The notes beneath the pieces were generated by a model. The model did not search any database. It saw only the letters and a program-made list of their open reading frames with translations, and was not told the DNA's origin. Positions 1 through 64,000 of a stretch of DNA of 64,000 nt are shown here, piece by piece. The stretch is from Methanolobus sp. WCC4 (GTDB taxonomy: Archaea > Halobacteriota > Methanosarcinia > Methanosarcinales > Methanosarcinaceae): the NCBI RefSeq assembly GCF_038022665.1, contig NZ_CP150629.1:1966480-2030479 (forward strand), read 5' to 3'. A program made the translations under genes and the position numbers. How positions within the stretch are numbered: the first letter of the stretch is position 1; each line of letters starts with the position of its first letter.

Positions 1-249
1 CACGAGTCACTTCAGATGCTTGTTGAAGGCAGGATTCGTGTTGAAGAGGAAGATAGCGGACAGGATACAGAGGTTCCTGCAACCGCAAGGGAACTTGCAC
101 AGCAGGCTCTGGAACACTATGACAGGGCTCAGGAGTACCTGGCAGAAGGCGACTGGGCAGGATACGGCGAGGAGATCGGCAGGATGGAAAATGTACTTGA
201 ACAACTGGCTCAGGTGCTTGAAGAAGCAGATATAAGTGTATCCGGCTGA
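1..249 (+). CDS. UPF0182-like membrane protein, C-terminal end (partial)
   Basis: An open frame runs in from the left edge and stops at 249. The visible 82 residues are acidic and helical, with the pattern A-L-E-H-Y-x-R-A-Q-x-x-L-x-x-G-D-W-x-x-Y-G-E-E near residues 35-58. Such a soluble helical tail closes the large UPF0182 (COG1615) membrane proteins of archaea and bacteria. An internal ATG at 16 could open a 77-aa protein, but the frame is open to the edge, so I take this as the end of a larger gene. The function of the family is unknown. The assignment rests on remembered family features only. Confidence 0.55.
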   Translation, partial: HESLQMLVEGRIRVEEEDSGQDTEVPATARELAQQALEHYDRAQEYLAEGDWAGYGEEIGRMENVLEQLAQVLEEADISVSG

Positions 250-383
250 GAGCAGGACATCTTATCTTTTAGAGAGCAGGGGTATATCGATGGTATGTGA
301 CTATTTGTCTGGTCATTTACCATCTTTTTTTTGTTTTTATAGTGATTTGGACTCTATGGAAATCCTAATTATCAACGATTTTT

Positions 384-515
384 GAATCATAGCCGCAAAT
401 AAACACAGATGACGTAGATATTGATTATTTGCATCTGCGTAACCTGCTGAACGAAAGTTCAGCAGGCATCCAGCTCCGAAGGAGGTGGATGTATCCGTGT
501 TTATCTATGGTTCAT
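384..515. repeat. Palindromic structured repeat element in a gene-free stretch
   Basis: The stretch 250-603 has no gene. Its outer arms are inverted copies: ATCATAG...ATAAACAC near 387-406 and GTGTTTATCTATGGTTCAT near 497-514. Between them lie two strong hairpins: 443-466 is a perfect 10-bp stem (CCTGCTGAAC/GTTCAGCAGG) closed by a GAAA loop, and 467-491 is CATCCA/TGGATG plus CTCC/GGAG around a GAA loop. An additional imperfect pairing joins the 410-420 and 431-441 segments. The motif AAATAAACACAGATG resembles a dispersed palindromic repeat that I recall from Methanosarcinales and other genomes; other copies were not confirmed here. It could be a MITE-like repeat or a structured RNA. Confidence 0.55.
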
Positions 516-569
516 ATTATCCAGGGAGTCCTACAAGGCCGTAATTTACCCAAACCGACAGGTTTTTAT

Positions 570-584
570 TTAGGTAAAGCCTAA
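570..584. promoter_or_regulatory. Probable MarR operator upstream of the marR-type gene
   Basis: TTAGG-TAAAG-CCTAA is an inverted repeat ending 19 bases before the ATG of the MarR-type gene. An almost identical palindrome occurs in front of lon. Its place at the promoter and start suggests autorepression. Confidence 0.6.
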
Positions 585-603
585 CTAACTATCTGGCCAG
601 AAC

Positions 604-1023
604 ATGACGGAGAACAAAGAGCATTTATTAGTGGTTTTTGAAAATTTGCTGAGTATCAGAAACCAGTGCTCTTCTGAGATCCTCTGTGAATGCGGATCAC
701 CGGACCTGACCATGAAGCAGGTCAGATATCTGCAGGTCATTGACGAGCATGGGGAGATAACATTCAGCAAGCTTGCTGAGGTAACAAGGAACTCCAAACC
801 AACTATCTCGGAAATGATCAGCAAGTTCATCCGTATGGAATATGTTTACAAGAAAAGATCTCCTGACGATGGCAGAGCATACTATATCTGCCTGACCGAG
901 AAAGGACAGAACATCTGTCGCAGTGAACAGATCGCTTTATTGAAGCTTACTGAGAGAATGTCTCATTCACTGAACGAAGCAGAGATGTCCACTCTTATCA
1001 GGATACTGGGAAAGGTGAGATGA
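604..1023 (+). CDS. MarR-family transcriptional regulator
   Basis: A 139-aa winged-helix protein of normal MarR length. Residues about 35-100 hold the DNA-binding core: T-M-K-Q-V-R-Y-L, then F-S-K-L-A-E-V-T-x-x-S-K-P-T-I-S as the recognition region, and the wing K-R-S-P-D-D-G-R-A-Y-Y-I-C-L-T near residues 86-100 with the D-x-R typical of MarR wings. N- and C-terminal helices would form the dimer interface. The same operator-like palindrome lies before this gene and again between it and lon, so the protein probably represses itself and the protease. No ligand can be read from the sequence. The ATG at 604 has no strong Shine-Dalgarno and may be read from a short leader. Confidence 0.85.
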   Translation: MTENKEHLLVVFENLLSIRNQCSSEILCECGSPDLTMKQVRYLQVIDEHGEITFSKLAEVTRNSKPTISEMISKFIRMEYVYKKRSPDDGRAYYICLTEKGQNICRSEQIALLKLTERMSHSLNEAEMSTLIRILGKVR

Positions 1024-1041
1024 TTTTTTTATATCTCTATA

Positions 1042-1058
1042 GTTAGGTAAAACCTAAC
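1042..1058. promoter_or_regulatory. Probable MarR operator upstream of lon
   Basis: GTTAGGTAAAACCTAAC is a perfect palindrome with 7-bp arms and a short A/T centre. It lies 40 bases before the lon ATG and matches the site at 570-584 almost base for base. It is most simply read as a second operator for the upstream MarR-type protein. Confidence 0.6.
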
Positions 1059-1098
1059 TAACGAATTAACAGACCAACGACCATAGAACAAGAGAACA

Positions 1099-3486
1099 AT
1101 GTACCCACAAGCAACCGAAAACAAGACAGAAAGCATTGTGATAAGACTTTCTGAAATGGTAGTATACCCGGAAAGCAGGACAAAGTTCCTCGCTGACAAA
1201 GATACTGGACAGATACTTCTTTCAATGATGGAAAATGAGGAAACTGCATATGCAGTGGGACTCACAATGAAAAGTGGAGCATCCCTTTCTGAGATATCAG
1301 AAGAGTCACTGTACAGGACCGGAAACCTTCTGGAGATAAGATCGATCATGCCTGCAGATAAAGGTTTTCTCGTTTCTGCAAGATCAGTACAAAGGGTGAA
1401 AGCTGTTTCATTGTACCAGAAGGACAAAATGTTCTTCACTACATATGAAGAAGTTCCTGACATAAATGATATTGACGAGAAACTTCAGGAAGAGATCGTA
1501 AAGGATATCAAAAGGACGATCCACGAGATAAGTGAACGTTTCAAGAGCTCGGAAGCCTTTACCAAACCAATTGACAGTATGACGTCAGTTGACCAGATCA
1601 TGGGTTATGTAATGCCTTTCATCTCAATAGAACTGGCCGACAAACAGGACCTTCTGGAGACTACATCTGTCCGTGAACGTTACCTTACATTCCTGTATGT
1701 TCTGACAAACCATAAGGAGAACATCAATATCCAGATGGAGGTAGCTAAGAAGGTTGCTGAGAAGGTCAACAGGTCACACAGGGAAGCAATGCTGCGTGAA
1801 CAACTGAAGGTGATTCAGGAAGAGCTTCACGAATTCGATGGTCCGGCTTCAGGTGAGGACAACTATCGTGAAAGGATAGAAAGCTCCGGCATGCCTGACG
1901 ATGTTAAGAAGAAGGCACTTTCTGAACTGAAGAAACTTGAGACCGGTGGTCACAATAATCCTGAAAACCATGTTATCAGGAACTATCTCGATCTCCTGCT
2001 CGATCTTCCCTGGGAAGTCACTGAAAAGAAGAGCATTGATATCGAGCAGGCCCGTGAAGTGCTTGAAAGCAATCACAACGGACTTGAAAAGGTCAAAGAG
2101 AGGATCATACAGCATCTTGCGGTAATGAAACTCAAGCATGAGAAGCAGGGCTCGATACTGCTCTTCACAGGACCACCAGGAACCGGGAAGACAAGTCTTG
2201 GCAGAAGCATTGCAGATGCACTTGGCAGGGAATACGTACGTGTGAGCCTTGGTGGCGTCAGGGATGAGGCCGAGATCAGAGGACATAGAAGGACCTATAT
2301 AGGTGCCATGCCCGGTAGGATTGTACAGGGTATCAGGAAAGCTGGAACGAAGAATCCTGTGTTCATCCTTGATGAGATCGACAAGCTTTCATCATCCTAT
2401 TCAGGGGATCCTGCAAGCGCTCTTCTTGAAGTGCTTGATCCGGAGCAGAACAATACGTTCTCCGATCACTATCTGGAAGTCCCTTATGACCTGTCCGAGG
2501 TACTGTTCATAGCAACAGCCAACTCACTGGCAAGCATCCCGGGACCACTGCGTGACAGGCTTGAGATCATTGAGATATCAGGTTACACCAAGAATGAGAA
2601 GCTTGCAATTGCAAAGGACCATCTGCTGCCTCTCATACTTGAGGAACACGGTCTTGATGAGGATAAGCTCAGGATCGATGACGATGCCCTGAAACTGATG
2701 ATCGACAGGTACACCCGTGAAGCAGGAGTCCGCGGACTGAAGAAACAGCTTGCAAGGGCTGCAAGGTTTGTGTCAGAAAGAATCGTTTCAGGGAATGTAG
2801 AACTCCCTTACACGATAAAGGAGGATATGCTGAAAGAGGTTCTTGGAAAGGAACTTGTCCGCCAGGATGACGCCAGGAAGGAACATGTGCCCGGTGTTGT
2901 CACAGGACTTGCATGGACACCTGTAGGTGGTGATATCCTTTTCATAGAAGGGACATTCATGCCTGGAAAGGGAAAACTCACACTTACGGGCCAGCTTGGG
3001 GATGTGATGAAGGAATCTGCACAGATCTCCCTCAGTCTTGCCAGATCAAGGCTTGCAGGATCAGCAGATACTTTTGATTTCGCTGAGAGCGACATCCATA
3101 TCCATGTACCTTCAGGTGCAACACCTAAGGACGGACCATCGGCAGGTGTGACCCTCTTCACTGCGGTCACGTCACTCATCACAGGAAGGACTGTGGACCC
3201 GAAACTTGCCATGACAGGTGAGATCACCCTTAGTGGTGCTGTACTGCCTGTAGGTGGTATCAAGGAAAAGGTCCTTGCAGCCCACAGGGCAGGCATAAAG
3301 AAGGTGATCCTTCCAAAGGAGAATGAGAGGGACCTTGAGGATGTTCCTGAGGACGTCAGGAAGGAGCTCAGGTTCATACCTGTTGAGACCATCGAAGAGG
3401 TCCTTAAGGAAGCACTGGATATCGACCTGCACAGGCCTGTTGTATCATATACAGGACACAATATGGCATCCGCAGGGAGTGTATAA
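1099..3486 (+). CDS. lon: ATP-dependent Lon protease, bacterial LonA type
   Basis: A 795-aa protein with all three LonA parts: an N-terminal LON substrate-binding domain (about 10-200) and coiled region, an AAA+ module with Walker A G-P-P-G-T-G-K-T at 358-365 and Walker B I-L-D-E-I-D-K, and a serine protease domain. The catalytic serine is S681 in P-K-D-G-P-S-A-G and the lysine is K722 in G-G-I-K-E-K. It has no transmembrane insert, so it is the soluble bacterial-type LonA rather than the membrane LonB usual in archaea. It degrades misfolded and regulatory proteins in the cytoplasm. The palindrome in front of it points to control by the neighbouring MarR-type regulator. Horizontal acquisition from bacteria is likely but inferred. 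Confidence 0.97.
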   Translation: MYPQATENKTESIVIRLSEMVVYPESRTKFLADKDTGQILLSMMENEETAYAVGLTMKSGASLSEISEESLYRTGNLLEIRSIMPADKGFLVSARSVQRVKAVSLYQKDKMFFTTYEEVPDINDIDEKLQEEIVKDIKRTIHEISERFKSSEAFTKPIDSMTSVDQIMGYVMPFISIELADKQDLLETTSVRERYLTFLYVLTNHKENINIQMEVAKKVAEKVNRSHREAMLREQLKVIQEELHEFDGPASGEDNYRERIESSGMPDDVKKKALSELKKLETGGHNNPENHVIRNYLDLLLDLPWEVTEKKSIDIEQAREVLESNHNGLEKVKERIIQHLAVMKLKHEKQGSILLFTGPPGTGKTSLGRSIADALGREYVRVSLGGVRDEAEIRGHRRTYIGAMPGRIVQGIRKAGTKNPVFILDEIDKLSSSYSGDPASALLEVLDPEQNNTFSDHYLEVPYDLSEVLFIATANSLASIPGPLRDRLEIIEISGYTKNEKLAIAKDHLLPLILEEHGLDEDKLRIDDDALKLMIDRYTREAGVRGLKKQLARAARFVSERIVSGNVELPYTIKEDMLKEVLGKELVRQDDARKEHVPGVVTGLAWTPVGGDILFIEGTFMPGKGKLTLTGQLGDVMKESAQISLSLARSRLAGSADTFDFAESDIHIHVPSGATPKDGPSAGVTLFTAVTSLITGRTVDPKLAMTGEITLSGAVLPVGGIKEKVLAAHRAGIKKVILPKENERDLEDVPEDVRKELRFIPVETIEEVLKEALDIDLHRPVVSYTGHNMASAGSV

Positions 3487-3501
3487 GAGTATTGAATAAG
3501 G

Positions 3502-3560
3502 AAGCCGGACAACGTGGACAGGTTCAATTGTTCGCACGGTCCGGCTTTGCTTTTTTCTTT
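3502..3560 (+). terminator. Hairpin plus T-run terminator after lon
   Basis: AAGCCGGAC (3502-3510) pairs perfectly with GTCCGGCTT (3539-3547). An inner CGTG/CACG pairing extends the stem, and TGCTTTTTTCTTT follows. This has the form of a bacterial intrinsic terminator, at the convergent junction between lon and the CDF gene. Confidence 0.75.
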
Positions 3561-3603
3561 GCTTTATATCTACCATCTTTACAGACCCTTTCTTTCAGTT
3601 CCT

Positions 3604-4506
3604 TCATGTGCCATTAGGCATCTCGAAGATACATTCTTCCTCAGAACAGTGTCCTTCACTTTCCAGTTCCAGGGTCGAATGTCCAATTCCATGCTTCTTT
3701 AATCTGGTCTTTACAGCTTTTTTGATCTCATCCGGTCTTTGCAGGTATTCATCCTCAACAACGATGTGGGATGTCAGGATATCAGTTTCTCCTTCAAGTG
3801 ACCATACATGGAGATCATGCATCATCTTAACACCTTCAACTCCAAGAACCGATGCTTTGATCCCATCAATGTCTATATGCTCGGGAACTCCCTGTAACAG
3901 TAGGTTAAAGGTTTCTTTTGAATTTCTGGTTACACCCCACAGCACAAAGAGGGTGAACCCTATTGTCATAATGGGATCGACCACTGGTTTATCCCAGAAC
4001 CTGATTATGACAGATCCTATGAGCAGGATCACCCAGCCTGAGATATCTTCCAGGAGATGCCATGAGAGGACCTTCTCGTTCTGACTCAGACCAGTTCTTA
4101 GCCTGAGGTATCCTATTCCGTTAATTGTCACTCCGAGAAGTGCCACCAATATCATTCCTTCAGCATTCACAGGTTCGGGGTTCAGCAGTCTGGGAATAGC
4201 CTGCGACAGAATGAACAGGGAACCAGCTATAAGTACGATAGCAGCAAAGAACGCAGCAAAAAGCGATAACCTGCGGTATCCGAATGTCATCCTGTCTGTT
4301 GGAGGTTCCTTTGCCTTTCTTTCAGCAAACCATGCAAGTATCAGGACACAACTGTCACCAAAGTCATGTAAGGCATCTGCAAGAAGTGCCAGACTATTTG
4401 TCAGTATGCCTCCGATGATCTCTATTATTGTGAAAAGGACGTTCAAAGATGCAGCTAAGCCTATGTTCTTTTGCCTGTCCCCCATAATTAATTCATGAGT
4501 TTGCAT
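3604..4506 (-). CDS. Cation diffusion facilitator (CDF) metal exporter
   Basis: A 300-aa membrane protein with six hydrophobic segments in the first ~205 residues and a cytosolic ferredoxin-like domain at the C-terminus. The metal site in TM2 is visible as D44-x2-H47-x3-D51, and TM5 carries H-L-L-E-D, giving the H/D pair of zinc-type CDF carriers. It is closest to the ZitB/CzcD group that exports Zn2+ (or Co/Cd) for protons. The tail ends in a short His/Cys/Glu-rich stretch (G-H-C-S-E-E-E-C) that could bind metal. It is divergent from the VTT protein gene and convergent with lon. The exact metal is not determined. Confidence 0.93.
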   Translation of the reverse strand: MQTHELIMGDRQKNIGLAASLNVLFTIIEIIGGILTNSLALLADALHDFGDSCVLILAWFAERKAKEPPTDRMTFGYRRLSLFAAFFAAIVLIAGSLFILSQAIPRLLNPEPVNAEGMILVALLGVTINGIGYLRLRTGLSQNEKVLSWHLLEDISGWVILLIGSVIIRFWDKPVVDPIMTIGFTLFVLWGVTRNSKETFNLLLQGVPEHIDIDGIKASVLGVEGVKMMHDLHVWSLEGETDILTSHIVVEDEYLQRPDEIKKAVKTRLKKHGIGHSTLELESEGHCSEEECIFEMPNGT

Positions 4507-4556
4507 TGCTGTTAAATCTTCTGTTCTTTAGGAGGAAAGGACTTTATCAGATCGGT

Positions 4557-5192
4557 ATGAAACAAAAGGCTGATCCAATGGAACTCAATGACAGGAAAGG
4601 GACACATAAAGAAAACGATGCTTTTTGTCCTGTATACAGCAGCAATGAAAGTACAAAGATCATCTGGGTGATTCTCCTTTTCATCATCTCATGGTCCGTA
4701 CTTCTTTATTTCTACCCTCCAGAAGTGATAGTTGAGATGCTGGGCGTTCACAATGTCTATCTTCTTATTTTCCTGCTGGCTGCCATAGGTGGTGTTTCTA
4801 CGTTCACCTCGACCACTTTCTACACGACACTTGTCACAATAGCTCTGGGTGGTGTCAATGTATTGTGGGTTGCACTCTTTGCAAGTGTTGGTCTGACATT
4901 GGGGGATATGCTGTTCTATTATCTTGGAACTAAAAGCAAAGGATGTGTCAGAGGAAGATACGGACGTTATGTTGGCAAATTGATAGTGCAGTTCGACAGG
5001 TTCGGTGACAATATAGTGATGATGCTCATATTCCTTTACTCACTGACACCTCTACCAAGTGATATACTTGCCATTGCTCTTGCGATAGTCGAATTCCCCT
5101 TCAGGAAAATGGTCGCACCGCTGCTGATCGGTAATTTTGCTCTAATAATCGTACTAATAGAGCTTTCAAGATTAGGATACAGCCTGATATGA
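4557..5192 (+). CDS. VTT (DedA/SNARE-associated) family membrane protein
   Basis: About 211 aa from the ATG at 4557. A TTG at 4506 would add 17 residues but overlaps the start of the divergent CDF gene; GGAGGAAAGG at 4531-4540 favours the later start, and an ATG at 4578 is also possible. After a polar N-terminus come hydrophobic segments; the central region G-G-V-S-T-F-T-S followed by G-D-M-L-F-Y-Y-L-G and a conserved R-x-G-R-Y fits the re-entrant VTT fold of DedA/TMEM41-like proteins, which act as lipid scramblases or transporters. Specific substrate unknown. A short A-rich convergent junction separates it from the ferritin-like gene. Confidence 0.75.
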   Translation: MKQKADPMELNDRKGTHKENDAFCPVYSSNESTKIIWVILLFIISWSVLLYFYPPEVIVEMLGVHNVYLLIFLLAAIGGVSTFTSTTFYTTLVTIALGGVNVLWVALFASVGLTLGDMLFYYLGTKSKGCVRGRYGRYVGKLIVQFDRFGDNIVMMLIFLYSLTPLPSDILAIALAIVEFPFRKMVAPLLIGNFALIIVLIELSRLGYSLI

Positions 5193-5221
5193 ATCTATAA
5201 AAAAATAAAAGAGAAAAAGCC

Positions 5222-5506
5222 TTAATCCTCAAGGCTTGCTATGTCTTCCGTTTCGGCAAAAAGGTATTCTTTAAGCTCTTTGGAGAAAGCATCATCATTC
5301 TGTCTGATCCATTCCAGAAGCATGGCAGCATGTTCTTTTTCCTCGTTTGCATTATGGATGAGTATCTTTTTGAGATTCTCATCGGTGCAGGCATCTGCCC
5401 TCTGGTTATACCAGTCAACAGCTTCCAGTTCCTCTCTTAAGGAGTCGATGGCCCTTTTCATGTTCAAAGTCTTTTCTGATGTTTGACTTCTTTCTTCATG
5501 CATCAT
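5222..5506 (-). CDS. Encapsulated-ferritin-like (EncFtn) protein
   Basis: A 94-aa two-helix protein. E-E-L-E-A-V-D-W-Y-N-Q-R (25-36) and E-E-K-E-H-A-A-M (55-62) match the two ferroxidase helices of EncFtn, which form a decameric iron-oxidising ring inside encapsulin shells. The metal ligands of the family correspond to E26, E56 and H59 and are all present. No encapsulin gene lies nearby in this window, and the C-terminus (E-D-I-A-S-L-E-D) has no clear encapsulation peptide. It may therefore load a shell encoded elsewhere or work as a free ferroxidase. An iron-storage or oxidative-stress role is inferred from the family. Confidence 0.85.
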   Translation of the reverse strand: MMHEERSQTSEKTLNMKRAIDSLREELEAVDWYNQRADACTDENLKKILIHNANEEKEHAAMLLEWIRQNDDAFSKELKEYLFAETEDIASLED

Positions 5507-5652
5507 TTTTTTAACACCTTTCTGTTGTTTTTAAAAATATAATATTTCAGGGGATATGATATCTCTTTAAATTGAATTCCGTTTAGGAATGAGAACAACT
5601 GAGATATATGCTTTTTCTTTTATGTCGACCGGAATACCAGCTTTAAGGGTCA

Positions 5653-6267
5653 TTATTTCTCATAATAGGGTTTTAACCGTGGGATTATCCTGCGAACATG
5701 TTTCTGGTATTCCCTGTATTCATCGCCGAACTGAGCCAGAAGCCTGCTTTCCCAATGAAGAGAACCCATGACAAGATAGATCGTTGTCAGGATGTATATG
5801 ATCAGCAGGTTCGTTGTCATGAAAGGGGTCAGACACATGAAGACCAGTCCGGAAAACAGGAATGGGTCTCTTATCCAGCGATAGATACCATGGATATCCA
5901 GATGGCCTGCCTCTGGTGTATTTGGTGCAGATAGCTGTCCCTTTAACTTGAATCGATGAGGAGCATCCCTCAATGCCCTCGGACCAATAATGGCAACTAT
6001 TATCTGGCCGCCTACCATGAACCAGCGCCATGGTGATGGAACGATATAGATGAAAGGACCCGGGTTCTTATAGAGCAGGTATACCAGTGGGATAAGAGTT
6101 AGAACAGCTATGATGTTGTAGACAGGCATATACAGGTCGTCAGCTCTTGAACCCAGAGAACGCCTGATGAATCGTTTGACAGGAAGACTTGCCAGCACAC
6201 TGTGAATAACTGCAAACCCTAACAGACAAAAAATGAGCACTATTATAGATACGACCAATGACTCCAA
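5653..6267 (-). CDS. Isoprenylcysteine carboxyl methyltransferase-like membrane protein
   Basis: 204 aa with about five hydrophobic segments. The C-terminal part G-I-Y-R-W-I-R-D-P-F-L-F-S-G near residues 125-140 and the terminal motif W-E-S-R-L-L-x-Q-F-G-D-E-Y-x-x-Y-x-x-x-V near 170-190 are the hallmark of the ICMT/NnrU/phospholipid methyltransferase superfamily. In that fold the R-x-P and E-x2-L...Y-x2-Y residues bind S-adenosylmethionine at the membrane face. The substrate is unknown; a small membrane-bound methyltransferase is the safe reading. It stands alone, divergent from the PhnB-like gene. Confidence 0.8.
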   Translation of the reverse strand: MESLVVSIIVLIFCLLGFAVIHSVLASLPVKRFIRRSLGSRADDLYMPVYNIIAVLTLIPLVYLLYKNPGPFIYIVPSPWRWFMVGGQIIVAIIGPRALRDAPHRFKLKGQLSAPNTPEAGHLDIHGIYRWIRDPFLFSGLVFMCLTPFMTTNLLIIYILTTIYLVMGSLHWESRLLAQFGDEYREYQKHVRRIIPRLKPYYEK

Positions 6268-6414
6268 CCTCCTATATAATATTAGGAGGATGTTGTATTT
6301 AGGGTTTGTGAGAATGGAGAAATTGCTTTTCGAGATGTAGAAGAATTGTCGGGAACTTATTTAACAAAAAAGGTCTCAATTATTGATACTAGTACTCAAA
6401 GTGGGAGTGAAGTA

Positions 6415-6843
6415 ATGGCAATAGAAGCATACATAAATTTTAACGGGAACTGTCGTGAAGCTGTCGAATTCTATGCTGATGTCTTTGGAACGGAGAAACC
6501 TGAGTTCATGCTATACAGGGATATGCCGGAAGATGACGACTCCTTCCCTGTTACAGAGGAAAATGCAGACCTGATATTGCATACCTCTCTGGAAATAGAG
6601 GGAAGCGAAGTGATGTTCTCTGATATCCCTCCGGGGATGCCTTTAACCATTGGGAACAATATCAGCCTTGTGATAATGGGCAATGATATGGAAAAGCTGA
6701 CTACGATGTATAACAGGATCCTTGAGGATGGCGGCACGGTGGGCATGGAGCTTCAGGAAACGTTCTGGGCCAGACTGTACGGCTATGTGATAGACAAGTT
6801 CGGGGTTGGCTGGCAGTTCAACTATGATGAAGAAACTGAATGA
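6415..6843 (+). CDS. PhnB-like VOC (glyoxalase-fold) protein
   Basis: 142 aa from the ATG at 6415, preceded by GGGAGTGA; a longer frame from 6346 exists but the family begins at M-A-I-E-A-Y-I-N-F-N-G. The sequence has the PhnB pattern: N-x-x-C-R-E-A-V-E-F-Y at residues 10-20, then M-F-S-D-I-P-P-G, then W-A-R-L-Y-G-Y-V-x-D-x-F-G-V-x-W near the end. These are paired beta-alpha-beta modules of the vicinal oxygen chelate fold. The true substrate of archaeal PhnB-like proteins is unknown, and a phosphonate role should not be assumed. No operon partner is seen. Confidence 0.88.
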   Translation: MAIEAYINFNGNCREAVEFYADVFGTEKPEFMLYRDMPEDDDSFPVTEENADLILHTSLEIEGSEVMFSDIPPGMPLTIGNNISLVIMGNDMEKLTTMYNRILEDGGTVGMELQETFWARLYGYVIDKFGVGWQFNYDEETE

Positions 6844-6894
6844 TACATTTTCACATGAATGTTTGAAAAACAGGAATAGACTTGAGATCCAAGC

Positions 6895-7497
6895 CTATGA
6901 GAACATGTCTTCTAGATAACTTGCAAGTACCTGCTGTACGTTGGTATCCCTGGCTGGGGTCTTGCCACATTCCATGTATTCCATGATATATCCAGGGAAC
7001 ACATAGACCCAGCCACCACCCAGACTGTCCATGATAGCACGAAGCTTACTTCCACCTACAGCAAGTGCGAATCTAAGCTGGGACAGGCTGGTCATGCTAT
7101 CCGGTACTATCATGACGATAGAACCTGATACGAAATTGTATATCAGGGATTCCTTTATTGCAGGGTCATACTCAAGGCTAAATTTCTTATTCTCTTTTGT
7201 ATTATCCTTAATGTAATCGAGACATTCATTATAGCGGTCACAGTTCCTGGTAAAAGGTGATATGAACTGTAAATTCGTTTTATCATCACTGTATGAAAGG
7301 GACCCTGAGTTCTCATCAACTGTTGCCTGAATATCTGTATCTGTGATACCGAAATCATTCGTTTCTTCCAGAATGCTGGTAACAGGAATTGAGAAGGTCA
7401 TAGGTTCGTCACTGACCTTTGAAGCAGGATTATAGTCAGTATACTGGGTGATCATTGCTTCAATAAGTGCATTCTTTAGTGGCATGGGTAACTTCAT
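6895..7497 (-). CDS. Hypothetical protein, 200 aa
   Basis: I do not recognise this protein. The start at 7497 is well supported by AAGGAGCC eight to nine bases upstream. It is a soluble, acidic protein without signal peptide or membrane segment. It has several aromatic and glycine-rich stretches (A-V-G-G-S-K-L-R-A-I and G-G-G-W-V-Y-V-F-P-G) near residues 145-170, and scattered cysteines with no metal-binding spacing. It lies between the PhnB-like gene and the MDR reductase. Gene status is supported by the ribosome binding site and normal codon use. Confidence 0.7.
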   Translation of the reverse strand: MKLPMPLKNALIEAMITQYTDYNPASKVSDEPMTFSIPVTSILEETNDFGITDTDIQATVDENSGSLSYSDDKTNLQFISPFTRNCDRYNECLDYIKDNTKENKKFSLEYDPAIKESLIYNFVSGSIVMIVPDSMTSLSQLRFALAVGGSKLRAIMDSLGGGWVYVFPGYIMEYMECGKTPARDTNVQQVLASYLEDMFS

Positions 7498-7639
7498 TGT
7501 GGAGGCTCCTTGATAAGGATAGATGATTTTGCTTGTAGACAGAAGTCATATACCGAGGTTCTAGTATTTATTTTTTTCTAAAAATACCCAATTATTGTCT
7601 CTACTTAAAATCACATATCCCGGTTCATATCAAAAAACA

Positions 7640-8605
7640 TCATTCATCAATGATTATTACTACATTCCCTTTTTTGTGGCCTGTTTCAACATATCTGCAA
7701 GCTTCTACTATCTGCTCAAGCGAATACTTCCTGTCAATAACAGCTTTCAGGTAACCTTTCTCCAAAAGTCCTTTGAAGAAAAGCACATCCTCTTTTGTGT
7801 ATTTAGGAAGCGGGAACATGGCCCTTTTGTTGCCGATCACAGAGGTAAGGATGTCCAGGAAAGGATTCTGGGCCATAAAACCCAGTTCTGTTGAGAAATA
7901 GATACCACCGGGTTTCAGAATGTCCCTACATCGCAAGAATGAGCTCTTGCCGACAGCATCGAAGACCACTTCATAATCCAGATTATCTTTTGTGAAATCC
8001 TCTTTTGTGTAGTCGATCACCCTGTCTGCTCCCAGTTCCTTCACCAATTTCATATTCTCAGTGCTGCAAACCGCTGTGACCTCCGCCCCATAATGTTTTG
8101 CGAGCTGCACTCCTGCTGTTCCTATGGAACCCGAAGCACCATTGATGAGAACTCTTTGCCCCTTTTGGATATTCGCTTTGCGAAGGTAAGTCCAGGCCAA
8201 TATCGCACCATCACAGACAGAGGCAGCTTCCTCAAAGGTCATATTATCCGGTTTGATCACTACAGGGTCTTCTTCTGTCAGGCAGATGTATTCGGCATGA
8301 GCACCGAATTTATCGCCGCTATGGCCAAAGACATGGTCACCTTCTTTGAACTCCTTTACGTCTTTGCCGGTTGTCTCGATAATTCCGGCAAACTCGGTTC
8401 CGAGTATCTTTTGTTTTGGTTTGAGAAGACCGGTGAAGAATCTTGCAATAAAGGTTTCAGCTTTCCGAAGACCACAATCGGTCCTGTTCACTGTTGTAGC
8501 ATGGATCCTTATCAGGATCTCATCGTTCTCAGGGACAGGTTTTGTCAGTTCTTTTATTTCGAGAACTTCAGGCGGACCATATTTTTCATGCACAATTGCT
8601 TTCAT
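7640..8605 (-). CDS. MDR-family NAD(P)H quinone oxidoreductase / alcohol dehydrogenase-like
   Basis: 321 aa, the usual length of a zinc-free medium-chain reductase. The N-terminal GroES-like domain has D-E-I-L-I-R-I-H-A-T-T-V-N-R-T-D. The Rossmann domain has V-L-I-N-G-A-S-G-S-I-G-T-A-G-V-Q-L-A-K near 150-170, with the A-x-x-G/S nucleotide pattern of NADPH-dependent quinone reductases. The structural-zinc cysteine loop is absent. It probably reduces quinones or enones in the cytoplasm. The DUF4386 gene lies 17 bases upstream on the same strand, and the same pairing recurs in damaged form at 11787-12907, so the two genes act as a unit. Confidence 0.9.
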   Translation of the reverse strand: MKAIVHEKYGPPEVLEIKELTKPVPENDEILIRIHATTVNRTDCGLRKAETFIARFFTGLLKPKQKILGTEFAGIIETTGKDVKEFKEGDHVFGHSGDKFGAHAEYICLTEEDPVVIKPDNMTFEEAASVCDGAILAWTYLRKANIQKGQRVLINGASGSIGTAGVQLAKHYGAEVTAVCSTENMKLVKELGADRVIDYTKEDFTKDNLDYEVVFDAVGKSSFLRCRDILKPGGIYFSTELGFMAQNPFLDILTSVIGNKRAMFPLPKYTKEDVLFFKGLLEKGYLKAVIDRKYSLEQIVEACRYVETGHKKGNVVIIIDE

Positions 8606-8622
8606 TCAGTTTTCCCCAACTC

Positions 8623-9333
8623 TTAGTTTTCATATTGGTCCTTTATTTCAGGTAATTTATACCATTTCAATAGAAGCCAGAGCATAAATAATAATTCACC
8701 CCATCCAAAAAGTGTGCTGACCTCAAGACCGAGGTCCGGTAGAAGAACCCTTCCCAAATAATCTATCAGATAACTTAAGCCTGCAAGCATCACCAGAATG
8801 CCAAGTATCTTCGGGATGTAGTCTGACCTGAAAATCAGATAACCAAGAAGTACTAAATGAAGACCAAAGAAGATAAATCCGACAGCCCATCCCTCATTGA
8901 ATGCATCAATAAATAACATCATTTGAGCATACAATTGCTCTGTTCCAAAAGCAGTCAGATAGAAGTTTTCTTCTAAAAGTAGCAAAGCAATGACAAGAAA
9001 AACGAGACAAAACACCAGGACCGAGGCATATACCAGCCTGAACCATGCCATAAGAAGGGAAATGCTCCTGTTAACCGGTCTGAGGAATACATAAAACGCC
9101 CAGGCCACCAGCACATCAAGAATAGCAACGACAATAAAGCAAAATATGGATATGCGGAACAGTCCTTCATTAGCCATGATATTCTTCGCTGTTTCCGCAG
9201 CATTACCTGGTATAATAATACCCGGGAGAATTAAATAATAGGCTATGATGGCAAATATGGTCATGGCCAGAAGACCAGATCCGGCTACGAGTGCAGCTTT
9301 GCGTTGCGACAGATCTGTGAAAATATCTGGCAT
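8623..9333 (-). CDS. DUF4386 family membrane protein
   Basis: 236 aa, six hydrophobic segments. The N-terminus Q-R-K-A-A-L-V-A-G-S-G-L-L-A-M is followed by G-N-A-A-E-T-A-K-N-I near residues 40-50 and V-L-V-A-W-A-F-Y-V-F-L-R-P-V-N near 75-90, the pattern of DUF4386 proteins. Two more members lie at 11073 and 12179, and all share the spacing of these motifs. Function unknown; pairing with an MDR reductase may hint at a membrane redox or lipid-related job, but that is conjecture. It shares an operon with the downstream reductase. Confidence 0.85.
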   Translation of the reverse strand: MPDIFTDLSQRKAALVAGSGLLAMTIFAIIAYYLILPGIIIPGNAAETAKNIMANEGLFRISIFCFIVVAILDVLVAWAFYVFLRPVNRSISLLMAWFRLVYASVLVFCLVFLVIALLLLEENFYLTAFGTEQLYAQMMLFIDAFNEGWAVGFIFFGLHLVLLGYLIFRSDYIPKILGILVMLAGLSYLIDYLGRVLLPDLGLEVSTLFGWGELLFMLWLLLKWYKLPEIKDQYEN

Positions 9334-9455
9334 TCCAATCCCTTCCTCCAGACTAACTTTTATTATATATGATATTTAGTTTTTCCCGAATATGATGAAT
9401 ATCCTGAACCTGACCTATTTCGTTGACAAATTCATTAATTATTCATTATAGAGTT

Positions 9456-9842
9456 TTAGTTCACATGGAATATAGCCCAGATATGTCCATCCAGATCCTC
9501 AAAACTGCGTCCGTACATCCACTCATTGTCCTGTATTTCTGCCGCTTCAGAACCACCGGCTTCGATGGCTTTTCTGATAAGTTCATCTACCTTTTCCCTG
9601 CTTTCAGAAGATAGGGAAATTGCAACACCAGCACACTTATGAGGGTCACATGTCTGCTTTGAGGTGAACAGGTGGAAGAGCTCCTCTGTCACCAACATCA
9701 CAAAGCTATCATCACTCACGATCATGCAGCTGCCTTTCTCATCTGACAATTGAGGGTTGAATTCAAAACCAAGTCTGGTGAAGAACTCAACTGATCTGTT
9801 GAGGTATTTTACAGGTAAATTAACGAACATTTGAGTGGTCAT
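9456..9842 (-). CDS. VOC/glyoxalase-family protein
   Basis: About 128 aa from the ATG at 9842; in-frame ATGs at 9869 and 9881 give longer versions. The family consensus begins at M-T-T-Q-M-F-V-N-L-P-V-K-Y-L. The sequence shows the paired VOC modules: S-V-E-F-F-T-R-L-G-F-E-F-N early and F-E-D-L-D-G-H-I-W-A-I-F at the end, with a glutamate/histidine-type ligand set as in bacterial lactoylglutathione-lyase-like proteins. Such proteins bind a metal and act on small aldehydes, antibiotics or unknown ligands. It stands between the DUF4386 and GbsR genes, transcribed in the same direction. Confidence 0.87.
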   Translation of the reverse strand: MTTQMFVNLPVKYLNRSVEFFTRLGFEFNPQLSDEKGSCMIVSDDSFVMLVTEELFHLFTSKQTCDPHKCAGVAISLSSESREKVDELIRKAIEAGGSEAAEIQDNEWMYGRSFEDLDGHIWAIFHVN

Positions 9843-9942
9843 AAAATTAAGATGGGTCTGATCAGCCATAAATCTGATCAAAAAAAGAAAGTGAATAGAA
9901 CTGCCTGAGAATTAATTAACAAACATGGAAAACATCAATTGA

Positions 9943-10431
9943 CTAATCCTTGTTCTTTTTCAGCTGATCGATGTGGTCATATATATGGCGGATAAGTTCT
10001 TCAAATTTATTGATCTCTACCAGATACATCTCATATGTCTCTAGCTTCACTTTTTGTTCTTGCGTAACAGCATTGTCTTTATACTCATCTATAAGAGGAG
10101 CTATTTTCCTTTTTGCAATGTTCAGCTCGGTTTCATATCCATTTCTGATCTGGAGGGCAAATGCATCTAAAAGGTTTTTTTCCATGGAGAGATAGGTTTT
10201 GCGTGATCCGGGCTTAGTAATCCTTTTTATGCTCCAGAAATGTTCAATATTCTTAATCTTGAGGCTGATAGAAGCACGACTGTAACCTGTTCTTTCTGCC
10301 AGCTCTTCCATACTGATCTCATCTGATTCAAAGTTAAGTATGGATAGTATCCGGGCAGTGGAATCATCAACACCATATCCTTTAAAGATCTCATGACCAA
10401 TGTCAATTATCTTTTTTTCAATTTCATTCAT
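9943..10431 (-). CDS. GbsR/MarR-type transcriptional regulator
   Basis: 162 aa. The winged-helix part (about 20-90) contains E-I-S-M-E-E-L-A-E-R-T-G-Y-S-R-A-S-I-S-L-K-I, a clear helix-turn-helix, followed by the wing K-R-I-T-K-P-G-S-R-K-T-Y-L. The C-terminal half is a long helical region ending in K-K-N-K-D, as in GbsR-type regulators. It lies 49 bases downstream of the SMR exporter on the same strand and probably controls it. A 16-bp palindrome precedes the exporter. The effector cannot be told. Confidence 0.88.
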   Translation of the reverse strand: MNEIEKKIIDIGHEIFKGYGVDDSTARILSILNFESDEISMEELAERTGYSRASISLKIKNIEHFWSIKRITKPGSRKTYLSMEKNLLDAFALQIRNGYETELNIAKRKIAPLIDEYKDNAVTQEQKVKLETYEMYLVEINKFEELIRHIYDHIDQLKKNKD

Positions 10432-10480
10432 TTAGATCAATCATTTTGAATATCGAATATTAAAGTATTGGGCTATAGCA

Positions 10481-10798
10481 TTATGCTGAAACCATTTTCA
10501 GGCCACTAATGCCTACAACGATCATTGCAATGAAGAAAAGTCTGGATACATTCATTGATTCATTGAGAAAAATGATTCCCAGAGTAACCGTACCAATGAT
10601 CCCAATACCGGTCCATACAGCATACCCGGTTCCAACAGGTATTACCCTCAAGGATCTTTCCAATAGGTACATACTCAGGATCAAACAGATCACTGTAAAG
10701 ATTGTAGGGTATAATCGGGTCAAACCATCAGTATACTTTAAACCAACAGCCCACCCGGTTTCGAAAATTCCTGCAATGATCAAGTATATCCATTCCAT
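10481..10798 (-). CDS. Small multidrug resistance (SMR) exporter, Gdx/SugE-like
   Basis: 105 aa with four transmembrane helices. The motif G-I-F-E-T-G-W-A-V-G-L-K-Y-T-D-G-L-T-R near residues 10-28 carries the essential TM1 glutamate. W-A-V-G-L-K-Y-T is closer to the guanidinium exporters Gdx (SugE) than to EmrE; P-V-G-T-G-Y-A-V-W-T-G-I-G supports this. It would act as a dual-topology dimer exchanging guanidinium-like cations for protons. ATGs at 10798 and 10804 are both possible. It is followed by the GbsR-type regulator, forming a two-gene unit. I saw no guanidine riboswitch upstream. Confidence 0.9.
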   Translation of the reverse strand: MEWIYLIIAGIFETGWAVGLKYTDGLTRLYPTIFTVICLILSMYLLERSLRVIPVGTGYAVWTGIGIIGTVTLGIIFLNESMNVSRLFFIAMIVVGISGLKMVSA

Positions 10799-10817
10799 TA
10801 TCAATTCATTCCGTATT

Positions 10818-10833
10818 TTTAATAATTATTAAA
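10818..10833. promoter_or_regulatory. Palindrome upstream of the SMR-GbsR unit
   Basis: TTTAATAATTATTAAA is a perfect 16-bp palindrome 14 to 20 bases before the SMR start codon. Its position at the promoter or transcription start suggests an operator for the GbsR-type protein, though A/T palindromes arise easily in A/T-rich intergenic DNA. Confidence 0.35.
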
Positions 10834-11072
10834 TCTACTAAACGCTAATCCTTATTTATTCTTGTCGATAAAGAATTCATATTATTGCTATCACTTTCGC
10901 ATAAAGGAACCTGAATTAGTCATCAATGCAATAATGCTGCAAAAGGAAGTCACCGATGAAGATCCTGAAGTGTTTTTGTTACAGGGTATGATGACTCATT
11001 GTTCCATTGGAAAAGTTGGTTTTCCTGTATACAAAGACAGCAGATCCATATATCAGATGTCTTTCCTGAGAA

Positions 11073-11744
11073 CTATGTATTATGTTCCTGAATATCGAAT
11101 CCTTTAATGATCAGCCACACCGCAAAAACCATTTCCTGCACAGCTATCGGGACGAACAGAATGTCAGCCTGAGCAATGCCAAAGGCCTGTAACAGGTAGT
11201 AAACCCACAATAACAAGGCTCCTGCAAAACCCCAGACCGATATCCATCGAGGAACAAGTCTTGATATGAACAATACATAGTTCAGGATAAAGGCAGATAT
11301 GGTAAAAGCCACTGCAAACCCAAGCAGAAAAGTCCAGTCAGCTGCTGCCAGCAATAAAGAACCCAGGGTTTGGTAATAAGAAGTATCAGGAGTTCCTGCC
11401 TTTACGAATTCCTGACCTAGTGTCATCAGTATCAGTATGGGAATTACATTTATAGCAAATAGTACACCCTCGGCCAGTCTGGCACCGGTGTATCCGAGAG
11501 CTAAAGTCTCACTATATCTTTTCAGGATCGGGTATATGACTATTCCGATGCCTGCAACTGCAATCGCATCGACCAGCACAAGTAATGACCCGATCATTAG
11601 GTCTCTATCCTTTTCAGCAGCCAAGACCAGATGATCTGTGCTACTCAGGACAGGAGTAACTAAAATAACACTAAGCGAGTATGCAACCGTGGCAGTTATG
11701 AACAATACTCCAACGATGATCGCAGCCTTCCTTTCTGAATTCAT
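11073..11744 (-). CDS. DUF4386 family membrane protein
   Basis: 223 aa with six or seven hydrophobic segments. It has the same scaffold as the DUF4386 proteins at 8623 and 12179: E-R-K-A-A-I-I-V-G-V-L-F-I-T-A-T at the N-terminus, a polar loop, then L-A-L-G-Y-T-G-A-R-L-A-E-G-V and a C-terminal pair of helices. It is more distant from the other two than they are from each other, since it lacks the G-N-A-A-E-T loop. The gene is monocistronic as far as can be seen. Function unknown. Confidence 0.8.
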   Translation of the reverse strand: MNSERKAAIIVGVLFITATVAYSLSVILVTPVLSSTDHLVLAAEKDRDLMIGSLLVLVDAIAVAGIGIVIYPILKRYSETLALGYTGARLAEGVLFAINVIPILILMTLGQEFVKAGTPDTSYYQTLGSLLLAAADWTFLLGFAVAFTISAFILNYVLFISRLVPRWISVWGFAGALLLWVYYLLQAFGIAQADILFVPIAVQEMVFAVWLIIKGFDIQEHNT

Positions 11745-11786
11745 TGTTCCTTCATCCTGTTATTTGAACTTCCTGTTTGTATCATC

Positions 11787-12182
11787 TTAACTAAAATAGT
11801 CATCTACAACACTGATGACCACCGTTCCTTTTTTCTCCCCTGATTCGACATATCTGTGAGCTTCGGCAGCCTGTTCAAGGGAATAGGTCCGGTCTATGAC
11901 CGTTCTTAGCTTTCCCCCTTCGATGAGCCCTTTGAGGAAGAGCAGGTCCTCAGTACTCTCTTCAAGGAGCGGGGATAGCGCTTTCTTACTGTTTGTCAGG
12001 TTGAGCCACATTATCTGAAAGAACCGCAGTGGTCTGTATGTGGTTAAAAGATATACCCCATCTTTCTTCAATGAGCTGACACTACCTGCAAAGGGGCTCT
12101 TACCTACAGTATCAAAGATTATCCACTTCTGATATATGAAGTACTTCATGGGGCCGAATTTATCGTATACTGCTGTTTTCAC
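11787..12182 (-). pseudogene. MDR reductase with a large internal deletion
   Basis: 131 aa. The first 11 residues ([11 protein letters not shown]) match the N-terminus of an MDR reductase, and from F-D-T-V-G-K-S-P-F on it matches the last third of the intact paralogue at 7640-8605. That includes [22 protein letters not shown]. About 195 residues, covering the catalytic domain and most of the Rossmann fold, are missing, with the frame kept. It overlaps the upstream DUF4386 stop by four bases (ATGA), as expected for a former operon. It cannot be an active reductase. Confidence 0.85.
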
Positions 12183-12907
12183 ATTTCTTCTCCGGATAAA
12201 TTCAGTTTCCTTCCTTTCAACAGAAGCCAGAATGTCAGTGACAATTCTCCGATGACACCGGGAACGACAACTATGAGCATGAATATGCCTGCATATTCAG
12301 CATAGCTGGCAAGCATAACGTTGGCAAAACTATCGATCAGGTATCCCAGAGCTGCTATCACCAGAAGGATACCAATGAATTTTGGTATGTATCCTGAGGT
12401 GATGATCAGATAGCCAAGTACAGCAAGATGCAGTCCGAAGAAGATCAGGCCGATCAGCCACATATCGTTGAAAGCGGTCAGGAAAAGCATTACCTGAGCC
12501 TGCAATTGTTCAGTACTTAGTAATGTTGTGTAATTTGCATCACCTAAAAGTCGCAGGATACTGAAAAGGTTGTAGAGAGCTATCCCGAATATTGTTACGT
12601 TCACCAGTCTCAGCCATGCAGCGAACAATGAAAGTCCCTTGCTTACCGGTTTGAGAAGAATGTAAAGTGCCCAGGCCACCACTACATCGAATATGACCAT
12701 GATGATAAAGCCCAGAATTCCTGAACGGAACTGGAATTCATTGTTAATAAGATTGCTCAGGGTCCCTGCAGCGTCCCCTGCAATGATAAGTCCTTCAAGA
12801 ACGAAGAAATTGGCCAGTATTCCCATTACGAAGATTATCAGGTAACTGATACCTGCAACCACTGCAACTTTACGCAGAGGTATGTCGTCGACTATGCTGT
12901 CTTTCAT
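12179..12907 (-). CDS. DUF4386 family membrane protein
   Basis: 242 aa, six hydrophobic segments. It is close to the protein at 8623: both have I-I-A/P-G-D/N-A-A-x-T loops, [13 protein letters not shown] and a central [18 protein letters not shown]. Its stop overlaps the ATG of the deleted MDR gene, so the DUF4386-MDR operon was duplicated and the reductase of this copy was lost. An intact frame suggests that the membrane protein is still used alone. Function unknown. Confidence 0.85.
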
Positions 12908-13055
12908 TTAAACCCACATCCTTGAAGATTCAATTTGATAACAGGTTTTATTTATGTGTTCCTGAATTGATCGGGAAAAGACTTACAGCAAACAAATGCT
13001 ATTTATTTATGATAAATACATATTTATTTATGTTGTCAATCAGCTATTCTAAGAT

Positions 13056-13481
13056 ATGGTAAATGGGGTTACAAATATCTGGTTCACTATTCTGAAGAAC
13101 AATTTCCAGATGCTCGGGCTTGATAGATCAAAGCCCAGAGGAATAATTATCCTTGGGATACTTATTGGCATAGGTGCAATAGGCCAGTTGATCATGGGCC
13201 TTACAGGTCAGTCCATAGCCATTCTGGGTGGTGTATTACAGGCAGATGCCGCACTTTTTGCTTACATGTTCTATGCATTGGTTTCAGCAGGAATATCATA
13301 CGGATTCCTGAAGCTTAAAAAAACGGTTTTCTATCTTTCGATCCTTTGGTTCCTGTGGGGTGCAACAAACGGAACATCGAATTATCTGGCACTGGACAAT
13401 TATGAAATGCTTGCCGATGGTGTGTTGAGTATTGTTTTTCTGGCTTATATAATTTCAAAGAAGGTATATTTCGTAAATTGA
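13056..13481 (+). CDS. Small four-helix membrane protein, unknown
   Basis: 141 aa. A short polar N-terminus (to about residue 28, with K-N-N-F-Q-M-L-G-L-D-R-S-K-P-R) precedes four hydrophobic segments at about 29-48, 55-72, 78-98 and 120-135. No family is recognised. The upstream A/T-rich stretch (12995-13035) contains the tandem ATTTATTTATG twice, which may include the promoter. It is divergent from the DUF4386 gene. Gene status rests on length, hydrophobic pattern and the clean intergenic borders. Confidence 0.6.
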   Translation: MVNGVTNIWFTILKNNFQMLGLDRSKPRGIIILGILIGIGAIGQLIMGLTGQSIAILGGVLQADAALFAYMFYALVSAGISYGFLKLKKTVFYLSILWFLWGATNGTSNYLALDNYEMLADGVLSIVFLAYIISKKVYFVN

Positions 13482-13663
13482 TATCTCAGAGATCAGGCAG
13501 ATGAATTGGTATAAACTACTGAACAATAATTCAATGAGCATTAACTAAAGAGTGGGGCTAGATTTGGAAATTATAAACGGACCGGGAATAAAGGAAATAT
13601 ATACAGTAAGATATCATTTGCCACGATATTCTTCCCCAATAACAATATAAGGTTGTGCAAGAC

Positions 13664-14188
13664 TTAAATATGCTTCATCATGACCAGCACTTTCCTTTTC
13701 TCTTTTCCGACTTCGTACCAGTCTTCTCCGCAAAATGTGTATCCCCACTTCATGTAAATATTCTTAGCAGTGGTATTGCCGTTCCATACGCGCAGCCACA
13801 TCACCCTGAAACCTTTTTCCCTGGATATAGAGTCCCCATTCCTGGAAAGAAGTCTTCCAATACCTTTACCTTTCTCCCCATCTTTAACATAAAGACGTTG
13901 CAATTCTATTGCCTCGTTATGTGCCACACAATCAGGTACTACGGATCTCAGGAATTTTGCGTAGCCATATATCTCTCCCTTTGTGTCCTTGCAGATAAGA
14001 TAAAGAACTTCTGAGCTTTCGACCTCACGTTCGATCACTTTTTCCGAGAAAGCATCATTCACATAGGCTCTAAGTTCTTCCATGGGAAGTGTAACCTTAT
14101 ATGCGTCTATAAATGATCGTTTTCCGAACCTGGAAAGAAAGTTGACATGCGATCGATCGGCCTGTACTACATGAAACTGGTTCTTCAT
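13664..14188 (-). CDS. GNAT-family N-acetyltransferase
   Basis: About 174 aa from the ATG at 14188, which has AGGAGATG just upstream; the frame could extend to 14206. The acetyl-CoA pyrophosphate loop is visible as L-Y-V-K-D-G-E-K-G-K-G-I-G-R-L-L, the Q/R-x-x-G-x-G/A motif. It is followed by M-W-L-R-V-W-N-G-N-T-T-A-K-N-I-Y-M-K-W-G-Y, the RimI/spermidine-acetyltransferase-like beta-strand and helix. The acceptor could be a polyamine, an amino acid or a protein terminus; nothing decides it. It is a lone gene on the minus strand. Confidence 0.9.
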   Translation of the reverse strand: MKNQFHVVQADRSHVNFLSRFGKRSFIDAYKVTLPMEELRAYVNDAFSEKVIEREVESSEVLYLICKDTKGEIYGYAKFLRSVVPDCVAHNEAIELQRLYVKDGEKGKGIGRLLSRNGDSISREKGFRVMWLRVWNGNTTAKNIYMKWGYTFCGEDWYEVGKEKRKVLVMMKHI

Positions 14189-14473
14189 ATCATCTCCTGA
14201 GATCAAAACTCACCTGTTTGCTTCGGTAGAATAAAATGGCATGTCAGGTGGAGTACATTATTGCTCTCTAATTTCAAATTGACGTAAGGACATTTCTTAG
14301 CTTTTTTTGAGGCAATATTTACCTGCTAATATCCTCGATCACCTAATTGTTGCAATGTCATAACTTGATCCCTTAATAGCTAACAAAGACAGTAATGATT
14401 ATTTCAATATCTGATCTGCTGATGCATGGTGAGATCACTTTTACTACCAGAACATAAATAGATAGGATAATGA

Positions 14474-15082
<609 letters not shown>

Positions 15083-15105
15083 TATTCAAAATATGATCCG
15101 GATGA

Positions 15106-15816
15106 TCACAAGGACCTGAGAAGGCGGAAACCAACAGAATATGTACCGTAATCTGAGTTAAAATTACTGCGGGATATTGAATAACACTTCTCGGGATCAT
15201 TGACCCAGCTTCCGCCACGCAGAACGATCGCTTTGTTGCCTGCGAGTTCCCAGGCCGTGCCTTCTTCAAGGGCTTCTTCGTAACTCCAGTGATGTTTGTC
15301 CTTACACCATTCCCAGACATTTCCATGCATGTCATATAGTCCCCATGGATTTGGTTCCTTCTGACCTACAGGGTGTGTCATGTGCTCTGAGTTACCGTAG
15401 TACCAGGAATATTTATCCAGTTCAGCCTCACTGTCTCCAAATGAATATCTGGTACCTGTTCCAGCTTTGCAGGCATATTCCCACTCATTTTCGGCTGGAA
15501 GGCTATATTTGTCTGTTTCTTCCATTGAATTGAGTTCTTTGATGAAATTTTGCACCTCGTTCCATGAGATACACTCAACGGGTCTGCCATCCCCATCAAA
15601 ACAGGAAGGATGGTCTCCCATCACAGCTTCCCATTGTTCCTGTGTGACCGGATATTTTCCAAGGTAGAATGACTTCATGATGATATTCTGATGGTCTGGT
15701 ATCCTGAACCCCAACTCACCGGGACCAATATGGGATATTTGGGATCTGCCGGCAGGGATCAGCACGAATTCCATTCCTATGGAATTCTTCAAAGTTCTGA
15801 CAGGACTTGTAACCAT
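15106..15816 (-). CDS. SUMF1/formylglycine-generating-enzyme-like protein
   Basis: 236 aa. It begins with the family motif N-S-I-G-M-E-F-V-L-I-P-A-G and continues with Y-P-V-T-Q-E-Q-W-E-A-V-M-G, P-V-E-C-I-S-W-N-E, L-P-A-E-N-E-W-E-Y-A-C-K-A-G and H-G-N-V-W-E-W-C-K-D, ending R-G-G-S-W...R...G-F-R. This is the C-type-lectin-like SUMF1 fold. In true formylglycine-generating enzymes two cysteines bind copper in the R-G-G-S-W-x-C-x4-C segment; here only the second is present (R-G-G-S-W-V-N-D-P-E-K-C). It may therefore not make formylglycine. No sulfatase gene is nearby. Confidence 0.88.
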   Translation of the reverse strand: MVTSPVRTLKNSIGMEFVLIPAGRSQISHIGPGELGFRIPDHQNIIMKSFYLGKYPVTQEQWEAVMGDHPSCFDGDGRPVECISWNEVQNFIKELNSMEETDKYSLPAENEWEYACKAGTGTRYSFGDSEAELDKYSWYYGNSEHMTHPVGQKEPNPWGLYDMHGNVWEWCKDKHHWSYEEALEEGTAWELAGNKAIVLRGGSWVNDPEKCYSISRSNFNSDYGTYSVGFRLLRSL

Positions 15817-15952
15817 TTATTGCCACCCATGGTCCTTTTCACCGGGACCATTCTCTTAATTCAGGGTCTATAAGAGATTATATCCGGTCTTTACATTTAG
15901 GCCTATGCGGATCTTTGTAAGCCTATATATGTCCTTTTGACCAGTTCTAAAT

Positions 15953-16048
15953 ATGATAGAAATGAAGAAAGGACTGATTGGTCGGGTTGGTCGTGGACCT
16001 GCTAATTACAGAGTGGATATGGTATACAGGACAAGAGTAACACTTTAA
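15953..16048 (+). CDS. Possible 31-aa peptide
   Basis: A short open frame within the 354-base gap between the SUMF1-like and kinase genes. It encodes a basic peptide starting M-I-E-M-K-K-G-L-I-G-R-V-G-R-G-P and ending Y-R-T-R-V-T-L. It is highly basic and glycine-rich, unlike a random translation of this A/T-rich DNA. There is no strong ribosome binding site and no match I recognise. It may be a real small protein, or the relic of a larger gene. The rest of this gap shows nothing else. Confidence 0.3.
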   Translation: MIEMKKGLIGRVGRGPANYRVDMVYRTRVTL

Positions 16049-16169
16049 CTGGGATCAGGTGTACATCACAGGCACTGGAATAGGTGGCCAGTGTCTGTTA
16101 CTTTTCTTTTATGATCGGAATTCACACATAACCTCTGAAATGTGGTCCTATATCCACTTTGTCCTTATT

Positions 16170-17420
16170 TCAATTATTAGATCCATAGTTCTCTTTTACA
16201 GGCATTGTAAAAGTGAACGTACTTCCTTTTCCAGGTTCGCTTTGTACTGTAATGTTCCCATCATGCAGTTCTACGAACTTTTTAACAAGTGACAAACCCA
16301 GACCGGTTCCCTGGTATTTTCGTGAAAGAGATGAATCGACCTGATAGAATGGTTCAAATAAAAGTTTTTGATCATCTGAGGATATTCCAATACCATTGTC
16401 TATCACGGATACTGACAGTTCACCAGATATCATATCACTTTTTATCCATATTTTTTCGCCGGAAGGAGTGAACTTTATGGCATTCCCGATAAGATTGTAA
16501 AGGATCTGACGGAACTTTGCCCTGTCAGCATAGAACCAATCAACTTCTTTACTTATCAGGACCTCTATTTCAATACTTTTCTCACGCGAAAGAGGAGAGA
16601 TGATCTCCAGTACTTCAAAGATGGCATCAGCTACTAAGAATTGTTCAGGCAGTGTTTCCATTTTCTTTGCTTCGATCTTTGACAGGTCAAGGACACCATT
16701 TATCAGTTCAAGTAATTGTTTTCCGCTGTACTTTACATTTCCAACATATTGGGTTTGCTTTGAATTCAATTTACCAGAGGAGTCCGTGAGCAAGAGTTCA
16801 GAAAAGCCAATGACCGAGTTCAGGGGTGTTCGTAATTCATGACTCATTTTTGCAATGAATTCACTCTTTGCCATGTTTGCATTTTCAGCCTCGACCTTTG
16901 CATTGATAAGATCCTGTTGACTTTCCCTTAATAAATGCTCGGTCTTTTTTTGTTCGGTCACATCGTCAACAGTCAGTAACACCTTAGGATGGCCAGCGGA
17001 ATATATATGCGTAGTGGATATTATTAGATCTCTTTTTGATGGCTGGTCATCGATCATTATCGTAAGCTCAGCCTCTCTCTTATACACGTTCTCCTGGGTC
17101 CGGAAGGTATCAAGGACAGTATTTTTAATAGTACAATCTTTGCAGTTCTCATTCTTTCCACATCCATCGCCATCAAATGAATGGACACAGGAAAAAAGCT
17201 CTCCACCCAGTAATCCCAGGGCATCTTCTTTTTTTATTCCAAGAGTTTTGGAAGTAGTATGATTTATGTTCTCAACCCTTCTTTCAGAACTTACAACTAC
17301 CATTATTAAAGGTGCATTCTCAAAAATAGAGTGAAATAAAGATGTATCATTAGAAATGTTATTCTGAATTGCTCTATTATGAAAATCGGACAATTCACAG
17401 AGTTCTTCTGTTCTTTCCAT
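16170..17420 (-). CDS. PAS-domain sensor histidine kinase (soluble)
   Basis: 416 aa, no transmembrane segment. Residues 25-140 are a PAS domain that includes a cysteine cluster [11 protein letters not shown] near 67-80, often seen in redox-responsive PAS domains. A PAC-like repeat and coiled linker follow. HisKA has the phospho-acceptor [11 protein letters not shown] near 190-200. HATPase has N-x-x-x-N-A-I-K-F-T (N box), D-N-G-I-G-I and G-T-G-L-G-L-S-L-V. It would autophosphorylate on the histidine and pass phosphate to a response regulator, but none is encoded nearby. It is probably a cytosolic orphan kinase, in a redox or ligand circuit. Confidence 0.92.
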
Positions 17421-17686
17421 TTGAACACCTATATATTTTTATACAAAAGATAAAATAGACAGCTAATGTATCTGACTTTCAGATATAATGTGTTATTTTT
17501 ACACTTTTACACAGGTCATTGTGCAATCAATATACTTAAAGGTTTATGGTCACATAATAATATAAAAACACACAAATATATATGGTGTGCATTTTTTCTA
17601 GACCCCTCTAATCTTTTATCAACCAAAAACCAACGTATTTCATTTCTGTCAAAAAGTTTATCCACCATAACATTTTGGTAGATCAT

Positions 17687-18802
17687 ATGGATAATGAAGA
17701 CAGGAACGAAATAATCGACATATCGGGCAATTATGATATACCCGGATGGAATGTTTCTCTTGAAACTGCATTTGCCGCATATAATGGACCATATATTCCC
17801 GGCAGGATAGCTGCCCGGCATAAGACTTTATTCAATATACTTACTGAAAAAGGCGAGGTGCAGGCGACAATATCAGGAGCCATGCGCAAGATCGGAAAGC
17901 AACCGGTTGTCGGGGATCATATTGTGCTGCTCGATCAGAGTGATATAAATTCATACACCATTGTGGATATCCTCCCACGCACATCCTGTCTTTCCAGAGG
18001 TGCTGCAGGAGATTCCGGTGAAGAACAGTTGATCGCTGCAAACATCGATACTATTTTCATCGTCACGGCTGTGGGGCATGACCTCAATGTAAGAAGACTT
18101 GAAAGATATCTCACCATCGTTCATTCTTCCGGAGCAAGACCCGTTATTCTGATCAACAAGATCGACCTCGCTGACAATCTATCAGGCGACCGGGCAGATG
18201 ACCCATCAGGAACCATACAGGAAATAAAGGATATTGCCGGCGATGTTCCAGTGCTGACCATCAGTGCTCTTTCAAAGACCGATCTGGATAAACTTGATCA
18301 TTTCATGAACCCTGATGAATCAATAGCACTCATCGGTTCCTCAGGGGTCGGGAAATCAACTCTGATCAATGCACTTCTGGGACATGATATACAGAAGACA
18401 TTAGGTGTTCGTGCAGATGACGATAAAGGGAAGCACACCACTACTGTGAGACAGCTTTTCGTCCTGCCGAACGGGACGATATTCATTGATAACCCTGGCA
18501 TCCGCGAGATCCAGTTAGGGGATTCATCCGACGGTATTGACAGGACATTCTCCGACATTGCTGAACTTGCACATAATTGCCGTTTTAAGGATTGTACCCA
18601 TCAGAACGAGCCACACTGTGCTGTCAAAAATGCGGTAGCTGAGGGAATCATAACCCGGGAAAGGTTTGATAGCTATCATAAGCTGAATGGTGAACTGGCC
18701 TTTCAGACTGATAAGGCTGAGATAGGCTTAAAAGGAGTGGAAAAGAAAAAGTATAAAGGGATAGCGATCGCCAGAAAATATATGGGTTCTAAGAGGCAGT
18801 GA
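17687..18802 (+). CDS. rsgA: Ribosome small-subunit-dependent GTPase A
   Basis: 371 aa from the ATG at 17687 (a TTG lies 12 bases upstream). It has the circularly permuted GTPase order of RsgA: an OB-fold N-terminus, then G4 I-N-K-I-D-L, then G1 [10 protein letters not shown], then G3 D-N-P-G-I-R-E. The C-terminal zinc finger is [14 protein letters not shown], with the usual C-x4-5-C-x-H-x5-C. RsgA matures and checks the 30S subunit in bacteria; archaeal copies are sparse, and Methanosarcinales are among the carriers I recall. Acquisition from bacteria is likely. It is followed closely by a small membrane-protein gene. Confidence 0.94.
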
Positions 18803-18841
18803 TGACAAGATCGATCATATGAGAGTTGCAGGGGAGGGGTT

Positions 18842-19270
18842 ATGCTGGAATTTATCTCAGGTTTACACATTTTTGTTGGTATTCTGATTCTCATTGTGGG
18901 ATTCATTTTTCACTGGATAGGACAGCTCATTTCCATATTGGACTGGGACCTGGCCACAAGCCTGGGGTTACAGGAAAAGGATATGCCTCCTGAGTTCAAG
19001 GTATATGAACATGCGATAGCTGTTGCCGATGTATCAATTGGGTGGACCTATGGAATAGCAGCAGTAGGTCTGGTCCTGGGTCTTCCATGGGCAGTAAAGC
19101 TTGTGTGGATCCCGGGTGTAATTTTGATATATCACAGCCTGAGCTTCTGGTACTGGACCGGAAATCGGATAAAGTTAGGATATCATCTTGAAACGAGAAG
19201 ATTGAGAGTTGCATGGTCCTTGTTGAATTTTATAACAGGTATCCTGGCAATTATCATCGCATGGCAATGA
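18842..19270 (+). CDS. Hypothetical four-helix membrane protein
   Basis: 142 aa, with the start preceded by GGGGAGGGG. Hydrophobic segments lie at about 8-32, 60-82, 85-103 and 118-140, with a polar loop rich in D and E at 40-58 (W-D-L-A-T-S-L-G-L-Q-E-K). It begins 39 bases after rsgA and may be cotranscribed. I do not recognise a family. The tryptophan content is high. The gene at 19359 has a similar size and layout but no obvious sequence match. Confidence 0.55.
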   Translation: MLEFISGLHIFVGILILIVGFIFHWIGQLISILDWDLATSLGLQEKDMPPEFKVYEHAIAVADVSIGWTYGIAAVGLVLGLPWAVKLVWIPGVILIYHSLSFWYWTGNRIKLGYHLETRRLRVAWSLLNFITGILAIIIAWQ

Positions 19271-19358
19271 TAGTATATCGATTACATGTGCTCATTTGAA
19301 GAACTGATACAAATATTTAAAGCGTATCAGAACAGAGATCAATACAGGGGTTTGGAAT

Positions 19359-19799
19359 ATGCAGGAACTTGATCTTCTATCAGAAATGACCTTGTATGTC
19401 CTTTTATTCTTGTTCGGAGCAATAACACTTCTTCTACTGTGGTTCCAGATCAATGTCTACAAAGGTAAAGCAATGGACAATCCGGATGGATCGGTCGATG
19501 ACTGGCATGAACAGAAGATCCTGTACGGGATGTCATTTGCAGATATAGTCATCATTTTTCCGGCTACCTTTATCGGGATTGCCTTGATACTGATCGATTC
19601 TCACTGGGGTTTTTATATTCTCGGAATGATCAGTTTCTGGCATGTGTGGGCCAATACTGCTTTTACGATTAGCAGCTTGCGTTTTGAAGAACCTGAAATC
19701 ACTTTCACGTGGATTCTGGTCTACCCTTTTGGAATACTGCTTGGTCTTTTCTATCTTATCTGGCTGTTCATCCACTTCGATAGGGTGTTTTTTCCGTGA
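19359..19799 (+). CDS. Hypothetical four-helix membrane protein
   Basis: 146 aa. Hydrophobic segments at about 10-30, 55-80, 80-100 and 118-142 flank an acidic loop (D-N-P-D-G-S-V-D-D-W-H-E-Q) near 40-55. The terminal segment is very aromatic (F-G-I-L-L-G-L-F-Y-L-I-W). The start at 19359 is preceded by CAGGGGTT. No family is recognised. It follows the similar-sized membrane-protein gene by 88 bases on the same strand and may belong with it. Confidence 0.55.
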   Translation: MQELDLLSEMTLYVLLFLFGAITLLLLWFQINVYKGKAMDNPDGSVDDWHEQKILYGMSFADIVIIFPATFIGIALILIDSHWGFYILGMISFWHVWANTAFTISSLRFEEPEITFTWILVYPFGILLGLFYLIWLFIHFDRVFFP

Positions 19800-19967
19800 A
19801 CACACAGAGATAATTTACAGATAAATAGGATAACTGGACTATTATGCAATTCAGAATCAGTATATTTACTAACTTTTGTACCAAATGCCCTGCAAGAGTA
19901 CTTTTGAGATTATGAAAAAAGTGGGTCATTCGACCAAATCGAACAACCTTGGCTAACGTATGTGTTC

Positions 19968-20276
19968 TTATGATATGAGCAGTCTGTCTACGACTCCGCC
20001 TTCCTCAACTGCATCAAGTATGTCCTCGATATCACCTGCGGTGACCTCGCCATACCATATCTGCTGAGGGTAGATCATTACTATAGGTCCTTTCTCACAA
20101 AGACCCACACATCCGGTGGCAGTGACCATCACTTCACCTTCCAGGTCCCTGTCCATTACTTCTTCGGCAAACATTCCTACAAGGTTATGTGATTTCTTGT
20201 TCTCGCATACGCCCTTTACCATTCCGTTTAGTCTTGTGCTTGCGCAAACAAATATATGAGTTTCTGGTTTTTGCAT
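19968..20276 (-). CDS. Thioredoxin-like [2Fe-2S] ferredoxin
   Basis: 102 aa from the ATG at 20276, which has a strong AAGGAGG ten bases upstream; the frame extends further but without support. The four cluster cysteines are in the order C-A-S-T-R-L-N-G-M-V-K-G-V-C and A-T-G-C-V-G-L-C-E-K-G-P, the spacing of thioredoxin-fold [2Fe-2S] ferredoxins (as in NuoE or the Aquifex and Clostridium Fd2 type). V-M-I-Y-P-Q-Q-I-W-Y-G precedes the last helix. It would carry one electron in the cytoplasm. The partner is unknown, as no hydrogenase or dehydrogenase lies next to it. Confidence 0.92.
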   Translation of the reverse strand: MQKPETHIFVCASTRLNGMVKGVCENKKSHNLVGMFAEEVMDRDLEGEVMVTATGCVGLCEKGPIVMIYPQQIWYGEVTAGDIEDILDAVEEGGVVDRLLIS

Positions 20277-20451
20277 GATGAGCCTCCTTAGAGTTATGTC
20301 TTGTCGACATATCCACGGAAGGCATTTACTGAGGTCTTGATATTTAAAAGCATTGCTTAAAATGTCCTGAAGAAAAAAGCACACATAGTAGTAAATACAT
20401 TGAAATTATACTGGCTATGCTTGTAATAATTTTCAAGGGGACACAATAACA

Positions 20452-21000
20452 ATGCATGATATTCTGATAAGAGATGCAGAAAGATCGGACTTTGATGATG
20501 TAATGCAAGTCGAAAAGGAAGCTTTTGGTTATGAGAAGGAAGCAAATCTGGTATCTCAGCTTCTTGAAGACGAAAGCGCAGAGCCGATCATATCCTTACT
20601 GGCTTTCAAGGGTGACGAAGCAGTCGGACATATTCTTTTTACAAGAGCAACTATTGATGGAAACAATGGATCTCCGTTGATCTATCTTCTTGCACCTCTG
20701 GCAATTAAACCCGAATATCAGAGGCAGGGAATAGGTGGGATGCTGATCAATGAAGGCTTGAGGAAGTTAAAAGCAAACGGTGCTGAAATGGTCTTTGTTC
20801 TGGGCCATGAAAGCTATTACCCACGATATGGATTCAAGCAAGATGCCGGAAGTATGGGGTTTGCAGCACCTTATCCTATACCCGAAGAACATGCAGGTGC
20901 ATGGATGGTCTATCCTCTGAGTTCAAAAGCTGTCAATAGAATCAAAGGTAGGGTCGTTTGTGCTGATGCTTTGAACAAACCGGAACACTGGAGAGAATAA
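20452..21000 (+). CDS. GNAT-family N-acetyltransferase (YhbS-like)
   Basis: 182 aa. I-R-D-A-E-R-S-D-F-D-D-V opens the fold. L-A-P-L-A-I-K-P-E-Y-Q-R-Q-G-I-G-G-M-L-I near 80-100 is the acetyl-CoA-binding motif. F-V-L-G-H-E-S-Y-Y-P-R-Y-G-F near 125-138 is the signature of YhbS-type (COG3153) acetyltransferases. The C-terminus has Y-P-L-S-S-K-A-V-N. The substrate is not known. It is divergent from the [2Fe-2S] ferredoxin gene. Confidence 0.93.
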   Translation: MHDILIRDAERSDFDDVMQVEKEAFGYEKEANLVSQLLEDESAEPIISLLAFKGDEAVGHILFTRATIDGNNGSPLIYLLAPLAIKPEYQRQGIGGMLINEGLRKLKANGAEMVFVLGHESYYPRYGFKQDAGSMGFAAPYPIPEEHAGAWMVYPLSSKAVNRIKGRVVCADALNKPEHWRE

Positions 21001-21093
21001 TGATCTTTTTGCTGTTATCATGTGTATCAGGCGATCTGACAAGAACAGCGAATAGTATTTGCATGCGAAGAAAGAATTGAGAAATAGAGAACT

Positions 21094-21534
21094 ATGCTCC
21101 CATTGATCCTGCCATTCATTATATTCTTCAGTTCACTCTTTAAAATGCTCAAAGAGCCAGAATTCAGAAGCACTTTTATGCTTGCTATAATCACGCTTGC
21201 TTTTGGAACTATTGCATATCATTTGATAGAAGGATGGAGATGGCTTGATTCTTTATATTTCTCTGTGATGACGCTGACAACGATAGGTTATGGGGACCTC
21301 GTGCCGGTTACAGACTCGGGGAAGATCTTTACCATAATATACGTGTTCATGGGACTTGGGATACTGCTAGCTCTTATTAATGCCACAGGGGAGCATTTCA
21401 GAAAACATCAAAAAGATATACCGTCATTAAGAGCACAGAATTTTCTTTGGGATTCGGGAAACTCCCTTCAAAAAATGGAAAGAGACATTCTGGAAAACAT
21501 CCAGGATGACGAAGAAGACCATATAAGGAATTAA
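21094..21534 (+). CDS. Two-transmembrane potassium channel
   Basis: 146 aa. An N-terminal hydrophobic stretch (about 1-15), TM1 (28-48), a pore helix with selectivity filter T-T-I-G-Y-G-D-L-V-P near 64-73, and TM2 (80-102) are followed by a short acidic tail (N-I-Q-D-D-E-E-D-H). The T-x-G-Y-G-D filter makes it a K+ channel of the Ion_trans_2 class. There is no RCK/TrkA-N domain, so gating is not by that route. A TrkH uptake protein lies 2.6 kb away on the other strand. Confidence 0.93.
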   Translation: MLPLILPFIIFFSSLFKMLKEPEFRSTFMLAIITLAFGTIAYHLIEGWRWLDSLYFSVMTLTTIGYGDLVPVTDSGKIFTIIYVFMGLGILLALINATGEHFRKHQKDIPSLRAQNFLWDSGNSLQKMERDILENIQDDEEDHIRN

Positions 21535-21909
21535 GAAAGCATGACCCATGAGATCGCATTCAACAAAGCATAGGGTCAGATTGCAGAGCTTACTCCTTCT
21601 GAAAATTAAATCGGCCGTATTTTACGGATAGCTATAAGGTAAAAGTAACTGAGAGGATGATACTACTGAGGATATTGCGATGATGTTGTTCCATCTGGCT
21701 GAACAGATCAGTGATTTTCGTTATTGATCATCTGGCATAGAGTGTTCTTGATCTTATTATTTTTATTCATGCAATTGTACAGTTCCCCTATCAAATTAAC
21801 CCCGTTAACTTTTCAAATAATAATGTTCCGGAACATAGTTTCGCAAAGTCTATAATCAGTTCTAAAGAGAAACTATACCAGCACATCAAGATCAGAGAAT
21901 AATGGGTTC
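21535..21909. other. Intergenic stretch upstream of the PEF-CTERM cluster
   Basis: No gene is seen in these 375 bases. The part nearest the PEF-CTERM genes is A/T-rich and contains TTAAC-CCC-GTTAA (near 21797-21809) and the perfect palindrome described separately at 21823-21836. This region probably holds the promoter for 21925-24064. Confidence 0.5.
21823..21836. promoter_or_regulatory. Perfect 14-bp palindrome upstream of surface-protein genes
   Basis: ATGTTCCGGAACAT lies about 90 bases before the first PEF-CTERM gene. A G/C-centred perfect palindrome in A/T-rich intergenic DNA is a plausible operator. No regulator is identified. Confidence 0.4.
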
Positions 21910-21924
21910 ATGGGGGTCACTGAA

Positions 21925-23022
21925 ATGAAATTAAAATCAATTTGTTTACTTGTAGTTCTGACATTGATTACGATAGGAACTGCAAGTGCCACGATAACAA
22001 TCGAAGTCTATGATGGGAACAACTGGCAGCTGTTCGGAGAGGAGGAGTTTGAAAGTCAGTCATATCCTGATCATCGATACACTACAAAAATGATAGCATT
22101 GCCTTTTGCTACTACAGAAGTTCGTTTGACACAGAGCGGAACTGACACTGCTCATTTAGATGGGGCACTTCTTAATGGGAAAGTTCCCCTCAGCGTTATG
22201 GATAAAAGTATTAACACTGAACTGAACGCTGCTAAGCTTGCACAGGCAGACTACGATGTAATAGATGCAGCGTCACGTACGATCGAAATTTCTTGGTCCG
22301 ATTCGGGAACATGTCTGGTTCTAACGGGTATTGAAGAAGACTTATTTGGTGTCCCATTTTTGTGGCCCCTGGAAGGTTATGAATATACACTTGGTGGACC
22401 AGAAACATTTTCTCAGTATTTAGTTCCAGCCTCAAGTCATCCTGCAAGTACATACTATGCAACATTTTCAGCTACATCTGAAGAATTGGTCGTTGATCTG
22501 GATGCCACAGGAGATAACACTCTGGACCTTGATGGAGATTGGGCAGAACTTCATATAAGCACCCCGGATGGTGTTAAGAAATTCAGAATAAGCAATGCTA
22601 TGAAAGACTGGGGAACAAGTACTTTTGAATACACAAACAGAGTAAACTGGGAACATAAAACATACCAGTTCAAAATCCCATTTGAGGAAATAGGTAAATC
22701 CCAGGGGGATAGCATACAGTTCCAGATAAGTTATTATGGAACGTCAACAGGCCATGAGAATGATGCAGATTCGGATGGATGGGATGATGTTGATGACAAC
22801 TGTCCATTTGTATCCAACCCGGGCCAAGAGGATGAGGATAAAGACGGTGTAGGAGATGTCTGCGATATTTGTGAAGGGTTTGATGACTCAATTGATTCAG
22901 ATGGGGATGGAGTACCGGACGGTTGCGATAGTAACGGAGTGATTCCAGAGTTCCCGACCATTGTACTTCCTGTAGTTGCAATACTGGGTCTGGCATTCAT
23001 ATTCAAGAGGAGAATGGAGTAG
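21925..23022 (+). CDS. PEF-CTERM surface protein with thrombospondin type-3 calcium repeats
   Basis: 365 aa from the ATG at 21925 (GGGGG upstream; an ATG at 21910 is also in frame). The signal peptide ends at about A-S-A. A beta-rich middle is followed by D-S-D-G-W-D-D-V-D-D-N-C-P and D-E-D-K-D-G-V-G-D-V-C-D-I-C, thrombospondin type-3 calcium-binding repeats. The C-terminus is I-P-E-F-P-T-I-V-L-P-V-V-A, a hydrophobic segment and K-R-R-M-E. This PEF-CTERM tripartite signal is processed by an archaeosortase and anchors the protein outside the cell. It is first of three such genes in a row. A role in adhesion or cell cover is inferred. Confidence 0.92.
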   Translation: MKLKSICLLVVLTLITIGTASATITIEVYDGNNWQLFGEEEFESQSYPDHRYTTKMIALPFATTEVRLTQSGTDTAHLDGALLNGKVPLSVMDKSINTELNAAKLAQADYDVIDAASRTIEISWSDSGTCLVLTGIEEDLFGVPFLWPLEGYEYTLGGPETFSQYLVPASSHPASTYYATFSATSEELVVDLDATGDNTLDLDGDWAELHISTPDGVKKFRISNAMKDWGTSTFEYTNRVNWEHKTYQFKIPFEEIGKSQGDSIQFQISYYGTSTGHENDADSDGWDDVDDNCPFVSNPGQEDEDKDGVGDVCDICEGFDDSIDSDGDGVPDGCDSNGVIPEFPTIVLPVVAILGLAFIFKRRME

Positions 23023-23047
23023 TTTGTTTGATCATGGGGGAATTAAA

Positions 23048-23512
23048 ATGAGTATTAAACAAAATATGATATTCTATATGGGCGTGGCCTTGATACTTCT
23101 AATGATATTTACAGGGAATGCTGCTGCCAATGGAGAGGCATTGTACAATATAATTCTAACTCAAGACACTGATACTAACGAAGTTGGAACATCTCATACT
23201 GTTACAGCAACTTTGTACTATGCAGGTAATAATGCAGGAGAGGATTGGGGTGTGACATTTGAAGTATATGGGTTCAATCCCCAGACTAGTGGTACCTACT
23301 ATACGGATGGAAATGGACAGGCATCTTTCACATACACGGGAAATAATGCTGGTGTCGATACCATTGTTGCGGTGTCCAATGAGTTCGGAACATCTAATAC
23401 ACTTACAAAAACATGGACTCCCAGGGAAGAAATACCTGAGTTCCCGACAATTGCACTACCTGTAATTGCAGTTATTGGTATTGCATTTGTGCTAATGAGG
23501 CGAAGGGAATGA
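23048..23512 (+). CDS. PEF-CTERM surface protein with one Ig-like domain
   Basis: 154 aa from the ATG at 23048; ATGGGGGAATTAAA precedes it. A signal peptide (about 1-28) leads to one Ig-like domain with N-E-V-G-T-S-H-T-V-T-A-T-L and Y-T-D-G-N-G-Q-A-S-F-T-Y-T-G, the pattern of Big_1-like domains. The C-terminus I-P-E-F-P-T-I-A-L-P-V-I-A with R-R-R-E is a PEF-CTERM signal. The casposon-borne protein at 47162-47881 has the same domain, interrupted by a collagen-like insert, so the two are paralogues. It lies 25 bases after the preceding surface gene and is probably cotranscribed. Confidence 0.9.
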   Translation: MSIKQNMIFYMGVALILLMIFTGNAAANGEALYNIILTQDTDTNEVGTSHTVTATLYYAGNNAGEDWGVTFEVYGFNPQTSGTYYTDGNGQASFTYTGNNAGVDTIVAVSNEFGTSNTLTKTWTPREEIPEFPTIALPVIAVIGIAFVLMRRRE

Positions 23513-23536
23513 TTTCTTTAATTGTGGGGAATATGT

Positions 23537-24064
23537 ATGGGAATCAAACAAAATATGATACTTTCCATTTTTATTTTTCTGTCAGTTTTGTTACTGCTTA
23601 TAGGAAATGCCACTGCCGAGAACATAGGGGATCTTGTATGGGAAGATATGAATCGTAATGGCATACAGGATGCAGGTGAACCTGGCATTGAAGGTGTATC
23701 AGTGGAGCTTCATTATAATAGCACCGGATCACTGGCTTATTCTACTACAACAGTTTCCAATGGATACTATCGTTTTGATATAGACCACGGAGAAGCCTGT
23801 AATGAAGAATTCTATGTGAAATTCATCTCTCCTTCCGGCTGGGTGTTCACCACTCCCCATGCAGGAGCAGATGATACATTGGATAGTGATGCAAATCCTT
23901 CAAGTGGAGAAACTGATAGTTTCGGGAATCTCTGTGATACAAATGACTATACACGGGATGCGGGCCTCGTCCGTGAGGAAAAAATACCAGAGTTCCCGAC
24001 AATTGCACTCCCAGTAGCTGCAATACTGGGTCTGGCCTTCTTCTTCAAGCGCAGGAAGCAATAG
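23537..24064 (+). CDS. PEF-CTERM surface protein with SdrD B-like domain
   Basis: 175 aa from the ATG at 23537 with GTGGGGA upstream. A signal peptide (1-28) is followed by G-D-L-V-W-E-D-M-N-R-N-G-I-Q-D-A-G-E-P-G-I-E-G-V, the calcium-binding SdrD B-like domain found in surface adhesins, which includes Y-Y-R-F-D-I and D-D-T-L-D-S-D-A-N-P. It ends I-P-E-F-P-T-I-A-L-P-V-A-A-I-L-G and K-R-R-K-Q, a PEF-CTERM signal. It is third in the surface-gene run and followed by a terminator hairpin. Confidence 0.92.
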   Translation: MGIKQNMILSIFIFLSVLLLLIGNATAENIGDLVWEDMNRNGIQDAGEPGIEGVSVELHYNSTGSLAYSTTTVSNGYYRFDIDHGEACNEEFYVKFISPSGWVFTTPHAGADDTLDSDANPSSGETDSFGNLCDTNDYTRDAGLVREEKIPEFPTIALPVAAILGLAFFFKRRKQ

Positions 24065-24075
24065 AAATAATTAAC

Positions 24076-24100
24076 TGGAGGTATTTTGCCTCCATCTCTT
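24076..24100 (+). terminator. Hairpin terminator after the PEF-CTERM cluster
   Basis: TGGAGG (24076-24081) and CCTCCA (24089-24094) pair across a 7-base loop, and TCTCTTTTCTC follows. It sits between convergent genes and could serve both strands. Confidence 0.6.
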
Positions 24101-24138
24101 TTCTCTGAATATCATCAGACCATAAACCAAATTATCCT

Positions 24139-25593
24139 TCAATGCTTCCAGAAAGCCGGTGTCAGCAGCACTATAACTGTGAAGACCTCAAGTCTTCCAA
24201 TCCACATATTGGCGATGAGGATCAGCTTCCCGGGGTCAGGTATGTTATCAAAACTGGCCATGGGTCCTACTAGACCAAGACCCGGTCCGACATTTCCAAG
24301 TGTTGCAATGGAAGCGCTAAGGGTGGTAATGAAATCCATCCCCATCATGGAAAGCAGGGTTGAGCTGGCAGTGAATATGAGGATATATATCACCAGGAAG
24401 GACACTATGGACTGGATGATCTCTTCAGGAACTTTTTTACCATTAAAGCGAATCGGTATGACAGCTTTTGGATGGATCACATTGAGAAGGACCTTCTTTG
24501 TGTATTTTAGCAGAAGGAGCAAACGCACCACTTTCACTCCGCCTGATGTGGAGCCTGCACAGCCTCCTATGAACATTAGAAGGAAAAGTATGAATCTGGG
24601 AGAATCCGGCCAGAGATTGAAGTCCACACTTGCATAGCCTGTTGTTGTCAGAATAGAAATGACCTGGAAAATACTGTACCTGAAAGCGTCGGTGATAGAA
24701 TAGACTTCGGCTCTGAAGAGCTCATAGACAAGAACAAGAGTAGCAGATACGATTATCAAAAAGTAGAACTTGAATTCCTGGTCCTTTATCAGGCTTTTTC
24801 TGTCAGTATGTATCGTTTTGTAATGGAGGGCAAAGTTTGCTCCCCCAAGGAACATGAATACAACAAATATCCCCTCTACCAGGGGGTCACTGAAAGCTGC
24901 TATGCTGTTAGCATAAGGAGAGAAACCAGAGCATGAGATGGATGTGAATGTATGGGTGATAGCATCATACGGAGTCAATCCGGCGATCATCAGTATAATG
25001 AATTCTGCAACTGACAACAAAATATAGACGAGCCACAGGATCTTGGCTGTCTCCCTTATCCTCGGACGAAGTTTCTCCTCCTGAAGGCCCGGTACCTCTG
25101 CACGGAACATCTGTCTCCCAGCAACGCCTAGTTTTGGGAGGATCGCAACGAACAACATGATAATCCCCATACCTCCTAGCCATTGGGTCAGACTTCTCCA
25201 GAAAAGCAGGCTTTTGCTATGGCTTTCTATATCAGGAAGCGCAGTCGCTCCTGTAGCTGTCACTCCGGACATGGATTCAAAAAGGGCATTTATCGGGGGT
25301 ACGCCTTCAAGCATGTAAGGACAGGAGTAAAGCAGTGCTGCAATGAGCCAGGTCGATGCCACAATGAAGAATCCTTCCTTTAGATTCCATTCATCTTTCT
25401 GTCTTTTGAACAATAATGTCAAAATATAAGCAATGATCACAGCGCTGACAAAAGGAATGACAAAGATATGCAGGGGTTCCCCATAATACAGGGCAACGAT
25501 CAACGGTATGGTCAGAAATCCGGAAAGCAACCAGATAATAGGACCCAATACTCCCAGGACTACCCGTGATCTCAAACCTGTCATACCTCCCAC
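24139..25593 (-). CDS. trkH: TrkH/KtrB-type potassium uptake membrane protein
   Basis: 484 aa, the usual length for TrkH, with four M1-P-M2 repeats. Pore loops are visible as S-G-V-T-A-T-G-A-T-A, S-I-S-C-S-G-F-S-P-Y-A-N, T-T-T-G-Y-A-S-V-D-F and A-T-L-G-N-V-G-P-G-L-G-L. Each contains the single conserved glycine of the filter. It transports K+ into the cell together with a cytosolic TrkA regulator, which is not encoded adjacent here. Convergent with the PEF-CTERM cluster. Call is firm; partner location unknown. Confidence 0.95.
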   Translation of the reverse strand: MGGMTGLRSRVVLGVLGPIIWLLSGFLTIPLIVALYYGEPLHIFVIPFVSAVIIAYILTLLFKRQKDEWNLKEGFFIVASTWLIAALLYSCPYMLEGVPPINALFESMSGVTATGATALPDIESHSKSLLFWRSLTQWLGGMGIIMLFVAILPKLGVAGRQMFRAEVPGLQEEKLRPRIRETAKILWLVYILLSVAEFIILMIAGLTPYDAITHTFTSISCSGFSPYANSIAAFSDPLVEGIFVVFMFLGGANFALHYKTIHTDRKSLIKDQEFKFYFLIIVSATLVLVYELFRAEVYSITDAFRYSIFQVISILTTTGYASVDFNLWPDSPRFILFLLMFIGGCAGSTSGGVKVVRLLLLLKYTKKVLLNVIHPKAVIPIRFNGKKVPEEIIQSIVSFLVIYILIFTASSTLLSMMGMDFITTLSASIATLGNVGPGLGLVGPMASFDNIPDPGKLILIANMWIGRLEVFTVIVLLTPAFWKH

Positions 25594-25827
25594 ATTGACA
25601 TTGACGTCTTCAGTTCTTTCTCCACGAACACAGAGTTACAGACAAAAGGACATTTCTCTCTGTAAGTCCTCATATTCAGCTATTCAGCGGAGATTGCGAT
25701 GTAAATGATCCAGCATAATATACGTTGTGCTAATGATTGATATATTAGTATCCTAGTATCCTATATATTCAAAAGACCTGTAAAGTCAGCACAAAAGCCT
25801 GTACACATCGGTAGGGGAGTTATCATC

Positions 25828-26691
25828 ATGAAAATACGCGAGCTTATCAGCCAGTATTGCAGCAATACTGAAAAAAAAGGAAATGGGATCACTATCTATA
25901 CAATCGATGTTCCCGAACCCATAGAGACACCTGAACTTTTCAGCTATATGGATCATCTGTCAGAGGATCCCTTCAGAAAGATCTGGGCCAGCGATGCTTA
26001 CAGGATGATAGCAACAGAGATAGATGGCAAATTGACCGTTTACGAACACGTAAGAATGGCAAACTACAGGATACAGTTGAATGACCTTCAGGAAAAGTAT
26101 GAGCTACACAAGGAGGCAGACCTGGCAGAACTTGCTGATGCCTTCGCATTTGCCGTTGGTGCACACAAATACGATCAGAGGAAATCAGGGACTCTGTATA
26201 TATCGCATCCAATGGATGTAGCGTCCACGCTTCTCAAAGAGAATGCATCCATTGAACTTGTTATGGCAGGATTGCTCCATGATGTTGTCGAAGATACCGA
26301 TGTAGACATTGAAACAATAGCAGATAAATACGGTCAGCAGGTTGCTGACTATGTGGATGCTGTAACCGAGCCTGAAGAGCTCAGAGAGCCCGCGACCTGT
26401 GAAAAGGTACAGACCTGGAAAGAAAGGAAGGAACACACCATAAGAATGATGGAGATGGCTGACAGTGAGATCAAACTCCTCTCATGTGCAGACAAACTTG
26501 CCAATATCAGGGACCTTCTCAGCGAGCTAAGGATGAATGGAGAAGACTTCTGGGATAAGTTCAATGCACCTAAGAATGAACAGGAGTGGTATTACCGCTC
26601 AATGCTGGAAGCTTTCGCTACGGGGCCACAGAACATCGCAAATACCCGTGCATATCGAAATCTCAGGGAATGTGTGGAAGAGCTGTTCTGA
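25828..26691 (+). CDS. SpoT/MESH-type HD-domain (p)ppGpp hydrolase-like protein
   Basis: 287 aa. The C-terminal two-thirds has the SpoT/RelA HD pattern: G-A-H-K-Y-D-Q-R-K-S-G-T-L-Y-I-S-H-P (H113, H127), then G-L-L-H-D-V-V-E-D-T (H151-D152) and the distal A-D-K-L-A-N-I. These are the Mn2+ ligands of ppGpp hydrolases. No synthetase or TGS domain is present, so it could only hydrolyse, as in the MESH1 class. The first ~90 residues are an added domain I do not recognise. Archaea generally lack RelA, so the substrate may be another alarmone or nucleotide. Its ATG has GGGGAG upstream. Confidence 0.88.
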   Translation: MKIRELISQYCSNTEKKGNGITIYTIDVPEPIETPELFSYMDHLSEDPFRKIWASDAYRMIATEIDGKLTVYEHVRMANYRIQLNDLQEKYELHKEADLAELADAFAFAVGAHKYDQRKSGTLYISHPMDVASTLLKENASIELVMAGLLHDVVEDTDVDIETIADKYGQQVADYVDAVTEPEELREPATCEKVQTWKERKEHTIRMMEMADSEIKLLSCADKLANIRDLLSELRMNGEDFWDKFNAPKNEQEWYYRSMLEAFATGPQNIANTRAYRNLRECVEELF

Positions 26692-26777
26692 ATTCTACAT
26701 TTTCCCTCTGCATTTACATTCTGTTTTCACGGCAATTATATATGGAATTGGTCCCCAGTTGAGTTCGGGGTATAAAT

Positions 26778-27152
26778 ATGGGCATCAATAATTTGTTTCC
26801 GGTCACAATAACAGATAAGATCGGGTTGTGTAAAGATTTCTATACCGAATATTTTGCGTTTGAGGTTATCTTTGAAGCTGAATGGTATATTCATCTCAGG
26901 AACGGATCAGGAATAGAGATTGCATTTATGTTGCCTGACCTGGAAAACCAACCAGATTTTTTGAATGAACCATTCTCAGGAAAGGGAATCGTACTTTCTT
27001 TTGAGGTTGACGATGCTAAAGTTGAGTACGATAGGTTAAAAGGATCAGGAGCTCCTATAGTTTATCATTTGAAGGATGAAGAATGGGGACAAAGGCATTT
27101 CATGATAACTGATCCTGCAGGCATGATCATTGACATTGTTCAACAATTATGA
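26778..27152 (+). CDS. VOC/glyoxalase-family protein
   Basis: 124 aa. The VOC modules are seen as C-K-D-F-Y-T-E-Y-F-A-F-E-V-I-F early and F-E-V-D-D-A-K-V-E-Y-D-R-L, then E-W-G-Q-R-H-F-M-I-T-D-P-A-G-M-I-I-D-I-V-Q at the end. That last motif resembles bleomycin-resistance and PhnB-type proteins. Metal ligands of the family are plausible, but the activity is unknown. It starts a short run with the next VOC gene on the same strand. Confidence 0.88.
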   Translation: MGINNLFPVTITDKIGLCKDFYTEYFAFEVIFEAEWYIHLRNGSGIEIAFMLPDLENQPDFLNEPFSGKGIVLSFEVDDAKVEYDRLKGSGAPIVYHLKDEEWGQRHFMITDPAGMIIDIVQQL

Positions 27153-27223
27153 TCTCCCCTGGGTTTCTGGTTGTTGATCTGTAAAAAGGCTGTGTGTAGA
27201 AGATCGAAGGTGATGAAATAAAA

Positions 27224-27598
27224 TTGGAAATAGACATGGTAGTTGAGGATGCAATTGGTGCAGCTGATCACTATGCAGAGCTGTTTGGAGCTATGATCCT
27301 GTCAAAGACCGATATGGAAAAGAACCTTAATGAAGCCATTCTGATAATCGCAGGTACAGAGATCAGGTTGTTGAATGAAAATAAGGACTATGACCTATTT
27401 TCGCCTAACAGTGATATGAGCAGTGCTATGTGGATAAGTTTGACTGTTGAAGACATCGAGAGTCTCTACGAAAAAGCACTGGAAATGGGTGGCAGATCAA
27501 TTCAACCAATTACCGAATACAAAGAGATCAATGTAAAAAATGCGGTCTTTGAAGACAAGTTCGGTCATGTATGGGTTTTGAATCAGGTTTTGGTTTGA
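27224..27598 (+). CDS. PhnB-like VOC protein
   Basis: 124 aa from a TTG at 27224, chosen because AAGGTGAT lies about eight bases upstream; the next ATG in frame is at 27236. The sequence has A-A-D-H-Y-A-E-L-F-G-A and, at the end, A-V-F-E-D-K-F-G-H-V-W-V-L-N, a PhnB-type signature. It follows another VOC gene by 71 bases and may be cotranscribed. A 27-bp cas1 relic begins 23 bases after its stop. Confidence 0.85.
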   Translation: MEIDMVVEDAIGAADHYAELFGAMILSKTDMEKNLNEAILIIAGTEIRLLNENKDYDLFSPNSDMSSAMWISLTVEDIESLYEKALEMGGRSIQPITEYKEINVKNAVFEDKFGHVWVLNQVLV

Positions 27599-27620
27599 TG
27601 GTTGATTGTGTCCTGTTCTT

Positions 27621-27647
27621 AATGGAAGAAGATGGGATTCTCTAAGG
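27621..27647 (+). pseudogene. Tiny relic of a casposon cas1 3' end
   Basis: Twenty-five of 27 bases match 46981-47007 of the intact cas1, in the E-W-K-E-M-G-F-S-K-G helix-turn-helix segment near residues 361-370. The frame stops soon after. It is short, but such identity to the element 19 kb away is unlikely by chance and agrees with other cas1 fragments nearby. Confidence 0.5.
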
Positions 27648-27772
27648 CTTGAAGGAGGGTGAATTGACTAAAAGTTTACCACTGCCGGTAGACGATATTG
27701 TGACTTTTTTAATTTTAAATAATTGCAACAATTATATGTACAGTGGTGATCGAGTAATTATGGGGGAGTACT

Positions 27773-28564
27773 ATGAAAATTAAATATTATCGTTACAATT
27801 CTTTTACTATCGAGAATAAAAAAGTAAAAATTGTAATTGATCCAGGTAGAGATCTGCTCTGGTATAAACTTAACAGTTTAATTCCCAGACCAGAATGGGA
27901 AGGAGTTACTCATATCTTAGTCACTCATGGAGATCCCGATCACTTTGTTTTCACGGTTCCCATGGCAAAAAAGTCAAAAGCACAGGTCATTTGCCATGAA
28001 GAACTTGCAGAAGATATTGCTTCTGAAAAAATAGATTCAGTTAGATCAATTGATGTAGGCGAGGTTATTGATCTAAAGGACTTTCAAGTCAAAGGATTGA
28101 AAGTAGTACACGGTCCTTTAGAAGCTAAATTATTATTTGGCCTGGTAGACATTAAAGCAGAAAAACAGGTTCATAGTCATGGCACGATCAAACTATTATT
28201 TGGATTGATAAAGCTTGAAAAGGATGACATTGATTTTGCTCGCGGTTCAATGGGATTTAAAATAACAATTGATAATAAGATCATTGTCAACCTGGGAGAC
28301 TCGCTTCCTCAAAAAGAATGGGAGGGTTTAGAACCAGATATATTGATGATCCCTATTGGTGGAGGGATGAGCATGGATCAGGAGGAAGCATTGGAGGCCG
28401 TGAGATCAATGGCACCTAAAAAAGTGATACCCTGCCATTACAATAATGATCTCTTATGGCAAAGGAACTTCTATCCTGCAGATGATCAACTGTTCAAGAG
28501 AGAGGTCGAGAAAATGGGTATTGAATGTACCATCATGGAATATGGGGATGAGATCGAAGTTTGA
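27773..28564 (+). CDS. Metallo-beta-lactamase-fold hydrolase (UPF0173-like)
   Basis: 263 aa from the ATG at 27773, with GGGGGAG upstream. T-H-G-D-P-D-H at about 50-56 is the H-x-D-x-D-H metal motif. V-V-H-G-P-L, V-N-L-G-D-S-L and I-P-C-H-Y-N supply the remaining ligand positions of the MBL fold. It resembles the L-ascorbate-6-phosphate lactonase/UPF0173 metal-dependent hydrolases. It lacks the C-terminal beta-CASP extension, so it is not an RNA-processing form. Substrate unknown; cytosolic. Confidence 0.87.
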   Translation: MKIKYYRYNSFTIENKKVKIVIDPGRDLLWYKLNSLIPRPEWEGVTHILVTHGDPDHFVFTVPMAKKSKAQVICHEELAEDIASEKIDSVRSIDVGEVIDLKDFQVKGLKVVHGPLEAKLLFGLVDIKAEKQVHSHGTIKLLFGLIKLEKDDIDFARGSMGFKITIDNKIIVNLGDSLPQKEWEGLEPDILMIPIGGGMSMDQEEALEAVRSMAPKKVIPCHYNNDLLWQRNFYPADDQLFKREVEKMGIECTIMEYGDEIEV

Positions 28565-28831
28565 TATGGTATCACAAGGTGACTACAAATAAATGATCCA
28601 TTGGATCCGTGGAAAGTTTCAATCCATCAACTATACTACATAGTTTTTGAGAATGGCATTTTTACGAGATACCACATCCCTGAATATATCAACGATTATC
28701 AGGTTTTCCGAGCCCTGTACTTCATAGACCTCGAACCTGTATTAATCTGGTTCATTTAAGTTTTCTATCTGCCACCTCCAAAATACTAATTAATCAATCC
28801 TTCATAGTATAAAATGGAGAGGCGATATTAA

Positions 28832-29095
28832 GTGGAAGAGAAAGACACGAAATTATTACGTGCACAGGCACGGGTAAAGGAACTTAAGAACTTCTACAAC
28901 CATCTGATACTATACCTGGTGATCATGGCCCTATTATTTTTCATTGACTATTCTGATGGAGGAAACTGGTGGGTCCAATGGCCAATCATCGGATGGGGGA
29001 TCTTTGTAGTGATACAGGGAATCAATGTGAGTAAATTCGGAAAGAACTGGGAAGATAAAAAGATCAAAGAGATCATGGAAAAAGAAGAAGACTGA
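28832..29095 (+). CDS. 2TM-domain small membrane protein
   Basis: 87 aa from a GTG at 28832 with GGAGAGG upstream; the nearby ATG at 28814 runs into a stop. The layout is a charged N-terminal helix (R-A-Q-A-R-V-K-E-L-K-N-F-Y-N-H-L), two hydrophobic segments (about 28-42 and 50-68) and a charged tail (K-I-K-E-I-M-E-K). This matches the 2TM domain family (PF13239), which occurs alone or fused to histidine kinases. Function unknown. It stands alone. Confidence 0.8.
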   Translation: MEEKDTKLLRAQARVKELKNFYNHLILYLVIMALLFFIDYSDGGNWWVQWPIIGWGIFVVIQGINVSKFGKNWEDKKIKEIMEKEED

Positions 29096-29349
29096 TCTCA
29101 AGACTCCTCCCACTATAGGTACATCGCATTACATATAATCGAAGATGTTTGAATAAGCATCGCTATTGTACAAACATTACGGAACCTCTTTTTTATTCCC
29201 CTTTTATTCATATATCACTTAATTAAAAAAGAGAACACTGCTAGCTTATTCAGTAATAATGTTTCATAAATAATATAGAATATAAAAAACAACCTTATAA
29301 TGTGCAAGTATATGCATGTTACTCATGCTACTTCAAGGAGAGTGCGGGA

Positions 29350-29919
29350 ATGCCTGGCAATTTACCAGAAACTAAGAAAAGCCGTGGATCAATACAGAAA
29401 GAAACCTATTCAAATGGTATCAATGAGATGACTGACGAATTGCATGAGAAGATCATCGAGATCGTCTCGTCCTGTAAGGATATGGCGATCTCCACCGTGC
29501 GGGAAGATGGCTGGCCACAGGTGAACACCGTCAGCTTCGTGAATATGGGACCAGACATTTACTTTGAAACCTCCAAATACACTTCGAAGGCGAAGAACAT
29601 AGCACGTGACCCTCGAGTTTCGATCGCCATCTGGCCTTTCTATGAGAGATTCGTAGATGGATGCGGTATTTCGCTGGCCGGATACGCCGAAGGAGTGAAC
29701 GACGAAGCAGTGGCCAGGGAGTTTCACCGCCTGTTGCTTGAAAAAACGCCAGAACTTGCGAATATAACCGACAACGACGGTAACAAGGTCTTCCCCGACC
29801 CCAATATGATCCTGTATCACATCCGTATGACCATGATGTCTGTTCTCGACTTCTCAAAGGGGTTCGGACATGCCGACCTCGTCCTCTTTGACGACAGCGG
29901 TAATGCGAGTAGAGCCTGA
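29350..29919 (+). CDS. Pyridoxamine-5'-phosphate-oxidase-like FMN-binding protein
   Basis: 189 aa from the ATG at 29350, chosen for AAGGAG nine bases upstream; longer (29302) and shorter (29428) starts exist. The split-barrel pattern is clear: M-A-I-S-T-V-R-E-D-G-W-P-Q-V-N-T-V-S-F, Y-F-E-T-S-K-Y-T-S-K-A-K-N-I-A-R-D-P-R-V-S-I-A. It would bind FMN or F420 and act as a small oxidoreductase. The G+C content and G/C-ending codons are visibly higher than in adjacent genes, which suggests recent transfer. It is followed by a cas1 relic. Confidence 0.88.
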   Translation: MPGNLPETKKSRGSIQKETYSNGINEMTDELHEKIIEIVSSCKDMAISTVREDGWPQVNTVSFVNMGPDIYFETSKYTSKAKNIARDPRVSIAIWPFYERFVDGCGISLAGYAEGVNDEAVAREFHRLLLEKTPELANITDNDGNKVFPDPNMILYHIRMTMMSVLDFSKGFGHADLVLFDDSGNASRA

Positions 29920-29964
29920 TAATTCCAGATGAATTTTATTTTGAATCATGGATTGATTCGAGCC

Positions 29965-30095
29965 GGAGAGCAACAGGAGCAGAGGGCATGGTTAATGCTA
30001 TGCTTAACTATGTATGCTCTCCTTGAAGCTGAATGCCTAAGAGCCTTTAATATAGCAGGTCTTGATGCTCATGTTGGATTCTTACATGAGATGAA
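29965..30095 (+). pseudogene. cas1 (casposase) fragment, middle part
   Basis: Translation in two frames gives A-x-G-A-E-G-M-V-N-A-M-L-N-Y, then (after one frameshift) Y-A-L-L-E-A-E-C-L-R-A-F-N-I-A-G-L-D-A-H-V-G-F-L-H-E-M. This matches residues about 195-235 of the intact casposon Cas1. The frameshift lies at about 30012. The match stops abruptly at H-E-M, and the next Cas1 segment is found 3.3 kb away at 33391. It is a diverged, dead copy, roughly 70% identical in DNA by eye. Confidence 0.85.
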
Positions 30096-30316
30096 TCCTG
30101 GTTTTCATTGTTTGTCTGTTCTTTCTTATTCAGGAAAGATGAAACAGTTTTCTGGATGAATGCTATTTCGTCAAGTGAGAAATACATGAAGACAGTCTCA
30201 CCAGTATGACGGTTGTATTTCCTGATACGTAACCATCTGTCAGAATAAGAGCTTATACGGGTGTAATTTTCACTATTACAGTGCATAAACTCCTTTTCGT
30301 TATCACATATCTCCAT
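30047..30316 (-). CDS. Small hypothetical protein, 89 aa
   Basis: A short charged protein starting M-E-I-C-D-N-E-K-E-F. It has a TATATAAC promoter-like element upstream at about 30345-30355 and an ATG preceded by little ribosome-binding signal. The C-terminal third runs antisense through the cas1 relic, so this end may be a read-through tail. I do not recognise a family. The core R-W-L-R-I-R-K-Y-N-R-H-T-G-E-T is arginine-rich with no evident domain. Gene status is uncertain. Confidence 0.35.
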   Translation of the reverse strand: MEICDNEKEFMHCNSENYTRISSYSDRWLRIRKYNRHTGETVFMYFSLDEIAFIQKTVSSFLNKKEQTNNENQDSSHVRIQHEHQDLLY

Positions 30317-30489
30317 ATTTGATTAGAGTTTCAGATCAAACTTATACTTATGTTATATATTTTGTATAACTGCAAGTGTGCTATAGAGCAGTATATAAAT
30401 GTGGTATTTTTGGGAACTTTGTTTGCAAATAAGAGAACAGAACAAGCTTTTAAGAGAGCTTGCCCTTGAATATATCATTAGCTTTCCTG

Positions 30490-31062
30490 TTATTCTCCCA
30501 GTGGCAGAATCGTTCTACCGAATTTTTCATTGATCACTTCAGCCAGAGCCAGATAGATCGCACTAAAACCACAGAAGATACCTTCGTAACCAGCAAACTG
30601 TTTTATGGACCCATATCCTGTGAACTCGGCTATTGCCAGCAGCAGGAATAGCAATGTCAATGTTGCAAAAACTATCTGTAAGGCTCTGTTAGCTTTGAAA
30701 GTTCCTATGAACATTCCAAAAGTGAACAGTCCCCACATGAACAGGTATGCAGCCATTTCGAGCGCGCCTGGAGCCTCTCCCAGACCAAATTGAGGTGCTA
30801 TGACTATAAAGACAAGAGTAAGCCAGAACATTCCGTATGAAGTGAATGCTGTTGTCCCGAAGGTGTTGCCTTTTTTCCACTCCATAATGCCTGCTATCAT
30901 TTGAGCTATCCCTCCATAGAACAGGCCCATAGCCAGGATCATTGACCCAAGTCCGAATAGTCCTGTGTTATGTAAATTAAGTAATACCGTGGTCATCCCG
31001 AATCCCATCAATCCCAATGGAGCCGGGTTTGCTGTTATGTCCTTTATCAAAGTTTCATCCAT
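30490..31062 (-). CDS. satP: GPR1/FUN34/YaaH (SatP) acetate transporter
   Basis: 190 aa with six transmembrane segments. The signature [14 protein letters not shown] at residues about 12-25, the later [10 protein letters not shown], and G-M-F-W-L-T in the central helices define the acetate/succinate-proton symporter family. It probably imports acetate. The fragment of an acetyl-CoA synthetase gene overlaps its start by 16 bases on the same strand, which supports an acetate-assimilation operon that has lost its enzyme. A second acs could be elsewhere in the genome. Confidence 0.9.
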
Positions 31063-31271
31063 ACTGATACCTCCTGAAATTTATTATTAATGACATTATA
31101 GTGTAATTTGAACCAACCAAGTTCTTCTGCAACACTGTCCCAGTGCTTTTCAGGGTCCTTAAGAGATTCACTATAAATCTTTTCATAATCCTGTATCCAG
31201 GAATTTTCCTTTGCTGATGGATCAGGATAATAGTTTTTACTGTCCAGTTTTACGTCAAAATTATCAGACAT
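31047..31271 (-). pseudogene. acs: Acetyl-CoA synthetase fragment (N-terminus only)
   Basis: 74 aa. The first ~54 residues (S-K-N-Y-Y-P-D-P-S-A-K-E-N-S-W-I, then Y-E-K-I-Y-S-E-S-L-K-D-P-E-K-H-W, A-E-E-L-G-W-F-K) match the N-terminal ACAS_N segment of AMP-forming acetyl-CoA synthetases. The remaining ~20 residues are unrelated and run into the satP start. About 600 residues, the whole adenylate-forming domain, are absent. It is a deletion relic beside the acetate transporter gene and not a functional enzyme. Confidence 0.82.
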
Positions 31272-31631
31272 GTTCTACTTATTCCTAACTATTATTCATT
31301 ATATATTTCACATGACCTGACTTTATCCCAGATCAATTGAACTCAGCTTTGGAACCATACAACAGAACCCGGCAGCTAAAAATGCAGCTATCGTTATGGA
31401 TATTGATGGGACCAAGTAAGGAAGAGATAATGAAACCAGAGGTTAATAGTTCCCATCCATCACGAATAATGATGATAAATACATTTATCTCTTGTGGTCC
31501 CTGATCATGCAACTCATTGAACGAAAATGATAGCATAAAAAATATGATACAGAAGTAATGGCAAGCTGCGTATAAATATGACCTGCTTTTATGAGCAAGT
31601 CACTACGCATATACATTTTTAAATACCGTTC
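31272..31631. other. Intergenic stretch without a recognisable gene
   Basis: About 360 A/T-rich bases between the acs fragment and the methyltransferase gene. A 67-aa minus-strand frame (31333-31536) is present but has no ribosome binding site or recognisable match. I see no RNA gene or strong repeat. Confidence 0.4.
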
Positions 31632-32402
31632 TTATTTATTCTTCTGAAAAATGTAGAATGCATAACCATATTCATCCGGGCGTTCCCTGAAGAGTTTTAT
31701 CTCTCTTCTGTTAAATTCAAGTATCATTTCTGCTTCGGTGTTCCCTTTATATTTATCGCCGATATCATCGACCCTTTTTTCAAGGTGGTCGTAAAACTCA
31801 TGCCAGACTGAAACTGGCAGTTTAAAGTGGTCAATGACATCATATCCTGCTGCTGTGATTACTTTCTCAGTGTCAGGTATGTTCATTATACCAGGATATA
31901 TTTCCTGCCAGAATTCAACAACTTCCAGAGAAGGTTCGTCCGTGAACCATGTGTTCTCTGTAATTGCCATATAGCCACCACTACTAAGGAACTGTTTCCA
32001 GTAGCTGATCCCCTTTTCTAAACCAAGGATAAAGATGGAGCCTTCTGCCCAGATCACGTCGAATTCTCCTGCTTCAAAGGGAAGTTCATCCATGGAAGCA
32101 CAAACTGTGGTAATCCTGTCTGCAACTCCTTCTTTAGCTGCATTCTCCATCAGTTTGTCCAGAAAAGGCTGGTAAATGTCAGTTGCAGTGATGTGACAAT
32201 CCTTGCAGATCTTCGCAAGATGTATTGTCTGCATGCCTGCACCACATCCAATATCAAGGATCTTAGTGCCTGCTGGAAGGGAAGAAAGCATATTAAAGGC
32301 TTTTTCAGTACATTCATTACTACCCGGACCCTGTCTGGGTAATCCATCAAATATCTCAAAGATTGGTGATTGCGATTCCATATTTGTCCCTGTACTCATC
32401 AT
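31632..32402 (-). CDS. SAM-dependent class I methyltransferase
   Basis: 256 aa. T-K-I-L-D-I-G-C-G-A-G-M-Q-T at about 55-68 is the glycine-rich SAM loop. I-T-A-T-D-I-Y-Q-P-F is the acidic ribose-binding strand, and F-D-V-I-W-A-E-G-S follows. The N-terminus (D-G-L-P-R-Q-G-P-G-S) and C-terminus resemble small-molecule methyltransferases annotated as UbiE-like in methanogens. The acceptor is unknown. It diverges from a TrmB-type regulator gene; a palindrome between them suggests shared control. Confidence 0.88.
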   Translation of the reverse strand: MMSTGTNMESQSPIFEIFDGLPRQGPGSNECTEKAFNMLSSLPAGTKILDIGCGAGMQTIHLAKICKDCHITATDIYQPFLDKLMENAAKEGVADRITTVCASMDELPFEAGEFDVIWAEGSIFILGLEKGISYWKQFLSSGGYMAITENTWFTDEPSLEVVEFWQEIYPGIMNIPDTEKVITAAGYDVIDHFKLPVSVWHEFYDHLEKRVDDIGDKYKGNTEAEMILEFNRREIKLFRERPDEYGYAFYIFQKNK

Positions 32403-32429
32403 TTATTTTGCCTGACATGGATATATAAT

Positions 32430-32446
32430 AAAGTCAATATGACTTT
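32430..32446. promoter_or_regulatory. Operator-like inverted repeat between methyltransferase and trmB-type genes
   Basis: AAAGTCA-ATA-TGACTTT is a perfect inverted repeat with 7-bp arms. It lies in the divergent intergenic region next to a TATATAATA promoter-like element (32421-32429). It is a candidate site for the TrmB-type regulator. Confidence 0.45.
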
Positions 32447-32544
32447 TTGACAATTATAATTTTATATGTTCAAGCAGTGATTCTTAATATCACGCAGAAT
32501 ACATAACAATTTTACTTTGCGATAAACTCAGAAGTAGTGAAAAG

Positions 32545-33378
32545 ATGGATGAAAAGTTGCTTGCAAATATCGGTTTGAACAAATATGAAAGCACCGTTTA
32601 CTGGACGCTTTTGAAAAAAGGAGAGCTGGAAGCAAGTAAATTATCACAGTTATCACGGGTTCCCATTGGAAGGATCTATGAGATCTTGCGGAATCTGAAC
32701 AAGTATGGCCTTGTGGAGATAAAACCTTCAAGGCCACGAAAATACAGAACTGTTGATCTGAAGATCGCTTTTGAACTCATGTACAAAAGAAGAGAAGAGG
32801 AAGCACTCAATGAGCTCAAACTACTCAGGGAAGCACTTGATGAGATCGAACGGCAACTTTCCAATGACGATTCACCAAAGCATGTTGAAACAATATTCTG
32901 GCCCGACAAGTTCCATGATGATGAACTAAAAGAGACAGTTACTTCATTTTTTGAGGATATTGAGCACGAAATATGTGTTGTTACTCCCCTTAAGTATAAG
33001 CCAGGAGTATCTGATCAATATGATGATTCAATGTCGATATTCAGCAGGGCGTACTTAGATCTGGCACAACGTGGAATTCATGTTAAGATACTGGATTCCC
33101 ACTCTCAACTGTTGCCGTCAATAAAAGAACTTGTTGATCCAATTGAAGATGGATCAGTAAAGGACCACTTAAAGGAGTTCCTGGAAATAAGAATTCTGGA
33201 AACTGAGCATGATTTCGTGATCTTTGATTCAAAGACCCTCTTCCTTGATATTGAAGACCAGATCGATACGGGTACCAGTCTCGGTATGACGCAAATCCAT
33301 GATGAGTCATATACAAAGCGTTTCAAGGCTAAATTCGAAGACCTCTGGACTAAGGGGAAACGATTCGATCTTGCATGA
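32545..33378 (+). CDS. TrmB-family transcriptional regulator
   Basis: 277 aa. The N-terminal winged helix (about 1-75) has L-N-K-Y-E-S-T-V-Y-W-T-L-L-K-K-G-E-L and S-K-L-S-Q-L-S-R-V-P-I-G-R-I-Y-E-I-L, typical of TrmB. A coiled-coil linker with E-E-E-A-L-N-E-L-K-L-L-R-E follows, then a PLD-like effector-binding domain. It ends in a short basic tail. TrmB regulators control sugar or central-metabolism genes in archaea, but the ligand here cannot be read. A cas1 relic starts 12 bases after the stop codon. Confidence 0.9.
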   Translation: MDEKLLANIGLNKYESTVYWTLLKKGELEASKLSQLSRVPIGRIYEILRNLNKYGLVEIKPSRPRKYRTVDLKIAFELMYKRREEEALNELKLLREALDEIERQLSNDDSPKHVETIFWPDKFHDDELKETVTSFFEDIEHEICVVTPLKYKPGVSDQYDDSMSIFSRAYLDLAQRGIHVKILDSHSQLLPSIKELVDPIEDGSVKDHLKEFLEIRILETEHDFVIFDSKTLFLDIEDQIDTGTSLGMTQIHDESYTKRFKAKFEDLWTKGKRFDLA

Positions 33379-33390
33379 ACTGGTCCAGGC

Positions 33391-33545
33391 TACAATCTGC
33401 AAGAGCCATTCAGATTCCTTTTTGATATGTCTGTAATCAGCCTTATTGAGTCCAATTGAGGATAATACGGACTTTTCAGGACTGAGAGCTGATTCACTCA
33501 GGCTCAACCTTCAGGAGCTAAGAAGGTTACTGAGGACTTTTCACG
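33391..33545 (+). pseudogene. cas1 (casposase) fragment, later part
   Basis: Frame from 33391 reads Y-N-L-Q-E-P-F-R-F-L-F-D-M-S-V-I-S-L-I-E-S-N then a stop. After it, Q-P-S-G-A-K-K-V-T-E-D-F in the same frame matches R-P-S-G-A-K-K-L-T-E-E-F of the intact casposase. Together they cover Cas1 residues about 244-295. The segment begins almost exactly where the 29965-30095 fragment stops, so both derive from one cas1 copy that was split by a 3.3-kb insertion or rearrangement. Confidence 0.85.
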
Positions 33546-33583
33546 AGAAGTACACATCCAACTCTATACTAAAGTTCTGCAAG

Positions 33584-33658
33584 CAATTAGTTGCATCAGC
33601 AACTATATATCTGATAGAGATGTATTCAAGCGAAAATGGTTGCATCTGCAACTAATTG
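33584..33658. promoter_or_regulatory. Twin palindromic operators flanking the marR-MFS promoter
   Basis: GTTGCATCAGCAAC (33590-33603) and GTTGCATCTGCAAC (33639-33652) are near-identical palindromes 49 bases apart, with CTATATATCT, a TATA box candidate, between them. CAATTAGTTGCA (33584-33595) and TGCAACTAATTG (33647-33658) also form a longer inverted repeat. A repressor bound to both sites would block the promoter. The adjacent MarR-type protein is the obvious candidate. Confidence 0.7.
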
Positions 33659-33693
33659 TCCTGAAACTAACGACAATCAACAAGGGTGTACAA

Positions 33694-34131
33694 ATGCATG
33701 ACAATAATTTCAGCGGGAAGTTCATCTCATATCTCCACCGATACGGACAGATCTATATTGATAAAAAGATCGAACCATATGGCATAGGAAGTGGACAGTT
33801 CTCTTTCCTTGTGCGATTGTACCACGAGGATGGTGTCAATCAGGAATGTCTTTCAAATTACCTGAAGATCGACAAGGCCACTACTACGAGAGCTATAAAG
33901 AAACTCGTTGATGAGGGCTATGTTCTCAGAAAGACAGATGAAAAGGACAAACGGTCTTACCTGATATTCCTTACTGATAAGGCGAAAGAGCTGGAACCTG
34001 AGATGAAAAAGATAGCTGCAGAATGGGAGAATATCCTCTTCTCGGGTTTTGATGAAAATGAAAGAGAAGATATCGTGAGATCACTCGAAATTATGTTCAG
34101 GAACGTATCCGAAATAATGCAGGATAAATAG
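33694..34131 (+). CDS. MarR-family transcriptional regulator
   Basis: 145 aa from the ATG at 33694, preceded by AAGGGTG; the frame extends to 33640 but into the operator. The winged helix has Q-E-C-L-S-N-Y-L-K-I-D-K-A-T-T-T-R-A-I-K-K-L and the wing V-L-R-K-T-D-E-K-D-K-R-S-Y-L-I-F-L-T, with the MarR D-x-R motif. It is followed eight bases later by an MFS transporter gene, a layout typical of drug-responsive regulator-pump pairs. The twin palindromes upstream are its probable autoregulatory sites. Confidence 0.92.
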   Translation: MHDNNFSGKFISYLHRYGQIYIDKKIEPYGIGSGQFSFLVRLYHEDGVNQECLSNYLKIDKATTTRAIKKLVDEGYVLRKTDEKDKRSYLIFLTDKAKELEPEMKKIAAEWENILFSGFDENEREDIVRSLEIMFRNVSEIMQDK

Positions 34132-34139
34132 GTCTTACA

Positions 34140-35372
34140 ATGGAATTTAAACGAACGCACCTTCTAATGCTTTGTGTCACTGCCTTTTTTGCAATGGCAG
34201 GGAGTGCTATTTTAGCACCGGTGTTGCCAGAGATGGTGGCACCTCTGAATACAACATCCCATGAGATCGGACTGATGATATCGGTCTACACGATATCGAC
34301 AGCTATTTTCACTCTGGTGATCGGCCATTTCATTGACCGGGTGAACCGCAAGCGTATACTTGTTCCATGCCTTGTATTATATGGCCTGATGGGACTTATC
34401 AGTTATTTTGTCTCTGATCTGCAATCACTTCTTATCATGAGGTTCATACAGGGTATTGGTGTAGCAGGAATGATGTCTTTGTCCATGCTGATCATAGGGG
34501 ATGTGTACAAAGGTCATGATAGTTTACATGCAATGAGCAGGGTTAGTATGGCTATTGCCATTGGAACGGTATCTGCCCCTCTTATAGGCGGAGGGCTGGC
34601 AATTCTGGGATGGAACTATCCATTTCTTTTCTATGCACTTTCACTGCCATTCGCTGTTCTTGTAATATTTTTCCTTCCTGAAACAAGTGTAAAGAAAGAA
34701 AATGATAGCCATAAAGGTATAATTAATGTACTTCCGGCACTCAGGGATCTGCGAATACTATATACAGTCTTCCTGAGCTTTGCTATCTTCTTCCTGTTAT
34801 TTTCAGTGGTTATCTACATGCCTTTTATGCTTAAGGCTACATTTGCTTATACAGCAAAGCAAGCAGGATATGTATTGGCTTTCCAGGGAATGGCTGTTAT
34901 TATAATGGCATCCCGTGTAAAGGTCCTGGTCGCAAAGTATTCGATGATACAGGTTATTACCGCCGGTTTTGCACTTGTCGGACTGGCAATACTCTCTATT
35001 CCATTTGCAAATTCAATTGTAACAGTTCTTCTTCTAATGTTGATATTCGGGGCAGGCTATGGGCTTGCTCAAACCACAAATGATGCACAGATAATTCGTA
35101 TCTCTCCTCCTGAATCAAGAGGAGGCGTATTATCTATGCACAATACTATGAAGTACACCGGTCAGAGTCTTTCACCCATAGTGCTAGGTGTAGTCCTGCT
35201 ACATTCTAACCTTGACACGGTCTTTATGATATCAGGAATCCTGGGTTTGCTTATTGCTCTGACAACATATCTGATGAAGGGGCAATTTGAAAGAACAGAT
35301 GATGTACATGTCAAAAATACGAAAATATCATTGCCGTATTCAGCCTGTCCTGAACCGCTGGATGATAGGTAG
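34140..35372 (+). CDS. MFS multidrug-type efflux transporter
   Basis: 410 aa with 12 transmembrane segments. G-H-F-I-D-R-V-N-R-K-R between TM2 and TM3 is the MFS motif A; G-I-G-V-A-G-M-M near 105-112 and the TM5 stretch M-A-I-A-I-G-T-V-S-A-P-L-I-G-G-G-L resemble motif C of drug/H+ antiporters. Substrates would be exported in exchange for protons. It lies eight bases after the MarR-type gene and shares its promoter. The C-terminus has a polar extension (about 375-410). Confidence 0.9.
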   Translation: MEFKRTHLLMLCVTAFFAMAGSAILAPVLPEMVAPLNTTSHEIGLMISVYTISTAIFTLVIGHFIDRVNRKRILVPCLVLYGLMGLISYFVSDLQSLLIMRFIQGIGVAGMMSLSMLIIGDVYKGHDSLHAMSRVSMAIAIGTVSAPLIGGGLAILGWNYPFLFYALSLPFAVLVIFFLPETSVKKENDSHKGIINVLPALRDLRILYTVFLSFAIFFLLFSVVIYMPFMLKATFAYTAKQAGYVLAFQGMAVIIMASRVKVLVAKYSMIQVITAGFALVGLAILSIPFANSIVTVLLLMLIFGAGYGLAQTTNDAQIIRISPPESRGGVLSMHNTMKYTGQSLSPIVLGVVLLHSNLDTVFMISGILGLLIALTTYLMKGQFERTDDVHVKNTKISLPYSACPEPLDDR

Positions 35373-35448
35373 TTTGATTAAGAGATTTGAGTGAAATACA
35401 GGACAATTGTTTCTGACAGAATAGTTGATCAATGGTTGGGTAATTTAC

Positions 35449-35670
35449 CTACTCAGCCATATGAACTTTTTTAGAAATAATGAATCTTTCATCTGCTGTA
35501 ACGTAATCCCATAACCCTAAAAGTAAGGTTAGAGTAGAGTACATACTAAATAAATAAAGGACAGTAACCTTAACAGGTTGCTTCCTTATCCTACATTCAC
35601 ACCTTCCTCCATAGTGAGCACTCATTATTTTTCCACGAATTAAAGGCGATAGAATAAGATCCAACGACAT
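35449..35670 (-). pseudogene. Casposon PolB fragment (palm region)
   Basis: The 73-aa minus-strand frame contains H-Y-G-G-R-C-E-C-R-I-R-K-Q-P-V-K-V-T and then L-F-S-M-Y-S-T-L-T-L-L-L-G-L-W. These match Y-Y-G-G-R-C-E-C-R-N-R-K...D-F-T-S-M-Y-P-T-V of the intact casposon polymerase (residues about 290-340). The catalytic aspartate of motif A is replaced (L-Y-L-F-S instead of L-D-F-T-S) and the proline of S-M-Y-P is lost. It is a dead remnant inside the 390-base gap 35373-35762; nothing else is seen in that gap. Confidence 0.85.
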
Positions 35671-35762
35671 AGGAACTTTGACTTTGTACCCGGAATATGA
35701 TCTGTCATAGCAAGGCGCATCGTAGAAATAAGATAGTAACTTATATTTTATGTGGGGTTAAA

Positions 35763-36566
35763 ATGAGGAAATTAATACTTTGTCTGTTAATGATATTATT
35801 TGTTAGTTCATCCGGTTGTATCAATGATACAAATGAAGTTGCCAATGAAATGACAGATAATACTGAAGAGCTAACAGGGTCAGGAGATTTTCAGGTAGAA
35901 GGTACGGAAGTAATGATCATTAGCGCTAACCTGAGTTATCCTACGTACGTTGCAGCACCTATAACTGAAGACAGAAAACCGGCAATAATCCTGATACACT
36001 CATTCAGAGGAATGGAACCAGGATATATCGAACTTATCGACAGGTTTGCTTCTGATGGATATGTGGTAGTGGCTCCTGAGTGGCAGAGCTTTGAGACATC
36101 CCCATCTGATGAAGTTGTAGAACAATTGATAAGGGATTCTGTTGACTATGCAAGAACAAGGTCTGATGTAAATACCGACCTTCTTGGACTGACAGGCTTC
36201 TGTGCAGGTGGAAGATATACTATGCTATTACTTCCTGAGATCAAGGATTTCAATTCCGGGGTCGCATGGTATGGTTTCCCATATTCAGGAGGAGATGAGA
36301 ACCGACCATTTGCACCTGCTGATGTGATAGAGGGACTTGATGCTCCCATGTTGATCATCCACGGGACTCATGACCAGCCCAGCAATATATCGGATATCTA
36401 CAGATATTGCACTGAACTGGATAACGCCGGCAAATACTTTGAATTGAAGGTATATCAGGGTCAACCACATGGTTTCATGCTTGAGGATGGCCAGCTTTCA
36501 CAGAGTTTTGAAGCCGAGGATGCTTACTGGCAGATGGTTACATTCTTTGACAGGACATTGGGCTAA
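35763..36566 (+). CDS. Dienelactone-hydrolase-family lipoprotein
   Basis: 267 aa from the ATG at 35763, with GTGGGG upstream. The signal sequence ends in the lipobox S-S-G-C near residue 20, so it is probably a lipid-anchored protein outside the membrane. The alpha/beta hydrolase part has H-S-F-R-G-M-E-P-G-Y and the nucleophile elbow G-F-C-A-G-G-R (cysteine nucleophile, as in dienelactone hydrolases), with D and H supplied by H-G-T-H-D-Q and P-H-G-F. An extracellular carbohydrate- or ester-cleaving role is possible, but the substrate is unknown. No partner genes. Confidence 0.88.
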   Translation: MRKLILCLLMILFVSSSGCINDTNEVANEMTDNTEELTGSGDFQVEGTEVMIISANLSYPTYVAAPITEDRKPAIILIHSFRGMEPGYIELIDRFASDGYVVVAPEWQSFETSPSDEVVEQLIRDSVDYARTRSDVNTDLLGLTGFCAGGRYTMLLLPEIKDFNSGVAWYGFPYSGGDENRPFAPADVIEGLDAPMLIIHGTHDQPSNISDIYRYCTELDNAGKYFELKVYQGQPHGFMLEDGQLSQSFEAEDAYWQMVTFFDRTLG

Positions 36567-36797
36567 GTGATCGATCTTTATCACATTGAACTTTTGACCT
36601 GCTTTAAATTCTTCAAGTTGTACAAATACGAAGGAGATGAGGAAGGTATTGGGTCATTTAGGTTGAACAATTGTGTCATAGGAATATTATATGTTTAATT
36701 TTTAAAAAAAGATATTAATAAATATGAATGAGATATATTATTAATTAATTTAAGGTGATGTATGCAATATTAGTGGCCTGGATAGGATGTGAAGTGA

Positions 36798-37583
36798 ATG
36801 AAGAAACCATTGCTGGATGTTGTATTTAGTTCTAGAAAAAGAAGAGATACACTTATACTGTTGCAAGAAGCCCCTCAGGAAATGGATTATCTTCTTAAGT
36901 CACTGGATACAAACAGACAGGCTTTACTACCCCAAGTTAAGATTTTGGAAAAACATTATCTTGTTACTAAATCTGATGATGTTTATGAGTTAACTAAAAT
37001 TGGTAAACTAATTGTTGATGAAGTGAAGCCTTTGTTGGACACAGTAAGTGTCTTTGATTCTGACATTGAATACTGGGGAACCCATGACTTGAATTTTATT
37101 CCCCCATACCTTTTAAAGAGGCTTCATGAGCTTTCTCCATGTAAGGTGATCTCTAAAATCTCTCCTGCCCAGCTATATGAACCAAGTGAGAATGTTATCG
37201 AAAAAGCAAAGCATTCTAAAGTTCAGACATCTGTAACCACATTTCTTTTTCCCAACTTTGCATCGATACTTAAGGACTTCACTAAAAACGGAGTTAAGAT
37301 GCGTTTGATAGTTACCCAAAAACTCCTTTCCAAAATAAGAGATGAGATGGAGGAGATAAGATTCCTATTAAATAATGGTAATCATGAAGTATTCCTGTAC
37401 TCCAAAGAAATGAATTTTGCATCTTTTGGTACTAACGATTTTTGCTTTATGGCGAGGGCATTAACTAAAAAAGGAGAGTACGATATGAAATACATAATGT
37501 CTTGCGAACCTTCTGCAATTCAGTGGGGAAATGAACTATTCGAATATTACCTGAAAGATTCCATTCCGATATCTGATGTATGA
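36798..37583 (+). CDS. Winged-helix regulator with FilR1 (DUF1724) domain
   Basis: 261 aa. N-terminal winged helix (about 1-80): R-R-D-T-L-I-L-L-Q-E-A-P-Q-E-M, L-D-T-N-R-Q-A-L-L-P-Q-V-K, Y-E-L-T-K-I-G-K-L-I. The C-terminal ~170 residues (F-D-S-D-I-E-Y-W-G-T-H-D-L-N-F-I-P-P-Y-L and later E-V-F-L-Y-S) are the FilR1/DUF1724 effector domain common in methanogens. It regulates an unknown target; the family includes the filament/methanogenesis regulator FilR1. The ATG at 36798 has GATGTGAAGTGA before it. Casposon relics lie just downstream. Confidence 0.87.
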   Translation: MKKPLLDVVFSSRKRRDTLILLQEAPQEMDYLLKSLDTNRQALLPQVKILEKHYLVTKSDDVYELTKIGKLIVDEVKPLLDTVSVFDSDIEYWGTHDLNFIPPYLLKRLHELSPCKVISKISPAQLYEPSENVIEKAKHSKVQTSVTTFLFPNFASILKDFTKNGVKMRLIVTQKLLSKIRDEMEEIRFLLNNGNHEVFLYSKEMNFASFGTNDFCFMARALTKKGEYDMKYIMSCEPSAIQWGNELFEYYLKDSIPISDV

Positions 37584-37634
37584 TGTTTTTCGAAGTATCA
37601 TACATTGTATATTTTTCACATGTGATTGGATTGT

Positions 37635-38279
37635 AAACCTAATACTTATTTTATCTATCTACTTGGACATTACAATGACCATGCAGTTATCTCTAACCTT
37701 ACAGTATCAACTGGAAATATTCTGATACGCTTCAAGAAAATGAACGAAGGTAATGAATTTTCTGAACAAATCAAGCCTTTTAATTTCATGTTTGTTGGTA
37801 GTGGTGCAACAATCAATGAGGATGGGGAAAAGGTCAAGCCTGTTGCTCCTTACAATAATAATCCACAGGTTGCTATTGAGCAAGAGTTCATAGACTACAA
37901 TACAGGAAATGAGCTACAAGGAAGGGAATACTGGAAGCCATTAAGTGATGTGTTTCTTGATTACATAGACCATCCTGAAGCCAAATTTGAAGGAGACATA
38001 GGAGTACTGCAAAGGAGACATCTTACTCCTACTGGATGCGTGTATATTGGTAAGGAAGCCAACAAGGTTGAAATGCAGGAACTTGAGAGCAATACTATTG
38101 AGACGTATCATGATATTGAAAAGATAAGAGAGTATGTACTCAATCTTACTCCTGCTGAAGCTAGGAAAATAGGAATAAAATATAGGAGTACTCTTAATAA
38201 ATTGAAGGAAAGGGTAAGAGAAGGGTATTTTAATATGAATACGAAGGAGATGAGGAAAGTATTATCCACAAAAATCTAA
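37635..38279 (+). pseudogene. Chimeric casposon relic: HTH-protein piece fused to PolB C-terminus
   Basis: Y-F-I-Y-L-L-G-H-Y-N-D-H-A-V-I at the start matches H-F-I-Y-L-L-G-H-Y-N-D-Y-A-V-I of the wHTH protein at 45025-45900. From L-T-V-S-T-G-N onward it matches the PolB C-terminus (about residue 708 to the end), including K-P-F-N-F, K-F-E-G-D-I-G, L-Q-R-R-H, Y-I-G-K-E-A-N and T-K-E-M-R-K. In the intact element these genes are on opposite strands, so a rearrangement joined them in one frame, within A-V-I. It is not expected to be active. Confidence 0.85.
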
Positions 38280-38301
38280 AAAATGAAAAAAATAGTATCG
38301 T

Positions 38302-38700
38302 TTATGCCACGACACTAAAAGTACCATCACGACTGTATGAGTAACTGGTACCAATATATGTTACCACATGCCAGCGATAATCATAACCCGGTGGGAATAA
38401 TGCTTTATCATATTCGTAATTTGATACCGTTACATATTCAGTATGTTGTATGGGCACCCAATTTTCTTGACCCGATTCTGAATACCATATACCAATTGTG
38501 TAAGAATCTGCATTTTTAACATCAGTCCAATCAAAGGTCAAAGTATCTCCGAATGAGCTATATGATATTGTTTTTGTAGGAAACAGTAACCTTGCTTTTG
38601 GAACCTTCTTTTCACCAGGTACAGCTTCTGCTACAGATACGAGCACTAACGAAAGTGCCAGAAGTACACCTATTAATAAGTAAATCTTTTGTTTGTTCAT
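38302..38700 (-). CDS. Secreted fibronectin-III-like protein
   Basis: 132 aa. A signal peptide (about 1-27, ending in A-E-A) precedes a single beta-sandwich with S-Y-S-S-F-G-D-T-L-T-F-D-W-T-D-V-K-N, A-D-S-Y-T-I-G-I-W-Y-S and Y-D-Y-R-W-H-V-V-T-Y, typical of fibronectin type III-like domains. There is no C-terminal sorting signal, so it may be released or bound to the cell surface. It lies between the chimeric casposon relic and the decayed terminal repeat, the same relative place that the PEF-CTERM cargo holds in the intact casposon. Confidence 0.72.
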   Translation of the reverse strand: MNKQKIYLLIGVLLALSLVLVSVAEAVPGEKKVPKARLLFPTKTISYSSFGDTLTFDWTDVKNADSYTIGIWYSESGQENWVPIQHTEYVTVSNYEYDKALFPPGYDYRWHVVTYIGTSYSYSRDGTFSVVA

Positions 38701-39121
38701 TTACCATTCCTCCAAATTATACAGAGAATCATCTACATCTATAGAGACTACTATTAAGAAGGCAGGACATGCCAAGAATCAGCACATTCAAAAAAAGAGG
38801 CAGTGACGCCTTACCAATCCCCACAGATCAATATGAACTCCCATGTGTAATTCGTATTTCTTTGTATATATACATTTGCAAATAATTTCATATGATTTAT
38901 AAAGATATATATTTTTAGTATAATATTAATTACGCTGTGAACAGTAAAAATAATAATGCAAATGAATCAATACAAGATTAATAATATGTGTTAGTTAATA
39001 TAATATTGCCCTGATGACAACATGAAATGATAAAACTAAACTATTATAATATCCAAGCTTTATTATTATACAATCATTTGAAATTTTATAGCGTACACTT
39101 TTTTCGCCTTGTATATATCCC
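38701..39121. other. A/T-rich stretch left of the casposon
   Basis: No gene is seen in these 421 bases, which are strongly A/T-rich. The last 30 (39092-39121) look like a decayed casposon terminal repeat. Confidence 0.5.
39092..39121. repeat. Candidate decayed terminal repeat of an older casposon
   Basis: Aligned without gaps to the right repeat of the intact casposon (48110-48139), 17 of 30 bases agree. The matches include CGT at the outer end, the T6 block in the same register, and CCC directly touching the target sequence GAAGCGCAGGTGCG. This is the position expected if an older element had inserted at the same site and lay to the left. Confidence 0.45.
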
Positions 39122-39135
39122 GAAGCGCAGGTGCG
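39122..39135. repeat. Target-site duplication, left copy
   Basis: GAAGCGCAGGTGCG, identical to 48140-48153. The 14-bp length is that of known casposon target duplications. Confidence 0.95.
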
Positions 39136-39165
39136 GGGTAATAGTAATAGCCAAAAAACGCAACG
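39136..39165. repeat. Casposon left terminal inverted repeat
   Basis: Begins GGGTAATAGTAATAGCC and ends CGCAACG. It pairs with 48110-48139 inverted, with a single G/A mismatch at position 15. Confidence 0.97.
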
Positions 39166-39311
39166 ATTTTAATTTTGAAGAACAATCATAAATAAATAAT
39201 TAATACTATTAACAAAGATATATTACCATAGACACTATCAAATTTTATGACAATAATATAGATTATATTCTGTTAGTTCAACTTTTTAAGGTTGATTAGT
39301 ACCAGTTATCT

Positions 39312-40997
39312 TTATTCTACATCATCGTTTTCAGGCGGAGTTCTTTCTGGAAAAAAGAAATTACGCAAACGGGGTGGCAAATCTAGTGTTTGAGCGTTTT
39401 CAACTTCTTTATATATTTTTATGAGTATTTGTATTGCTATCAATAAACCTACGACGTCGTTACCAACGATTCCAAAAAAAGAAGAAATTAAAGCAAGAAG
39501 GCCTAAAATGATTCCTCCCCAAACCGTGACTGTTGGAATATACCTTGCCATTACTTTTTCTATCGAACCAATATTTCGTCTGAATCCAGGAATTTGATAG
39601 CCAGAATTAAATATTTTACGAGCAGTTGGTCTTGCTCCAATACCTCTTGTTTCAACCCAAAAAAGAGAGAACAATACACACCCTCCAACAAGGAATACAG
39701 CATTAATAAATATTTTAATAATTAACCCACTTATATCTCCTTCATTAAACATAAGCATTGGAATCCATTCTGAGGCACCACTTAATGGTTGTAAATATTT
39801 AAAAAATACAGGTAAAGACTCCACCCCTATGTTACCCCTTAAAGGATGCCAATTTGGTACTACATGTATACTAATTTCACGATTATAAAGAAAAGAAAAA
39901 AATGAAAATAAGAATATTCGCAGACTTTCCACTAGTGCAAGAGGAATTGAACTAGCATAGATTAATCTAACTGGGAACCTACCACGTGCCCCTCTAACTG
40001 CTGAGTGTGCTAAGGGTATTTCAATTTTAATAGAAAATATGTAAATATATATAAAGAACATTATAATGGTTCCAACCAATGGGATAATTTTACTAGTTGC
40101 CACAAAATACTTCAATTCATTTTGCTTCATAAGCAGGCCGTTTTCCAAAACTAAAGAATATATTCTTGGAAATGTTCCTAAGGGCAAGCCATCTATTATT
40201 TTAGGATTGAATAAATCAAAAAAGATTGAAATCGAAACACCCGCAATGATAAACCAACCAACACCATTACCAATACCCCATTCATTAATGATATCAATAA
40301 AAAATTCAACAAGAATAGCACCAACAACTAATTGAGCAACTAAAAGCACAAGCATAGAAAAGTCACTAATTCCTAATGAGGCAGCCAAGTCTAAATTTGG
40401 TTTTATTTGAGTAAAGGTGACAAAAAAAATTGCTTGAACCACTGTAAAGATTAAGAAGCTTGATTTCGATAATTCTTTAAAATAATATTCATCTGCTGGG
40501 TTAGACATATCTAATTTAATGTAATTATTAGCAACTAAAGCTTCAAGAATAAATATTTCACCAATTAATGGGAAAATTCCTAATGTCAATAAAGATCCAA
40601 ATGAACCCCCTATCAAATTACGAAAAGGTTCTAAATAATCAGTCGATTCACTGGACAAACCAAAAAGAGGAACTTCTGATAATAATAAATAAATAATAAG
40701 AACACTGATTGTCCACATAGCTTTTTTATTAAGTCTCACGTGACCTTCTGGGGACGAAATTCGTGGATAGTATCGTGAAATGTATGGTGAAATAAATTCT
40801 AAAAACATTCCTAAATATTTAAGTAACAAATCTAAAGGATACGATAAAACCTTACTAATTTTGATAATACATTTTATTATTAGCGATAATGTAAGCCTTA
40901 GTATATCAAAAAAATAAACATAAATATACACTAAAATAACATATAGAGTAATGATTACAGTTAATGTGAGTATACTGAAGAATAGAAAATAAAACAT
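39312..40997 (-). CDS. SecY-like protein translocase subunit (casposon cargo)
   Basis: About 561 aa from the ATG at 40997. A TTG at 41021 adds eight residues, but an AAATATAAAAG TATA box at about 41035-41045 places transcription near the ATG. Roughly the first 60-90 residues are an added hydrophobic region with two or three segments. Then the SecY core follows: G-G-S-F-G-S-L-L-T-L-G-I-F-P, I-N-E-W-G-I-G-N-G-V-G-W-F-I, I-P-L-A-H-S...R-G-R-F-P-V-R-L-I-Y-A-S-S-I-P, and V-E-T-R-G-I-G-A-R-P-T-A. Q-I-P-G-F-R-R and R-Y-I-P-T-V-T-V close the C5/TM10 region. It is clearly archaeal-SecY-like but divergent. No SecE or Sec61beta gene accompanies it. A dedicated translocon inside a casposon is, to my knowledge, not described. 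Confidence 0.9.
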   Translation of the reverse strand: MFYFLFFSILTLTVIITLYVILVYIYVYFFDILRLTLSLIIKCIIKISKVLSYPLDLLLKYLGMFLEFISPYISRYYPRISSPEGHVRLNKKAMWTISVLIIYLLLSEVPLFGLSSESTDYLEPFRNLIGGSFGSLLTLGIFPLIGEIFILEALVANNYIKLDMSNPADEYYFKELSKSSFLIFTVVQAIFFVTFTQIKPNLDLAASLGISDFSMLVLLVAQLVVGAILVEFFIDIINEWGIGNGVGWFIIAGVSISIFFDLFNPKIIDGLPLGTFPRIYSLVLENGLLMKQNELKYFVATSKIIPLVGTIIMFFIYIYIFSIKIEIPLAHSAVRGARGRFPVRLIYASSIPLALVESLRIFLFSFFSFLYNREISIHVVPNWHPLRGNIGVESLPVFFKYLQPLSGASEWIPMLMFNEGDISGLIIKIFINAVFLVGGCVLFSLFWVETRGIGARPTARKIFNSGYQIPGFRRNIGSIEKVMARYIPTVTVWGGIILGLLALISSFFGIVGNDVVGLLIAIQILIKIYKEVENAQTLDLPPRLRNFFFPERTPPENDDVE

Positions 40998-41140
40998 ATA
41001 ATCATGTAAAAAAAGATGCAATCATTAATAAACTTTTATATTTGTTCAAACGTATATAGGAGACTGCGTAGAATGCATCCTTTGATTCAAAGTAGTCACC
41101 GTAATCATTTTCAGGCGGTTTACGATAAAAATAGTAAGCA

Positions 41141-43798
41141 TCAAAATACACTTACTAATTTCCTCACCTCCTTTGTCCAGAAATTGAACTTCCCACCACT
41201 CAAAATCCTGTCCTTCATCCTCTTGAGAGTGCTCCTCTCCATAACTCCATATCCCCTTGCTTCCTCTGGAGTCATAGCCAGTATCATTTGCTTGATACCT
41301 TCCTCATCAATGAAGGTCTGTGCTCTCTGAAGCTCTAATTCCTCTTCATCAATGTTGTTGGCTTCCTTTCCAATGTAAAGGATACCATCCGCATGAATGT
41401 GTCTCCTTTCCAGAAGTCCAATATCACCCTCAAACTTATGTTCTGGGTGCTCTGCATACTGCAATATGGTTTTACTCAATGACTTGAAATAGTGTGACCC
41501 TTGCATGATTTCACCAGTTTCATAGTCTATGAATGGTTCATGAACTATCTTTTGTGGATTGTCACAAAAAGGAGCAAGTGGTTTTATCGCTCTACCATTC
41601 TCCTCAACAGCCTGAAATCCCACCAGACAGAAGTTGAAAGGTTTGATCATCTCCTTCCATGATTTGCCTTTATTGAGCTTCTTGAACCTGTTCCATACAT
41701 TAGGAGTGCTAACAGCAAGCTTTGAGATAGCATACATATTGCTGTATTTTTCCACAATATCTCTGGAACTGATCATATCATATTCTAATTGCAAAAGGTC
41801 TTCCCATATTTCCTCATGCCAATCCCCTTTTCCATCCTTTGAGAATGGATTTGTCAGGTGCCCTAATCCATGCAATTTGAAATCCTTGAATATGATTTTA
41901 TCTTTCCTGAATTTATACAATGGATAGCGTTTAGATGAGATTCCATAAAACCAGTAATCCACCTTTTCAGGCTTTAGCAGTGGAATATCTAGGTTATAGG
42001 GATTTAGAGGTTGGAAATACTCTGTAATTTCCTCTGCATATTCAGGAGGAACAAAGATAGAGTCAGTATCCATATAGGAGTGTCTAGCCCCTAATTCCTC
42101 TACTTTTGCCTCTGCCATTGCCAAAAATAGCTTTGAACCAGAGGTAATCATAACAGCCAGTAGAGGATGATAGAAGTTACCTGGCTTTTCATACCTATTC
42201 TGTGAGGTACTGAAAGAATCGAGCCCATAAACCTCTATGTCACTTTTCCTGTCCTCTGGATTAAGCTCAATGAATATCCCGTAGCTCATAGCATTAACAA
42301 GAATCTTGATTGCCTGTGCTCTGCTCTTTAGCTGTTGATACTCTGGACTTTCGGAATCAATATTCTTCATTTCAATCTTGATCTTCTGTCTTTCCTCGAC
42401 AAGAACCTGAACAAGATTATCCTTTTCAGGATCAATATCAATTCCAAGTATCTGTGACTTTCTTAATCCTTCCTGAATGCCTACTGGAACAAATCTGACA
42501 GCTTCAACAATCTCCGGAACTTTGCCAGTGAGAATTACAGAAGCTATGACATCAGGTAATGCATACCATAGTTCATGCGCTGAGGACAGATAATTGACAC
42601 CAACATTAAATGAACCATTATCTTCCTTGTAATCCATTCTCACAGGTAGTATATCACCATCGGGACGAAGCTTAACCATTACAACAAAGTCTTTCCAATT
42701 ATCCGCATTTTGCAGATACCCAAGATTAATTATTTCCAGTAGCTCTCTGATTTCCCCTGTTACATTCTGTGTTTCAATGTAGTCTGCAATCATAAGATTC
42801 CACAGACCCATTACCATTGTAACCGTTGGATACATGCTTGTAAAATCAAGAGTTGTAACCTTTGTTGGAACTTTCCGATTTCTGCATTCACACCTACCAC
42901 CATAATATGAGGTCATTATCTGACCCTTCATATTATCAGGGAAATCAAAATTCTGCTCACTCAACGGTTTAATTCCCAACTGTTTCAAAGCGTATTTTCC
43001 AATTGATGCATTGCTGTATATCTTGGTTGGAGGAACATCAATATTGTAGAGATCAAGCTCCTTGATCAATCCCTCATATACATCAAAAGTGCTCTCTACA
43101 TCCTTTATCAGATAATCAAGATATCTCTTGGTGATAGTACCGTGTTTAATATCCTTCATCTTCTTGTGTCTTGTATCAAGTAATTCACAGGCTTTTGCGA
43201 GCGATATATGATTTTGTTGAAGCAAGACAGTTCCAAGGGTTTGAGCATCTAGGAAATGACCTGAAAAATAATCAGCTCCTTGATTGTACATTGTAGTGAA
43301 TTTGAAGCTGTTAGCGGCTCCAAGTTTCCTGATCACAACAGGAGGATTATGCTTTTTCTTGGAAAGTGTGAATGTGAATCCTCCTCTGTTCTTCCCTTTT
43401 GATGGATTACCAAACATTGCCAGTCTGCTTATATCAAAAGCAAGATTGAAGCCTACACAAAGTGATTTTAATCCAAAGACCTCTGGATAAAATACACCAT
43501 CTACAAACTCTTCATGGCGATATAACTCAATACAATGCTTTTCGGAATAATCTTTGAGAATCTTTACTTCTCGATCATTAAGCATTGATGGGTCATAGAA
43601 GAGTCCTTCATACTGAAGGTAACCTTCATGATATTTCTGGAAGAAACCAACCTTCATATTCTGATACTGATCTATTGTGGTTTCAGTATCGAAAACAAAT
43701 ACATCCTCATGCTTTAACTGGAGGTTACTGTTGTAAAACTGATTGGATTGGGAATCTTTAGCTTTAACAGTATATCCTCTTACAGCAATCTTGCTCAT
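41141..43798 (-). CDS. polB: Casposon family B DNA polymerase
   Basis: 885 aa. Exonuclease motifs: F-V-F-D-T-E-T (D37, E39), F-N-L-A-F-D (N118, D122) and Y-L-I-K-D (Y229, D233). Polymerase motifs: A, D-F-T-S-M-Y-P (D318); B, K-I-L-V-N-A-M-S-Y-G; C, Y-M-D-T-D-S near residue 557. All catalytic residues are present, so it should have synthesis and proofreading activity. It replicates the casposon in the self-synthesising transposon model. ATG at 43798 with GGAGGT nine bases upstream; the start overlaps the HNH stop by four bases (ATGA), so the genes are coupled. Two fragments of related polymerases lie at 35449 and 37635. Confidence 0.96.
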   Translation of the reverse strand: MSKIAVRGYTVKAKDSQSNQFYNSNLQLKHEDVFVFDTETTIDQYQNMKVGFFQKYHEGYLQYEGLFYDPSMLNDREVKILKDYSEKHCIELYRHEEFVDGVFYPEVFGLKSLCVGFNLAFDISRLAMFGNPSKGKNRGGFTFTLSKKKHNPPVVIRKLGAANSFKFTTMYNQGADYFSGHFLDAQTLGTVLLQQNHISLAKACELLDTRHKKMKDIKHGTITKRYLDYLIKDVESTFDVYEGLIKELDLYNIDVPPTKIYSNASIGKYALKQLGIKPLSEQNFDFPDNMKGQIMTSYYGGRCECRNRKVPTKVTTLDFTSMYPTVTMVMGLWNLMIADYIETQNVTGEIRELLEIINLGYLQNADNWKDFVVMVKLRPDGDILPVRMDYKEDNGSFNVGVNYLSSAHELWYALPDVIASVILTGKVPEIVEAVRFVPVGIQEGLRKSQILGIDIDPEKDNLVQVLVEERQKIKIEMKNIDSESPEYQQLKSRAQAIKILVNAMSYGIFIELNPEDRKSDIEVYGLDSFSTSQNRYEKPGNFYHPLLAVMITSGSKLFLAMAEAKVEELGARHSYMDTDSIFVPPEYAEEITEYFQPLNPYNLDIPLLKPEKVDYWFYGISSKRYPLYKFRKDKIIFKDFKLHGLGHLTNPFSKDGKGDWHEEIWEDLLQLEYDMISSRDIVEKYSNMYAISKLAVSTPNVWNRFKKLNKGKSWKEMIKPFNFCLVGFQAVEENGRAIKPLAPFCDNPQKIVHEPFIDYETGEIMQGSHYFKSLSKTILQYAEHPEHKFEGDIGLLERRHIHADGILYIGKEANNIDEEELELQRAQTFIDEEGIKQMILAMTPEEARGYGVMERSTLKRMKDRILSGGKFNFWTKEVRKLVSVF

Positions 43799-44124
43799 AT
43801 TAGATCAACCTCCAGACCTATCATACGAAGCTGCTTACCCATTCCTTCCAGTAACGCACCCATAGAAACAAGAATAAACCTTATGTTATCCTCACGTGAT
43901 GCAGTGCTTGCTCTTACCTTGCGGGGTAGTTTGTTTTGCTGTTTTGTTATTTTGAAATGACAGTTCTTGCATAGTGGAACGGTCTCTTCAGAATTGTTCC
44001 TTCCGTACACGTGGTGTAATTCTATCACATTAGGGTCATCTTCTGCACACTCGATACATCTAAGTGCTGTTTTTCCTTCTAATTTCTGTCTCTTAATACT
44101 TCTTTTTGATATTGATTTATCCAT
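43795..44124 (-). CDS. HNH endonuclease (casposon)
   Basis: 109 aa from the ATG at 44124, which has GAGGAGTGG upstream; a GTG nine bases earlier overlaps that site. The HNH core reads C-I-E-C, then E-L-H-H-V-Y-G-R-N, then L-C-K-N-C-H, a beta-beta-alpha metal finger with a C-x2-C pair on both sides. Basic flanks (K-R-S-I-K-R-Q-K at the N-terminus) would contact DNA. HNH nucleases recur in casposons with an unsettled role in DNA processing. It is translationally coupled to polB. Confidence 0.93.
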   Translation of the reverse strand: MDKSISKRSIKRQKLEGKTALRCIECAEDDPNVIELHHVYGRNNSEETVPLCKNCHFKITKQQNKLPRKVRASTASREDNIRFILVSMGALLEGMGKQLRMIGLEVDLI

Positions 44125-44139
44125 AGTTACCACTCCTCA

Positions 44140-44778
44140 TCATACATAGCGTTCTTGAAAATCATGCTCTACCTGTGCTTCATCAAGCTCGTAAAGTCGT
44201 TCTAATCGTGTTTCAAATGAATGTTCATTACCTTCAGCATCAACAAGTTTGATATTATCGAACTTTTTCAACCGAGATGTATCACCATCTTTTAGGGTTT
44301 TCTCGACTGCATCAAAGTATTCGTTAATCAGGTAACGGTCTTTGGAGCTTGTTGTTACTATCGTTGTATTGCCAGCGTTTCGGTCATAGAACCTCATTTC
44401 AGCCTGAATACTATCTATTTTTGTAACTTTCCATCTTCCATTCTCTTTGTACAGATAACGTCCTAGATTCTTGATCGCATCTTTGTTGCTCATTCCAAGC
44501 TTTTTTGTCATCTGCTCAAGACTTGCTCCTTTTCTCATAGCTCTCAAAATCTGGAAAGAACTACGTCTATCCGTCTTCTGAAGAGATGTCAGTGTTTCCC
44601 ATTTTGCTTTAGAAAGGTCATAATCACTTATTTTGAGGTCTCTGAGTTGCTTCAGGCTCTTGTCTGGAAACATCTTGTGTTTCCTGATGATCTCCTTTGC
44701 ATACCTGGTATCTCTGGGCATAGCTTTGAGCCATTGACCATAGGTTCTGAAATCCTTGGAGAATTCAGGTCTGGTCAC
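44140..44778 (-). CDS. Casposon helix-turn-helix protein
   Basis: 212 aa from a GTG at 44778 that overlaps the stop of the upstream 47-aa gene in the sequence GTGA. The N-terminal 75 residues are basic and helical (Y-G-Q-W-L-K-A-M-P-R-D-T-R-Y-A-K). A helix-turn-helix follows at about 85-115: G-A-S-L-E-Q-M-T-K-K-L-G-M-S-N-K-D-A-I-K-N-L-G-R-Y. An alpha/beta C-terminal part ends in an acidic helix. HTH proteins are a regular component of casposons; DNA binding is likely, the exact role is unknown. Next downstream is the HNH gene, six bases after the stop. Confidence 0.85.
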   Translation of the reverse strand: MTRPEFSKDFRTYGQWLKAMPRDTRYAKEIIRKHKMFPDKSLKQLRDLKISDYDLSKAKWETLTSLQKTDRRSSFQILRAMRKGASLEQMTKKLGMSNKDAIKNLGRYLYKENGRWKVTKIDSIQAEMRFYDRNAGNTTIVTTSSKDRYLINEYFDAVEKTLKDGDTSRLKKFDNIKLVDAEGNEHSFETRLERLYELDEAQVEHDFQERYV

Positions 44779-44918
44779 TTCTCAGCCTCCCAGAGTTTCA
44801 TTAGTGCTATCCTGACAACTTCAGCCTGAGAGCATCCAAAGTAATCTGACATCAATACGAGTTTCTCCTTTAGGTACGGAGATAGTGTGGTTAATATTCT
44901 TTCGCTTTTGGTGGTCAT
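44775..44918 (-). CDS. Ribbon-helix-helix (CopG/Arc-like) protein, 47 aa
   Basis: A 47-aa frame from the ATG at 44918: M-T-T-K-S-E-R-I-L-T-T-L-S-P-Y-L-K-E-K-L-V-L, then F-G-C-S-Q-A-E-V-V-R-I-A-L-M-K-L. The strand R-I-L-T-T-L and the two helices with S-Q-A-E-V-V-R-x-A form a classic RHH DNA-binding fold. It is first in the leftward operon, and its stop overlaps the next start by four bases. It probably represses the casposon's divergent promoter region. Short genes of this size are easily missed. Confidence 0.8.
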   Translation of the reverse strand: MTTKSERILTTLSPYLKEKLVLMSDYFGCSQAEVVRIALMKLWEAEK

Positions 44919-44991
44919 AATACGTCACCAATAACCACTATGCAACTCATAATATCTGTACAGAATATGAGTATAAGATTAGGTATAAATA

Positions 44992-45010
44992 TGATATAGT
45001 TCTTATATCA
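44992..45010. promoter_or_regulatory. Operator-like palindrome in the casposon divergent promoter
   Basis: TGATATA-GTTCT-TATATCA has 7-bp arms. It sits just downstream of the TATA box TATAAATA (44984-44991) and 14 bases before the ATG at 45025, so a bound repressor would block the rightward (wHTH-cas1) promoter. The RHH protein or the wHTH protein is the likely binder. Confidence 0.55.
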
Positions 45011-45024
45011 GCTAGGGTATAATT

Positions 45025-45900
45025 ATGTATAAAAAAGGGTTAGATTTTGACCAAGAAGTCAGACGTATATTATCCAATCAAGGCTATGTTAGAAGGTCGC
45101 AACTCATACAAAAACTCAAAAATAAGCATCGAGGGGATAGTGGGTATAGTGAAAAGAGTATCAATCGAAAGCTTGACAGTATGGTGAATAGAGGGATAGT
45201 ATCTAAGCTAAAAGGAGATGCTCTTAAAGAAGCAGGCATAACCGATGATGATGGGCGTTCTAGCTATTTTACCCTTAAGAAATCAGATGACATAAGGAGA
45301 CATATAGATTCAGTTATAGCTAATATCTCTTCAGATAATCCTATAAAACAAAAAATGGCGCTTAAAGAACTTGAAAGATATGAGAAACACTGTCTACTCA
45401 ATCCTGTCCAACTAGACATACTTATAGCCCAATTAGACACAGAAGACATAGACCTTATCGACAATATCCTGAGAATAGTCTATACATACATAGAAAAAAA
45501 GGAAATAGAACCCTATAACAGACAAGAAGTCATTAAGATGCTTAGAAGCCTATTGAACAAGTATCCTAAGCCATTACCACATGGATACAAGAACCTTAGA
45601 ACTCATTTTATCTATTTACTTGGTCACTACAATGATTATGCTGTTATTGAAAGGCTCAAAAAGGATGCTGAAGAGTTAGACAACCTTCATGAAATCCTCC
45701 ATGACTATGAGTCAAACTACACAGCCTTTGTAATCGAGGAACATAGGGAAGAACTCTATGAGTTTGAGGAAAAGCTAAGACTTGAAGGTATGGAAGAACC
45801 TGCTCAGTTCATTGCTCAGACAAGAGTTACAGCTATGATCCATCTTGAAATGTATGACGATCCTTTTAAGAAGAATAATGCTGCTGTGAGGGATTTCTAA
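45025..45900 (+). CDS. Casposon winged-helix protein upstream of cas1
   Basis: 291 aa. Residues 1-90 are a winged helix: Q-G-Y-V-R-R-S-Q-L-I-Q-K-L, S-E-K-S-I-N-R-K-L-D-S-M-V-N-R-G-I-V-S-K-L and the wing D-D-G-R-S-S-Y-F-T-L. The rest is all-helical with repeated leucine-rich helices and no recognised family; HEAT-like packing is possible. A fragment of a relative is fused into the relic at 37635. The stop and the cas1 start overlap by one base (TAATG), so the protein is coupled to the casposase and may assist or regulate integration. Confidence 0.8.
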   Translation: MYKKGLDFDQEVRRILSNQGYVRRSQLIQKLKNKHRGDSGYSEKSINRKLDSMVNRGIVSKLKGDALKEAGITDDDGRSSYFTLKKSDDIRRHIDSVIANISSDNPIKQKMALKELERYEKHCLLNPVQLDILIAQLDTEDIDLIDNILRIVYTYIEKKEIEPYNRQEVIKMLRSLLNKYPKPLPHGYKNLRTHFIYLLGHYNDYAVIERLKKDAEELDNLHEILHDYESNYTAFVIEEHREELYEFEEKLRLEGMEEPAQFIAQTRVTAMIHLEMYDDPFKKNNAAVRDF

Positions 45901-47105
45901 TGAAAATGATTCTCCTTAATGGTCATGGAATAGACACACGTGTAAATGGGTCTAAATTGCATATCAGGGATGGTAGACATACCACAGACATAGAACCAGA
46001 GAAGTATGTCTTTTCTCCCCAGAAAATAGACATAGACAATATAGTGATCTATGGTAAAAATGGAAATATGACCATTGATTCTATCAGATGGCTGATAAAA
46101 CATAATGTGCAGGTCACTATTCTTGATTGGGATGGTAAGCTTCTAACAACCATGCTTCCTCCTGAAAGTACTAATGTCAAAACCAAGTTCGCACAGTATC
46201 ACGCTTATGAGGATCAGGAAACAAGGTTAAAGCTTGCCAAGAAGTTCATTGAAGCCAAGTTTGATAAGACTCAGGTAGTTCTGGATTACCTGAAACAACG
46301 TTATCCTGATATTTACAACGAGTTTTCAAAGGACTCTTCAAAACTTGATGATGCAAATAACATCAAGGAAGTCATGGGTGTTGAGGGGGCTGTTGCTGTC
46401 TATTATTGGGGGCAGTTTGAAAAGTTCATTCCTGAGAAATATGAATTTGATGACCGTACAGGCAGGTACAAAACACGTCCTAGTGGTGCAGGTGATATGG
46501 TCAATTGTATGCTTAATTATGGCTATTCACTCCTTGAAGCAGAGTGTATGAGAACTATCAATGCTGTTGGTCTGGACGTTCATGTAGGCTTCCTGCATGA
46601 GATGGCATCAGGTAAGAACAGTTTAGCCTATGACCTGCAAGAGCCTTTCAGATTCCTTGTTGATCTAGCTGTAATTAACCTCATTGAGACTGACAGGATG
46701 GAAAAGAAGGACTTTATCAGGACTGATAATTACGCTCTCAGACTTAGACCAAGTGGAGCTAAGAAGCTTACAGAGGAGTTCCAGACTTGGATGAATAAGA
46801 AGGTAACTTATCAGGACAAATCAATGATGTGGAGCTATGTCCTTTTACTCAAAACAAGGGAATTGGCTCAATTCCTGAACGGTAAAAAGAGGAAAATTGA
46901 TTTTGTTACTCCCTCTTACGTGATTGAAAGACAGGATACTGATGAGATCAGGAAGAAGATATTGAGTATTTCTTATTCTGAATGGAAGGAGATGGGATTT
47001 TCTAAGGGTACTCTGCATTACATGAAGAAAAATGCAAAGGGAGATAAACCGTTTACTCTTAATTCTCATGTAAGGGAACGGTTGGAAATGTGGGAAAATT
47101 GTTGA
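45900..47105 (+). CDS. cas1: Casposase (Cas1 family integrase)
   Basis: 401 aa. A beta-rich N-terminal domain (1-90) is followed by the helical catalytic domain. Key residues: E162 in M-G-V-E-G-A-V-A, H233 in G-F-L-H-E-M and the acidic D245/E248 in Y-D-L-Q-E-P-F-R. The C-terminal ~60 residues hold a helix-turn-helix (E-W-K-E-M-G-F-S-K-G-T-L-H-Y-M), the extension that separates casposases from CRISPR Cas1. It joins casposon ends to the target and makes the 14-bp duplication. It overlaps the upstream wHTH gene by one base. No cas2 or repeats are nearby, so a CRISPR role is excluded. Confidence 0.97.
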   Translation: MKMILLNGHGIDTRVNGSKLHIRDGRHTTDIEPEKYVFSPQKIDIDNIVIYGKNGNMTIDSIRWLIKHNVQVTILDWDGKLLTTMLPPESTNVKTKFAQYHAYEDQETRLKLAKKFIEAKFDKTQVVLDYLKQRYPDIYNEFSKDSSKLDDANNIKEVMGVEGAVAVYYWGQFEKFIPEKYEFDDRTGRYKTRPSGAGDMVNCMLNYGYSLLEAECMRTINAVGLDVHVGFLHEMASGKNSLAYDLQEPFRFLVDLAVINLIETDRMEKKDFIRTDNYALRLRPSGAKKLTEEFQTWMNKKVTYQDKSMMWSYVLLLKTRELAQFLNGKKRKIDFVTPSYVIERQDTDEIRKKILSISYSEWKEMGFSKGTLHYMKKNAKGDKPFTLNSHVRERLEMWENC

Positions 47106-47150
47106 TGCTATAACTATACGAAATGTAGCAGAAAATTAAAAAGAAAAGTT

Positions 47151-47170
47151 AAGGAGTAAAATTACTCCTT
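47151..47170. terminator. Palindrome between convergent cas1 and PEF-CTERM genes
   Basis: AAGGAGTAAAATTACTCCTT is a perfect 20-bp palindrome; its right half covers the stop region of the PEF-CTERM gene. It may end transcription in both directions or be a repressor site. Confidence 0.5.
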
Positions 47171-47881
47171 TCTACGCTGGAATATGAATGCCAATCCGAT
47201 AATTGCAGCTATTGGGAGAGCAATTGTTGGGAATTCTGGGATGTCATTTTGTTCTTCCCATATTTTTTTGACTACATTAGATTCAACATCCCCGTCATCT
47301 AGGATTGCTGTGGCTTTGATATAATCAGTACCCGGTAAATTTCCTGTGTCTGTATATATGAACGTTGCTGTTCCATCTGTATTTGTATAATCCTCGCCAT
47401 GCTTTCCGACGTTTGGACCAGCAATGACCTCAAATTGAACGGTAATTCCCTCTATAGGTATGCTAATAGTTTCACCAGGGACAGCAGGCTCTCCAGGCTC
47501 ACCGGGTTCACCGGGTTCACCAGGGTCTTCACTAGGCTCTCCAGGCTCTCCAGGCTCACCGGGTTCACCGGGTTCACCAGGGTCTTCACTAGGCTCTCCA
47601 GGCTCTCCAGGCTCACCGGGTTCACCAGGCTCACCGGGTTCACCAGGGTCTTCACTAGGATCACCAGGTTCTTCACTAGGATCACCGCCAGTTTGATGCA
47701 TCATTACTGTTGCTGTAACTTCATGCTCGGTGCCTACTGTATTAGTAGCAATTATCGGAACAAGATCAACAGTGTAGTCTATCTCTACTGATACATCATT
47801 AGATGCTGCATTCCCCACAAACATTATTAGAAATATCAAGAATAATCCAATGCAAAGAACTATATCCCTTTTATATCTCAT
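47162..47881 (-). CDS. PEF-CTERM surface protein with collagen-like PGEP repeats (casposon cargo)
   Basis: 239 aa from the ATG at 47881, with GTGGGGAATTGAA before it, the same leader as chromosomal PEF-CTERM genes in this window. A signal peptide (1-28) is followed by an Ig-like domain that starts N-T-V-G-T-E-H-E-V-T-A-T-V and is interrupted by roughly 70 residues of D-P-G-E-P-G-E-P repeats. It resumes with G-I-T-V-Q-F-E-V-I-A-G-P-N and Y-T-N-T-D-G-T-A-T-F-I-Y-T. It ends I-P-E-F-P-T-I-A-L-P-I-A-A and Q-R-R-K-E, a PEF-CTERM signal. The host's archaeosortase could process it. It is a paralogue of 23048-23512, probably captured from the host. Confidence 0.9.
   Translation of the reverse strand: MRYKRDIVLCIGLFLIFLIMFVGNAASNDVSVEIDYTVDLVPIIATNTVGTEHEVTATVMMHQTGGDPSEEPGDPSEDPGEPGEPGEPGEPGEPGEPSEDPGEPGEPGEPGEPGEPSEDPGEPGEPGEPGEPAVPGETISIPIEGITVQFEVIAGPNVGKHGEDYTNTDGTATFIYTDTGNLPGTDYIKATAILDDGDVESNVVKKIWEEQNDIPEFPTIALPIAAIIGLAFIFQRRKE
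47483..47695 (-). repeat. Tandem PGEP/PSEDPGEP coding repeat
   Basis: Nine-base units (TCACCGGGT and CCAGGCTCT forms on the + strand) alternate with TCTTCACTAGG, encoding G-E-P and S-E-D-P-G-E-P blocks. The unit order is repeated three to four times with few changes, suggesting recent slippage expansion. Confidence 0.85.
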
Positions 47882-48109
47882 TTCAATTCCCCACAAATTC
47901 ACAGTGTAAACATGAATTTTTCTATTTACTGTATAGTTGCTTTACATTAACTATATTATTTGTGAAACTTAAATTCGAATCATTATTCAGAAAAAAGTTA
48001 ACAGTGTTATCATCGGTGACGTAAACTCAAGGAGCAAAACACAGATTCTTTTAAGCGACATTAGTAACTATTTTTGCAAAGTAACCTTCATTGTTGGTTT
48101 AAGGTAATG

Positions 48110-48139
48110 CGTTGCGTTTTTTGGTTATTACTATTACCC
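48110..48139. repeat. Casposon right terminal inverted repeat
   Basis: Starts CGTTGCGTTTTTTGG and ends ATTACCC, the inverted partner of 39136-39165 with one mismatch. Confidence 0.97.
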
Positions 48140-48153
48140 GAAGCGCAGGTGCG
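48140..48153. repeat. Target-site duplication, right copy
   Basis: GAAGCGCAGGTGCG, identical to 39122-39135. Its last four bases on the + strand (TGCG) are the 3' terminal CGC and discriminator A of the minus-strand tRNA-Leu gene, so the insertion rebuilds the tRNA end. Confidence 0.95.
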
Positions 48154-48233
48154 AGGGGAGGGATTTGAACCCTCGAAATCCTTCGATACTGGATCTTAAG
48201 TCCAGCGCCTTTGACCAGCTGGGCAACCCTCGC
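48150..48233 (-). tRNA. tRNA-Leu (anticodon UAA)
   Basis: The minus strand folds as a class II tRNA. The acceptor is GCGAGGG/CCCTCGC with discriminator A; the anticodon arm GGACT-TAA-GATCC has loop CTTAAGA; the variable arm is long (about TATCGAAGGATTTCGA); and the T arm is GAGGG-TTCAAAT-CCCTC. Anticodon TAA and a long variable arm give leucine. The 84 bases include the discriminator; CCA is not encoded. The casposon lies immediately downstream of the tRNA 3' end and leaves the tRNA intact. Confidence 0.96.
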
Positions 48234-48319
48234 ATTAAGAATAGTAGTGGTATGCCGGCCTTTTGGTCTTGAACACCAGATAATAACAATTAAGTTACTT
48301 AAGTCTTATTATAGCGAGT

Positions 48320-49087
48320 ATGAAGATCACGTTTCTGGGAACAGGTACTGGCATACCACAGGATGGCAGGGTACAGTCCGGTGTACTCGTTGATACAGGG
48401 GAAAAACTGTTGCTCTTTGACTGCGGATGCGGTGTCCTTGGAAGGATATTCGAGAGCGGGTACGACCATAAGGACATAGATGCGATCCTGCTCTCTCATC
48501 TGCATCTCGACCATGTGGGGGATGTGCTGGCACTCATCAAGGCCAACTGGCTTGTGGGAAGGACCGACATGAGGATATACGGACCGCAGGGCACCCGGGA
48601 ATGGTTCAGGAGGACACTGGACGTTTACGACTATCTCATTGACAGGTTCACCGTGGATATCACAGAACTCTCGCCGGGTGATGAGTTCATTCCCGAAGGC
48701 ACGGATGGGGCCTGTAACTGCAGTATCAGGACCGCAAAGACCGTCCATACAGACAACTCACTGGCCTACCGCCTTGAAAAGGATGGTAAGAGCATCGTCT
48801 ATACAGGCGACACAGAGCCTTGTGATGAGGTCATGGAACTGGCAGAGGGTGCGGATGTGCTCATACACGAATGCTCCTTCCCGCTGGGTTTCCCCATGAC
48901 CAACCACACCACTCCTGACATGTTGACCCTCATGATAGAAGAAGCCCCTCTGGACGTAAAAGAACTCTACCTGACACACCTCTATCCTCACATGCAGGGG
49001 CGCTACAGGGAGGCAACGGACCACATAAAGAAATACTTCAATGGTAATGTCACGGTTGCTAAGGACCTCATGGTGATCGAGCTTTAG
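48320..49087 (+). CDS. MBL-fold hydrolase, RNase Z-like
   Basis: 255 aa. The metal motif S-H-L-H-L-D-H-V-G-D (H-x-H-x-D-H) is at about 54-64. Y-T-G-D-T-E and I-H-E-C-S-F, plus a C-terminal Y-L-T-H-L-Y-P, supply the rest of the site. The glycine-rich start F-L-G-T-G-T-G-I-P resembles RNase Z/ElaC and related short MBL proteins. It lacks the long flexible arm of RNase Z, so it may cleave another phosphodiester or small substrate. It is transcribed away from the tRNA-Leu gene. Confidence 0.88.
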   Translation: MKITFLGTGTGIPQDGRVQSGVLVDTGEKLLLFDCGCGVLGRIFESGYDHKDIDAILLSHLHLDHVGDVLALIKANWLVGRTDMRIYGPQGTREWFRRTLDVYDYLIDRFTVDITELSPGDEFIPEGTDGACNCSIRTAKTVHTDNSLAYRLEKDGKSIVYTGDTEPCDEVMELAEGADVLIHECSFPLGFPMTNHTTPDMLTLMIEEAPLDVKELYLTHLYPHMQGRYREATDHIKKYFNGNVTVAKDLMVIEL

Positions 49088-49184
49088 TTTTAGTTTTAGC
49101 TTCAGCTCAGCAGGACATCAGGATAGAAAAGAAGTTAAGAAAAAAGAAGGACGTATGAAAACTATAAGGCCAGTTCAACCGGCT

Positions 49185-49727
49185 TTAGATGTTCTCAAGT
49201 GCTTCAAGGACAGCCTCACCGAACTTCTCGGCGGCAGTGGGGTCACGTCCTGTAACCACATTATCGGTTACGATGACATCCTCATTCTCATAGTCTGCCC
49301 CGGCATCAAGGAGTTCCTTGATACATGCAGGGTCATTGAACACCGTGGCCTTTTTACCCTCAAGGATACCTGCCCTTGCAAGTACAACAGGGGATACGCA
49401 GATAGCAGCAACGATCATCCCCAGATCAAAAGCCTCTGCAACCAGGTCCTGGAGTTTCTTATCAGGCCATAGCAACTTCCTGGCACCCGGTCCACCTGAA
49501 ATGACAATAGCGTCGTACTCACCTATACTCACATTCTTGATCGCGATATCGGGTTTTGCACTTCCTCCCAGAACACCCATAGCCTCATCAGTGGAATTAC
49601 TTGCAATGGTTATAGAGAGTCCTTCATCTTCGAATACATCCCTTGGTTCAAAGAACTCCTCATCCCTGAACCCTTCCTGTGCGATAACCATCAAAACTTT
49701 TTTGCTGCTAAGATCTGATCCTGCCAT
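49185..49727 (-). CDS. DJ-1/PfpI-family protein
   Basis: About 180 aa from the ATG at 49727 (AGTGAT upstream); an ATG at 49760 adds 11 residues. V-L-M-V-I-A-Q-E-G-F-R-D-E-E-F begins the flavodoxin-like fold. Y-D-A-I-V-I-S-G-G-P-G-A and A-A-I-C-V-S-P-V-V-L-A-R-A-G give the nucleophile elbow with the conserved cysteine. The family includes PfpI proteases and deglycase-like proteins. The typical H after the cysteine is V here (C-V-S), so a catalytic triad as in PfpI is not evident. A stress role is likely. Confidence 0.9.
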   Translation of the reverse strand: MAGSDLSSKKVLMVIAQEGFRDEEFFEPRDVFEDEGLSITIASNSTDEAMGVLGGSAKPDIAIKNVSIGEYDAIVISGGPGARKLLWPDKKLQDLVAEAFDLGMIVAAICVSPVVLARAGILEGKKATVFNDPACIKELLDAGADYENEDVIVTDNVVTGRDPTAAEKFGEAVLEALENI

Positions 49728-49939
49728 ATTATCACTTTGGTCCTTACTGATCAATATCATTTTTCAACTTTCCGGTAGGCACTCACCGGTATCTTCAAAC
49801 GACCTCACTTTAAACCCAATATACAATTCTTTCATTTCCGATACTTATATCTGACGAATTGAATGCAAGAACAGAAAAAAGAATTGCAAATGAGCACTGG
49901 AAAACAAGGAATTGAAAAAGAACTAAAAAAGAGAGGAAA

Positions 49940-49959
49940 CAGAAGGGAAATCCCCTTCT
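49940..49959 (-). terminator. Hairpin after the first chemoreceptor gene
   Basis: AGAAGGG and CCCTTCT pair across a 5-base loop just past the minus-strand stop at 49965, and a T-rich run follows on that strand. The equivalent place after the second receptor holds almost the same hairpin. Confidence 0.55.
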
Positions 49960-49964
49960 TATCC

Positions 49965-52034
<2,070 letters not shown>

Positions 52035-52100
52035 TCACCACATCTGTCATCTATTTTCGTTTTTAAGCATTAGTTGAACAGATGCTATATACAACAAATC

Positions 52101-52112
52101 AAATATATAAAT
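52101..52112 (-). promoter_or_regulatory. TATA box candidate for chemoreceptor A
   Basis: AAATATATAAAT on the + strand (reading ATTTATATATTT on the gene strand) is 73 bases upstream of the start and identical to the sequence before receptor B (54455-54466). Confidence 0.45.
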
Positions 52113-52261
52113 CTAGTGATGAATATAAAAATTTTCGATATGAGGAGGCATACTAGTCTAAAAAATAAAGGCAAATAATACTAATTTTTATTTAAAGCCG
52201 TTAAAAACAAAGAAGAGAATAATATTTAAAAGAATGAAATGTCTAAAAAAAGATAGGAAAT

Positions 52262-52280
52262 AGAAGGGAAATTCCCTTCT
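52262..52280 (-). terminator. Hairpin after the second chemoreceptor gene
   Basis: AGAAGGGAA-A-TTCCCTTCT is a perfect inverted repeat directly after the minus-strand stop at 52286, nearly identical to the hairpin after receptor A. Confidence 0.6.
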
Positions 52281-52285
52281 TATCC

Positions 52286-54340
52286 TTATTCTGTCATATA
52301 CTTCGCAACGAATTCCTGCATCTCAGCAGACATCTGAGCAAGTTCCTGTGAACTCCTGGCGAGCTCCTGCATGGATGCGTTCTGCTGCTCAACTGCTGCA
52401 GAGGTTTCCTGAGTACCTGCTGCTGCCTGCTCTGAGATGGATGCGACCTCATCCACAGTTGCAGTGACCTCCTGGATAGAGGCGGACTGCTGTTCAGCGG
52501 CTGCTGCAATGTTCTCTGCCATAAGAGCAACTCTGTTACTCTCCTCAACGATCCTCTGAACGGCTTCAACAGTGTTGGTCAATGCACCGACACCTTCTGT
52601 GACGGTATTTGTACCGGATTCCATTGATGCTACTGCTGCATGGGTACCATTCTGGATCTCAGCAATGAGCTCAGATATCTGTGATGCTGCGTTGCCTGAG
52701 TCTTCAGCAAGCTTTCTTACCTCATCTGCAACAACAGCGAAACCACGACCGTGTTCTCCTGCCCTTGCAGCCTCTATGGCAGCATTGAGTGCAAGCAGGT
52801 TGGTCTGGTCAGCTATGTTGGTGATAAGCATAACGATCTCACCTATCTGGTTGGACTTGGCCTCAAGTTCTTTGATAACATTCGCAGAACCATTTGTTGC
52901 ATTCTGGATAGCATCCATCTGTACAAGCATCTCTCTGGACTGGTCACCAACTTCAGAGATGAAATCCCTTGCTGCATTTGCTGCTTCTGCTGCCTGCTGG
53001 GCATTGGTAGCAATGTCCTGTACGCCCATGGTCATGTCATTCATTGTCCTGGCAACATCCTCTGATCTTGCAGACTGCTCCTGTGAGCCTCTTGCTATTT
53101 CATTAACAGTGTCAGATACCTGTGTAGATGCTGCGGTCATCTCTTCGACTGATGCAGACATCTCTTCTGCAGTTGAAGCAACACCATTTGCACTTTTACT
53201 CACCACATCGATGACGCTTGTGAGAGTTTCCAGTATATCGTTAAGACCAACAGGGATGGATGTGAAGTCGATATCGACATCAGTTTCGGCTCTGGAATTG
53301 ATCTTACCTTCCATTGCATCGTCAGATATCTTCTTGAAATCTGAAACGATCCCTTCAACACTTCTGGAAATGGACCTGCTTATCAGAATACCTGCTGCTG
53401 AACCAAGTATTACAAATATGAGTATAGCTGCAACAAGACCATTTCTGATGGCTCTTACAGGAGCTTCGAACTCGTCTATGTAAGTACCGGATGCAATGAT
53501 CCATTCATTTTCAGGATAGTAAGCGTAGCTGATCGCCTTGTCACGTCCCTGCCATTCATAGACAAGTCTTCCTTCCTTATTTGCAACCATTGTCTTTGCA
53601 AAGTCATTTGAAAGAAGGTTATCTCCCTCGATGCTTGGGTGAATAATTACATTACCCTCGGTGTCCATCACATACATGTAACCGGTCTCACCAAAGGTGA
53701 TGGTTTCCATCTGTTCCTTGATCATCTGACGGTAGTGTTCTTCAGGAGTAGCTATAGAAAGGATACCAATAGTCTTTCCTGCAGCATCCTTGATAGGTTC
53801 ATAGATTGTCAGATAGGTTTCACCAAGGACATCAGCCTCTCCCAGATAGGTCTGTCCCCTTTGAACAACGGTCTGATAGACTTCCTGTGAAACAGTGGTT
53901 CCAACTGCACGGCTTCCACTTTCATCAATAATTGTGGTAGATACACGAACAGCTGAGTTATCCCTTACCTGAAAGATAGTTGCATCAGAACCTGTCTCTT
54001 TCTTTACAAGATCGACTACTTCGTAATCGTTATTGATCACATGATCGCCAAATACCAATTGATTATCTGATATTGAGGGGGATCCGGAACTATATAGTTC
54101 AACACTTGCAACACCAATATTGGATACAAGACTTTCCCTGGCTACTGTGAATACGGCTTCCACATATTGTTCTTCCATGAAGACCTGTTCATCGAGTCTT
54201 TCATGGAGTTGTTCTCTAATAGCAGTCGAGGTTTGCTCGTAAGCAAATAACCCGACCGCTGTTACTGGCAAAATAGTAAGTATCAATGCAAGAGCAATGA
54301 TCTTACGGCTGATAGTAATGTTTTTCAAATTCAATTTCAT
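52286..54340 (-). CDS. Methyl-accepting chemotaxis protein B
   Basis: About 684 aa from the ATG at 54340 (an ATG at 54355 adds five residues). The layout is as in receptor A: TM1 near 14-34, Cache-type sensor to about 300, TM2 near 308-330 and the coiled-coil signalling domain with [10 protein letters not shown]. The sensor shares its framework with A but differs at many sites, so different ligands are likely. The signalling part is nearly the same as A, down to the C-terminal [14 protein letters not shown]. Both genes keep the same TATA box and terminator, so they are transcribed separately. Confidence 0.95.
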
Positions 54341-54355
54341 TGTCCACATCCTCAT

Positions 54356-54782
54356 CTTGTATATACATCATTTCGAATTTATTAACAATTGTGAATAGTA
54401 TATTATACACATGCGTGTATTTGTTGCTCACTAGAGGACTTATATGTAGTGTCTAAATATATAAATGTGCTGATTAGTTAGCCGACATTCGAACAAAAAT
54501 TAGTTACCTGTCAAGGAGTGTATTTAAGATACTCGAATATTTCACATGTATTGAACTTATTATCTAATGTGTATCAATATCACAATAAAAATGCAATTAC
54601 AACAACATTATTTTAAAATAATTAAGAGATAATTATTCCTGCATATACAATAATTAATTTTCGTATACAGATCATTCAGATATAAGGAATGGATACAGAC
54701 GATCATTCTTACAGATAGATGTATCCATCCGGAATAAGAACCACATAATAACTGGAAGAAATAGCAGTCAATGAACCGGAAA
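54356..54782. other. Intergenic stretch between chemoreceptor B and the methyltransferase
   Basis: 427 A/T-rich bases without a convincing gene. The TATA candidate for receptor B (54455-54466) lies here. A 71-aa frame on the minus strand has no supporting signals. No RNA gene is seen. Confidence 0.5.
54455..54466 (-). promoter_or_regulatory. TATA box candidate for chemoreceptor B
   Basis: AAATATATAAAT, identical to the sequence before receptor A, about 115 bases upstream of the start. Confidence 0.4.
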
Positions 54783-55814
54783 TTAGCTGCTGTCCTCGTA
54801 AAATTCATTCCTTGCGGCCACAAAAGCCTTGATATTATCTATCGGAGTACGTGGAGCTATACCACAACCCGGTGAAAGTATACCAACACCATCCCCGATG
54901 CATTGTTTTGCCTCTTTTTTTATGTGTTCGGTACTCTTGCCAAGCAGGGTTGCTGCAGGCGAGACATTGCCAATTAGACATATCCTGTCCCCTACGACCC
55001 GGGCTGCATACGCAACATCGACCTTCTCCTCGATGCTCAATCCTTCGAATCCCGATCCAACTACCATTTCCAGGATCGCAGTGGCATCGCCGCATATGTG
55101 AACGATGCTGTGTCCTTTCATTTCCCCGGTGAGTTCCCTGTAATGAGGAAGCACAAGTGACTCGAAAAGTGACGGAGGTAAGATATCAGGACCGGCCTCT
55201 GAGTCTATAATGACCACAGCATCAACACCCCTGTCAAAAAGGGCATTTGAATACTCGATACAGACCTTTTTTCCAATGATCATCAGTTCTTCGAGGAGTT
55301 CAGGGTCCGTTATACACCATTTAAGGTAGTTCTGCGCACCACACAGATAGAATGCAATAGCAGCAGGACCTACCATTCCTGCTATCACAGGAACATCATC
55401 CGACACTCTGCCCTTTATGATATCCGTGGCTTCAAGCATCGCTTTTATCCTTTTGCTCTCAAGCAGATCGTCAGGAATAGAGATAGTTGCAACATCTTCT
55501 TTCTTCTTACATGGATGATCAAGCTGGTAAGGTTGAGTATCCAGAGAGCCTTCATCGAATACACATCCAAGGGTCTCAGCTATGATCGAATTACAAAAAG
55601 GATACCTTACAGCCTCAAGACCCATTACCTCATGTCCTGCAATTGCCAGTGATGCCATCTTCTCCGGATCATAATGTGCTTCGGGCCATTTAGCGCCTGT
55701 GAGCTCCATAAGCTCCACAGTTCCGGTCTGAGTGACTGCACATACAGGAACCTTATCGACATCTTTCCTTTCAAGTGAACGGATAAAGCGTTCTTTTAGT
55801 GTAAGCTCGGCCAA
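54783..55814 (-). CDS. Methylcobalamin:coenzyme M methyltransferase (MtaA/MtbA family)
   Basis: 343 aa from a TTG at 55814 with GGAGGA eight bases upstream; the frame can be extended, but the family starts at A-E-L-T-L-K-E-R-F. It is a TIM-barrel zinc enzyme of the UroD-like methyltransferase family. The zinc ligands are H-I-C-G-D near 230 and the later S-P-G-C-G-I-A-P (C near 315). The N-terminal F-I-R-S-L-E-R-K-D-V-D-K-V-P-V is typical. It moves the methyl group from a methylated corrinoid protein to coenzyme M in methylotrophic methanogenesis. Which substrate line it serves (methanol or methylamines) cannot be told. Confidence 0.93.
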   Translation of the reverse strand: MAELTLKERFIRSLERKDVDKVPVCAVTQTGTVELMELTGAKWPEAHYDPEKMASLAIAGHEVMGLEAVRYPFCNSIIAETLGCVFDEGSLDTQPYQLDHPCKKKEDVATISIPDDLLESKRIKAMLEATDIIKGRVSDDVPVIAGMVGPAAIAFYLCGAQNYLKWCITDPELLEELMIIGKKVCIEYSNALFDRGVDAVVIIDSEAGPDILPPSLFESLVLPHYRELTGEMKGHSIVHICGDATAILEMVVGSGFEGLSIEEKVDVAYAARVVGDRICLIGNVSPAATLLGKSTEHIKKEAKQCIGDGVGILSPGCGIAPRTPIDNIKAFVAARNEFYEDSS

Positions 55815-56076
55815 GAGAATATTCCTCCGAAATATAAAATGGTCATCCTGGATAGCGACCATTGAGACATATGTGTTCTAACGATATAAGGGGTTCTTCC
55901 AGGTTGAGCATATACAGCATCTTGTTCTTTATTTCTGCACCCCTCAACATCTTGCAGAAAATCTATCCCCTCAATATTTTTGACAGATCATAAATATAGA
56001 AAACGACAATTGACGACAAAAAATACCAAATGTTTTATATGTACTCAAGTAATTTCTGAGAGTGAGGTACAAGAAT

Positions 56077-56880
56077 ATGGCTGAAATATTTCAAAAGATG
56101 ATAGTAATAACATCACTATTAGCTCTGGTATTGATGTCAGGGTGTGCGGAAGAGCCGGTCGACCCTGTAAGCTCCGAGAACGTTTTCCTTTCAGTATCAC
56201 CTGTTGTTATTAAGGAATTCAATTCACAGGACATTACCCTGACAGTTAGCAACAATGCCACACAGGCAATCGATTCCGTCCAGCTGGTCAGCTTTACACC
56301 ACTTACGGTAGCAGGAACGAACTCGATCAACATACCCGGGAAAACAGGAACTCCAGAATCTTCTGCACTCTATGTTCAGGTCACAGCACCTGCATATGAC
56401 ACGGATGTCAATGACTCTGCAGTAACTGTAAGTTATCTTTCAGGCATGGACGAGGAAGGAAAGCAGGTCACAAAGACAAGCTCCATACCTGTTGATATCA
56501 CAATACTCCCTGACGTGAAACTCCAGTTCCTTGGTTTTGTCACAAACATGAGTGCACTGCGTACAACAGCTTCCGATTCATGGGAACTTGATGCAGGAGA
56601 AGATGCGACAATAAGTTTCTCCGTGAAGAACCACGGACAGAGCACAATACCTGCAGAACTCCTTACTGTTGTAGCTGATGTTGACAACAAGCTCATAGCA
56701 GACCAGGCATCAATGAACATAACACAGGCAATGGCAAAGAGCGGAACATCATACACAAAGGGATTGCAGATACCTGTGAACGATGACGCACCCAACGGCG
56801 AGACCGATGTGTATGTTAAATTGATGTACGGGGACCATATCGTAGATGAGCAGACACTTACACTAACAGTCAAACTGTAG
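56077..56880 (+). CDS. Lipoprotein with CARDB-like domains
   Basis: 267 aa from the ATG at 56077 (GTGAGG upstream; a frame from 56062 is also open). The signal sequence ends in the lipobox L-M-S-G-C at about residue 22. Two beta-sandwich segments follow, with S-N-N-A-T-Q-A-I-D-S-V and K-N-H-G-Q-S-T-I-P-A-E-L-L, like CARDB/archaeal cell-adhesion domains. No C-terminal sorting signal is seen. It starts an operon with the next lipoprotein, eight bases downstream. An extracellular, membrane-attached role is likely, with unknown ligand. Confidence 0.82.
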   Translation: MAEIFQKMIVITSLLALVLMSGCAEEPVDPVSSENVFLSVSPVVIKEFNSQDITLTVSNNATQAIDSVQLVSFTPLTVAGTNSINIPGKTGTPESSALYVQVTAPAYDTDVNDSAVTVSYLSGMDEEGKQVTKTSSIPVDITILPDVKLQFLGFVTNMSALRTTASDSWELDAGEDATISFSVKNHGQSTIPAELLTVVADVDNKLIADQASMNITQAMAKSGTSYTKGLQIPVNDDAPNGETDVYVKLMYGDHIVDEQTLTLTVKL

Positions 56881-56888
56881 GCGGTAGT

Positions 56889-57830
56889 ATGAAAGTTAGG
56901 AATTTCCTGATCTTTCTCTCCGTTCTCTTTTTTTGTTTTATCAGTGGATGCCTGAATGAGGATCTGAGAACTGAGGAACAACATCCGGTCATAACCAACG
57001 TTGATGTCATGGCAACACCTGCAGATGAAGAGTTCCAGCTCAGGGTCACTGCTTATATCCAGAATCCTGCGAACAGTGATACCGGTTCACTTTCTGTCAG
57101 GGTGAAGACAAAGGACCCATATACCAATCTGATAACCGCAGAATACAGCGAGAGCGTAGGATACCTGAAAGCGACCTCGCAGACCTATAAGGCATTCAAT
57201 TTCAATGTGCCCAATAGCGGTGACCAGCTGGTACAGGTAGAGCTTTTCGAGGATACGAATCTTGTAGATGACCATACGACCCAGATAGAACTCGTTCAGG
57301 GAACCGATGATGTGGTCGCGAATGTGATCCTTACCGACCTTATGATAGAGACCATACAGGCAACCAACTACGGAGAGGACATTATCTTCGAGGCATCCCC
57401 GGGACTATATAATCAGGGAGATGAAGTAAATAAGGTCACCGTGGTCGTTACAGCCACCGTGGATGAGTATACAAGATACACAGGAAGTGTTATAGTCTCG
57501 AATCTGGAAGCAAACCAGAGAAAGAGAGGTACTGTGAGAATGACGGTCCCTGCAGATGAGTCGTACTCCTTTGAGGTCGATGTTATCGTTGACGGGGAAG
57601 TGACATCCAGTGCAGCCACCAGCATGTCAATAAAGCTCCACGACCTGAAACTTGAGACTCCGGTCACATATCCACTTCTTGGATCCGAAGCTCCTGTAGA
57701 AGAGGAAATGCCTGAAGAGGAAGTAGAAGACACTGCAGCTGAGGAATCCCCCGGATTCGGAATACCAGTACTTGTGATATCAATGCTGTTCGCTGCCGGT
57801 ACTATAAGAAAGAAGAACAGGAAAGTGTGA
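56889..57830 (+). CDS. Lipoprotein with C-terminal PGF-CTERM-like anchor
   Basis: 313 aa. The N-terminus has a signal peptide with lipobox I-S-G-C near residue 21. Beta-rich repeats follow (I-Q-N-P-A-N-S-D-T-G-S-L-S-V-R-V and N-Q-G-D-E-V-N-K-V-T-V-V-V-T), resembling CARDB-type domains. The C-terminus has an acidic linker (E-E-E-M-P-E-E-E-V-E-D-T), then S-P-G-F-G-I-P-V-L-V-I-S and K-K-N-R-K, a PGF-CTERM-like tail. A protein with both a lipobox and a sorting tail would be anchored at both ends or processed at one. It is in an operon with the preceding lipoprotein. Confidence 0.8.
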   Translation: MKVRNFLIFLSVLFFCFISGCLNEDLRTEEQHPVITNVDVMATPADEEFQLRVTAYIQNPANSDTGSLSVRVKTKDPYTNLITAEYSESVGYLKATSQTYKAFNFNVPNSGDQLVQVELFEDTNLVDDHTTQIELVQGTDDVVANVILTDLMIETIQATNYGEDIIFEASPGLYNQGDEVNKVTVVVTATVDEYTRYTGSVIVSNLEANQRKRGTVRMTVPADESYSFEVDVIVDGEVTSSAATSMSIKLHDLKLETPVTYPLLGSEAPVEEEMPEEEVEDTAAEESPGFGIPVLVISMLFAAGTIRKKNRKV

Positions 57831-57875
57831 TCATTCTTTTTTATTCTTCTTTCTTTTTTCTTTTTTTATTTGAAT

Positions 57876-58469
57876 TCAATATCCATCTAAATGCAGGACA
57901 TCGATGCGGAATCCTTCAAGCATCCCTGACAATCTGAAAAGTGGAAGGCCAACCACATTGAAAAAGTCACCTTCTATCCTTTCCACAAGTATTGCACCTT
58001 TTCCCTGTATAGCAAATGCACCGGCTTTGCCCATGGGTTCACCTGTATTTACATAAGCATCGATCAGCTTGCCGCTCATCTCTCTCATCCGAACGACTGT
58101 CATCTCATGTTCAGTGATTAACTTCCCGCTGGCAACATCAAGTACTGTAAGTCCTGTGACGGCTTTTATGTCCTTTCCACTTATCATGGACAGCATTGTC
58201 CTTGCATCTTCTTCATCCTCCGGTTTCCCCAGAACCTTATCATCACAGATCACAACAGTGTCTGCAGAGATGATAATGCCTTCCTTGAAACCACCAGCAA
58301 CATCCAGTGCCTTTTCCCTTGAATGATGCATCACAAGCTCTGTCGGATCCAGACCATCTACCGTTCCCTCGGCATAGGAGCTTACACGAACCTCAAAGTC
58401 CCTGCCGATCAACTGTGCAAGAAGCTCTTTTCTTCTTTCGGATGCTGAAGCAAGAATGATCATTTTCAT
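57876..58469 (-). CDS. maf: Maf-family nucleotide pyrophosphatase
   Basis: 197 aa. L-A-S-A-S-E-R-R-K-E-L-L is the N-terminal phosphate motif. S-A-D-T-V-V near 70 has the catalytic aspartate; G-K-P-E-D-E-E-D-A and S-G-K-D-I-K-A-V-T-G-L follow. Y-V-N-T-G-E-P-M-G-K-A-G-A-F-A-I-Q-G-K-G-A gives the substrate-binding loop. Maf proteins hydrolyse non-canonical nucleotides (dTTP, UTP, m5UTP or 7-methyl-GTP) to monophosphates and pyrophosphate. The specificity group is not clear from the sequence. It stands next to a polypyrimidine tract at 57837-57870 that ends both convergent genes. Confidence 0.95.
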   Translation of the reverse strand: MKMIILASASERRKELLAQLIGRDFEVRVSSYAEGTVDGLDPTELVMHHSREKALDVAGGFKEGIIISADTVVICDDKVLGKPEDEEDARTMLSMISGKDIKAVTGLTVLDVASGKLITEHEMTVVRMREMSGKLIDAYVNTGEPMGKAGAFAIQGKGAILVERIEGDFFNVVGLPLFRLSGMLEGFRIDVLHLDGY

Positions 58470-58583
58470 GTAGCTAACAAGGGTTGAACATGATATTTAC
58501 TTTATCACGAAACCCGGGAACCTATCCGGGAAAAGAGTTCCAAAAAAGAAAAATTAAGGCAAACTCCAGTTTACCCTGTCTAT

Positions 58584-59699
58584 TCACTCTTCTGGTAAGG
58601 CCACTGGACCCGAACCATCATCAATGTTGCCATTTCCTCCTTTATACATATTATGGCGAGAATCAAATATAGGCAGGTCCACCGGATACCACATCTGCAG
58701 GAAAGTCAACATATGATATTTCATGAAGACCTTTGCAGGCATTGATACGAACGACATCACGAAAATGAAGAGAATGAACTCGACAATAACTATTGGTATC
58801 AAGAGGATCCATACAGTTGTATCTGAGACAAGTGCCGAGAAAATAAAATAGCAAACAAAGGCAACAAGAGCCAAAACGATCAGGACGAGGACGGCAACGA
58901 TAACCCCGACTATCGCAACAGCTATTCCCACAGCAATACCAAGTATGAGGCGGCCTATCCAGTATATGATGATCTGTTGCCAGTCACGTCTGAACTGTTC
59001 AACTACCCTTGATAATCCGGAGAAGAGACTGATCCCTGAGTACATCGAGACCGGTATTGCCATATTGATAAAAGAATTTATGACCCCCATTATCAGCGCA
59101 ACTACAAAAAGAACAGCTATCAGGAATAATATCATAAAAGGTAACATCAGGAGTAGTGCATTGAAGTTGATCGAGTCCGGATCTGCCAGACTTGCAAATG
59201 AGATACCTGCAATTGACAGGAAAAGCAATGCTGCAAGACCGAATATCGTTAAGGTCACAAGACCTAACAGGATGCGCAGAACGAAAAGTGATAATCCTTT
59301 TCCGAAGTATCTTTTGAAATATTTCCGTATCTGTACATCATTGGATACCAGCGATCCTACAAAAACGAATTCCATTACACTGCTGATTATGCTCATCACC
59401 AGTACAAAGAGAATTATCGCCAGGACAATACCGATCATAAGGGCCACCACAGAATGAGATGCGAAGAAATTCTGTATCGTATCCATTATCTCGGTAAGAC
59501 CGGCCGGTACATCTGAGAAGTCCGTATTGGAATCACCATAGGAACCACCATTCCCCCCGCTGTTGAATCCACTGCCACTTCCAACAAAGAAAGCTATTAT
59601 GGCTAATTTGATCCATTTCCAGAGGTCAAAGGGTTCAATAAGACATGTCCGTGTCCTTTCTATGGCACGGCCTACAGCATCAATTACATACCAGCTCAT
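58584..59699 (-). CDS. Multi-pass membrane protein (DUF7544-like), unknown
   Basis: 371 aa. The N-terminal stretch A-V-G-R-A-I-E-R-T-R-T-C-L-I-E-P-F-D-L-W-K-W is amphipathic and conserved in archaeal proteins of the DUF7544 type. It is followed by a G/S-rich loop (G-S-G-S-G-F-N-S-G-G-N-G-G) and about six transmembrane helices at 80-110, 140-170, 180-220, 250-290, 290-320 and 320-345. A short polar tail ends it. Function unknown; possibly linked to glycerophospholipid-type membrane-protein families by name only. Monocistronic, next to a TPR protein gene. Confidence 0.7.
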   Translation of the reverse strand: MSWYVIDAVGRAIERTRTCLIEPFDLWKWIKLAIIAFFVGSGSGFNSGGNGGSYGDSNTDFSDVPAGLTEIMDTIQNFFASHSVVALMIGIVLAIILFVLVMSIISSVMEFVFVGSLVSNDVQIRKYFKRYFGKGLSLFVLRILLGLVTLTIFGLAALLFLSIAGISFASLADPDSINFNALLLMLPFMILFLIAVLFVVALIMGVINSFINMAIPVSMYSGISLFSGLSRVVEQFRRDWQQIIIYWIGRLILGIAVGIAVAIVGVIVAVLVLIVLALVAFVCYFIFSALVSDTTVWILLIPIVIVEFILFIFVMSFVSMPAKVFMKYHMLTFLQMWYPVDLPIFDSRHNMYKGGNGNIDDGSGPVALPEE

Positions 59700-59756
59700 G
59701 TAAATTACTATAAAGTGTGCAGATAAATAGTTACTGGTTTTGTCTCAATTGGAATA

Positions 59757-60158
59757 TCAGTTGAAATATGAATTGACACTGCTGCGGTTCCTTGCACCAA
59801 GTATGACCTGTTTCAGCATTACGAGCCCGTCATCCTGCGGGTAATAACCTATCGCCCTTTCCAGGATCTCCAGTGACTTTTCAGGCATCGATGAATGAAG
59901 ACATGCATCTGCAAAGGTTATGAGCACGGTCCTGGAGAAAGGATCTATCTCAAGAGCTTCCTCAAAGATAGCAATTCCTGTTTCAGGTTCACCTTTAAGG
60001 CAATAGGCAAGTCCTTTGAGTGACAGGGCCCCTTCATCCTCTGGATTATGTTCAAGGATCTCATCCAGACAGGATATCGCTTTTTCGTATTCCCCGTCAG
60101 CGATCAGGATATCGGACTGACGTAGAAGGAGCTCTTCATTTGTAGCAGAACCATCCAT
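59757..60158 (-). CDS. Tetratricopeptide-repeat (TPR) protein
   Basis: 133 aa of helical repeats: D-G-E-Y-E-K-A-I-S-C-L-D-E-I-L-E-H-N-P-E-D-E-G-A-L, C-L-K-G-E-P-E-T-G-I-A-I-F-E-E-A-L-E-I-D-P-F and M-P-E-K-S-L-E-I-L-E-R-A-I-G-Y-Y-P-Q-D-D. These fit three TPR units with G/A at position 8 and A at 20, ending in a short tail. It is a protein-protein scaffold in the cytoplasm with no evident partner. The start at 60158 is preceded by A/T-rich DNA with TTATTAATAAATA. Confidence 0.9.
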   Translation of the reverse strand: MDGSATNEELLLRQSDILIADGEYEKAISCLDEILEHNPEDEGALSLKGLAYCLKGEPETGIAIFEEALEIDPFSRTVLITFADACLHSSMPEKSLEILERAIGYYPQDDGLVMLKQVILGARNRSSVNSYFN

Positions 60159-60276
60159 AATAAAAAATGAATGTTCATTATTAATAAATATTTCACCCTG
60201 TGAACAGTCTCAATATAAAATAAATTGATGAGTTGAAAATAAAATAGATAAGATACCTTATGATCGATATCTTATA

Positions 60277-60669
60277 TCATATACTCAAAGCGATGTTCCC
60301 GAACATGTTCAGGTCCATATGTCTCTCACTTGCACAACGTTTCAGCATTGAAAGACCTTTTTCCATGATCCTTGATGCTGCCATGATATGCAGAAGCGGG
60401 ACATCTCCATTCTCAAAGCGGTCACCCATTTCTTTCATTCCCTCAATGAATCCGTTCTCTATCAGATCAACCGGGTCCATGCCTGCATCCACCGCTTCCC
60501 TTACGGCAGATTCGGCCTCGACGCTGTCAAAGTTCAGAATAGAGTCCCGTGCTTTTTCTATTATCTTCTGAAATAATGGTTTTAACGGTTTGTCAGCTTC
60601 CATTTGACCAATCCTTAATTCGTATCCTTCTATGCTTTCTATATTGTTCAGAGAAGATCCCTCGTCCAT
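60277..60669 (-). CDS. Corrinoid-protein cap domain, lacking the B12-binding domain
   Basis: 130 aa (an ATG at 60603 would leave 108). The helical part F-D-S-V-E-A-E-S-A-V-R-E-A-V-D-A-G-M-D-P-V-D-L-I-E-N-G-F-I-E-G-M and D-R-F-E-N-G-D-V-P-L-L-H-I-M-A-A-S matches the methionine-synthase cap (B12-binding_2) of methanogen corrinoid proteins such as MtmC, MtbC and MttC. In those, a cobalamin domain with D-x-H-x2-G follows; here the frame ends right after H-M-D-L-N-M-F-G-N-I-A. It cannot bind cobalamin in the usual way. It may be a truncated relic or a stand-alone helical partner. No corrinoid partner is adjacent. Confidence 0.8.
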   Translation of the reverse strand: MDEGSSLNNIESIEGYELRIGQMEADKPLKPLFQKIIEKARDSILNFDSVEAESAVREAVDAGMDPVDLIENGFIEGMKEMGDRFENGDVPLLHIMAASRIMEKGLSMLKRCASERHMDLNMFGNIALSI

Positions 60670-60921
60670 GTGGAAGTTCCCTGTTCACTTCATACCTGTT
60701 GTTCTGATCGTTCGTGTTAATCCAATTAACTTGTTTTAAAACAACTAAATTTGACTACTCTTTAATGATATTTAAATGATACGCCTTTTTGTAGTTCTTC
60801 AAAAAATCTCACCTGAGATGAACGGTACACCACTATCACCTACTATCACCCTTTTGACCACCCTGTCTAATCACCCTTTTAATCACCATATTTATCACAT
60901 GGTAAGAGCTATGATTCAACA

Positions 60922-62433
60922 ATGTCAGACAGGGAGATCATATCCACATTCAAATACGTCTCACGTATGAGACCGGAATTCATGTTATCAGAACTTACAG
61001 ATTACCTCAAGGAAGAAGCATCTGTCCGGCAGGTATACCAGACCCTTGAACCACTGTTCTTTGAACTGGGGGTAGACGTCATTGAGGAAGGTAATGATTA
61101 CAGGATCATCAGGGCAGCCTCCAGAAAACAGATAGAGCTGTCCGGTGATGAGATAAAGAAGAACGACCTCTTTTTCAGTTCACCCGGTGTTTCAAGGAAA
61201 ATGGAACGTCTCATCGAACAATACATAGAGAAGAAGACCAGCAAGAAATGGGATGATCCCTTCGTACTTGAAAAGATAAGGAAGGCCATCCGGAACCAGA
61301 AAAACAGCTACTGGAAAGAAGGGAAAGCAAGGAACATAAGCTACGGGAAAGGCTACGATGTACTTGGATACCTTGCATACCAGTTCCCGGTATATTTCGT
61401 ACAGTTCCAGTACCTGCTCTATGATATGGCAAAGGAAGGACTCCTGCGGGACCGTATGAAGATACTGGATATCGGTTCCGGACCCGGTACTATACCCCTG
61501 TCCATCATTGACCTGTACAACCGTCTTGATGATCACAAGGCTGAGATCCACTCGATCGAGCTTTTCGATGAGAATGTGGAAGCCTACAATTTCCTTGTCC
61601 CACAATATGCAGCGATACAGTCAAATGTCACTGTGAAAGAACCCATCAGAGCCAACATCAGTGAAGTTGACATCGAAAAGCTACCTGAGAATATCGACCT
61701 CATGGTCTTTTCAAATGTGCTGAACGAGATGAAGGACCTTGACCTCCAGCAGAGGACCGCTCTTGTAAAGAAGATGTCAGAGAGATTATCCCCTGATGGC
61801 AGTATAGTAATAATAGAACCTGCTGACAAGAACAACTCCATAGAGATGAGAAGGCTCAGCATAATGCTAAAACAAGCCGGCCTTAAGATCTACAGTCCCT
61901 GTTCATTCCTCTGGTCCGGCGAATGTACACTGGACAAATGCTGGAGCTTCGAGCAGAAACAGGATATAAAGGCTCCAAGGCTCATGGTGAGAATGGCAGA
62001 ATGCGACGAACCCTACCGATACATCAATGTGGATATCAAATATTCATACGCGATACTCAGAAAGGATAAACTGGCAAAACAGAGTTTCATCACTCCTGCA
62101 AAGTCAAAGTTCGCCCGCATGTCAAAGATAGATACCCATAACCAGAAGCGCATAAATGTGATGTGTTCACTGATGTCGGGAGACCTTGGAGACGAAAAGT
62201 ACAGTCTCTATCGTATTTGTGACGGTACCTCTAAAAAGGCAGTTTATGCGGTATTGCCCGCCCATAATCTCACAGAGGACAATGAGGTTATCACAAAGGC
62301 AGAGTATGGAAGCATACTCAGGATATTCAATGTGCTTGTAAAGTACAATGAAGCCAACGATTCGTACAACCTGCTCATAGGAAAAGGTACTACGATAGAA
62401 TCAGATTCCTATTCTGAAGCCGAAGAACATTGA
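60922..62433 (+). CDS. Rsm22-like class I methyltransferase
   Basis: 503 aa. An N-terminal helical region (1-170) precedes the SAM fold: M-K-I-L-D-I-G-S-G-P-G-T-I-P at about 177-190, E-L-F-D-E-N as the acidic strand, then V-F-S-N-V-L-N-E-M as the catalytic-loop strand. S-P-C-S-F-L-W-S-G-E-C-T-L-D-K-C-W-S-F recalls the cysteine cluster of the mitochondrial/archaeal Rsm22 family of rRNA methyltransferase-like proteins. The C-terminal ~100 residues are beta-rich and may bind RNA. A role in ribosome assembly is suggested but not shown. Its start follows a long A/T-rich region containing repeated ATCACC. Confidence 0.85.
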   Translation: MSDREIISTFKYVSRMRPEFMLSELTDYLKEEASVRQVYQTLEPLFFELGVDVIEEGNDYRIIRAASRKQIELSGDEIKKNDLFFSSPGVSRKMERLIEQYIEKKTSKKWDDPFVLEKIRKAIRNQKNSYWKEGKARNISYGKGYDVLGYLAYQFPVYFVQFQYLLYDMAKEGLLRDRMKILDIGSGPGTIPLSIIDLYNRLDDHKAEIHSIELFDENVEAYNFLVPQYAAIQSNVTVKEPIRANISEVDIEKLPENIDLMVFSNVLNEMKDLDLQQRTALVKKMSERLSPDGSIVIIEPADKNNSIEMRRLSIMLKQAGLKIYSPCSFLWSGECTLDKCWSFEQKQDIKAPRLMVRMAECDEPYRYINVDIKYSYAILRKDKLAKQSFITPAKSKFARMSKIDTHNQKRINVMCSLMSGDLGDEKYSLYRICDGTSKKAVYAVLPAHNLTEDNEVITKAEYGSILRIFNVLVKYNEANDSYNLLIGKGTTIESDSYSEAEEH

Positions 62434-62574
62434 GACACACGATTGTAGAAATCGTTTTAAATCAGACGAACATATTACAGGCCGACACGCATATTACACT
62501 AATGCTGAATCTGCATGGTGCCTGCGATAACTTCGTGGAATATCCTTACATTCAATCAATAGAACCTGATCCAT

Positions 62575-64000
62575 ATGCATAGTAACAGCCCTTCAAGATG
62601 TACACCACCTGAGATACTGGCACCTGCCGGAGACCCTGAAGCCCTGAAAGCCTCAATAAAAGGAGGAGCTAATGCAGTTTATCTGGGTGTAGGCGAGTTC
62701 AATGCAAGACAGGGTGCAAAGAATTTCTCAATCAGTGAACTCAGGGAGAACATAGAGTTAGCACATTCATACGGTGTCAAGGTATTCCTGGCACTGAACA
62801 TACCACTCAAACAGAATGAGGTTCAGGATGCCATTGACATAGTTCACAAGGCATATGCTTACAATATAGATGCCATCATACTGGAAGACCTCGGTCTTTT
62901 CTTTTTATTGAAAGAGCATTTCCCGGACCTTCCGCTACATGCAAGCACCCAGATGACCATACACAACCCACAGGGTGTTGCCTTCATGGAAGATGCAGGT
63001 GCTTCAAGGGTCATTCTTTCAAGGGAACTTACAACGGAACAGGTAAAGAGCATCATCGACCAGACATCCGTTGAGATAGAGATATTCGTCCACGGTGCAC
63101 TTTGTTACTCATTCTCAGGAAGATGCCTGTTCAGTACAGCCATAACCGACAGAAGTGCGAACAGGGGAGCATGCTTCCAGCCATGCAGACGACCATTTAA
63201 GATGTCAGTGGATGGGCAGATAATAGACAGTGAACTTGTCGGTGACTATCCCATCAGTTGTGCAGAACTCTGCACCTTCCCCGGACTTGAAGAGATCATA
63301 AGGAGCGGTGTCAAAAGCCTGAAGATCGAAGGAAGGATGAAAAAGCCCGAATATGTGACTGCCAGTGCCAGAACCTATCGTACTGTTGCGGAAAGGATAT
63401 GCGATACAGGAGAGAACTTCAGTGCAGAAGAACTGGAGGAAATGGAAACCGAACTGGCAAAACTGTTCTACAGGGGATTCACACGAGGTTTCGTACTTGG
63501 TAAAGACGATGTCACCCAGCGGAAATACAGTGCTAATTATGGTGCCTATCTCGGTACCGTATCCGGTATAACTAAGTCAGAGGATGAAGGCAGACTCACC
63601 ATCACCCCTCTTGAGGATATTAAACCCAATGACGGGATCAGCATAAACACGAAGATAAGGATGATAGGATGCCGTATCGACGGAGTTCTTGTTGATGGAA
63701 AGCCGGTGGATGTGGCAAAGAAAGGAGAAGAGGCCACCCTTCTGATAAGTCCCAAGACCAGTAAGTCGATCAGGAAAGGTGATGAGGTCTATGTATCCAC
63801 CGACCCGCAGTTGTTGCAGAGCCTGCAGGATACCGAGCTCTATACCACACCCCTGAAGATAACTCTCCATGCAAGGATAGGAGAGAAACTCAGGGTATCT
63901 GTAAAGAGCAGGGACATGGAAACAGAGTCCATAAGCGATTATGAAGTACAGGAAGCAAAAAAAGCACCAACCGACAGGGAACAGATAATAACTTCTCTTG
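62575..64000 (+). CDS. Peptidase U32-family protein, N-terminal part (partial)
   Basis: The frame opens at the ATG 62575 and is still open at the right edge, about 475 codons. E-I-L-A-P-A-G-D-P-E-A-L-K-A-S-I, then A-V-Y-L-G-V-G-E-F-N-A-R-Q, and later H-A-S-T-Q-M-T-I-H-N and H-G-A-L-C-Y-S-F-S-G-R-C-L are U32 signatures. C-F-Q-P-C-R-R-P-F adds the cysteine motif, close to the iron-sulfur/hydroxylase-type U32 proteins (RlhA, UbiU/UbiV). Such proteins modify RNA or other substrates; a peptidase role is not certain. The C-terminus is not in the window. Confidence 0.92.
   Translation, partial: MHSNSPSRCTPPEILAPAGDPEALKASIKGGANAVYLGVGEFNARQGAKNFSISELRENIELAHSYGVKVFLALNIPLKQNEVQDAIDIVHKAYAYNIDAIILEDLGLFFLLKEHFPDLPLHASTQMTIHNPQGVAFMEDAGASRVILSRELTTEQVKSIIDQTSVEIEIFVHGALCYSFSGRCLFSTAITDRSANRGACFQPCRRPFKMSVDGQIIDSELVGDYPISCAELCTFPGLEEIIRSGVKSLKIEGRMKKPEYVTASARTYRTVAERICDTGENFSAEELEEMETELAKLFYRGFTRGFVLGKDDVTQRKYSANYGAYLGTVSGITKSEDEGRLTITPLEDIKPNDGISINTKIRMIGCRIDGVLVDGKPVDVAKKGEEATLLISPKTSKSIRKGDEVYVSTDPQLLQSLQDTELYTTPLKITLHARIGEKLRVSVKSRDMETESISDYEVQEAKKAPTDREQIITSL

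Follow-up and report, generated by a model that had tools for sequence, protein, structure and literature searches.

A casposon integrated at a tRNA-Leu gene

The 64,000-nucleotide stretch of Methanolobus sp. WCC4 DNA analyzed here (the window) contains a structurally complete casposon of the family 2 type at coordinates 39136-48139, a total of 9,004 bp. Reading from the left, its genes are secY, polB, an HNH-type gene, two more core genes, cas1, and a gene coding for a PEF-CTERM surface protein, and these lie between terminal inverted repeats (TIRs) and target-site duplications (TSDs) as follows.

39122..39135, no strand: left target-site duplication, GAAGCGCAGGTGCG, identical to 48140-48153
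39136..39165, no strand: left terminal inverted repeat, 29/30 (97%) complementary to 48110-48139, of the TIR family seen in genomes G133 and G138
39312..40997, minus strand: cargo gene for a divergent SecY paralogue of 561 aa (Pfam PF00344 and PF10559; NCBIfam SecY equivalogs below cut-off; AlphaFold model)
40809..40997, minus strand: N-terminal extension of 63 residues ahead of the SecY core, probably translated (no in-frame stop; codon usage best in frame)
41141..43798, minus strand: casposon family B DNA polymerase (Pfam PF00136; 88-90% identical in the sister casposons of G133 and G138)
43795..44133, minus strand: casposon HNH-type nuclease, 112 aa, with position and sequence conserved in casposons of the order
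44140..44778, minus strand: casposon core protein, 212 aa, at the position of an HTH protein, conserved in the order's casposons, with no Pfam match over cut-off
45025..45900, plus strand: casposon core protein, 291 aa, at the second HTH-protein position, conserved in the order's casposons with mosaic identity of 31-87%
45900..47105, plus strand: casposase Cas1 with a C-terminal extension (Pfam PF01867, E 2.1e-69; 90-96% identical in G132, G133 and G138)
47162..47902, minus strand: cargo gene for a secreted collagen-like-repeat protein with a PEF-CTERM sorting signal (TIGR03024 above cut-off; Pfam collagen repeat)
48110..48139, no strand: right terminal inverted repeat, complementary to the left TIR
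48140..48153, no strand: right target-site duplication, an exact 14-bp copy, overlapping the 3' end of tRNA-Leu
48148..48233, minus strand: tRNA-Leu(TAA), the integration site (ARAGORN)

Cas1, PolB, an HNH protein and two HTH proteins form the universal set of family 2 casposons (PMC9939771), and the element meets the criteria for this family in having both Cas1 and a family B polymerase, a 30-nt TIR, and a 14-nt TSD. The HNH motif of the 43795..44133 product was read from the sequence, with no Pfam HNH match over cut-off; Cas1 continues for about 100 residues past the Cas1 domain, and HTH folds at the end of Cas1 and in the two core proteins are not recognized by Pfam. The element shares with the MetMaz-C1 type casposons of the Methanosarcinales the C-terminally extended Cas1, PolB, the HNH-type and two core proteins, a TIR of about 30 nt, a 14-nt TSD, and a tRNA-Leu target, but differs in its SecY cargo, which is present in 0/40 compared casposon regions. 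M. mazei MetMaz-C1 itself has a 31-nt TIR and a 14-nt TSD (PMC10359463). The casposase is about 65% identical to that of L100, an element whose TIR exactly matches the published MetMaz-C1 sequence, and the elements in G133 and G138, of the same genus, are bounded by a TIR that is different by one base. The PEF-CTERM cargo protein has collagen-like GEPGEP repeats, and a relative lies near a casposase in L092 (6659-7093).

A casposon-type end is present at the same tRNA-Leu in 10/10 other informative members of the genus, and the site is therefore a casposon hotspot in this genus. The region to the left of the element (27600-39121) contains older casposon fragments, with cas1 pieces near 27602, 30013, and 33387 and polB pieces at 35449-35670 and 37635-38263, and a casposon-type end on the minus strand (GGGATATATACAAGGCGAAAAAAGTG, 39096-39121) abuts the left TSD. 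These remnants and the abutting end reflect successive insertions at a single tRNA-Leu.

A divergent SecY paralogue as casposon cargo

The original prediction, made from the sequence alone, was that the minus strand open reading frame at 39312-40997 encodes a SecY paralogue carried within a casposon, and that it is not a fragment. It would have failed if the ends of the element excluded the gene, but both the TIRs and the TSD enclose it, and its status as cargo is secure. The match to Pfam SecY (PF00344) spans 306/306 positions (E 2.6e-43), the Sec61 plug domain (PF10559) is also matched (E 7e-8), and the frame is intact across all 561 codons. The protein modelled by AlphaFold2, using an input alignment of 45 SecYs, i.e. 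SecY relatives, has the SecY fold (pLDDT 81.5, pTM 0.80), and the best 50 Foldseek matches to this model are all SecY/Sec61/Ssh1 chains; the solved archaeal relatives closest by sequence (chains 3mp7_A and 1rh5_A/1rhz_A) are likewise all SecY. The predicted RGRFPVR motif is present, although its position is in the C4 loop, which joins TM6 to TM7, rather than in TM7-8 where it had been placed. Scores to the NCBIfam SecY equivalogs are 246 bits (cut-off 300) and 195.8 bits (cut-off 253.6), below both thresholds, whereas the SecY of the host exceeds both. Judged by these profiles, the casposon protein is a member of the SecY superfamily that falls outside the housekeeping SecY equivalog.

An added hydrophobic N-terminus had also been proposed. 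The reading frame begins at an ATG at 40997, and an alternative TTG at 41021 would yield a product of 569 aa; Met64 (codon 40808-40806) is a residue-exact match to the usual archaeal SecY start, and the core from this point is canonical-like, with the same core length as the host archaeal SecY. The chance of encountering no stop in the 63 residues ahead of Met64 is about 0.006, and the codon score is highest in this frame. The ATG at 40997 is preceded, at a distance of about 40 bases, by a TATA-like sequence (AAATATAAAAG), and there is no convincing Shine-Dalgarno sequence ahead of either start (40997 or Met64). AlphaFold2 models the extension as a single long helix, with lower confidence. Its coding properties thus make the in-frame extension probable as part of the translated protein, though short of proven.

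Of the two SecY genes in the host genome (2.85 Mb, one contig), one is the casposon copy and the other, at 1157044, is the normal gene. The element has no gene for SecE or Sec61-beta, as the original prediction stated, and each is encoded by a single gene outside the window, at 798589 and 143542 respectively.

Distribution and origin of the casposon SecY

Searched with the casposon SecY, 186 genomes of the order yielded ordinary SecYs alone, none above 45% identity, and 393 genomes drawn from the phylum provided no better match. No close relative was found in phage records, IMG/VR, or genome_contigs, where the contig scans depend on exact matches to short peptides and may overlook divergent homologues. 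In several genomes of the class and order, G228, G420, and G009 among them, the ordinary SecY matches as two pieces of one open frame, a possible sign of a lineage-specific insertion in the loop preceding TM8. Plasmid matches were rejected as kin; these are haloarchaeal SecYs with 30-35% identity, three of which keep 151-153/157 conserved positions (defined below), and one match sits in a ribosomal protein operon. In Haloferax and Haloarcula plasmids (L063 8989-10455 and L065 8959-10428) the secY gene is near genes for a DUF106 protein and RdfA/SMC-like genes, and the SecYs retain nearly all conserved positions.

No SecY was found in 40 regions, about 10-20 kb long, that surround full-length casposases of the same order, where the cargo includes restriction-modification, CBASS-like, reverse transcriptase, and ATPase genes. 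The closest sister elements (Cas1 90-96%, PolB about 84-90% identical) lack SecY, and other genes occupy the SecY slot in the G133 and G138 elements. Genes of defence type occupy cargo slots in Methanosarcinales casposons (L102 3281-4731, L093 6907-10086, L098 8878-10386, and L094 8213-9553): a cyclase of CBASS type accompanied by a 2TM effector, a type IIG restriction-modification gene, a reverse transcriptase of the defence type, and an ATPase resembling AriA/OLD. In the literature that we found, the one paper that contains both casposons and SecY treats them separately, and core translocon subunits are absent from the casposon cargo described. The original prediction would also have failed if all homologues were ordinary chromosomal SecY genes without a link to casposons; this does not apply either, as the gene is not an ordinary chromosomal SecY. 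It is a singleton among the casposons examined, however, and does not demonstrate that SecY and casposons are linked in general. Because the core of the element is close to its sisters and its SecY is far from all known SecYs, we infer from these identities that SecY probably diverged elsewhere prior to its capture by the element.

A 37-row SecY tree, an analysis that the original prediction called for, places the casposon protein with the SecYs of the host's family (support 97/96). Its branch is saturated, with about 10 changes per site, and its composition is atypical; in AU tests, positions beyond the host's family (p 0.56) and beyond the order (p 0.44) both remain acceptable, and its source lineage is therefore undetermined. 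The C5 loop is closest to that of the host genus (85%).

Conserved and altered regions of the protein

We aligned the protein with 73 ordinary SecYs from the phylum and took as conserved positions the 157 columns with at least 95% conservation. The casposon SecY retains 92/157 of these and is altered at 65/157, with the changes clustering in TM2b and TM10, which together with the missed equivalog cut-offs upholds the predicted divergence. The most divergent ordinary rows that were checked, haloarchaeal plasmid copies included, retain 142-153/157, and the SecY of M. jannaschii, from outside the phylum set, retains 112/157.

Overall identity to the host SecY is 45%, but this is distributed unevenly. 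Using M. jannaschii numbering, with approximate region borders, the C4 loop is 86% identical, the C5 loop 83%, and TM5 68%; intermediate values are seen in the plug (48%), TM1 (47%), TM9 (45%), and TM8 (41%), and the lowest in TM7 (38%), TM2b and TM6 (both 32%), TM4 (26%), TM10 (24%), and TM3 (16%). C4 and C5 exceed the corresponding values in all six ordinary SecY pairs with overall identities of 40-52%, whereas TM2b, TM3, TM4, TM6, TM7, and TM10 fall under all of them, although with only six reference pairs this comparison is coarse. The lateral gate of SecY/Sec61 is formed by TM2b and TM7, and TM2b, where changed conserved positions cluster, has GIGPIVTASIVLQLLVG in the host versus GIFPLIGEIFILEALVA in the casposon SecY; within this gate helix the casposon protein has GIFPLIGEIFILEALVANN where the host has GIGPIVTASIVLQLLVGAD. 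In the pore ring, Ile260 is replaced by Ala, Val79 by Ile, and Leu406 by Ile.

Recent gene conversion with the host secY was considered as a cause of the conserved loops and is ruled out by codon comparison. Nucleotide identity to the host gene in the C5 loop is only 69%, the same codon is used for 12/34 unchanged residues, and fourfold sites agree at 3/13 positions. Because the codons of the conserved loops are scrambled relative to the host gene, their conservation reflects selection. The sequence comparison thus indicates that the C4 and C5 loops are under purifying selection and that the gate helices, TM3, TM4, TM10, and one residue of the pore ring are strongly changed. A second casposon SecY was not found, and ordinary SecYs are the only basis of comparison from which selection on this lineage is inferred.

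Divergent SecY paralogues are also present in the same phylum as chromosomal tandem copies beside a normal secY (family f10; L174-L178 in G418, G346, G362, and G310), and are about 28-30% identical to the casposon protein. Among those compared (G418, G346, and G310), the near-complete copies have lost conserved positions to a similar extent, keeping 91-98/157, but with the opposite pattern, in which the C5 loop is lost (22-32%) and the gate is partly kept. The pattern in the casposon protein is therefore not simply that of any SecY duplicate.

Possible roles of the casposon SecY

In SecY/Sec61, C4 and C5 are the loops to which the ribosome and targeting factors bind, and SecY requires SecE. 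The casposon SecY is accessory cargo in the left cargo slot, and would be a second, neofunctionalised, horizontally carried SecY that docks on host ribosomes through its retained C4 and C5 loops. The conservation of these loops suggests such docking and is its sole support. Because the element supplies neither partner, we infer that it pairs with SecE and Sec61-beta of the host. The resulting hybrid would serve as a second route for co-translational translocation, with an altered gate and pore that could favor clients other than those of the host channel. We give this reading about an even chance; there are no expression, binding, or transport data for any part of it. With 65 conserved positions lost, many of them in the gate, the protein could also be non-conducting.

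That last possibility underlies the main rival explanation, in which the protein is a decoy or interference channel that docks ribosomes, and perhaps SecE, without normal conduction. Such a decoy would modulate or block membrane insertion, for example of viral proteins or those of competing elements, or would give protection from an agent exploiting the host SecY. We regard this as rather unlikely; it accommodates the retained docking loops and the changed gate and pore ring, and related casposons often have defence genes in the same cargo slots, but the casposon SecY has no PADLOC match, we know of no defence system that uses a SecY, and a decoy has no need of a complete ten-helix fold with plug and TM5. 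That it is a transient passenger, a captured SecY drifting under relaxed selection with no present function, is improbable. Although its very long branch, the many conserved residues lost, and its unique occurrence are all expected of such a gene, 561 codons have remained intact at about 29-32% GC, the charge counts of most membrane segments are in or near the normal range, and C4 and C5 are 83-86% identical despite scrambled synonymous sites.

The suggestion in the original prediction that the protein might export the co-carried surface protein lacks support. Its attraction is the parallel with the SecY2 accessory Sec systems of Gram-positive bacteria, which export a repeat-rich adhesin whose gene is adjacent. 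SecY2 is likewise a divergent SecY that serves a dedicated role, and its gene lies close to that of a repeat-rich surface protein (PMC5076819); secY and the PEF-CTERM gene share an element, and the product of the latter begins like a signal peptide and contains low-complexity repeats. However, the two genes are 6 kb apart in opposite cargo slots, and other casposons, related ones among them, carry secreted-type proteins without a SecY. The resemblance to SecY2 is confined to divergence and proximity to a repeat protein; SecY2 works with SecA2 and Asp proteins, and no such partner is found among the ORFs of the element; to our knowledge archaea have no SecA. We therefore consider a dedicated exporter of this protein hard to credit.

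Returning to the neofunctionalised channel, the casposon SecY shares with host archaeal SecY of the Sec61 alpha family its fold, plug, C4 and C5 ribosome-docking loops, and core length, and differs in its changed gate and pore helices, its 45% identity, and its missed equivalog cut-offs. By analogy it would work most like yeast Ssh1, a second Sec61 alpha, with ribosome binding and client range both inferred. The common logic is that of a second, ribosome-docking channel beside the main one, although Ssh1 is chromosomal and eukaryotic and is not transposon-borne. The ranges of substrates handled by Ssh1 and by Sec61 are distinct (PMC10233368).

SecY is an essential core gene and is single in most of the genomes searched. 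A natural SecY in which the docking face is kept while the gate and pore are exchanged offers a test of which parts decide docking, gating, and client choice. It also bears on whether mobile elements manipulate host protein export, and we raise as a tentative possibility, short of an even chance, that a transposon-borne, ribosome-docking SecY variant may take over or block part of host co-translational export, acting either as another channel or as a decoy, and would represent an undescribed tool or weapon of mobile elements.

Follow-up and report, generated by a model that had tools for sequence, protein, structure and literature searches.

A PEF-CTERM surface protein gene at the end of a Methanolobus casposon quite probably represents a recurrent terminal cargo of Methanosarcinaceae casposons. 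Genes of this type are directed inward from inside the terminal inverted repeat (TIR), lie about 65 bp from cas1 or polB, and would keep their ends while the domain between them is swapped. The gene was analyzed in a window of 64,000 nucleotides of Methanolobus sp. WCC4, and the term window refers to this whole stretch. The features of the window and of the casposon regions compared with it are listed in Table 1.

Table 1. Features of the window (upper part) and arrangements at casposon ends in other regions (lower part, region's own numbering)
Feature	Position	Strand	Remarks
Chromosomal cluster, three PEF-CTERM genes	21910-24064	+	21910-23022, 23048-23512, 23522-24064; TIGR03024 in 3/3
Left target-site duplication (TSD) GAAGCGCAGGTGCG	39122-39135		14 nt; exact pair with 48140-48153
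Left TIR	39136-39165	+	30 nt; 97% complementary to 48110-48139
Second SecY, cargo at polB end	39312-41021	-	569 aa; PF00344 E 2.7e-43 and plug PF10559
Family B DNA polymerase PolB	41141-43798	-	PF00136 27.4 bits, cut-off 23; other casposon PolB ~41-90%
Small HNH-like protein	43795-44133	-	Kept beside PolB in casposons; CxxC, HH, N, H pattern by eye
Conserved casposon core protein, putative HTH type	44140-44778	-	Position conserved; no Pfam match over cut-off
Conserved core protein upstream of cas1	45025-45900	+	Position conserved, ~31-87%; no Pfam match over cut-off
Cas1 casposase	45900-47105	+	401 aa; PF01867 E 2.1e-69; PDB 6opm E 4.8e-182
PEF-CTERM surface protein	47162-47881	-	Signal peptide ~1-28, Ig-like half ~33-64, acidic P/G/E insert ~65-142, second Ig-like half ~146-208, PEF-CTERM 214-239
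Repeat encoding GEP/SEDP insert	47472-47668	-	57-bp unit, 2.7 copies, 96% matches
Putative promoter/leader common to casposon-borne and chromosomal PEF genes	47882-48012	-	~130 bp; blastn to L168, L209, L232, L234
Right TIR	48110-48139	-	97% complementary to left TIR; 25/25 in TIR scan
Right TSD GAAGCGCAGGTGCG	48140-48153		Overlaps tRNA-Leu 3' end
tRNA-Leu (TAA), integration target	48148-48233	-	ARAGORN
L232	TIR 41; PEF gene 388-879; Cas1 C-terminus 992-1126	+; +; -
L209	Cas1 remnant 6739-7041; PKD-PEF gene 7707-8165; TIR 8507	+; -; -
L168, first element	TIR 4267; PKD-PEF gene to 5008; Cas1 remnant from 5072	+; +; -
L168, neighbouring element	TIRs 1870 and 4251; DUF7507-PEF gene 2105-2638; PolB remnant from 2686	+ and -; +; -
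L236	TIR 2600; PEF gene 3744-4241; Cas1 remnant 4314-4412	+; +; -
L237	PolB remnant 3552-3671; DUF11-PEF gene 3731-4717; TIR 4960	+; -; -
L277	PolB remnant 675-858; PEF remnant 914-1111; TIR 2022	+; -; -	Found via leader search

The element around the gene is a family-2-type casposon of 9,004 bp in the 3' end of a tRNA-Leu gene. The gene had been predicted to be casposon-borne, and it was indeed found between 30-nt TIRs and a perfect 14-bp TSD. With up to two mismatches allowed, the TSD sequence occurs only at the two places in the window that are listed in Table 1 (0.12 expected). The Cas1 casposase has a C-terminal extension as in family 2: PF01867 matched residues 18-295 of 401, and the similarity to PDB 6opm, which we take to be the M. 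mazei casposase, spanned residues 1-399. PolB, as well as TIRs with a 14-bp TSD at a tRNA 3' end, are further family 2 features that were found. The protein upstream of cas1 occupies the same place as the HTH/HEAT-type protein of family 2 casposons. No HTH family scored over the Pfam cut-off in either of the two conserved core proteins, both of which are placed as in family 2, and Pfam yielded only weak unrelated matches, and no HNH match, for the small HNH-like protein.

A second TIR (21/25) was seen at 39121 on the reverse strand, where it abuts the left TSD. Because of this position, an older, decayed casposon lies in tandem to the left of the element, in the same target. A left TIR of the older element was searched for and not found. 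A PolB C-terminal remnant of the older casposon was seen at 37626-38279 on the forward strand (49% over 201 aa). Convergent with this remnant, at a distance of about 23 bp, is a gene for a secreted-looking protein without a PEF tail (38302-38700, reverse strand), and this layout is that of the PEF genes at polB ends. More casposon crumbs, Cas1 twice and PolB once, are present further left (29922-30117, 33388-33540, and 35491-35640), and a FilR1-type regulator (36798-37583, PF08350 80.1 bits) lies beside the old casposon remnant and has homologues in the regions L065, L076, and L078.

The open reading frame of the PEF-CTERM gene exists as predicted and encodes 239 aa when counted from the ATG at 47881; the GTG at 47902 would result in 246 aa. 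The N-terminus of the protein is hydrophobic and of the signal-peptide type. The assignment to the PEF-CTERM proteins was borne out by TIGR03024, which scored 41.2 bits for the casposon protein and 38.2 bits for the protein encoded at 23048-23512 (cut-off 23). The Ig-like match (Big_1) was weak, with E 0.03 for the casposon protein and E 3.4e-5 for the protein encoded at 23048-23512, both below the Pfam gathering score. An AlphaFold2 model obtained with a two-sequence input was poor (mean pLDDT 58, pTM 0.38), and thus the strand order alone was taken from it, i.e., two strands before the insert and five after it. Phage and plasmid records contained no match to the protein, and none was confirmed in viral contigs; the best matches fall within the Methanosarcinaceae, not in unrelated organisms.

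The casposase matched at E 1e-30 in 57 of the 111 genomes of the family, and 45 regions with an intact casposase gene and 80 with remnants were fetched. Thirty elements including that of the window were delimited, 22 by TIR and TSD and eight more (for L083 the TSD agreed at only 9/14). The three nearest casposons (Cas1 96, 93, and 90%) have the core 41127-45170 in common with the window element and carry other cargo at both ends, where the TIR alone (30-35 nt) matches. PEF genes were found at the ends of other casposons of Methanolobus and Methanococcoides (Table 1). In L168 (two elements), L209, L232, L237, and L277, the PEF gene has a TIR on its outer side that faces inward, and in L236 such a TIR is located 1.1 kb further out. 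The layout in these regions is thus TIR, leader, inward PEF gene, and then cas1 or polB, which converges with the PEF gene by its 3' end. In L177/L248 a PKD-PEF gene is located beside a Cas1 remnant but on its other side, and these cases were kept as ambiguous. L200 was dropped as a chance case, with the PEF gene 4.5 kb from a Cas1 remnant, and L249/L087 of Methanococcoides vulcani was left out, since no PEF tail was detected; there, the casposase is followed by a convergent, frameshifted gene whose secreted product has an Ig-like domain and, as judged by eye, NosD-like repeats.

PEF cargo is a minority state among casposons, because the other PEF cases are decayed elements and only one of the 46 regions with an intact casposase, that of the window, contains a PEF gene. 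Casposon cargo of the secreted type is not limited to PEF proteins. Based on a crude hydrophobicity rule, a secreted or membrane-anchored-looking N-terminus was found in 12 of 135 cargo ORFs, which are distributed over 10 of the 30 elements. In the casposon of L081, which belongs to another genus, a PGF-pre-PGF protein (7298-8524, TIGR04213 191.8 bits) is encoded beside a large secreted-looking protein.

The leader upstream of the PEF gene was recovered by a leave-one-out nhmmer search at 48012-47883 with E 3e-11. With the leader model R1, which was applied to 16 genomes, all ten matches at E <=1.3e-5 were located upstream of PEF genes (seven were in the model already and three were new), and the weaker matches (E >=2.9e-4) were mostly located away from PEF genes. 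Leader-bearing genes without a casposon trace are those in L233 and L234 and one in G023:C10. The original prediction had likened the leader to those of the chromosomal PEF genes. This was found to be true for the head gene of the cluster at 21910 (leave-one-out E 4e-6), but not for the genes at 23048 and 23522; the respective sequences are GTGGGGAATTGAA at the casposon gene, ATGGGGGAATTAAA at 23048, and GTGGGGAATATGT at 23522. Leader, signal peptide, and PEF tail of the casposon gene seem to be those of a sub-lineage of host PEF genes.

The alignment of L168 with the window revealed which parts of the gene are kept. The cas1 end, the spacer, and the PEF codons matched with 78% (46657-47245), and the signal codons, the leader, and the TIR matched with 68.8% (47804-48139, E 3.6e-26). 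The middle domains are unrelated (E 6.5), with a PKD domain in L168 (PF18911 46.5 bits) and the Ig-like domain in the window. L209 showed the same pattern of kept ends (81% at 47162-47246 and 69.6% at 47809-48012). Because L168 and L209 match the window at both ends and not in the middle, the frame of the gene is homologous in place, and an exchange of the displayed domain (Ig, PKD, or DUF11-type) has occurred. Its natural means would be homologous recombination in the conserved sequences on either side.

That PEF genes are host genes that by chance flank casposon insertions or remnants, and are not cargo, is highly improbable. PEF genes are common, with 120 in the nine complete Methanolobus genomes that served as test sample, and a clear outer TIR is missing at some remnants (L177/L248). 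However, for the window gene this explanation is already contradicted by the TIRs that enclose it and by the perfect 14-bp TSD, and the TIRs outside the PEF genes in L168 (twice), L209, L232, L237, and L277 also speak against it. The spacing was compared with chance for the casposon ends that reach the C-terminus, i.e., 72 of 103 Cas1 rows and 30 of 48 PolB rows. With a limit of 200 bp, five convergent pairs of PEF and cas1 or polB were found, each with a spacing of 63-73 bp. When the PEF positions were rotated 4,000 times, the mean was 0.048 and five pairs were never reached; this test was post hoc, as the five pairs had been noticed earlier and the 200-bp limit was set afterwards. With wider limits, five pairs versus 0.23 by rotation were observed at 1,000 bp and six versus 0.34 at 1,500 bp. 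When the genome of the window was left out, four pairs remained versus 0.048, a number that was reached in 0 of 10,000 rotations. No obvious enrichment of PEF genes was seen in casposon neighbourhoods at large (five PEF genes in four of 125 regions, about as many as in a rough estimate based on length). Only the tight placement at the casposon ends stands out, and not the wider neighbourhood.

The original prediction went further and proposed that the casposon had captured the gene at 23048-23512 of the same genome and had gained a collagen-like insert. The quoted motifs are present in both proteins (NTVGTEHEVTAT/NEVGTSHTVTAT, YTNTDGTATFIYT/YTDGNGQASFTYT, and IPEFPTIALP), and the homology to the chromosomal protein was verified by BLASTP for both Ig halves, with 46% over 92 aa (E 3e-19) and 38% over 80 aa (E 4e-12). 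The Ig halves still matched after removal of the signal peptide and the PEF tail (E 5e-6 and 1.6e-5). Furthermore, the gene that heads this chromosomal cluster has the leader in common with the casposon gene, and AU tests on the Ig-domain tree rejected neither the pairing of the window protein with 23048 (p 0.495) nor that with L232. Nevertheless, a recent capture of this gene is quite unlikely. Over 150 nt of upstream sequence, the casposon gene was most similar to casposon-borne copies (z 16.9 for L168a, 15.2 for L232, and 13.6 for L209), followed by Methanolobus genes without casposon traces (13.2 for L234 and 12.4 for L233), whereas in the chromosomal cluster z was 9.4 at 21910, about 0 at 23048, and 0.3 at 23522. 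Also for the signal codons the similarity was lower for 23048 (z 8.8) than for L232 (23.5), L168a (18.4), and L209 (15.7). The closest full-length protein is that of L232/L042 from Methanococcoides with 52%, versus 42% for 23048-23512, and the Ig halves scored 52.4 and 26.9 bits with L232 versus 28.9 and 27.3 bits with 23048. The L232 gene itself has a casposon TIR on one side and the remnant of a casposase on the other. No TIR of at least 19/25 was found near the chromosomal PEF cluster.

The collagen-like character ascribed to the insert is weak. The Pfam Collagen model was borderline, at 27.3 bits and thus 0.1 bit above the cut-off of 27.2, and GEP (Gly-X-Pro) triplets are present. In contrast to the long uninterrupted Gly-X-Y of the Collagen family (PF01391), the longest GEP runs have just six, five, and four triplets and are separated by SEDP, which shifts the Gly-X-Y register. 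Of the 82 insert residues examined, 26 are acidic and none is basic, and the antisense strand of the repeat also scored as collagen, with nearly the same value (28.2 versus 29.0 bits). An antisense open frame at 47460-47696 on the forward strand reads as (GSP)n. A better collagen-type protein of the same genome, 332712, has longer unbroken G-X-Y. That the insert folds as a collagen triple helix and makes a stalk is therefore most doubtful, and we would call it an acidic Pro/Gly/Glu spacer instead. Because the 57-bp unit is repeated 2.7 times with 96% matches, the repeat has probably expanded recently and in frame. In a search of the family with the whole protein (E 1e-12), the insert was covered, among the matches listed, by the gene itself alone. 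Protein 332712 (L297 1318-2136, G000:C1) is secreted-looking and has, as judged by eye, a tail-collar-like C-terminus. Further methanogen proteins of this collagen type, likewise secreted-looking, with long G-X-Y and, by eye, such a C-terminus, were seen in L293, L295, and L296.

The cargo at the opposite end of the element raises a further explanation, namely that SecY and the PEF protein are an accessory export pair with a dedicated channel for the acidic repeat protein. In Gram-positive bacteria, accessory SecY2 systems combine an additional SecY and a repeat-rich surface protein with SecA2 and glycosylation genes. The combination of a second SecY with a repeat-rich surface protein is alike, but the casposon element contains neither SecA2, or any SecA-like gene, nor glycosylation genes, and its SecY is of the archaeal type. 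The casposon SecY is full-length, with the SecY as well as the plug domain, and could be aligned with the solved SecY 3mp7 over query residues 81-557 (E 3.6e-64). It is diverged, with 42% to the chromosomal SecY (G000:C1:1156840), and has about the same distance to the SecYs of the family. Among the 111 genomes, no other had a second SecY that matched over its full length (G068 and G108 have two, in separate pieces), and no SecY was found in the casposon loci L061-L105, L149-L228, and L252-L272. The location of both genes on one element is in favor of an export pair. On the other hand, the other PEF-bearing casposon loci are without SecY, although they are decayed, and host PEF genes elsewhere do without a second SecY. 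An accessory export pair is thus rather unlikely, and a role of the casposon SecY in the service of the PEF protein is conjecture.

When viral contigs were scanned for relatives of Cas1, SecY, or the PEF protein, nothing was obtained, and phage records contained no match to SecY. Plasmid relatives of the SecY are haloarchaeal, 30-35% identical, and occur in other contexts. In the haloarchaeal plasmids of L229 and L231, an extra secY is located near a DUF106 gene and an rdfA/SMC-like pair; because DUF106 is presumably an insertase-type protein, these sets may be accessory insertion modules. In L230, a plasmid of Natronorubrum bangense, a long ribosomal-protein operon ends in secY.

For the PEF gene as recurrent terminal cargo, the following series of events is proposed. 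Cas1, probably together with the HNH-like protein and PolB, would transfer the casposon to its target, the tRNA-Leu 3' end, as indicated by TSD and TIR. The PEF gene would be transcribed from its own PEF-type promoter, in view of the conserved leader, and the signal peptide predicts export of the protein by the Sec pathway. The PEF tail points to processing by an archaeosortase and subsequent anchoring. The genome has one archaeosortase-family gene (TIGR04178 63.6 bits, cut-off 23), which scored 64.4 bits with the ArtC model versus a cut-off of 100. The Ig-like domain and its long acidic Pro/Gly/Glu loop would then be exposed, and the host surface would gain a variable protein. An altered surface contact, i.e., virus adsorption or aggregation, is a guess at the role of the displayed protein, and it is worth considering because a Methanosarcina virus is reported in PMC9694453, as far as the available text goes, to attach at the surface layer. 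Casposons seem to ferry and to remodel surface proteins of their hosts, because related copies at casposon ends share the same switch-on region and differ in the middle. It is a tentative possibility that casposons are shuttles and remodelling sites of the PEF-CTERM repertoire, with domains swapped between element and chromosome by virtue of the homologous promoter/signal and PEF ends, and with the element's own SecY as matched exporter.

Casposons have been studied as ancestors of CRISPR adaptation. In comparison to PEF-CTERM proteins (TIGR03024), the window protein is alike in having a signal peptide, at least one beta-sandwich domain, and a PEF tail to which a hydrophobic segment and a basic terminus are joined, but, unlike the usual members, it is carried by a transposon and has an acidic repeat inserted into an Ig-like domain loop. 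The element shares with the family 2 casposons, in the portions of PMC4046053 available, Cas1, PolB, the HNH-like protein, two more conserved proteins, TIRs, TSD, a tRNA target, and lineage-specific cargo. It differs from them as described there in that its terminal cargo is a secreted anchored protein and SecY, and section 10 of that article states that casposon genes of inferable function are virtually all involved in DNA manipulation. Like the M. mazei casposon MetMaz-C1, the element has a tRNA-Leu-related 14-bp target and a homologous casposase, but the movement of MetMaz-C1 was shown in vivo, while that of the window element is deduced from the sequence; surface cargo is not mentioned in the available parts of the MetMaz-C1 description (PMC10359463). 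In the main texts of the literature searched, as far as accessible, no recognisable report of surface-protein or SecY cargo on casposons was found, and, judging from these searches, a second SecY carried by a casposon is unreported.

In Methanosarcina, casposon movement in vivo has been reported (excerpts of PMC10359463), and virus challenge is reported to raise cas1-solo transcription (excerpts of PMC9694453); the surface-cargo idea is testable in this genus. A surface cargo that recurs, keeps its promoter, and can exchange its domains would mean that casposons bring the host a concrete benefit, or a cost, and it would also offer a route for the spread of archaeal surface proteins. If casposons were indeed shuttles with their own SecY as exporter, transposition would alter what the cell shows to viruses and to its neighbours.
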